22,036 nucleotides of DNA from positions 1-22,036 of IMG/VR virus record IMGVR_UViG_3300009497_000053. The stretch is one strand, 5' to 3'. The notes under the pieces are model-generated. The model was not told the DNA's origin, made no database searches, and was given only the letters and a program-made list of their open reading frames with translations. Origin of the DNA: a virus. This document shows positions 1 to 22,036 of the stretch, piece after piece (the stretch's first letter is position 1; each line of letters begins with the position of its first letter). A program made the translations under genes and the position numbers.

Positions 1-1
1 A

Positions 2-538
2 CTTAACTCACCAGTTGATTTGTTCGCGAGTGATGAAACAGCCAATAAAATGATGATACAATACTTTGCGATTCAGATAATAGAATTTTTTGATGGATAT
101 GAGTTTGGTCTTGATGGCGAGCCACTTATGAATAAGCCCGTGTGGAAAATGTTAGATAAAAATGCTTTTGATACGCTTAAAAATAAGAAAGTCCTTTGTA
201 GAATGCGAAGATATTCCGATGAAATAATTGGGATTAAATTGCCTGATTATTTAGAATTACAAGTTTTTAATAAGATATTCGTTTTAAATGTGGAAGATCC
301 CGAAGAACCTTTAATAGAAAACGCAGAGAATAATTTATTGATTGGCTTTAATGAAAACCGAGATACCCCGCTTGATTATACAACAAGCAATGTTGTAACA
401 CAATCACGGAAAATCAAAGGAACTTTTAATGACCCAGCCATCCAGTCGGCCCCCGAAGATACAACGCCCACCCAAACTCGACAAGGCAGAAGGACACGCG
501 GAAGAAATCAAAGAAATAATACAACGAGGCGATACTAA
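2..538 (+). CDS. Hypothetical protein, 5'-truncated, Arg-rich C-terminus
   Basis: The frame is open to the left edge, so I treat this as a gene whose start lies upstream; a TTG at 20 could start it but nothing favours that. At least 178 residues are visible. The body is a mixed alpha/beta-looking sequence with no motif I recognise. The last 35 or so residues are low-complexity, Thr/Gln/Asn-rich, and end in an Arg-rich stretch (RRTRGRNQR) that could bind nucleic acid or another acidic surface. The stop overlaps the next start by one base (TAATG), so the two are probably translationally coupled. Position just before virion genes suggests a tail or neck component, but that rests on context only. 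Confidence 0.7.
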   Translation, partial: LNSPVDLFASDETANKMMIQYFAIQIIEFFDGYEFGLDGEPLMNKPVWKMLDKNAFDTLKNKKVLCRMRRYSDEIIGIKLPDYLELQVFNKIFVLNVEDPEEPLIENAENNLLIGFNENRDTPLDYTTSNVVTQSRKIKGTFNDPAIQSAPEDTTPTQTRQGRRTRGRNQRNNTTRRY

Positions 539-2610
539 TGGGAAAAGTAAATTATAAAATTTATGCGGTGGATACAGACTATAGTGACTTTTTTCAAGCA
601 GCTATTAATTTAAGACAGCAAAAAAAGCAAGTTTCTCCTGTTAATACCACTTTTGTAGATGCCGATAATGTATTACAAAAAATTAATATTGATTTTCCAA
701 GCGGAAGAGAGAGTAATACAACTCCTTCCTATGGTGGTCTTTTGGAGACTATTGAAGTAAAGGCCATACCCGGTGCCTTCGTTACTAAACATCAATTTTT
801 AAATTATTTTGCTTCACGAATTTCTGGAAGTTTTTCTAATCATTATTTAGAAATGAATATACCACAAAAGGTTGCGTCCAATAATAGTTCTGATTTTTCA
901 TACTCTTTAAAATCTAGCTACAATTATTATGTGCGTAACTACGAAGAACAAATTATTAATAAGTCAGAGAGAACATTACCTAATTATTATGTTCAAGATA
1001 GTATTCACGAAAATAATAAAGCATTCATTCGTCCCAATATTGAGGAAACATTTAAGTTAATAGGAAATAAGATTTCTATTAATTATCCTGCTCGGAACAA
1101 TGAAGAATTGGAAAATATTATTATTTCCGACTCTAAATTTATCCAATCAAAGGCTGAAGAATATCCTATGTATATTGAGGGATCTTTTTATAATGAAGTA
1201 AGAGATAATGCCTTTGAATTTCTAAATGAATCTGGACTTATCGATAATTTAATACAAGACTTTAGAAGCGAATCTAATACAACTCAACGAAGTTTTGATA
1301 TTAATTTTTCTACTGGTGTTTCCAAAGTGGAGACCTTTCCTAATTATAAGGTTTTTTCTTTATTGGGCTGGTTAGAAAACCAAAATTATCAACAGAATGA
1401 TGGAGATTCCTTGGCGATTAGCCCAAAAGGATACTCAAGTTTTTATTCTTTTAGAATGAAAAAAATGATAATGATTGGTATTATTAAAAACATTGTCAAA
1501 AAATATTTAAGAAGTTATGAAGAAGTTTTATCTAATGCTCCCTGTTATAGTCAAGTTTTGTTCTACAAGGTTGATAAATATGTAGGAAATATTATTGGGA
1601 ACCCCGCACAAACTTTGTGGATTTCATCTCCCGAAGATATGATTTCATTTGTAGACACTCAGATTAAACATCAGCAAATCTATTCTTATGATATTAAGGC
1701 TATAACCGTAGTTGTGGGAAATACATATTCTTTTGGCAATATTCGTTTAAGCGACAGCGATAAAGAATTTACAGCGCAAATAGATGTCAACAATAGACCT
1801 TCGGTTCAAATAGTAGAAATTCCTTACATCATTGATAGAACATCAGTACTACAGAATCCCCCAATGATTCCCCAAGTTAAGTTCACAACCAAGAAAGACG
1901 GAGATCCTTCTTTACAAATAACATTGAACAGAACGATTGGGTCTAGTGACAGCATTTTTCTTCCCATTGAAACGATTGATACAACACAGCGAAATTTGAT
2001 GGAGCTTACTAAAAATAATTTCTCTTTAGAAAACAAAGTATTTTTTGAATCTGGAGAGTACCCAGAGTACTTTGAAATTTATCGAGTATTCGAGAAGCCT
2101 AAATCATACGCCGATTTTACCAACAATAAACTTAAAGATGCGAAAATGTATCTTCAAAAGACTCGACAGAATCCTTCTAAAATAACGGTCAACGATTTCG
2201 TAGTTCCTAATCATAAATATTATTATATGTTCCGTTCAGTAAATGCTCATGAACTTAAATCCAATCCAACCATAGTTTATGAAGTTGAGCTTATACGGGA
2301 CTCTGATGACTCAAAAGTAACTGTGAAGCCCTTTATATTTGAAGACCCTCCCGCTTTTCAAAATACAATTGATTTTACTTCACTTTTTCAAGTGGAACCC
2401 GTATTCGAACAGACATTTTTTGATAATGACCAGCCCGGACTATTTAATAAGACCTCGGCTGATGCTACATTAGCAAATGTTAAATTAGGCATAGCTGACG
2501 AGAGTATCTGGGGACGCACATTTAAGATTAGAATGACTTCAAAAACAACAGGTAAGATGATTGATTTTAATGTCAAGTTTGATTTATTATTAAGTAAAAC
2601 AGACAAATAG
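538..2610 (+). CDS. Probable virion structural protein, 690 aa
   Basis: A long 690-residue protein rich in Asn, Ser, Tyr and Phe, without membrane segments, signal peptide or enzyme motif, which is typical of large tail or baseplate parts. Around residues 508-590 there is a stretch that looks like a fibronectin-III-type beta sandwich (pattern EIYR...DF...VPNHKYYYMFRS...SNPTIVYEVEL). I do not recognise the rest. It starts at an ATG overlapping the previous stop by one base and is followed by a 55-base gap. It lies directly upstream of three further structural-type genes. The structural role is inferred from size, composition and neighbours; the exact position in the virion is not visible. Confidence 0.75.
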   Translation: MGKVNYKIYAVDTDYSDFFQAAINLRQQKKQVSPVNTTFVDADNVLQKINIDFPSGRESNTTPSYGGLLETIEVKAIPGAFVTKHQFLNYFASRISGSFSNHYLEMNIPQKVASNNSSDFSYSLKSSYNYYVRNYEEQIINKSERTLPNYYVQDSIHENNKAFIRPNIEETFKLIGNKISINYPARNNEELENIIISDSKFIQSKAEEYPMYIEGSFYNEVRDNAFEFLNESGLIDNLIQDFRSESNTTQRSFDINFSTGVSKVETFPNYKVFSLLGWLENQNYQQNDGDSLAISPKGYSSFYSFRMKKMIMIGIIKNIVKKYLRSYEEVLSNAPCYSQVLFYKVDKYVGNIIGNPAQTLWISSPEDMISFVDTQIKHQQIYSYDIKAITVVVGNTYSFGNIRLSDSDKEFTAQIDVNNRPSVQIVEIPYIIDRTSVLQNPPMIPQVKFTTKKDGDPSLQITLNRTIGSSDSIFLPIETIDTTQRNLMELTKNNFSLENKVFFESGEYPEYFEIYRVFEKPKSYADFTNNKLKDAKMYLQKTRQNPSKITVNDFVVPNHKYYYMFRSVNAHELKSNPTIVYEVELIRDSDDSKVTVKPFIFEDPPAFQNTIDFTSLFQVEPVFEQTFFDNDQPGLFNKTSADATLANVKLGIADESIWGRTFKIRMTSKTTGKMIDFNVKFDLLLSKTDK

Positions 2611-2636
2611 TGAATACTTTCACATAGAATACTATT

Positions 2637-2644
2637 TATAAGAG
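2637..2644 (+). promoter_or_regulatory. Possible late-promoter-like element
   Basis: TATAAGAG lies in the 55-base gap before the gene at 2666 and matches the T4 late consensus TATAAATA at 6 of 8 positions. It follows the octamer ACTATTTA (2631-2638), which recurs at 11951-11958 in the other large gap before a structural-type gene. Weak evidence. Confidence 0.2.
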
Positions 2645-2665
2645 AAATTAGAGAGAGGTAAATTA

Positions 2666-3619
2666 ATGGGTTTTTTAGATAATAGCGGTGATATTATTTT
2701 AGATGTAGTGCTAACAGACCTCGGAAGAAAGATGTTAGCTAAAGGCGATGGGTCTTTTAATGTTACTAAATTTGCCGTTGGTGATGATGAGATTAATTAT
2801 CAATTATATAATACGAATCACCCAAGCGGAAGTTCATATTACGATCTTGAAATTCTGCAAACACCCATTTTAGAAGCGTTTACAGATAATGCTGGCTCTT
2901 TAAAAAGCAAGCTTTTAACTATGGAAAATCAAGATTTATTGTTTTTGCCTTCTTTAGTTCTTAACCAAGCAACCGGAATTACCAAAATGGATGTTTCTGG
3001 TGCTTTTTTCGTATGCGTTGACCGAAATACTGAGGACAATTCAGCCCAAGGGTTAACAACTTCCGTTGGCTTTAATGCCGATGGGCTTTTACGAACAGGA
3101 TTTATACTTGGGGAATCATTAGGTTCCGGTGCTGAGACTAGCAATTATGTTAGAGTAGATCAAGGATTAAATACCACTCAGGTATCCCCACGACAAAATC
3201 TGTCTCCATCTCTTGTTGAGACTGATTACATGTTACAAATTGATAATAGACTCGGAAGTATTATTTCGAAAGACGGAGTTACAAAAGCCGTTCCAGATTA
3301 TGTTGATGATGATAACATTGCTTATTATAGCCTTTCGCTTGGAACAGATCAAGTATTTGTAAAACAAAATACTTCTACTGAAGTATCTGTTGATCAAGCC
3401 ATAAACGGTCCCCGTGGAACAATTCTTGAATTTTCAATCGGCGCATCATTAGAATTAAATACAAGCACCTATTTGTTTACTCAATTGGGGTCAACGACGA
3501 CATTGGAAAATGCTGGTGGCACTGGTACTACAACCAAGTTCATTGATTCTATTATTAAATGTACAGGCATGACAACGGGATACACACTTGATATTCCTCT
3601 TCGGTTCATCAAAATATAG
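2666..3619 (+). CDS. Virion structural protein, 'LTDxGR...FAxGDDEINY' type
   Basis: A 317-residue protein. Its first 45 residues carry a pattern I associate with structural proteins of marine T4-like phages: GDIILDVVLTDLGR (8-21) then KFAVGDDEINY (35-45). The remainder is Thr/Ser/Asn-rich and beta-like, without catalytic motifs. A good ribosome site (gagagagg) sits before the ATG. The gene follows a short gap that may hold a late promoter and is 9 bases from the next gene, so it probably heads an operon with the two paralogues at 3629 and 4778 and the tRNAs. The virion role is likely; whether it belongs to neck, baseplate or fibre is not visible. Confidence 0.7.
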   Translation: MGFLDNSGDIILDVVLTDLGRKMLAKGDGSFNVTKFAVGDDEINYQLYNTNHPSGSSYYDLEILQTPILEAFTDNAGSLKSKLLTMENQDLLFLPSLVLNQATGITKMDVSGAFFVCVDRNTEDNSAQGLTTSVGFNADGLLRTGFILGESLGSGAETSNYVRVDQGLNTTQVSPRQNLSPSLVETDYMLQIDNRLGSIISKDGVTKAVPDYVDDDNIAYYSLSLGTDQVFVKQNTSTEVSVDQAINGPRGTILEFSIGASLELNTSTYLFTQLGSTTTLENAGGTGTTTKFIDSIIKCTGMTTGYTLDIPLRFIKI

Positions 3620-3628
3620 GATTAAACA

Positions 3629-4771
3629 ATGGCCAATATCTTTAAACAAATTAAACCAGACGACAGAGTTTCTACTCGGACTTTATTACATGAAGCAATC
3701 CCGCTAACAGGAACTATTGTTCAAGGAACTTATGGTACTTTCCCTAATGAGGAAAATATTAAGAATTATGGACATGGTATGTTTCAATCAGTTTATGATT
3801 ATCCCTATCTTAGTTCTTCTGCTAACCACATTTTTGATCTTAGTGTTGGCTATGCTAACCAAAGCCCCTTATCTTCTACTGTTTTAAGTACCCACATACA
3901 GCAATCAAAGAAAGTAAATATGTATAATGAAATGGCCCAAGTTGCCGTTGGTTATAATATTACTGGTGGTATCCTTCAATTTGACGAGGACGGAGATATC
4001 CTTGCTGGTGGCAATAAAATCCAGTCAGGCTATTTTATAAACCTTACTAGACTTTTGATGAAAGACGAAATTAAAAAAGGAAGCTTTGCTTTAACTCTTG
4101 GTCTAGAGGCTGCTTATGCTACATCTAATGAGACCAAAGCAATTATAAAAGACTTCGGTGGCGTGAATGATTATCGAGTCAATTCTCCTTTGGGAGAATA
4201 CGGGCTTCTTTATGCGACAGCCTCAGTTGATGATAACGCCCTCATTGATGAAACCACAGACCAATTCAACTCCACATACAAAGCGTCCGTATGTGGGCTT
4301 ATTTATTATCAAGCAGGAATTGTTGTATTGAGCGGATCGCTCTTCAACGATTTAGCTGTAGGTGGGCTTCTTAAAAACAGTGCCGGTTCATGTGTTATGT
4401 CTACAGCAGCAGGTGCCGCAGCAGCGAGAACAATTAGCGAAGCATTGACGGGATCAAGCATTAGTAGTTCAGCAGATAACTTGAGACATCGATTTGATAA
4501 TCTACAATTTAATAATACTGTTGAATTAAACTCAACCATTTATTTTTGTCGAATGAATCACAACGAATTTAATTATTCAGGAAACCCAACTTACTTATCA
4601 AGCTCTCAGATAAGAGTTAAGCAAGTTTCAACAGATCAACCAGTTTCTTATGTTACTACGGTTGGCCTTTATTCGGAAAACAACGAGCTTCTTGCTGTTG
4701 GTAAATTAAGTGAACCATTAAAGAAAACACCGGCAAATGAATTCACAATCCGAACGAGACTCGACTATTAA
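3629..4771 (+). CDS. Virion structural protein, paralogue 1 of a tandem pair
   Basis: A 380-residue protein with no enzyme motif. It is related to the next gene product. Both share a KKGS(F/V)xL element, an I-Y-x-x-G-(I/F)-(V/I)-x-L-(S/T)-G-S element, a NYSxNPTxL element, and a C-terminal block V-G-(L/I)-Y-x-x-N-x-(E/N)-L-(L/I)-(A/G)-V-(G/A)-K-L followed by P-(L/V)-K-K-T and a basic end. Such NYSxNPTxL / VGxY...VAKL proteins occur in T4-like structural gene clusters, as far as I recall. The two genes are only 6 bases apart. I infer a neck, tail or fibre protein produced by an old tandem duplication; the exact role is unknown. Confidence 0.7.
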   Translation: MANIFKQIKPDDRVSTRTLLHEAIPLTGTIVQGTYGTFPNEENIKNYGHGMFQSVYDYPYLSSSANHIFDLSVGYANQSPLSSTVLSTHIQQSKKVNMYNEMAQVAVGYNITGGILQFDEDGDILAGGNKIQSGYFINLTRLLMKDEIKKGSFALTLGLEAAYATSNETKAIIKDFGGVNDYRVNSPLGEYGLLYATASVDDNALIDETTDQFNSTYKASVCGLIYYQAGIVVLSGSLFNDLAVGGLLKNSAGSCVMSTAAGAAAARTISEALTGSSISSSADNLRHRFDNLQFNNTVELNSTIYFCRMNHNEFNYSGNPTYLSSSQIRVKQVSTDQPVSYVTTVGLYSENNELLAVGKLSEPLKKTPANEFTIRTRLDY

Positions 4772-4777
4772 GATGTT

Positions 4778-5962
4778 ATGTCATTTTATAAATTCACCGA
4801 TGATGATTTATTTACAAACACTATAAAAGCATATCCAGAATATTCTTTTTATGTCAAAGATGATGTTGTTTTAGTTAACAACGAACCAATCCAATCAGGA
4901 GCCTTTTTATCTAATATTTATGGCGTTCCAGATGGTTATGTATCGTTGTATGAATATAACATTGATCGCCCAACTGGGCAGCGCATTTATCCCTTTATGT
5001 ATAAAGATGGATTAATGAATACATTTAAAAATTATTCAACAGCATCTTATAGAGAAGCACAAATGGGTGCTGTTATAACCTCCTCCTATAACATGTCCTC
5101 CAGTATAACTCGGTATTATTATGCTGCCGTGTCTAGTGGTTCAACCAGACGAAAGTTATATACTTTACAAAACACTTTAAATTATTATAAGTATATCTCG
5201 CCTTATTATGCGTATTCTTCTTCGTTCTCGAACAAAAACTCGCTCAATACAAACTTCATTTCTATACCGTCGATTCTCTATGGCTCTACGATTAAAAAAG
5301 GATCAGTGTCACTAAAATTTTATATTTCTGGCACTATGTTGGCAGAGTTACAAGACACTAGATATAACGGAGATTTAATTCAAGTCTCGGGCACCACCGG
5401 TTATGCCTCAGCCAATGATGGAAAAGTCGCAGGTTCTATCTTATATAAAGAGGGCTTTATTATTTTAACAGGCTCGTGGGACCTAGCCAAGGGCGCCTAC
5501 GATTTCTTAGGCAGCGGCTCATCAAATTATGTAACTTCTTCATGGATTCATTTTGGTGCTGGAGCAAACGATGGAATTAGCCGAGATGCTGATTTTGGAT
5601 CTGCTAGCTTCTCTATTGATTATCAAGGAACTCAGACTATTCAAACGATGACAATGCTAGCTCACGCAGACCCAGCGCAGTTAAACTATTCTAATAACCC
5701 AACTTTTTTAAAGTATGACCAGTCAAGTTATCGTGGCGCAATGACTGGAAATTATCAGTTCGCTGAGAGATCAACTGTCTTGAGCAATAATGTAGATTCT
5801 TCTTTTACGGATGTTGTGCCACAGTTTGAACAGATTACTTACATTTCTAAAGTAGGAATTTACGACGATAATAGAAACTTAATTGGAGTTGCGAAATTAG
5901 CAACACCAGTAAAAAAGACTATAAAAAATAATTATACTTTTAAACTAAAGTTGGATATATAA
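4778..5962 (+). CDS. Virion structural protein, paralogue 2 of a tandem pair
   Basis: A 394-residue Tyr/Ser-rich protein, diverged paralogue of the preceding gene product. The shared landmarks are KKGSVSLKFYISG, LYKEGFIILTGS, QLNYSNNPTFL and the C-terminal KVGIYDDNRNLIGVAKL followed by PVKKT. The first 160 residues, rich in YYK/YYY/SSS segments, differ most, suggesting a shared assembly domain at the C-terminus and a diverged N-terminal part. It starts 6 bases after the upstream stop with no clear strong ribosome site, so coupling is likely. The tRNA-Ala begins 5 bases after its stop codon, which implies that the tRNAs are processed from the structural transcript unless an unseen promoter lies inside this gene. 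Confidence 0.7.
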   Translation: MSFYKFTDDDLFTNTIKAYPEYSFYVKDDVVLVNNEPIQSGAFLSNIYGVPDGYVSLYEYNIDRPTGQRIYPFMYKDGLMNTFKNYSTASYREAQMGAVITSSYNMSSSITRYYYAAVSSGSTRRKLYTLQNTLNYYKYISPYYAYSSSFSNKNSLNTNFISIPSILYGSTIKKGSVSLKFYISGTMLAELQDTRYNGDLIQVSGTTGYASANDGKVAGSILYKEGFIILTGSWDLAKGAYDFLGSGSSNYVTSSWIHFGAGANDGISRDADFGSASFSIDYQGTQTIQTMTMLAHADPAQLNYSNNPTFLKYDQSSYRGAMTGNYQFAERSTVLSNNVDSSFTDVVPQFEQITYISKVGIYDDNRNLIGVAKLATPVKKTIKNNYTFKLKLDI

Positions 5963-5967
5963 GTTAT

Positions 5968-6043
5968 GGGGGTGTAGCTCAGTTGGGAGAGCACTTGCCT
6001 TGCACGCAAGGGGTCAGGGGTTCGAGTCCCCTCATCTCCACCA
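5968..6043 (+). tRNA. tRNA-Ala(TGC)
   Basis: A complete 76-nt cloverleaf including an encoded CCA. The acceptor GGGGGTG pairs with CATCTCC and contains the G3:U70 wobble pair, the classic alanine identity element. D stem GCTC/GAGC, anticodon stem CTTGC/GCAAG with loop CTTGCAC, anticodon TGC at 6001-6003, T stem AGGGG/CCCCT with loop TTCGAGT. It would read GCA and probably other GCN codons. Confidence 0.97.
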
Positions 6044-6055
6044 TTTTTAAAATTT

Positions 6056-6127
6056 GCGGGTGTAACTCAGTGGTAGAGTCTCTGGTTGCCAATCAGATTG
6101 TCGCTGGTTCGAATCCAGTCACCCGCT
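6056..6127 (+). tRNA. tRNA-Gly(GCC)
   Basis: A complete 72-nt cloverleaf without an encoded CCA. Acceptor GCGGGTG/CACCCGC with discriminator T, D stem ACTC/GAGT, anticodon stem TCTGG/TCAGA with loop TTGCCAA, anticodon GCC at 6088-6090, T stem GCTGG/CCAGT with loop TTCGAAT. It reads GGC and GGT. It sits 12 bases after tRNA-Ala; unlike that tRNA it needs CCA added after transcription. Confidence 0.96.
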
Positions 6128-6143
6128 CTTTTAAAATAAAAAC

Positions 6144-6172
6144 TTGACAAACTTAGTATAACATGTTATATT
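6144..6172 (+). promoter_or_regulatory. Sigma-70-type promoter P1 (resolvase)
   Basis: TTGACA (6144-6149), a 17-base spacer, then TATATT (6167-6172). The -35 is a perfect consensus and the -10 is one base off TATAAT. The expected transcription start, 6-8 bases after the -10, falls at or next to the ATG at 6179, so the mRNA would be leaderless. Confidence 0.8.
6157..6170. promoter_or_regulatory. 14-bp palindrome over the P1 -10 (possible operator)
   Basis: TATAACATGTTATA is a perfect palindrome that covers most of the P1 -10 hexamer. Its position is right for a repressor site. The half-site GTTATA also occurs at the -10 of P2 and P3, so part of it may simply be promoter sequence. Confidence 0.4.
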
Positions 6173-6178
6173 ATTATT

Positions 6179-6724
6179 ATGAATAATAATATAATCCTAG
6201 GTATTGATATTAGTACCTCTCGCATTGGCATCGCAGCAGTGACCCCAGACGAAAAACTAATATACTGTGACACAATCACATACAAGAATAAAGAACTTTC
6301 TCTTGAAGACAAAGCGGTATTGTTCGAGAACACATTAAAAAAGATTTTAAAGATAGAAAAGCTCAACCCAATTGCCGTATACATTGAGGAGCCATTCACA
6401 GCCTTTGGCGGAGGCAAGACCTCTGCTAATACAATGGCCAAACTCCAAAGGTTTAACGGAATGTGTTGTCTCGCGACAAGAAAGATCTTTGGTGAAGACT
6501 CCACTCTCCTACCAGTACGAACCTGTCGTTCTCTCAATGAGATTAAGATCCCCCGAGGATCAAATACAAAGCAGTTAATTATTGATTGGGTCTCAGCCAA
6601 ATATCCAAAAGACTTTACATATGAGCTAACTCGCTTTGGTAATCCCAAGCCCGGCACAAATGATAAGGCCGATGCGGTTGTTGTTGCATTAGCAGGAGCA
6701 AAAAAGTTTAAGGAAACCACTTGA
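6179..6724 (+). CDS. RuvC-like Holliday junction resolvase
   Basis: A 181-residue RNase H-fold nuclease of the RuvC-like resolvase type, expected to cut four-way DNA junctions with divalent metal ions during replication and packaging. The pattern is clear: GIDIS with Asp10 near the N-terminus, AVYIEEP with Glu70 as the second acidic position, and NDKADAVVVALAGA with Asp162 and Asp165 near the C-terminus. Size fits RuvC-type enzymes (about 170-180). The start at 6179 is fixed because only nine residues precede the catalytic Asp, yet there is no Shine-Dalgarno site and promoter P1 ends 6 bases upstream, pointing to a leaderless mRNA. Its stop codon TGA is embedded in the -35 of the next promoter. 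T4 uses the unrelated gp49 for this step, so this is a functional substitute. Confidence 0.88.
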   Translation: MNNNIILGIDISTSRIGIAAVTPDEKLIYCDTITYKNKELSLEDKAVLFENTLKKILKIEKLNPIAVYIEEPFTAFGGGKTSANTMAKLQRFNGMCCLATRKIFGEDSTLLPVRTCRSLNEIKIPRGSNTKQLIIDWVSAKYPKDFTYELTRFGNPKPGTNDKADAVVVALAGAKKFKETT

Positions 6725-6748
6725 CAAATAAAAGCACTGTGTTATATT
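6721..6748 (+). promoter_or_regulatory. Sigma-70-type promoter P2 (primase)
   Basis: TTGACA (6721-6726), a 16-base spacer, TATATT (6743-6748). The -35 contains the stop codon (6722-6724) of the resolvase gene. The predicted start near 6755 puts the ribosome site (agaggt, 6755-6760) at the very 5' end of the mRNA. Confidence 0.78.
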
Positions 6749-6765
6749 ATTAATAGAGGTGCTTA

Positions 6766-7701
6766 ATGAGTGAGAAAAGAAAGATTATAAATGATATTCT
6801 TGGATCAAGTTATAAATCAAAAGATGAACATCTTTATTCTTGTCCTTTTTGTAATCATCATAAGAAGAAACTTTCTATTAATTTCTCAAAGAATTATTGG
6901 AAATGTTGGGTTTGTGACGCTCGTGGTAAAAACATCTACCGCATTGTTCGTCGATTTGGAACTTATGATCAACGACAAAAATATCTTCTTCTTGATGGAC
7001 GGCTTGATCTCACAGAGTTTGATAACTTTTTTGCTGAGATTAACGATGAAGAGATTAAACAAACAATCTCATTACCAGATGAATTTGTTTCTCTTTGCAA
7101 CAAGCGCCTCCCATCGTCTTCAAGGAAGGCTTTAAAATATTTAAATTCTCGGGGCATAACCCAGAAAGACATAAGAAATTGGAAAATTGGATACAGTACA
7201 GGAGGTAAATATGGTGGCCGGATTATTATTCCCAGTTATAATTGGGAAGGTGATGCTAATTATTTTATTGCTCGTTCTTTTGTGGGCAATTGGAGGCGAT
7301 ACTTGAACCCACCAGTAGGCAGAGACATTGTTTTTAATGAGCTTTATGTTGATTGGGATGAGGAAGTTGTGTTAGTTGAGGGCGTTTTTGACGCTATTAT
7401 CGCAGGTTCCAACGCAATACCCATTTTAGGGTCTACTTTGCGTGAAAACTCTCGCTTATTTCAACAGATTGTGTTAAACGATACTCCGGTTTACTTGGCA
7501 TTAGACAAAGACGCAGAAAGCAAAAGGAACTGGATAATCAAATCCTTTTTGAGGTATGACATCGAGTTGTATATAATTGACACATCTGATTACGATGATG
7601 TTGGCTCTATGACTCGTGAGCAGTTTCTTGAAAAGAAAGAGAAAGCAATCTTGGCAGACTTAGATGAAATAATGATTTTTGACAAATTAAGAGCAATTTA
7701 A
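6766..7701 (+). CDS. DnaG-type DNA primase
   Basis: A 311-residue primase that would make RNA primers for lagging-strand synthesis. The N-terminal zinc ribbon is CPFC (Cys26, Cys29) and CWVC (Cys47, Cys50), the all-Cys variant of the CHC2-type finger. The TOPRIM core follows: VVLVEGVFDAI with Glu205, then LALDKDA with Asp247 and Asp249, the metal-binding acids. The length is near that of T4 gp61 (about 340), and no helicase domain is fused, so the partner helicase must be encoded elsewhere. It has its own promoter (P2) and a ribosome site at the mRNA 5' end. The stop overlaps the next start (TAATG), coupling it to the small protein at 7701. Confidence 0.9.
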   Translation: MSEKRKIINDILGSSYKSKDEHLYSCPFCNHHKKKLSINFSKNYWKCWVCDARGKNIYRIVRRFGTYDQRQKYLLLDGRLDLTEFDNFFAEINDEEIKQTISLPDEFVSLCNKRLPSSSRKALKYLNSRGITQKDIRNWKIGYSTGGKYGGRIIIPSYNWEGDANYFIARSFVGNWRRYLNPPVGRDIVFNELYVDWDEEVVLVEGVFDAIIAGSNAIPILGSTLRENSRLFQQIVLNDTPVYLALDKDAESKRNWIIKSFLRYDIELYIIDTSDYDDVGSMTREQFLEKKEKAILADLDEIMIFDKLRAI

Positions 7702-7895
7702 TGGAAGTAGGAGATTTGGTTACAATTAACAATGATTTTAGAAATCCTAAGTTAACATACTATTTAACAGCCCAGCATTCATTTGATGATATAGGAATTA
7801 TAACATGTGTTATGGTTTATTCCTGTACGGTTTACTGGATTAATAAAGAGGTTTCAACATCGATTGCTAAACCAATTTTAATGAAAATTTCTTGA
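7701..7895 (+). CDS. Small hypothetical protein, SH3/KOW-like
   Basis: A 64-residue protein beginning MEVGDLV and containing GIITCVM...CTVYWINKE, which resembles the small beta-barrel (SH3/KOW-like) pattern G-D-L-V...G-I-x...V-x-W common in tiny phage proteins. There are no membrane segments. It is coupled to the primase gene by a TAATG overlap. Its stop codon lies inside the -35 box of promoter P3, exactly as the resolvase stop lies inside P2. Function unknown; a nucleic-acid or protein-binding role in replication is only a guess from the fold-like pattern and the neighbour. Confidence 0.65.
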   Translation: MEVGDLVTINNDFRNPKLTYYLTAQHSFDDIGIITCVMVYSCTVYWINKEVSTSIAKPILMKIS

Positions 7896-7920
7896 CAAAT
7901 TATAACCAATCGGTTATATT
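7892..7920 (+). promoter_or_regulatory. Sigma-70-type promoter P3 (lipoprotein pair)
   Basis: TTGACA (7892-7897), a 17-base spacer, TATATT (7915-7920), followed by AT. The -35 contains the upstream stop codon (7893-7895). The predicted start near 7927 leaves a leader of about 20 bases containing AAAGGAG (7935-7941). Confidence 0.82.
7901..7918. promoter_or_regulatory. Inverted repeat in the P3 spacer and -10
   Basis: TATAACC (7901-7907) and GGTTATA (7912-7918) form 7-bp arms separated by AATC. The dyad runs from the spacer into the -10. It shares the outer half-sites TATAAC/GTTATA with the P1 palindrome, but with 6 instead of 2 central bases, so one dimeric regulator would not obviously fit both. 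Confidence 0.35.
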
Positions 7921-7947
7921 ATAAACACTCAACAAAAGGAGACTAGA

Positions 7948-8142
7948 ATGAGTATTTTACTTTATAGCATGTTGTTTGCATGCTCAGGCGACAAAGCCGA
8001 CGACACAGCAGTTGCTGATGAACCAGCAACCGAACCAGCGACAGAGCCTGCGACAGAGCCAGCAGTAGAACCAGTTGATTCTGGAGACACAGGCGAAGAT
8101 ACAGGTGCTGAAGATACAGCACAAGACTCAGGAGGTGAATAA
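7948..8142 (+). CDS. Small acidic lipoprotein A
   Basis: A 64-residue protein with a very short hydrophobic start (MSILLYSMLFAC) ending in a lipobox-like LFAC, then SGDK and a low-complexity acidic tail with repeated ATEP/AVEP units followed by DSGDTGEDTG-like Asp/Thr/Gly runs. The mature chain would be lipid-anchored at Cys12 and otherwise disordered and strongly negative. The signal lacks the usual N-terminal Lys/Arg, so secretion is likely rather than certain. It has its own promoter P3 and a good ribosome site, and it is followed by a second lipoprotein and a terminator. Small lipoproteins expressed alone from phage genomes include T5 Llp (receptor blocking) and lambda Bor; a surface role of that sort is an inference. 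An outer spanin is a less likely alternative. Confidence 0.7.
   Translation: MSILLYSMLFACSGDKADDTAVADEPATEPATEPATEPAVEPVDSGDTGEDTGAEDTAQDSGGE
8130..8135 (+). promoter_or_regulatory. Consensus Shine-Dalgarno of lipoprotein B
   Basis: AGGAGG, a perfect consensus, lies inside the last codons of lipoprotein A (Ser-Gly-Gly), 6 bases before the ATG at 8142. This gives the second gene an efficient start of its own in addition to TAATG coupling. Confidence 0.8.
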
Positions 8143-8387
8143 TGAGTATTTTACTATCAATCCTAATCGCATGTGGCGGAGACGCTACTGAGACAACTGA
8201 AGTTGCGGAAACAACCACGACGGAAACAACCATAGTTGTTGAAACAACAACAACTGATAATGGTGGAACCGAAGAGGTTACAACTGAAACAACTGGTACT
8301 ACTGAAACCGAAGGTGTAACAACCGTAAATGAAGGTACAACAGAAGTCACCAATGGCGATAACGAAACTACAATAGTTAACGAGTAG
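8142..8387 (+). CDS. Small Thr/Glu-rich lipoprotein B
   Basis: An 81-residue protein starting MSILLSILIAC with a lipobox-like LIAC, then GGD and a tail made almost only of Thr, Glu, Val, Asn and Gly (repeated ETTT, TTET and VTT units). The mature part would be an extended, acidic, mucin-like chain anchored through Cys11. The first 14 bases of this gene are identical to those of lipoprotein A, and both begin MSILL, so the export signals probably share an origin while the tails diverged or expanded separately. The stop-start overlap (TAATG) and a perfect ribosome site guarantee joint expression, and the operon ends at the hairpin at 8399. The function is unrecognised; see lipoprotein A for candidates. 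Confidence 0.7.
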   Translation: MSILLSILIACGGDATETTEVAETTTTETTIVVETTTTDNGGTEEVTTETTGTTETEGVTTVNEGTTEVTNGDNETTIVNE

Positions 8388-8398
8388 TTTATAGGGTT

Positions 8399-8429
8399 AG
8401 CGGCTCCCTTCAAAAGCCGCTCTTTTTTT
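8399..8429 (+). terminator. Rho-independent terminator after the lipoprotein pair
   Basis: Stem AGCGGCT (8399-8405) / AGCCGCT (8415-8421), 9-base loop, then C and seven T (8423-8429). It is a clean intrinsic terminator. It lies just before the thioredoxin ribosome site, so thioredoxin needs read-through or a promoter I cannot see. Confidence 0.9.
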
Positions 8430-8440
8430 ATGGAGAACAA

Positions 8441-8761
8441 ATGAAAGAAATCAGTGACGGAAATTTTATATCAGCAATCAATAGCCAAGACTTATGTGTT
8501 GTTGACTTTTATGCGAATTGGTGTATGCCATGTAAGATAATGGATAAGGAAGTAAGCCATATCGATGAGACTAACGCAGATATAGGCGTTTATAAATTTA
8601 ATGTTGATAAAGGCGTAGGAGTTTGGAGTAAAGTAAAAGAAGAATTTTCAGTTCGTTCTATACCTTTTCTAGTTTTTTATCGTAATGGAAAGCCTATACA
8701 CTCGGCAGTTGGATATAAAAATGCAGCCCAAATTCAAGAAATACTTGACAACCTTTCCTAA
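8441..8761 (+). CDS. Thioredoxin
   Basis: A 106-residue thioredoxin, a disulfide reductase that would keep phage or host enzymes such as ribonucleotide reductase active. It shows DFYANWCMPCK with the redox pair Cys28/Cys31, the cis-proline loop SIPF (Pro75) and the closing FYRNGK...VGYKN. The active site is CMPC rather than the usual CGPC; this change at the second position would be expected to shift redox potential or partner choice. The length is that of normal single-domain thioredoxins. The ATG follows GGAG (8432-8435) at a proper distance, directly behind a terminator. The 3' end of the gene contains the -35 of promoter P4 for the next gene. Confidence 0.93.
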   Translation: MKEISDGNFISAINSQDLCVVDFYANWCMPCKIMDKEVSHIDETNADIGVYKFNVDKGVGVWSKVKEEFSVRSIPFLVFYRNGKPIHSAVGYKNAAQIQEILDNLS

Positions 8762-8773
8762 ACAGGATACATT
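8745..8773 (+). promoter_or_regulatory. Sigma-70-type promoter P4 (SbcDC fusion)
   Basis: TTGACA (8745-8750), a 17-base spacer, TACATT (8768-8773) followed by AT. The -35 is inside the last codons of thioredoxin. The predicted start near 8780 gives a short leader holding AAAGGAG (8783-8789) before the ATG at 8795. Confidence 0.7.
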
Positions 8774-8794
8774 ATAGATAACAAAGGAGAACTT

Positions 8795-11700
8795 ATGCTA
8801 GCTTGCCATATTAGTGACACACATATACGAAACTTAAAATACCACTGGGAATACAGGCAATCTTTTGCCGATCTATACAACAAATTGCGAGACCAAAAAC
8901 CAGATGTCATTATCCATACGGGAGACATCGCACACACAAAAACTCAACTCTCTCCGGAGTATTTTGAGCTAACAGCAGAGTTCTTGTCTACATTGGCAGA
9001 CATTGCTCCTGTAATTATAATCGCAGGTAACCACGATGGAAACCTCAAGAACCCAGATCGCCAAGATGCGATCACACCTATCGTAACTGCTCTTCAACAT
9101 CCGAACTTAACATTTCTTAAGAATTCCGGTGAGTACCAGTTTAACAATGAAATCACATTCAATGTCCTCTCTGTCTTTGACCGAGAGAATTGGGTTCAAC
9201 CCACAGATTTATCAAAAATCAACATTGCTCTTTACCATGGTTCCATCTCAGGATGTGAGACAGGACAAGGCTTTAAAATAAGAGATGGTGATGATACATC
9301 CGAAATCTTTAAGGATTTTGATTATGCCTTCCTTGGCGACATTCATAAACCACAGGTTATGGATAGAGAAGGTCGTGTCAGATATGCTGGTTCGACTTGC
9401 CAACAGAATTATGGCGAAGACCCACGAAAAGGTTATCTTCTTTGGAACATTCAAAGCAAAGATGAATTCTCCGTAAGGCACGAGGTTCTTGTTAATCCAA
9501 GGCCATTTCTTACAATCAACCTAACAGAAGATGGAGAACTACCAGAGACACACATTCCTCCGAATGCTCGGCTTCGTGTTGTATCACGATATAACATTCC
9601 GCTTACAAAGCTAAGACAAGCAGTTGATGCCGCAGAAACTAAGTGGCGACCATTCAGTGTTACTTTTGTAAACAAAGGCGCAGGTTCTAACAGCCAGAAC
9701 CAAGGCATGCTTGCCGATGGTCGCTTTGAAAATCTTAGAGACATTCAGGTTCAAGAAGAGATGATTGAAGAATTCCTTGCCGATAAAGAGTTGGGTGAAG
9801 GAGTATTAGAGAAAGTCCTTGAGCACAATAAAAACTATAATAGAATCGCAGAGGAACAAGAAGATGTCTCTCGTAATGTTATATGGTCCATTAAAGAAAT
9901 GCAATGGGATAATCTTTTTAACTACGGAGAGAAGAATAAGATTTCTTTTGAAAACCTCAACGGAATCGTCGGGATCTTCGGAAAGAATTATTCAGGCAAG
10001 TCCTCTATTGTGGATTCCGCTCTCTATTCTATCTTCAACGATACATCCAAAGGTGAGCGAAAAAATGTCCATGTTATCAATCAAAATAAAGACCAAGCCC
10101 GAGGCCGTATTGACATCCAAGTTGGTGACAACCTCTATAGAATTACCCGCGATTTGGCAAAGATTACCTCTAGTTCGAACAAAGTATCAGCCAAAGTGGA
10201 ACTTGACTTTGCTGTCTTTGATGGCACCGAATGGCAACCATTGAATGGAACAACACGCAATGAAACTGATGCTAATATTAGAAGACACTTCGGGACCATT
10301 GAAGATTTTCTTTTGACCTCGATGGCTTCTCAGATGGACTCTCTGTCTTTTGTTAAAGAGGGCTCGACCAAACGAAAAGAGATTCTCGCAAAGTTCCTTG
10401 ACCTTGATTTGTTTGACGCTAAATTTAAATTAGCAAAAAAAGATACAACGGAAACAAAATCTGTTATCAAGCATCTTCGCTCAATGAATTGGGATCTTGA
10501 GATTCAGAAGAAACAAGACATTCTTGATGATATCGAGATTGATATTATAGCAAATAATACAAGATGTAAACAAATTGATTCTGATCTTACGCTCACAAGC
10601 GCAGAACTTAAAGCACTAGAAGAGGCAATTAACGCAATCCCTGCTGAAATTATTGATATTAATAAAGTTAACGCATCGATTGCTAGAAAGCAAGATCAAA
10701 TAGCATCACTGACCTCTAAAAACTTCGCTTTGATGGCTAAAACTTATGATAATAAGCAAACTTTATCACAAGTAACTACCTTCGTTGATACATTCGACCT
10801 TGAAGTACTGAACCAAGAAAAACAAAGGCATAATGACCTTGTTTGTGAAAAATCTTCAAATTCTTCGGACATTCGTGGACTATCTACCACAATTTTAAAC
10901 GAGGAGAAGAAAATGAAACTCCTCGATGGCATACCCTGCGGGGATTCTTTCCCAACCTGTAAATTTATTGCTGATGCCGTAAAAGCTCAAGAAGGAATAT
11001 CAGATTTGAAAGAGAGAATGGCAAACTTAAAAATGGTTAGCGAAAACATCGAAGCCAAAATTTCAACTCTCAACATTGATGAGGTTGAAGAGAAAATCGC
11101 TTCTTATTATTCAATCGTATCTCGCAAAGAGAATTTACAAACAGAAATTGAACGAGACGAATTACAAGTCGAGAACAATAAAAAACAAATTAAAATTATA
11201 AATAATGATCTTGAAACCCTTTTCTCAACTCAAAGTCTCTATGAAGAAAATAAAGAAGCCATTGAAAATAAAGAGTCATATCTCACTCAGCGAGATCATT
11301 ATGTCCAAAAGAAGCAACATCTTCAAAAAGAGAATGAACAATGTAAAGTTTCTCTTCAAGAGTTTTATATTGAGAAAGGCTCAACGCAACAAGCCATTGA
11401 TGGTTATACTGAGCGAAAAGCAGAGCTTGAGGACAAAGAAAAAGAATTCATTGCTCAAGATTTGTTTCTAGAATGTATGCATTCAAACGGCATTGCCTAC
11501 AATGTCATTCGTCAAATGCTTCCGGTCCTTAACGAAGAGATTGCCAAAATCTTAACCAACATCGTTGATTTTGAAGTATTCTTTGTTGACAACGGAAAAT
11601 CATTAGACATCATGCTTAAGCATCCCAAATACGATGGAAGACCATTATCAATGGGCTCTGGCGCCGAAAAGACATTATCAGCAATGGCAATACGATTAGC

Positions 11701-11926
11701 TCTGATTTCAATAACAAATTTACCAAAATCAGAATTATTCATCTTAGACGAACCAGCAACAGCTTTAGATCAAGAGCATATGGATGGTTTTATTAAAATG
11801 TTAGAAATGATCAAATGTCAATTCAAGACTGTCTTATTAATCTCGCATCTAGATTCTCTTAAAGATTGTGTTGAACAAACTATTGATATACAAAAGAAAG
11901 ATGGCTATGCTTTTGTAAATATTTAA
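8795..11926 (+). CDS. Fused SbcD/SbcC (Mre11-Rad50, gp47-gp46 type) nuclease-ATPase
   Basis: A 1043-residue single chain that joins two normally separate recombination proteins. Residues 1 to about 350 are the Mre11/SbcD metallophosphoesterase: Asp8 and His10 in SDTH, Asp44 in TGD, GNHD with Asn79/His80, His148 in YHGS, and GDIH with His184 (the first His of the usual GHxH is Asp182). Residues from about 365 are the Rad50/SbcC ATPase: Walker A GKNYSGKS (396-403), a long coiled coil (about 520-900) interrupted by Cys715-x6-Cys722 in place of the classic CxxC zinc hook, the signature SMGSGAEK (952-959), Walker B FILDEP (Asp985/Glu986) and a LLISH switch region. There is no stop codon or frameshift between the halves. 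The complex would process DNA ends for recombination-dependent replication. It is driven by P4. Confidence 0.93.
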   Translation: MLACHISDTHIRNLKYHWEYRQSFADLYNKLRDQKPDVIIHTGDIAHTKTQLSPEYFELTAEFLSTLADIAPVIIIAGNHDGNLKNPDRQDAITPIVTALQHPNLTFLKNSGEYQFNNEITFNVLSVFDRENWVQPTDLSKINIALYHGSISGCETGQGFKIRDGDDTSEIFKDFDYAFLGDIHKPQVMDREGRVRYAGSTCQQNYGEDPRKGYLLWNIQSKDEFSVRHEVLVNPRPFLTINLTEDGELPETHIPPNARLRVVSRYNIPLTKLRQAVDAAETKWRPFSVTFVNKGAGSNSQNQGMLADGRFENLRDIQVQEEMIEEFLADKELGEGVLEKVLEHNKNYNRIAEEQEDVSRNVIWSIKEMQWDNLFNYGEKNKISFENLNGIVGIFGKNYSGKSSIVDSALYSIFNDTSKGERKNVHVINQNKDQARGRIDIQVGDNLYRITRDLAKITSSSNKVSAKVELDFAVFDGTEWQPLNGTTRNETDANIRRHFGTIEDFLLTSMASQMDSLSFVKEGSTKRKEILAKFLDLDLFDAKFKLAKKDTTETKSVIKHLRSMNWDLEIQKKQDILDDIEIDIIANNTRCKQIDSDLTLTSAELKALEEAINAIPAEIIDINKVNASIARKQDQIASLTSKNFALMAKTYDNKQTLSQVTTFVDTFDLEVLNQEKQRHNDLVCEKSSNSSDIRGLSTTILNEEKKMKLLDGIPCGDSFPTCKFIADAVKAQEGISDLKERMANLKMVSENIEAKISTLNIDEVEEKIASYYSIVSRKENLQTEIERDELQVENNKKQIKIINNDLETLFSTQSLYEENKEAIENKESYLTQRDHYVQKKQHLQKENEQCKVSLQEFYIEKGSTQQAIDGYTERKAELEDKEKEFIAQDLFLECMHSNGIAYNVIRQMLPVLNEEIAKILTNIVDFEVFFVDNGKSLDIMLKHPKYDGRPLSMGSGAEKTLSAMAIRLALISITNLPKSELFILDEPATALDQEHMDGFIKMLEMIKCQFKTVLLISHLDSLKDCVEQTIDIQKKDGYAFVNI

Positions 11927-11942
11927 ATACGGCTTTACTTCT

Positions 11943-11950
11943 TATAAATG
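11943..11950 (+). promoter_or_regulatory. Possible late-promoter-like element
   Basis: TATAAATG matches the T4 late -10 consensus TATAAATA at 7 of 8 positions and is followed by ACTATTTA (11951-11958), an octamer also present at 2631-2638. It lies 33 bases before the start at 11983, in the only gap between the early block and the small-gene block. No sigma-70 -35 is seen. Confidence 0.35.
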
Positions 11951-11982
11951 ACTATTTAGTGTAAAATAAGGGTATGCTTACA

Positions 11983-12417
11983 ATGAAAATAACAAAAGAA
12001 GAACTTTCTAACATTATCAGAGAAGAAACAGCAGCTTGTCTTGCAGAATATGAAAAAGAGAAAGGTGCTGACGGCAAAGCTTGTTGGGACGGCTATAAGC
12101 ATGCTGGAACCGAAGATGGAAAAGATAAATGCGTCAAGATGGAAGAAGCAGAAACCATAGATGAAGAAACCGACAAAGATCGTATGGCTTGTAATAAACC
12201 TCGTTATATAAAAAAGGGTGAACCGGGCCACGGTAAGAAGCAAAAGGTTGTAAAAGCTTGCGATAAGGGCAAAGAAAATATTGTTCGTTTTGGTGATGCT
12301 AACATGAGAAACAATAGTGATAAACCTAAAAATAAAACAAACTTTAGAAAAAGACATAATTGTAAAGACAAAAAAGATAAAACAAAAGCTGGCTATTGGT
12401 CATGTAAGGATTGGTAA
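11983..12417 (+). CDS. Tagged Cys/Lys-rich hypothetical protein (tag copy A)
   Basis: A 144-residue hydrophilic, very Lys-rich protein with seven cysteines. It begins MKITKEELSNIIREE, the leader shared with the genes at 12419, 15310 and 21593. I choose 11983 rather than the ATG nine bases upstream because the leader then aligns exactly and AAGGG (11968-11972) sits 10 bases before it. The tail NFRKRHNCKDKKDKTKAGYWSCKDW, given here as the segment F-R-K-R-H-N-C through Y-W-S-C-K-x-W, is a pattern I associate with marine phage proteins of unknown function. The leader contains I-R-E at residues 12-14, a possible cut site, and a second L-A-E at 18-20. I infer a packaged or head-associated basic, perhaps metal-binding, protein; the function is not known. 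Confidence 0.75.
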   Translation: MKITKEELSNIIREETAACLAEYEKEKGADGKACWDGYKHAGTEDGKDKCVKMEEAETIDEETDKDRMACNKPRYIKKGEPGHGKKQKVVKACDKGKENIVRFGDANMRNNSDKPKNKTNFRKRHNCKDKKDKTKAGYWSCKDW

Positions 12418-12418
12418 A

Positions 12419-12868
12419 ATGAAATTAACAAAAGAAGCTTTAAAGCAAATAATCAAAGAAGAACTTGAAGGAGTTCTTGAAGCGTATATGGGACCAATGG
12501 GACCACGAGGAAGAGGCGGCTATAAGCCATCGGGTCAACAAGCACGAATGGCCCCTGATCTAGCCTTCAAATTATTATCTTTCGGATGGAATGAGCTTGA
12601 GGAAGATCAAAGGCAAGAAATAGAAGCCTTGGCGAAAAGGCAAGCCGACATTGGCAAAACTAAACTTCGTGATGCTGTCGCGAAGGCGAAGAAGCCAGAA
12701 GTGGAAGAAGGTATGCTGGGGAAATTTAGAGATGCTATCATGGGACCTGAAACTGAAAAAGATAAGAAGGACGCAAAAGTCCGTCAACAAAAGATGCAAA
12801 CTAGAAAAACGCAAACCCCGTCTTCAAGCATGAAGCTCCGTGGTCCATTTGAAGAGGACAAAAAATAA
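12419..12868 (+). CDS. Tagged hypothetical protein (tag copy B)
   Basis: A 149-residue protein. The frame is open further upstream, but the start at 12419 is set by the shared leader MKLTKEALKQIIKEE and by an AAGGA site at a normal distance overlapping the end of the previous gene. After the leader comes a short Met/Gly/Pro/Arg segment (MGPMGPRGRGG), then a soluble helical region and a charged tail rich in Lys, Gln and Thr. I see no known domain. I-K-E at 12-14 offers the candidate protease site. The previous stop is one base upstream, and its own stop overlaps the next start (TAATG). Role inferred as head cargo with its neighbours; otherwise unknown. Confidence 0.72.
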   Translation: MKLTKEALKQIIKEELEGVLEAYMGPMGPRGRGGYKPSGQQARMAPDLAFKLLSFGWNELEEDQRQEIEALAKRQADIGKTKLRDAVAKAKKPEVEEGMLGKFRDAIMGPETEKDKKDAKVRQQKMQTRKTQTPSSSMKLRGPFEEDKK

Positions 12869-13200
12869 TGGATAAAGAACAAATAAAAGAACTTGGTGAA
12901 AAAGCTAAAGAAGAACTCAACGAACTCAAGGAAGATGTCAAAGAACGACTTGAGAGCGATGGAGTTTCTCTAGCAAAAGAAAAAGTCAAAGAGGTTGCTA
13001 AAAAAGTATCAACTAAAAATTCTTTGTTAGACAAAATGCTTGGGAAAATTATCTCTCGTAAATTGCTTGTATTTGTTACAGCAACTGTACTTCTCGCACA
13101 ATACGGCCTTGATCCAGACACTTGGGGAATGATTGCTATTGTTTATATCGGCGGACAATCTGTCGTCGATACAATGAAGATGTGGCGACATGGAAGATAA
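12868..13200 (+). CDS. Small membrane protein, possible holin
   Basis: A 110-residue protein. The first 55 residues are a highly charged, heptad-like helix (KEQIKELGEKAKEELNEL and onwards). Then come two hydrophobic segments, about 65-79 and 87-100, separated by GLDPDTW, and a short basic tail. Two closely spaced membrane segments with a charged end are compatible with a holin, and the next two genes look like spanin-type lysis proteins. No endolysin is visible nearby, so the holin call is tentative; a simple membrane-remodelling protein is an alternative. Stop-start overlaps (TAATG) on both sides tie it to its neighbours. Confidence 0.65.
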   Translation: MDKEQIKELGEKAKEELNELKEDVKERLESDGVSLAKEKVKEVAKKVSTKNSLLDKMLGKIISRKLLVFVTATVLLAQYGLDPDTWGMIAIVYIGGQSVVDTMKMWRHGR

Positions 13201-13601
13201 TGAACCTACTCAAGCTTCGTAAGTACTGGCAACTTACTTGCTCTTTTGCCAAAGCGCATTGGAGAGGGTTAGTTGTGGGTGCTGCGATGTTGCTGTGCTA
13301 TTTCTACGGAAAGAAAGTAGAAAAGAAAATGAAGTTAGATAGAGCCATGGCCTTGGCTCAATGGGATAAAGACAAAAAAGAAATTGAAAGATCTTATGAG
13401 TCTGAAATGGCCAAGAAAGCCAAAGCCAAAGAAAAATATGATGCCGCCATGCTAAAGGCCGAAGAAGCTAGAAAAAATGCAACCGATGAATTTGACAGAG
13501 TAAAGGCAGCAGAATTAAAGAAAATGATTAAGAAAGCCAAGTCCGACCCTGATGAGATTGATCGAATTCTTGAGGACAGCTTAGGGATAAAGAAAGTATG
13601 A
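13200..13601 (+). CDS. Membrane-anchored coiled-coil protein, possible inner-membrane spanin
   Basis: A 133-residue protein. I place the start at 13200, where the ATG overlaps the upstream stop (TAATG), rather than at a longer frame reaching back into the previous gene. One N-terminal membrane segment (about 22-37, GLVVGAAMLLCYFYG) is followed by a continuous Lys/Glu/Ala-rich coiled coil to near residue 120. A single N-terminal anchor with a long periplasmic coiled coil is the architecture of Rz-type inner-membrane spanins, though it is not unique to them. It overlaps the next gene by ATGA. Spanin is a tentative call from topology and neighbours. Confidence 0.62.
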   Translation: MNLLKLRKYWQLTCSFAKAHWRGLVVGAAMLLCYFYGKKVEKKMKLDRAMALAQWDKDKKEIERSYESEMAKKAKAKEKYDAAMLKAEEARKNATDEFDRVKAAELKKMIKKAKSDPDEIDRILEDSLGIKKV

Positions 13602-13993
13602 TTTTATTATTATGGGCATCTCTTGCTTGGGGCGAAGCACAATTCACCCAACTAGAAGAAGGTGATGTTGCTCCGTTTGCTGGTCGCTTATTGAACGATG
13701 AAGCAATTTCAAAGCTTTTAGTAGATCAACAATTAGCTGGCGATGAATGCCAAATTGCGGTGGACTATGAGCTAGACATTGCTATGGCTCAATGGAGCTA
13801 TCGAATGTCAATTCAAGAGCTAACCCTTGAAGGAAAGATCGAAAGATCAGAAGCTCTTGTTGAGTCTCAAAAAGAACAAATAGTATATCTCCAACAACAA
13901 GTTAAACCAGCGAAGCCATTTATTTGGATCACAACGGGATTTATCGTTGGAACATTATCTTCGTTAGGAATTTACCATTCTGTTAAGGATTAG
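13598..13993 (+). CDS. Secreted, C-terminally anchored protein, possible spanin
   Basis: A 131-residue protein with an N-terminal signal-like segment (MILLLWASLAWGEA), an ectodomain, and a C-terminal membrane segment (about 107-126). The motif EEGDVAPFAGRLL at about residues 20-32 is a pattern I have met in small phage membrane proteins. A helical stretch at about 70-102 leads to the anchor. Signal plus C-terminal anchor recalls unimolecular spanins, but there is no lipobox cysteine, so it is not a classical u-spanin. It begins within the last codons of the preceding gene (ATGA overlap), as lysis genes often do. Lysis function is an inference. Confidence 0.6.
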   Translation: MILLLWASLAWGEAQFTQLEEGDVAPFAGRLLNDEAISKLLVDQQLAGDECQIAVDYELDIAMAQWSYRMSIQELTLEGKIERSEALVESQKEQIVYLQQQVKPAKPFIWITTGFIVGTLSSLGIYHSVKD

Positions 13994-13995
13994 CC

Positions 13996-14532
13996 ATGAG
14001 AGTAAAAATAAAAAGAAATATTAAAGAAGGCCCCAAAGAACTGACTCCGTTTAAGCTTTCTAATACACAAGACAAGATAGCCAAACAGATAGAAGAGTTC
14101 TATGCGAAAAAGAAAAGATACAGCGGCATTGAAGAGATAGGCGAATGGAAAGGCTATGAACTTCGCAAGATAGTTGGTAAATTTGATAATACACACAGAT
14201 GGTTCTTATACGATGATGGAGAGCCAAAACTTTTTGTTAAGTTCTCCGGCTATGGCGATCCACAATCGTCAGAGTATGGATTACAAATAAATAACATCCG
14301 CAAGACCAAAGGTGCTGAAGGTGAATTCAAAGCTAGTGATTTCTATAAGTTCCTCATGGAACAAGAAGATATAAACCCAAATGGTATCTTATACAGCGAT
14401 AGCCAACAAACTCCCGGCGGTAAAGAAATTTGGGATAGACTGAGAGCAGACTCTCTGAGAGCAGACTCTAAAATTGATTTTAAAGACCTCGGCAATGTTT
14501 ATCGAGCGAAATTTAAGGCAGAAGAATCATGA
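13996..14532 (+). CDS. Hypothetical protein, 178 aa
   Basis: A soluble protein of 178 residues beginning MRVKIKRN. The C-terminal part contains GILYSDSQQTPGGKEIWDRL (about 134-153), which resembles a motif of small phage proteins sometimes compared with acetyltransferases (Y-S-D...G-G-x-x-I-W-x-x-L); I would not call an enzyme from this alone. Residues in the segment LRADSLRADS come from a perfect 15-bp tandem duplication (14440-14469), a recent in-frame expansion near the end of the gene. Its first 21 bases differ from those of the next gene at only a few positions. The ATG starts 2 bases after the previous stop and its own end overlaps the next gene by ATGA. Confidence 0.68.
   Translation: MRVKIKRNIKEGPKELTPFKLSNTQDKIAKQIEEFYAKKKRYSGIEEIGEWKGYELRKIVGKFDNTHRWFLYDDGEPKLFVKFSGYGDPQSSEYGLQINNIRKTKGAEGEFKASDFYKFLMEQEDINPNGILYSDSQQTPGGKEIWDRLRADSLRADSKIDFKDLGNVYRAKFKAEES
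14440..14469 (+). repeat. Perfect 15-bp tandem duplication inside a gene
   Basis: CTGAGAGCAGACTCT occurs twice back to back (14440-14454 and 14455-14469). It keeps the frame and duplicates five residues (LRADS). The copies are identical, so the event looks recent. Confidence 0.95.
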
Positions 14533-14939
14533 GAATAAAAATAATAAGATCATCTAGCAAACTTGCATGCCCAAAGGCAACACAAGATTTAGAATTAAAT
14601 ACAAAAAATAGAGATGCTTCTATTGAAGCAGAGCACATACAATACGGACCTCTAAACTTGACTGACGAAGGCTATTGGGAAAGAGCAGCAGATCATTGGA
14701 ACACCGATGTAAAGACAGCCAAACAATCATTGTGCGGCAATTGCGTTGCATTTGATATTAGCCCTCGTATGGAAGAGTGCATGCCCGGTGAAGTATCTGA
14801 CGGAGATGGAAAACTTGGTTATTGTTGGATGCATCATTTCAAATGCCATAGTGCTCGCACATGTTACACTTGGGCCGATGGTGGTCCGATAAAAGAAGAT
14901 AAAATATCAAATGATTGGCAGAAAAAATCGGAGGACTAA
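14529..14939 (+). CDS. Cys-rich conserved phage protein
   Basis: A 136-residue protein starting MRIKIIRSSSKLACP. Seven cysteines: 14, then a cluster 69, 72, 84, 99, 106, 112 with CGNC, YCWMHHFKCH and ARTCYTW around them. The cluster together with His102, His103 and His107 looks like a binding site for zinc or an iron-sulfur group. I recognise the general pattern (SKxACPxATxDLxLNTKNRD and CWMHHFKCHSARTC) from uncultured marine phages but know of no function. The gene overlaps both neighbours (ATGA upstream, TAATG downstream), so it is embedded in the operon. Confidence 0.72.
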   Translation: MRIKIIRSSSKLACPKATQDLELNTKNRDASIEAEHIQYGPLNLTDEGYWERAADHWNTDVKTAKQSLCGNCVAFDISPRMEECMPGEVSDGDGKLGYCWMHHFKCHSARTCYTWADGGPIKEDKISNDWQKKSED

Positions 14940-15313
14940 TGTCGAAAGATCCAAATTATGTTGTAAAAATAGAACAAGCGATAGCTGAAAAATACGGTGA
15001 AGAAACAATCCAAAATCCTAAAAAAACTTGGACCGATGAGAAAGAAAAACAATATATATCTCAGCTTAAGGATTTTTATTCTCCATCTGGTAGCGATGAA
15101 GAATTTGAGAAGAAAGAAATAAATGGTGTTTTAATACCAAAAAAACTACTTAATAGTGATTCTAATCGCTCATGTCCTGTTTGTTCTGTTTATACTACTA
15201 AATCACAAGACGATCTTTATTTTACTAAGTTTAGTTGTTGTTTTAAGTGTTATGTACAATGGGTAGAAGGCCGAGAAGAAAGATGGAAAACCGGCTGGAG
15301 ACCAAGCAAATGA
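14939..15313 (+). CDS. Small zinc-ribbon protein
   Basis: A 124-residue protein. I take the ATG at 14939, overlapping the previous stop (TAATG) and preceded by CGGAGG, over an ATG 24 bases earlier. The N-terminal 75 residues are charged and helical. The C-terminal 47 contain CPVC (79, 82) and CCFKC (100, 101, 104), a four-cysteine zinc-ribbon layout, followed by W-V-E-G-R-E-E-R-W and G-W-R-P. This end is a pattern I recognise from small marine phage proteins of unknown role. Binding to DNA or to a protein is plausible, not shown. The stop overlaps the next start (ATGA). Confidence 0.72.
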   Translation: MSKDPNYVVKIEQAIAEKYGEETIQNPKKTWTDEKEKQYISQLKDFYSPSGSDEEFEKKEINGVLIPKKLLNSDSNRSCPVCSVYTTKSQDDLYFTKFSCCFKCYVQWVEGREERWKTGWRPSK

Positions 15314-15693
15314 AACTTACAACAAAAATTCTTAAGCAAATGATTGCTGAAGAGATGAACAATGCGGCACCTATTAAAGAAGGTTATAAAGAAGCCTTGG
15401 GTGAATTTCAAAATTTAGTACAAGAGTACAGCCTTAGTCGCGAAGACATTCTTGGAATAGCTGATATGCTTTTCCCTATAGACGAACAGCAATTGTCCGA
15501 GGGTATGGAAAATATTACTCCTGAGAATTTAGAACTTGTTCTGGATGCCGTAGTAAAAATGGCTGGTATTTTTGGACCAGCAATTATGGCTACTGTAACA
15601 GGGTCAGCAGTTTATAAACAAATCATGGGACGGAAAGCTGAAATTGATCAAGAAGCCGGATTAGATGAAACGAAGGTTAAAGAGGAATTATAA
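15310..15693 (+). CDS. Tagged membrane-associated hypothetical protein (tag copy C)
   Basis: A 127-residue protein. The frame is open 63 bases upstream, but the start at 15310 is supported by the shared leader MKLTTKILKQMIAEE, by GGAG 9 bases upstream (15297-15300), and by the ATGA overlap with the previous stop. After the leader the chain is helical and acidic, then has one hydrophobic stretch (about 80-102, MAGIFGPAIMATVTGSAVY) and a charged tail. I-A-E at 12-14 is the candidate cut site. It differs from the other tagged proteins in carrying a possible membrane segment. Role inferred with the tag family only. Confidence 0.68.
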   Translation: MKLTTKILKQMIAEEMNNAAPIKEGYKEALGEFQNLVQEYSLSREDILGIADMLFPIDEQQLSEGMENITPENLELVLDAVVKMAGIFGPAIMATVTGSAVYKQIMGRKAEIDQEAGLDETKVKEEL

Positions 15694-15694
15694 T

Positions 15695-16231
15695 ATGAGT
15701 TCAACAACATTAGAAATTATACAAGGTCTTGCTCAAGCAGCCTCAAGAGCATACGATGGCGCTCATGTCGCTGATTACAACGACGATGGCCGTGAAAGAT
15801 CTGCCGGTCTCAAAAGAGAAGAAGGAAACCCAATTATTGATAGTCGTGTTATTGATGGTTTCAAAGTTCGCTTTTCTGGTCCAACGATGATCTTAACCTA
15901 TCAGTCTGAGATCAAACTGAAAGAAGTTTATGCTGGTGGGTTTGAAAACGACATCGACAGACAACTAAACGAAATCAAAAAGTTTTTACAAAAAGAATAT
16001 AAAGTTATAACAGGCAACCCAATCACATTGACTAAAGATGGAGAAAGCAATATTCTTGTTCAATCTTCATCTCGTGTACACTCTTGGGTTCAAGCGACCC
16101 AAGTTTATAAAATTGGTAAAATTGATGCTGAAGGAATTCTTCAGCCATCTGAGCCAACAGTTCGTGAGGTCACAAAGAAGTTTTTAAAACAAGCAAAAGC
16201 TAAACGACCGAGCAACGATACAAGGAAATAA
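15695..16231 (+). CDS. Conserved hypothetical protein next to terminase
   Basis: A 178-residue protein. I choose the ATG at 15695, with AGAGGA (15681-15686) 8 bases upstream, over one 30 bases earlier that overlaps the preceding gene. Recognisable segments are AYDGAHV, GLKREEGNPIIDSR, DGFKVRFSGPTMILTYQSEIKLKEVY and SSRVHSWVQATQVYKIG. I recall proteins of this kind beside the terminase of marine T4-like phages, with no known function. The size would suit a small terminase subunit, but I see no helix-turn-helix, so I do not assign that. Its stop overlaps the terminase start (TAATG). Confidence 0.7.
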   Translation: MSSTTLEIIQGLAQAASRAYDGAHVADYNDDGRERSAGLKREEGNPIIDSRVIDGFKVRFSGPTMILTYQSEIKLKEVYAGGFENDIDRQLNEIKKFLQKEYKVITGNPITLTKDGESNILVQSSSRVHSWVQATQVYKIGKIDAEGILQPSEPTVREVTKKFLKQAKAKRPSNDTRK

Positions 16232-17814
16232 TGGGATTTGAGTTATCAAAGAAGGAAATTGTAAAGGAAATTGTAAAATCTGGTAAAGATCCGGTTTACT
16301 TTATAAACAACTATTGTCGTATTTCCCATCCCCTTAGAGGACTGATACCTTTCAAAACCTTCCCCTACCAAGATGATTTGGTACAAGATTTTAATGATTT
16401 CCGTTTTTCGGTTATTCTCAAAGCCCGACAGCTAGGCATCTCAACGATTACTGCCGCCTACATTGTCTGGCTTATTTTATTTCACCGTGATAAGAATGTC
16501 ATGGTATTGGCAACGAAATTTGCCACGGCTGCCAACTTGGTAAAGAAAGTAAAAGCAATGATGAAGAATCTACCAGACTGGATTCGCATCACAGATATCT
16601 CAATTGATAACAGAACTTCGTTTGAGTTAACCAATGGCTCACAGATTAAAGCCTCGTCAACCTCTGGTGATGCTGGTCGTTCGGAAGCCCTCTCCCTCCT
16701 CGTAATTGACGAGGCTGCTTTTGTTGATGGCCTTGATGAACTCTGGACTGCTCTCTATCCTACTCTATCAACTGGTGGTCGTTGTATAGCCCTTTCAACG
16801 CCTAACGGTGTCGGTAACTGGTTTCACAAGACCTTTGTTGATGCTGAGGACAATCAAAACGATTTCAAATCTGTCGTACTCCCATGGGAGGTACACCCAG
16901 AGCGAGATCAAGAATGGTTTAGAAATGAAACCAAAAACATGTCGCGTCGTCAGATAGCACAAGAGCTTGAATGTAACTTCAACTCATCTGGTGAAAATGT
17001 TCTTAATTCCGAAGATATGGAATGGGTCCACACTTGTGTGAGCGATCCTGTCTATCGGGTAGGCTTTGATAGAAATTTCTGGATTTGGGAGAAGTATCAA
17101 GATGATTCTAAATATTTGCTGGTGGCTGATGTGGCTCGTGGTGATGGAGCAGATTATTCGGTTTTTCATATCATCAAGCTTGGGACAATGGAAATAGTTG
17201 CGGAGTATCAAGGTAAGCCATCTCTTGACTTATATTCCGACATTCTCTTTGATGCTGGTAATGAATACGGCAAATGCCTTTTAGTTGTCGAGAACAATGG
17301 AATTGGCATTTCGGTTTTAGAAAAGCTAATCTTAAAAAATTACTCTAATCTCTACTATTCAATTAAAGGATCGCACGAATTCATCGAGCAACATAAGGCG
17401 GATTATGTATCCAATTCAGTTCCCGGTTTTACTAACTCTTCAAAAACTAGGCCACTAATTATAGCGAAAATGGAAGAGTACATAAGAAACAAACTAATTA
17501 CTGTTAGATCTTCACGACTTTTTCATGAATTCAAGACTTTTATTTGGCATAATGGGAGACCACAAGCAATGCGATCATACCACGATGATCTGGTTATGGC
17601 GTTATCAATCGCATGCTGGGTTCGAGATACAGCGATAGAAGTAGACCAACGAGATGTAGCCTATAAGAAAGCAATGATGGGCGGCATGATGATGTCTAAA
17701 ACTCAAATGCAAACCACCATTAAGGGCCAATCGGCTCATAAAGAAGATTTTTATAATAAGCATAAAGATTCTATACAACAGACTAAAGACTTTGTATGGA
17801 TTTTTAAAGGATAG
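16231..17814 (+). CDS. Terminase large subunit (gp17-like)
   Basis: A 527-residue packaging motor and headful nuclease. The ATPase part has KARQLGIST (64-72) at the P-loop position and LLVIDEAAF with Asp160/Glu161 as Walker B and catalytic Glu. The nuclease part has VADVARGDGADYS with Asp300, VVENNGIGIS with Glu354 and HDDL with Asp452/Asp453. The order and length agree with T4 gp17 (about 610), a little shorter at the N-terminus. The usual P-loop Lys before Ser/Thr is Ile70; Lys64 upstream probably takes its place, as in deviant Walker A motifs. It is coupled to the gene before it (TAATG) and followed after 3 bases by the portal gene, with which it docks during packaging. Confidence 0.95.
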   Translation: MGFELSKKEIVKEIVKSGKDPVYFINNYCRISHPLRGLIPFKTFPYQDDLVQDFNDFRFSVILKARQLGISTITAAYIVWLILFHRDKNVMVLATKFATAANLVKKVKAMMKNLPDWIRITDISIDNRTSFELTNGSQIKASSTSGDAGRSEALSLLVIDEAAFVDGLDELWTALYPTLSTGGRCIALSTPNGVGNWFHKTFVDAEDNQNDFKSVVLPWEVHPERDQEWFRNETKNMSRRQIAQELECNFNSSGENVLNSEDMEWVHTCVSDPVYRVGFDRNFWIWEKYQDDSKYLLVADVARGDGADYSVFHIIKLGTMEIVAEYQGKPSLDLYSDILFDAGNEYGKCLLVVENNGIGISVLEKLILKNYSNLYYSIKGSHEFIEQHKADYVSNSVPGFTNSSKTRPLIIAKMEEYIRNKLITVRSSRLFHEFKTFIWHNGRPQAMRSYHDDLVMALSIACWVRDTAIEVDQRDVAYKKAMMGGMMMSKTQMQTTIKGQSAHKEDFYNKHKDSIQQTKDFVWIFKG

Positions 17815-17817
17815 AAG

Positions 17818-19755
17818 ATGGCACCACGAAAAAAAACAAGAAATGGTAAAAACCCAAACAACGAAAATAATGAATTATTCAAAGCGCTGACTAGATTATT
17901 TTCAGGACCTATTGTAACTCGACGGACTCAAACGGGTCGTGATTTACGACGACGACATTTAGATGTCTACGCCAGTCAGTTCCGTACACCTTCTGGACAA
18001 CAATTTAAAAAAATTGATCAGTATAGTCCACTAACTCAACTCGGAGCCAATATGGTTGCTAATCGCAACCGATCCGAAAGATATATAGATTTTGACGAGA
18101 TGGAGTATACACCAGAGATTGCTTCGTCATTAGACATCTATGCGGATGAAATGACAACACACTCAGCCTTACAGCCCATGCTTAATGTTAAGTGTACTAA
18201 CGAAGAAATTAACTATCTTCTTCAAAACCTTTATCACAAAGTTCTTAATATAGATTACAACCTTTTTGGATGGTGTCGTACCATGTGTAAATACGGAGAC
18301 CTATTTCTTTATTTAGACATTGATGATAAAATGGGAATCCAAAATGTAATTGGCTTACCTCCTCAAGAGATCGAAAGATTAGAAGGCGAAGATCCTGCTA
18401 ATCCTAATTATGTTCAATACCAATGGAATTCCGGTGGACTTACCCTTGAAAACTGGCAAGTTGCTCATTTTCGTATTTTAGGTAATGACAAATTTGTGCC
18501 TTATGGAACTTCTGTATTAGAACCAGCTAGAAGGATTTGGAGACAATTGATTTTACTTGAAGATGCGATGATGGCATATCGAATTGTTCGATCTCCTGAG
18601 CGTCGTGTTTTTAAAATCGATGTTGGTAACATCGCACCTGAAGATGTAGAACAATACATGCAGAAGGTTATGACTCAGATGAAGAGACACCAAGTTGTTG
18701 ATCCATCAACTGGTCGTGTAGACCTTCGCTACAATCCTCTTTCAATTGAAGAAGATTATTTTATTCCTGTCCGAGGCGGCAGTACCTCAGAAATCTCTAA
18801 TTTACCCGGAGGACAATTTACTGCTCAGATAGAAGATGTTAAATATTTACGAGACAAACTCTTTTCAGCTTTAAAGGTACCTCAATCATATCTATCGATG
18901 GGAGAAGGAGCAACTGAAGATAAAACAACCTTAGCTCAAAAAGATATTCGATTTGCTAGAACAATTCAAAGACTACAGAGAGTGGCTATTTCTGAATTAG
19001 AAAAAATTGGAATTATTCACTTATATACTTTAGGATTTAGAGGCGATGATCTTCTTAGCTTTAAACTATCTCTTAACAACCCATCAAAGATAGCTGAACT
19101 TCAAGAGCTAGAACACTGGAAACAGAAGTTTGAAGTTGCCGCTGCTGCTACTGAAGGATACTTTTCAAAGCGCTGGGTCGCAGAAAATATGTTTGGAATG
19201 TCCGCAGACGAATTTGTTCGTAATCAACGAGAGATTTTCCATGATAAGAAATTTTCTGTTGCTCTTGAAAATGTAGGACAACCAGATGAAGAAGCCGGAG
19301 GCGGCGGTGGTGGCCTTGGAGATCTTGGCGACCTTGGTGGAGATGACCTTGGTGGTGATGAAGATTTAGGTGATCTTGACTTAGGTGCTGGTGACGAAGG
19401 TGAAACAGAAGATGCTGGTGGTGACGAGGAAACAACCCTTTTAGCCACACCTCCCGCCAACAGAGATGATGGCAAGCGAGGACCTTATAAAAGACACAAA
19501 TCTTCATATGATAAAGGAAGATTAACAAAGAATTATAAGAATGTCGCTACTTCGGGTGAAGTCCGTGGATCAACCAAAAGAACCACCTTTCCGGGTAAGA
19601 TGGGAGATAGCGGTCTTGACTCTTTAACTAAAGGAATGTTTGAAGAAATAATAGTGCATGAGGATTTAGAAGAGAAAAAACTATTTAAAACAAACAATGA
19701 GATTAAAAGTTTACTAGAAAGCTTAATTATTAGGGATGACGAAGATGAAACATAA
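17818..19755 (+). CDS. Portal protein (gp20-like)
   Basis: A 645-residue portal, the ring at the unique head vertex that receives the terminase and nucleates head assembly. Support: position right after terminase; a T4-gp20-like N-terminal part (DMEYTPEIASSLDIYADE written here as segments E-Y-T-P-E-I and A-S-S-LDIYADE); a central region with RRIWRQLILLEDAMM and RAPERR-like IVRSPERRVF; and YLSMGEGATEDKTTLAQKDI. Residues about 491-540 are an acidic, Gly/Asp/Leu-rich low-complexity insert (GGGGGGLGDLGDLGG then DDLGGDEDLGDLDLG), followed by a conserved-looking basic tail (GPYKRHK). T4 gp20 is about 520 residues, so the C-terminal extension accounts for the extra size. Its end overlaps the next gene. 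Confidence 0.93.
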   Translation: MAPRKKTRNGKNPNNENNELFKALTRLFSGPIVTRRTQTGRDLRRRHLDVYASQFRTPSGQQFKKIDQYSPLTQLGANMVANRNRSERYIDFDEMEYTPEIASSLDIYADEMTTHSALQPMLNVKCTNEEINYLLQNLYHKVLNIDYNLFGWCRTMCKYGDLFLYLDIDDKMGIQNVIGLPPQEIERLEGEDPANPNYVQYQWNSGGLTLENWQVAHFRILGNDKFVPYGTSVLEPARRIWRQLILLEDAMMAYRIVRSPERRVFKIDVGNIAPEDVEQYMQKVMTQMKRHQVVDPSTGRVDLRYNPLSIEEDYFIPVRGGSTSEISNLPGGQFTAQIEDVKYLRDKLFSALKVPQSYLSMGEGATEDKTTLAQKDIRFARTIQRLQRVAISELEKIGIIHLYTLGFRGDDLLSFKLSLNNPSKIAELQELEHWKQKFEVAAAATEGYFSKRWVAENMFGMSADEFVRNQREIFHDKKFSVALENVGQPDEEAGGGGGGLGDLGDLGGDDLGGDEDLGDLDLGAGDEGETEDAGGDEETTLLATPPANRDDGKRGPYKRHKSSYDKGRLTKNYKNVATSGEVRGSTKRTTFPGKMGDSGLDSLTKGMFEEIIVHEDLEEKKLFKTNNEIKSLLESLIIRDDEDET

Positions 19756-20548
19756 TAAGAAAAGAAATACCGCTTTTCTTTACGAGTGCTTAGTTAAAGA
19801 ATTAACAAAGGCAATTGTTAGAAATCAAGATGAAAGAAAACAAAAAATAGTAGAGATACTAAAGAATTATTTTTCATCAGGAACAGTCCTTAAAGAGGAA
19901 TTAAAAATTTATAGTTCTCTTCTTGAGGGAACAGGTCACACAGATAATTCTCAATCTCTTAGGGTAATCTACGAGATCAAGAAAGATTATGAAAATTTAG
20001 ATCGCAAGAAAGTCTTCAATGTACAGACTACCTTGATTAAACAAATAAACGAAACATTCACTCCAAAAATCTTTTCTAATTTTGTGCCCAATTATAAAAA
20101 CATAGCTACTGCTGGGCTATTTTTTAATCAATCAAGGCTCCCTGCCAAAAAGCGACTTTTAATTGAAAAGCGTGTAATAGAGTTTCGTATTGAAAAATTA
20201 AATGAATCCAAAATGCAACACATAGACAATCTTACTTATAAGACTTTTGTCAACAAATTTAACGAAACCTATTCCGAATCGTTGAGACCGGAACAAAGAG
20301 ATTTATTAACTAATTTTATTGTGTCTTTCTCGGACAATGGCTTAGGTTTAAAATCTCATATGAATGAAGAGATAGGAAGATTGAAAAAATCTTTATTAAA
20401 TCTTGAAAATAATACATATGTCGATAATGCTCAAAAAGTTGTCGATAAACTCAATAATTTTAGCAAAAGGCGCATAGACGAACAAATGCTTAGGGATCTC
20501 TTTTACATCCAAGATTTAGTCTATGAGGTAAAGAAAAATGGCAATTAA
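19745..20548 (+). CDS. Conserved head-region protein, 'MKHNKKRN' type
   Basis: A 267-residue soluble, charged helical protein. I choose the ATG at 19745 because MKHNKKRNTAFLYECLVKELT is a conserved beginning that I recall from marine phage head clusters and because GGG (19733-19735) is 9 bases upstream; the ATG at 19736 would leave no room for a ribosome site. It begins inside the last codons of the portal gene. Internal landmarks are NFVPNYKNIATAGLFFN and KKRLLIEKRVIEF. No enzyme motif is seen. Position after the portal, where T4 has its prohead core genes, suggests a scaffold or core role; this is context only. Confidence 0.7.
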   Translation: MKHNKKRNTAFLYECLVKELTKAIVRNQDERKQKIVEILKNYFSSGTVLKEELKIYSSLLEGTGHTDNSQSLRVIYEIKKDYENLDRKKVFNVQTTLIKQINETFTPKIFSNFVPNYKNIATAGLFFNQSRLPAKKRLLIEKRVIEFRIEKLNESKMQHIDNLTYKTFVNKFNETYSESLRPEQRDLLTNFIVSFSDNGLGLKSHMNEEIGRLKKSLLNLENNTYVDNAQKVVDKLNNFSKRRIDEQMLRDLFYIQDLVYEVKKNGN

Positions 20549-21155
20549 TGTTAAATTAGCAGGTAGTTCCCAACTGCCTCCTCCCGATACTTCAATCAGT
20601 GTCTCAATTAATCCTTCTTCGCCTAAAATTGGAGTTGCCTTAAACAACCCAAAAATAAATGAAGTTAAATTTAATTTAAATATTCGTGAAGCAAATAATG
20701 GTGATTTAATGATTTTTGATCATCCTGAAATTGATATTGTGGTTATGGTAGAGCAAAAAAAGGTTATGACATTTGCTAAAGATTTAGCAACAGATACAGT
20801 TTATGGAACTTCTAGTCGTCTTATGGAAAGACTTCGACGAAAAGGAATACTTCAATTTGACACCATACAGGGTGGGAATATCTATGGTTCTCTAGAGGGA
20901 ATCATGTTAGAAATGAAAAACACTGAAAAGAAAGATAATTTAATTCCACTAGTTCTCAACCAGATTTCAGAATGGATTGAAGAAGAACGACCGGCATGGG
21001 TTAGCATGGAAGATTATGAACAAATGTATGATGATTATTTAACCCATCCTGATGCTGAAGATTCAACAGCACTTGGCAAGGTCCCCGAAAAAGCAGAGAA
21101 AGGCTCAATCCGCCCTTACATTTTCGGCGCCTATCCATACGGGGGCTATTACTAG
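20538..21155 (+). CDS. Conserved head-region protein, 205 aa
   Basis: A 205-residue protein. After a low-complexity Ser/Pro N-terminus (about 1-40) it carries GDLMIFDHPEIDIVVMVEQKKVM (written in parts: GDLMIFDHPEIDIV then MVEQKKVM) and GGNIYGSLEGIM, then ends in an acidic stretch and a Tyr/Gly-rich tail (FGAYPYGGYY). I recall this pattern from head clusters of marine T4-like phages, without a function. It overlaps the previous gene by 11 bases and ends 2 bases before the DUF1360-like gene. A head-assembly role is likely from context. Confidence 0.7.
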   Translation: MAINVKLAGSSQLPPPDTSISVSINPSSPKIGVALNNPKINEVKFNLNIREANNGDLMIFDHPEIDIVVMVEQKKVMTFAKDLATDTVYGTSSRLMERLRRKGILQFDTIQGGNIYGSLEGIMLEMKNTEKKDNLIPLVLNQISEWIEEERPAWVSMEDYEQMYDDYLTHPDAEDSTALGKVPEKAEKGSIRPYIFGAYPYGGYY

Positions 21156-21157
21156 AG

Positions 21158-21499
21158 ATGAATATAAACTTTTTAGAATTTGACGCAGGCTGGCTTTGGT
21201 TTATCCTCGCCGCATACGGCCTCACACAAATTCTTGTTTATGGATCAGTCTTTGATAAAATCCGTCCTGCTAAGGATGCTTATCGTGGCTGGGGTAAAGT
21301 TTGGCATTGTCCTATGTGTATGGGTTTTTGGGTTGGTGCCCTTTTATTCACCTTAAACGGCTTTACCGAACTATTTACATTTGATTATACATTCGCAAAC
21401 TTTTTAATTTGCGGGTGGATGGCATCAGGAACATCGTATTTTTTGAGTATGCTTGTGAACGATGACGGAATAAAGATTAACACTAAGGAGCAATCATGA
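21158..21499 (+). CDS. DUF1360-like small membrane protein
   Basis: A 113-residue protein with about three hydrophobic segments (roughly 10-29, 55-70, 80-100). Between the first two lies HCPMCMGFWVG with Cys51 and Cys54; the C-P-x-C-x-G-F-W pattern with flanking membrane segments is that of DUF1360 proteins, small membrane proteins of unknown function found in phages and bacteria. The start at 21158 follows the previous stop by 2 bases. The stop overlaps the start of a 17-codon reading frame (ATGA). The reason for a membrane protein in the head cluster is unclear; prohead assembly at the membrane is one thought. Confidence 0.75.
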   Translation: MNINFLEFDAGWLWFILAAYGLTQILVYGSVFDKIRPAKDAYRGWGKVWHCPMCMGFWVGALLFTLNGFTELFTFDYTFANFLICGWMASGTSYFLSMLVNDDGIKINTKEQS

Positions 21500-21549
21500 C
21501 TAAGAAATGGATGTTACAACCAGTTCGTCGCTGTTGCAGCGGGTCCTAA
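21496..21549 (+). CDS. 17-residue peptide ahead of a terminator
   Basis: A short frame reading MTKKWMLQPVRRCCSGS. AAGGAG (21485-21490), close to a perfect ribosome site, is 5 bases before its ATG, and the ATG overlaps the upstream stop (ATGA), so translation is well supported. Its last codons fold into a CGCTG-TTG-CAGCG hairpin, and the terminator at 21552 begins 2 bases after the stop. This arrangement resembles a leader peptide with attenuator, or else a true micro-protein at the end of the operon. There is no recognised family. Confidence 0.5.
   Translation: MTKKWMLQPVRRCCSGS
21529..21541 (+). other. Small hairpin inside the 17-residue frame
   Basis: CGCTG (21529-21533), triloop TTG, CAGCG (21537-21541). 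It precedes the terminator hairpin by 10 bases, giving two hairpins in tandem. Could be chance; its position is what makes it notable. Confidence 0.35.
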
Positions 21550-21551
21550 CT

Positions 21552-21578
21552 CGGGCGGGTAGCGCCCGTTTGAATTTT
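21552..21578 (+). terminator. Rho-independent terminator
   Basis: Stem CGGGCG (21552-21557) / CGCCCG (21563-21568) with a 5-base loop GGTAG, followed by TTTGAATTTT. The stem is GC-rich in a very AT-rich region. The T-tract is broken by GAA, so efficiency may be partial. It separates the terminase/portal operon from the tagged gene at 21593. Confidence 0.7.
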
Positions 21579-21592
21579 ATGAGAGACTAACA

Positions 21593-21937
21593 ATGAAACT
21601 TACAAAAGAAAGACTTAAACAAATTATTAAAGAAGAAATAAGCAAGGTTACTGAAGTATATGGTAATTATATTCCCGGTGAGACAGCACCCGGAAATACT
21701 GATATGGGTTACGGCAAGGCTCCGCAAGACGATCTTGAGCCGAATGCTCCACGAGAAATTACTGTTGATGAAAGAGAACAACTAGAATCTATAGTCAGAC
21801 TAATGACTTCTGATGAGCTTGTAGATCTTATGAGTAAGTTGGATGATGAAACAAAAAAACTTGTAATGAAAGACTTTTTGGGACAATCAGGACGCAACAA
21901 TGAATTTGGTAATCCAGCTTATGATTTAGAGCGATAA
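21593..21937 (+). CDS. Tagged hypothetical protein (tag copy D)
   Basis: A 114-residue protein beginning MKLTKERLKQIIKEEISKV, nearly identical in its first 15 residues to the leader of the gene at 12419 despite differing at many codon third positions. After the leader come a Gly/Pro/Asn-rich linker (GNYIPGETAPGN) and an acidic helical domain of about 60 residues rich in Leu, Asp and Lys (REQLESIVRLMTSDELVDLM). I-K-E at 12-14 is the candidate cut site. It lies directly after a terminator and directly before what may be the prohead protease gene, in the place where T4 has small prohead core genes. Core or internal head protein is the best inference. Confidence 0.75.
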   Translation: MKLTKERLKQIIKEEISKVTEVYGNYIPGETAPGNTDMGYGKAPQDDLEPNAPREITVDEREQLESIVRLMTSDELVDLMSKLDDETKKLVMKDFLGQSGRNNEFGNPAYDLER

Positions 21938-21938
21938 A

Positions 21939-22036
21939 ATGTCTAAGAAACTTTTACAAGAATATTACGAACTATGCCCCGATGGTATGTGTCCCGACCT
22001 TCTCACCGAAAGAGAGAAGAAAGAGATCTCCAATGG
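21939..22036 (+). CDS. 3'-truncated gene, possible prohead protease
   Basis: The window ends 32 codons into this frame: MSKKLLQEYYELCPDGMCPD, then LLTEREKKEISN. The ATG is one base after the previous stop. The short segment LLTExEKKxxSNG resembles what I recall of N-termini of marine phage prohead proteases, which continue into the serine-protease fold, and gp21 follows the portal cluster in T4. With so little sequence this is a guess from order and a short motif. Sequence beyond the window would decide. Confidence 0.4.
   Translation, partial: MSKKLLQEYYELCPDGMCPDLLTEREKKEISN

Follow-up and report, generated by a model that had tools for sequence, protein, structure and literature searches.

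A common N-terminal leader on unrelated proteins of aquatic T4-related phages is a probable capsid-targeting propeptide

Four proteins encoded in the window, the whole 22,036-nucleotide stretch of viral DNA analyzed here, begin with a common N-terminal peptide. This leader is very likely a capsid-targeting propeptide of Far-T4-type myoviruses, cut by a gp21-type protease after I12-x-E14, as judged from sequence. In the proposed mechanism, an amphipathic helix at the N terminus (roughly residues 1-22) would dock on the prohead core during assembly, and any protein bearing the tag would be built into the prohead. A gp21-type serine protease would cleave after I12-x-E14 and often also at another [LIVM]xE, either around residues 20-22 or where the mature domain begins. 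Mature cargo would be freed inside the head, from which it could be ejected together with the DNA. We infer core binding, actual cleavage, virion presence, ejection, and any anti-host function. The core of the original prediction, a modular tag that directs proteins to the prohead and is removed by a gp21-like cut after residue 14, passed every in silico test run.

The four ORFs (starts 11983, 12419, 15310, and 21593; Table 1) and their N termini are as first described, and all keep I12-x-E14 (IRE, IKE, IAE, and IKE). The bodies are dissimilar, again as first described: BLAST clustering leaves those of 12419 and 21593 as singletons and puts 15310 in a small recurrent family, whose six other detected members include five with the tag. 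In this protein a second cut is possible before the conserved segment (LSE64↓G). Searches of the window cargo against Pfam, PHROGs, and NCBIfam assigned no function, and the AlphaFold models of 11983 and 15310 are of too low quality to support a fold search (mean pLDDT 53 and 57). The 15310 product, earlier described as membrane-associated, has a single hydrophobic C-terminal helix; a membrane location is only a guess.

Table 1. Tags, tagged proteins, and neighboring head genes in the window (arrow, putative cut)
Feature	Positions	Strand	Remarks
Tag of protein 1, MKITKEELSNIIRE (residues 1-14)	11983..12024	+	leader HMM; putative cut after E14
Tagged protein 1, 144 aa	11983..12417	+	C-terminal 'RYWSCKxW'-type domain; phrog_7595, 2e-10
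Putative second cut in protein 1, after E61 (TIDE↓ET)	codon 12163-12165	+	untagged homologs begin there
Tag of protein 2, MKLTKEALKQIIKE	12419..12460	+	leader HMM
Tagged protein 2, 149 aa	12419..12868	+	Gly/Arg-rich then Lys-rich, orphan body
Tag of protein 3, MKLTTKILKQMIAE	15310..15351	+	leader HMM
Tagged protein 3, 127 aa	15310..15693	+	member of recurrent 'ITPEN' family
Large terminase (gp17-like)	16231..17814	+	phrog_2, 1.8e-51
Portal (gp20-like)	17818..19755	+	phrog_213, 3.2e-75
Conserved head-cluster protein	19736..20548	+	homolog of immuto gp073
Tag of protein 4, MKLTKERLKQIIKE	21593..21634	+	leader HMM
Tagged protein 4, 114 aa, acidic	21593..21937	+	between portal and protease genes
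gp21-type prohead protease (Peptidase_S77), 5' end	21939..22036	+	PF03420, 1e-30; runs past window end

Sharing of the leader goes beyond chance. Leaders aligned from aquatic T4 relatives give the consensus MKLTKxxLKQIIKEELxxVLxE, in which residues are conserved as far as about position 22 ([VLI][LM]xE at 19-22), with a drop to background beyond; a leader HMM matches residues 1-22 of window protein 11983. Collecting proteins by a degenerate leader pattern, a check proposed with the original prediction, matched at least 119 IMG/VR stretches and placed the tag on hundreds of unrelated proteins. The pattern had no match in 84,980 bacterial and archaeal species genomes, nor did its codon-scrambled control match anything, and a looser version run over 26 phage records gave more than 100 matches against none for the reversed pattern. 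A tblastn search of phage records with the bare 22-residue consensus found no match, probably because the query is too short for significance. The motif is not printed in the literature searched, where matches were to unrelated proteomics.

Could the leader instead spread as DNA, through recent copying of 5' gene segments or as a translation-enhancing start, with a functionless peptide? Leaders are indeed more alike within a contig than between contigs, in residues (0.62 versus 0.49; maximum of 0.52 in permutations) and to a lesser degree in codons (agreement 0.63 versus 0.56), and contig G024 has near-identical leader DNA in several genes. However, invariant residues are encoded by a mixture of synonymous codons in different families, six of them for L8, and a codon agreement of only 0.56 between contigs is low for such an origin. 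Tags lacking Met also occur inside ORFs, and Glu14 is far more constrained than Glu15. A purely DNA-level origin is thus highly improbable. The claim of selection on the peptide stands on the codon evidence, whereas its companion claim, that recent DNA copying played no part, is weakened: because leaders are more alike within than between contigs, tag DNA may in part have been copied within genomes.

Returning to the propeptide, several lines of evidence converge on the position of the putative cut. Among 401 N termini chosen by residues 1-9 only, E14 is retained in 382. Small residues replace E15 while E14 is retained (Ala in 17, Val in 10, Ser in 5, and Thr in 3), and loss of E14 with E15 kept is almost confined to one unrelated family whose N terminus is merely tag-like. 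A [LIVM]xE motif ends at residue 14 in 95% of tags and at residue 22 in 32%, and for this reason E22 was demoted as the main cut. The major capsid protein, proposed earlier as the comparison, has a nearly identical hexamer at its putative maturation site: [QE]LL[KR]E↓[AS] occurs in 17 of 19 capsid proteins of tag-bearing phages, within the stretch that contains the T4 E65↓A66 cut, and resembles KQIIKE↓E of the tag. The putative maturation site comes from alignment to T4 gp23.

A natural comparison with and without leaders points the same way. The C-terminal domain of protein 11983 occurs without such a leader in six complete phages that lack PF03420, whereas in ten T4-type sequences it is preceded by an extension whose last residues, exactly at the domain border, are [LIV]xE. 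The protein at 68091 of the Kyanoviridae phage C48C1 (MKKFKQYIDE...LTE↓AEYQG) has the same mature domain and [LI]xE at its border; its leader is T4-style, whereas the window protein uses the MKLTK tag. Taken together, the invariance of E14 with small residues allowed at 15, the capsid hexamer, and the domain-border comparison argue for cleavage after [LIV]-x-E.

The tag is also linked to the protease that would cut it. PF03420 was found in 24 of 40 tag-bearing records but in only 2 of 26 records retrieved with an arbitrary 14-mer (Fisher p = 2e-5). Every tag-bearing record that includes a gp23-type capsid gene has it (21 of 21), as does every record of 120 kb or more in which the pattern matches at least twice (12 of 12). 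The 16 tag-bearing records without a detectable protease are all fragments without gp23, the window included. The original prediction required a prohead protease in the genome, and a PF03420 homolog lies at 21939, starting 1 bp past the last tagged gene; the gene is full-length in contig G032, a contig with 99.9% identity. Homologs of gp17, gp20, gp21, gp22, and gp23 occur in this order, forming a T4-type head module. The best terminase match is to Flavobacterium phage immuto (48.8%). From divergence and the literature (PMC4360716), we infer that the tag-bearing phages are Far-T4 members.

This linkage bears on a reading in which the tag docks on some other phage or host partner, such as a chaperone, membrane, replication complex, or RiPP-like maturase, with no connection to the head and an incidental I-x-E. 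RiPP precursors also show a layout of leader plus variable body, and the peptide is predicted as a helix (residues 5-28, pLDDT about 80) within an otherwise poor model. Such docking would not be expected to produce strict co-occurrence with the gp21 and gp23 head genes, the asymmetry between E14 and E15, the match to the capsid cut site, or the domain-border pattern, and the tagged bodies, with a median of 105 aa, are long as well as diverse. We regard it as improbable.

The tagged cargo is highly varied. The bodies of the 368 tagged proteins sampled make up 294 families (255 singletons), and among 148 tagged representatives no two have a Pfam or PHROG family in common. A tblastn search with one 415-aa tagged protein matched no named phage. 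Cargo is mostly acidic (median pI 4.9, with 17% of families above pI 8), Glu/Ala-rich, and Cys-poor; some window cargo is Lys-rich. Beyond the tag, [LI]xE[AGS] motifs are weakly enriched over shuffles and not clearly above untagged ORFs.

The cargo may consist of scaffold, core, or head-lining parts that reach the prohead core through the tag and are mostly degraded or kept in the head, with no ejected effectors. Gene 21593 lies between portal and protease, the position of T4 genes 67 and 68, whose products are prohead core proteins (PMC9026906), and the acidic, Glu/Ala-rich, low-Cys composition is scaffold-like. However, tagged genes cluster away from the head genes, and hundreds of unrelated, fast-changing bodies better suit an accessory arsenal; one cargo has a DNA-mimic-like pentapeptide-repeat fold. 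An exclusively structural role therefore seems rather unlikely. A broader reading has somewhat less than an even chance of being correct: a tag-based delivery far larger than that of T4, with dozens of unrelated cargos per genome, some of them multi-tag polyproteins cut by the prohead protease, forming an injected anti-defense arsenal that could be listed by sequence.

The closest known system is that of the T4 internal proteins IPI, IPII, and IPIII, whose non-homologous bodies likewise carry a short N-terminal targeting peptide (MKTYQEFIAE↓A in IPII and IPIII). Both systems have the layout M-K-...-(F/I)-I-x-E, in which two hydrophobic residues and x-E lie at the cut, and in both the genome encodes a gp21-type protease. 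In the T4 peptide, processing is governed by positions 8 and 10 (PMC9026906), equivalent to I12 and E14 of the tag. The original analogy therefore holds for layout and logic but not for sequence or cargo charge: the tag HMM has no significant match in IPI-III, leaving homology to the T4 leader unsupported, and the window bodies share no Pfam or PHROG match with these proteins. The tag helix is also longer (14-22 residues versus 10), and its cargo is mostly acidic, whereas T4 internal proteins are basic (PMC9026906). Hundreds of cargo families, with up to 20 pattern matches in one genome, contrast with three internal proteins for T4 itself and ten or more described from related phages. T-even Ip1-3 have the packaging leader alone in common, and they block GmrSD Type IV restriction enzymes, a different one each (PMC12373910), whereas the bodies here match almost no known family.

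Other myoviruses offer partial parallels. Ejection proteins of phiKZ and SPN3US carry propeptides that a gp21-related protease removes by cutting after glutamate, as proposed here, although the cleavage motif differs. To our knowledge, these phages have no shared tag sequence of this kind. Redundant cut sites have been reported in phiKZ propeptides (PMC9026906). The N-terminal 30 residues of P1 DarB direct the protein into the myovirus head (PMC9024508), but P1 Dar N termini have no shared consensus. The cultured phage immuto (vB_FspM_immuto) has shorter tags of the form MKKSxLxxIIKEx, on gp080 (MKKSQLRQIIKE) and gp095 (MKKSELVKLIKE); the candidate gp094 has no [LI]xE in register. In gp099 the putative cut falls after ELDE, where its domain would begin.

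The tag is a different and much larger version of the T4 internal-protein system. T4 itself has just three internal proteins, all of which counter host restriction enzymes (PMC12373910). By contrast, the tag marks hundreds of unrelated, unannotated proteins of uncultured aquatic phages, and with its help dark-matter ORFs could be ranked as virion-packaged, and possibly injected, proteins. It would provide a second, sequence-independent case of capsid-targeting logic for learning which rules govern gp21 cleavage and docking on the core, and may serve as a cargo-loading tag for phage-based protein delivery. The shorter tag of the cultured relative immuto makes the system testable.

Head-gene linkage, a match of putative cut sites and a motif at a domain border strongly support the original prediction that the N-terminal leader shared by four window proteins (11983, 12419, 15310 and 21593, named by their starts) is a capsid-targeting tag. 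On this sequence evidence the leader very probably belongs to a capsid-targeting propeptide system whose kind is known but whose tag and lineage are new and whose repertoire is far larger; no description of the tag motif was found in the open-access literature. If it works like the T4 targeting peptide, the leader helix would dock on the prohead core and be cut by the gp21-type protease. In T4 the first 10 residues are enough, with positions 4 and 7 serving targeting and positions 8 and 10 processing (PMC9026906). An AlphaFold model of protein 11983 places residues 5-28 in a helix, with pLDDT of about 80 over the first 20 residues and poor values for the rest.

The four starts were confirmed, and I12-x-E14 is present in every leader. 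At 99.9% identity the window, a 22 kb IMG/VR record, matches segments of two longer contigs: G003, of 48.6 kb, and G032, of 43.3 kb. In viral contigs, a degenerate DNA pattern of the leader matched at least 119 stretches; it matched none in bacterial and archaeal species genomes, and a scrambled pattern matched none in viral contigs. Matches to a looser pattern, reaching at least 20 in one record, all lie on the same strand within each record, and a reversed-pattern control of that search returned none. Invariant residues are encoded by mixed synonymous codons and therefore point to selection on the peptide, as had been proposed. Each contig has its own dialect: identity at variable positions is 0.62 within versus 0.49 between contigs (permutation maximum, 0.52). 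One tagged protein, in contig G033, carries a possible hybrid leader resembling the MRVKIKR and MRIKIIR starts of two window proteins (see table).

The genome encodes a prohead protease of the Peptidase_S77 family (PF03420), which begins within the window; in G032, genes for a scaffold homologue and for a capsid protein of gp23 type follow further downstream. This order of portal, tagged gene, protease, scaffold and capsid mirrors T4 20-67-68-21-22-23. PF03420 occurs in 24 of 40 tag-bearing records versus 2 of 26 control records retrieved with an arbitrary 14-mer (Fisher p 2e-5). Control records are shorter on the whole, which makes the capsid-linked count the cleaner figure: the protease is present in 21/21 tag-bearing records holding a gp23-type capsid gene, and the 16 records without protease also lack the capsid gene. 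Every record that is 120 kb or longer and has two or more tag matches (12 records) contains the protease as well; among them are records of 242 kb and 289 kb, each with at least 20 matches.

Cleavage of the T4 capsid protein at FLTE65/A66 (slash, cut) follows from its 65-residue propeptide (PMC9026906). The equivalent interval holds a putative site, [QE]LL[KR]E/[AS], in 17/19 tag-bearing phages, and RQLISE/N and KQLLDE/V in the other two; the predicted tag counterpart is LKQIIKE/E. The N-terminus of the protease itself has candidate sites, LLTE in tag-bearing phages and IIKE/S in Microcystis phage Mel-JY01. Among 414 unique N-termini selected by residues 1-9 alone, the consensus continues past residue 9 as Q/E-I-I-K-E-E-L, followed by a weaker [VLI][LM]xE (residues 19-22); conservation falls to background at about residue 23. 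E14 is retained in 382/401, and 39 of those 382 replace E15 with A, V, S, T, Q, C or G. E15 persists without E14 in 13, mostly one unrelated family with a chance resemblance to the tag (SLIGQEITNSLGFYGG). This asymmetry, the most informative feature of the leader, is the pattern predicted by a cut after E14.

The leader behaves as a module on unrelated bodies, as anticipated. Single-linkage clustering (BLAST E 1e-3) sorts 368 tagged proteins with usable bodies into 294 families. Of these, 255 are singletons, and even the largest one owes its linkage to tags inside fused ORFs. No Pfam or PHROG family was matched by two of 148 tagged representatives. The tag lies at the start codon in most cases and inside long ORFs in a few. 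Multi-tag ORFs have the look of fused tagged modules, and the prohead protease could split such polyproteins apart.

Protein 11983 carries a C-terminal domain whose end reads RYWSCKxW in relatives. Roseobacter phages, Pelagibacter phages and others have this domain too, allowing comparison with and without a leader. In six complete genomes lacking PF03420 no [LIV]xE-type leader precedes it; the domain starts a few residues from Met in five and follows a short extension in S-EIVl. In ten T4-type sequences (the window, Kyanoviridae phage C48C1, the cultured Flavobacterium phage vB_FspM_immuto and seven IMG/VR contigs, two nearly identical), the domain has an N-terminal extension that closes with [LIV]xE in the aligned column at the domain border. 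PF03420 is present in 6/9 of the non-window records, the other three being fragments. Thus a removable-looking leader, with putative cleavage at the border motif, is seen on this domain only in T4-type phages. The MKLTK tag accounts for only some of the ten leaders; that of C48C1, MKKFKQYIDE, is in the T4 style.

Coordinates of the features (G and L numbers, IMG/VR viral contigs or records)
Feature	Location	Remarks
Peptidase_S77 protease (PF03420)	G032, 1 bp past stop of 21593 gene	E 1e-30
Protease 5' end	window from 21939	first 32 codons
Ribosomal protein S21-like gene	G032 reverse strand, rc 22295-22510	head cluster, slightly downstream of protease
Annotated RpsU	Mel-JY01 22183-22410	same place as the S21-like gene
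Tags inside long ORFs	L084 residue 413; L036 residue 80; L204 residue 218	some without Met
ORFs with two or three tag copies	L084:8754-10637; L036 from 6538; L204:4325; L088:7241; L012:365; L021:5916	some internal copies without Met
RYWSCKxW domain	window 11983-12417, residues 62-144; L288, L289, L292, L293	small, Cys-containing; marine phages of several kinds, HVA1 family by one record's label
Border motifs	ten T4-type sequences	TIDE/E, VLEE/A, ELTE/A, PLEE/K, ELDE/G, SLTE/A, CVNE/A, DINE/A, EVNE/A (twice)
Tagged pentapeptide-repeat protein	L214:3609-4229	PF00805, 4e-32
Leader-like N-termini ending [LIV]xE	immuto (NC_055915) gp071, gp072, gp080, gp082, gp095, gp114, gp168	several, short; e.g. 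MKKSQLRQIIKE/A, MSLINEIKQILSE, EHFIAE/A inside gp071
Adjacent MRVKIKR and MRIKIIR proteins	window 13996-14532, 14529-14939	
Tagged protein, possible hybrid leader	G033 85289-85744	starts MRIKIERLKQIIKEEL
Adjacent short ORFs	window 7948-8142, 8142-8387	similar lipoprotein-like signals (MSILL...AC), then Thr/Glu/Pro-rich low-complexity repeats
SbcD-like metallophosphoesterase plus SbcC-like ATPase	window 8795-11926	single 1043-aa ORF; separate genes 47 and 46 in T4
Tandem tRNA-Ala (TGC) and tRNA-Gly (GCC)	window 5968-6128	

With a median pI of 4.9, representative bodies are acidic, unlike the basic T4 internal proteins, and they are low in Cys (0.3%); the corresponding values in untagged ORFs, some of them spurious, are 6.9 and 1.4%. 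No function was found for any cargo. Protein 15310 of the window is a member of the recurrent ITPEN family, which has a hydrophobic helix; of the members found, only a single shorter ORF lacks the tag. The immuto proteins are candidates for a proteomic test in a cultured phage. Proteins with pentapeptide repeats can act as DNA mimics and gyrase inhibitors; given this possibility, the tagged pentapeptide-repeat protein is an attractive cargo. Because T4 Ip1-3 have the leader alone in common and block GmrSD restriction enzymes, a different one each (PMC12373910), it is plausible by analogy that the cargo here is an anti-defence arsenal.
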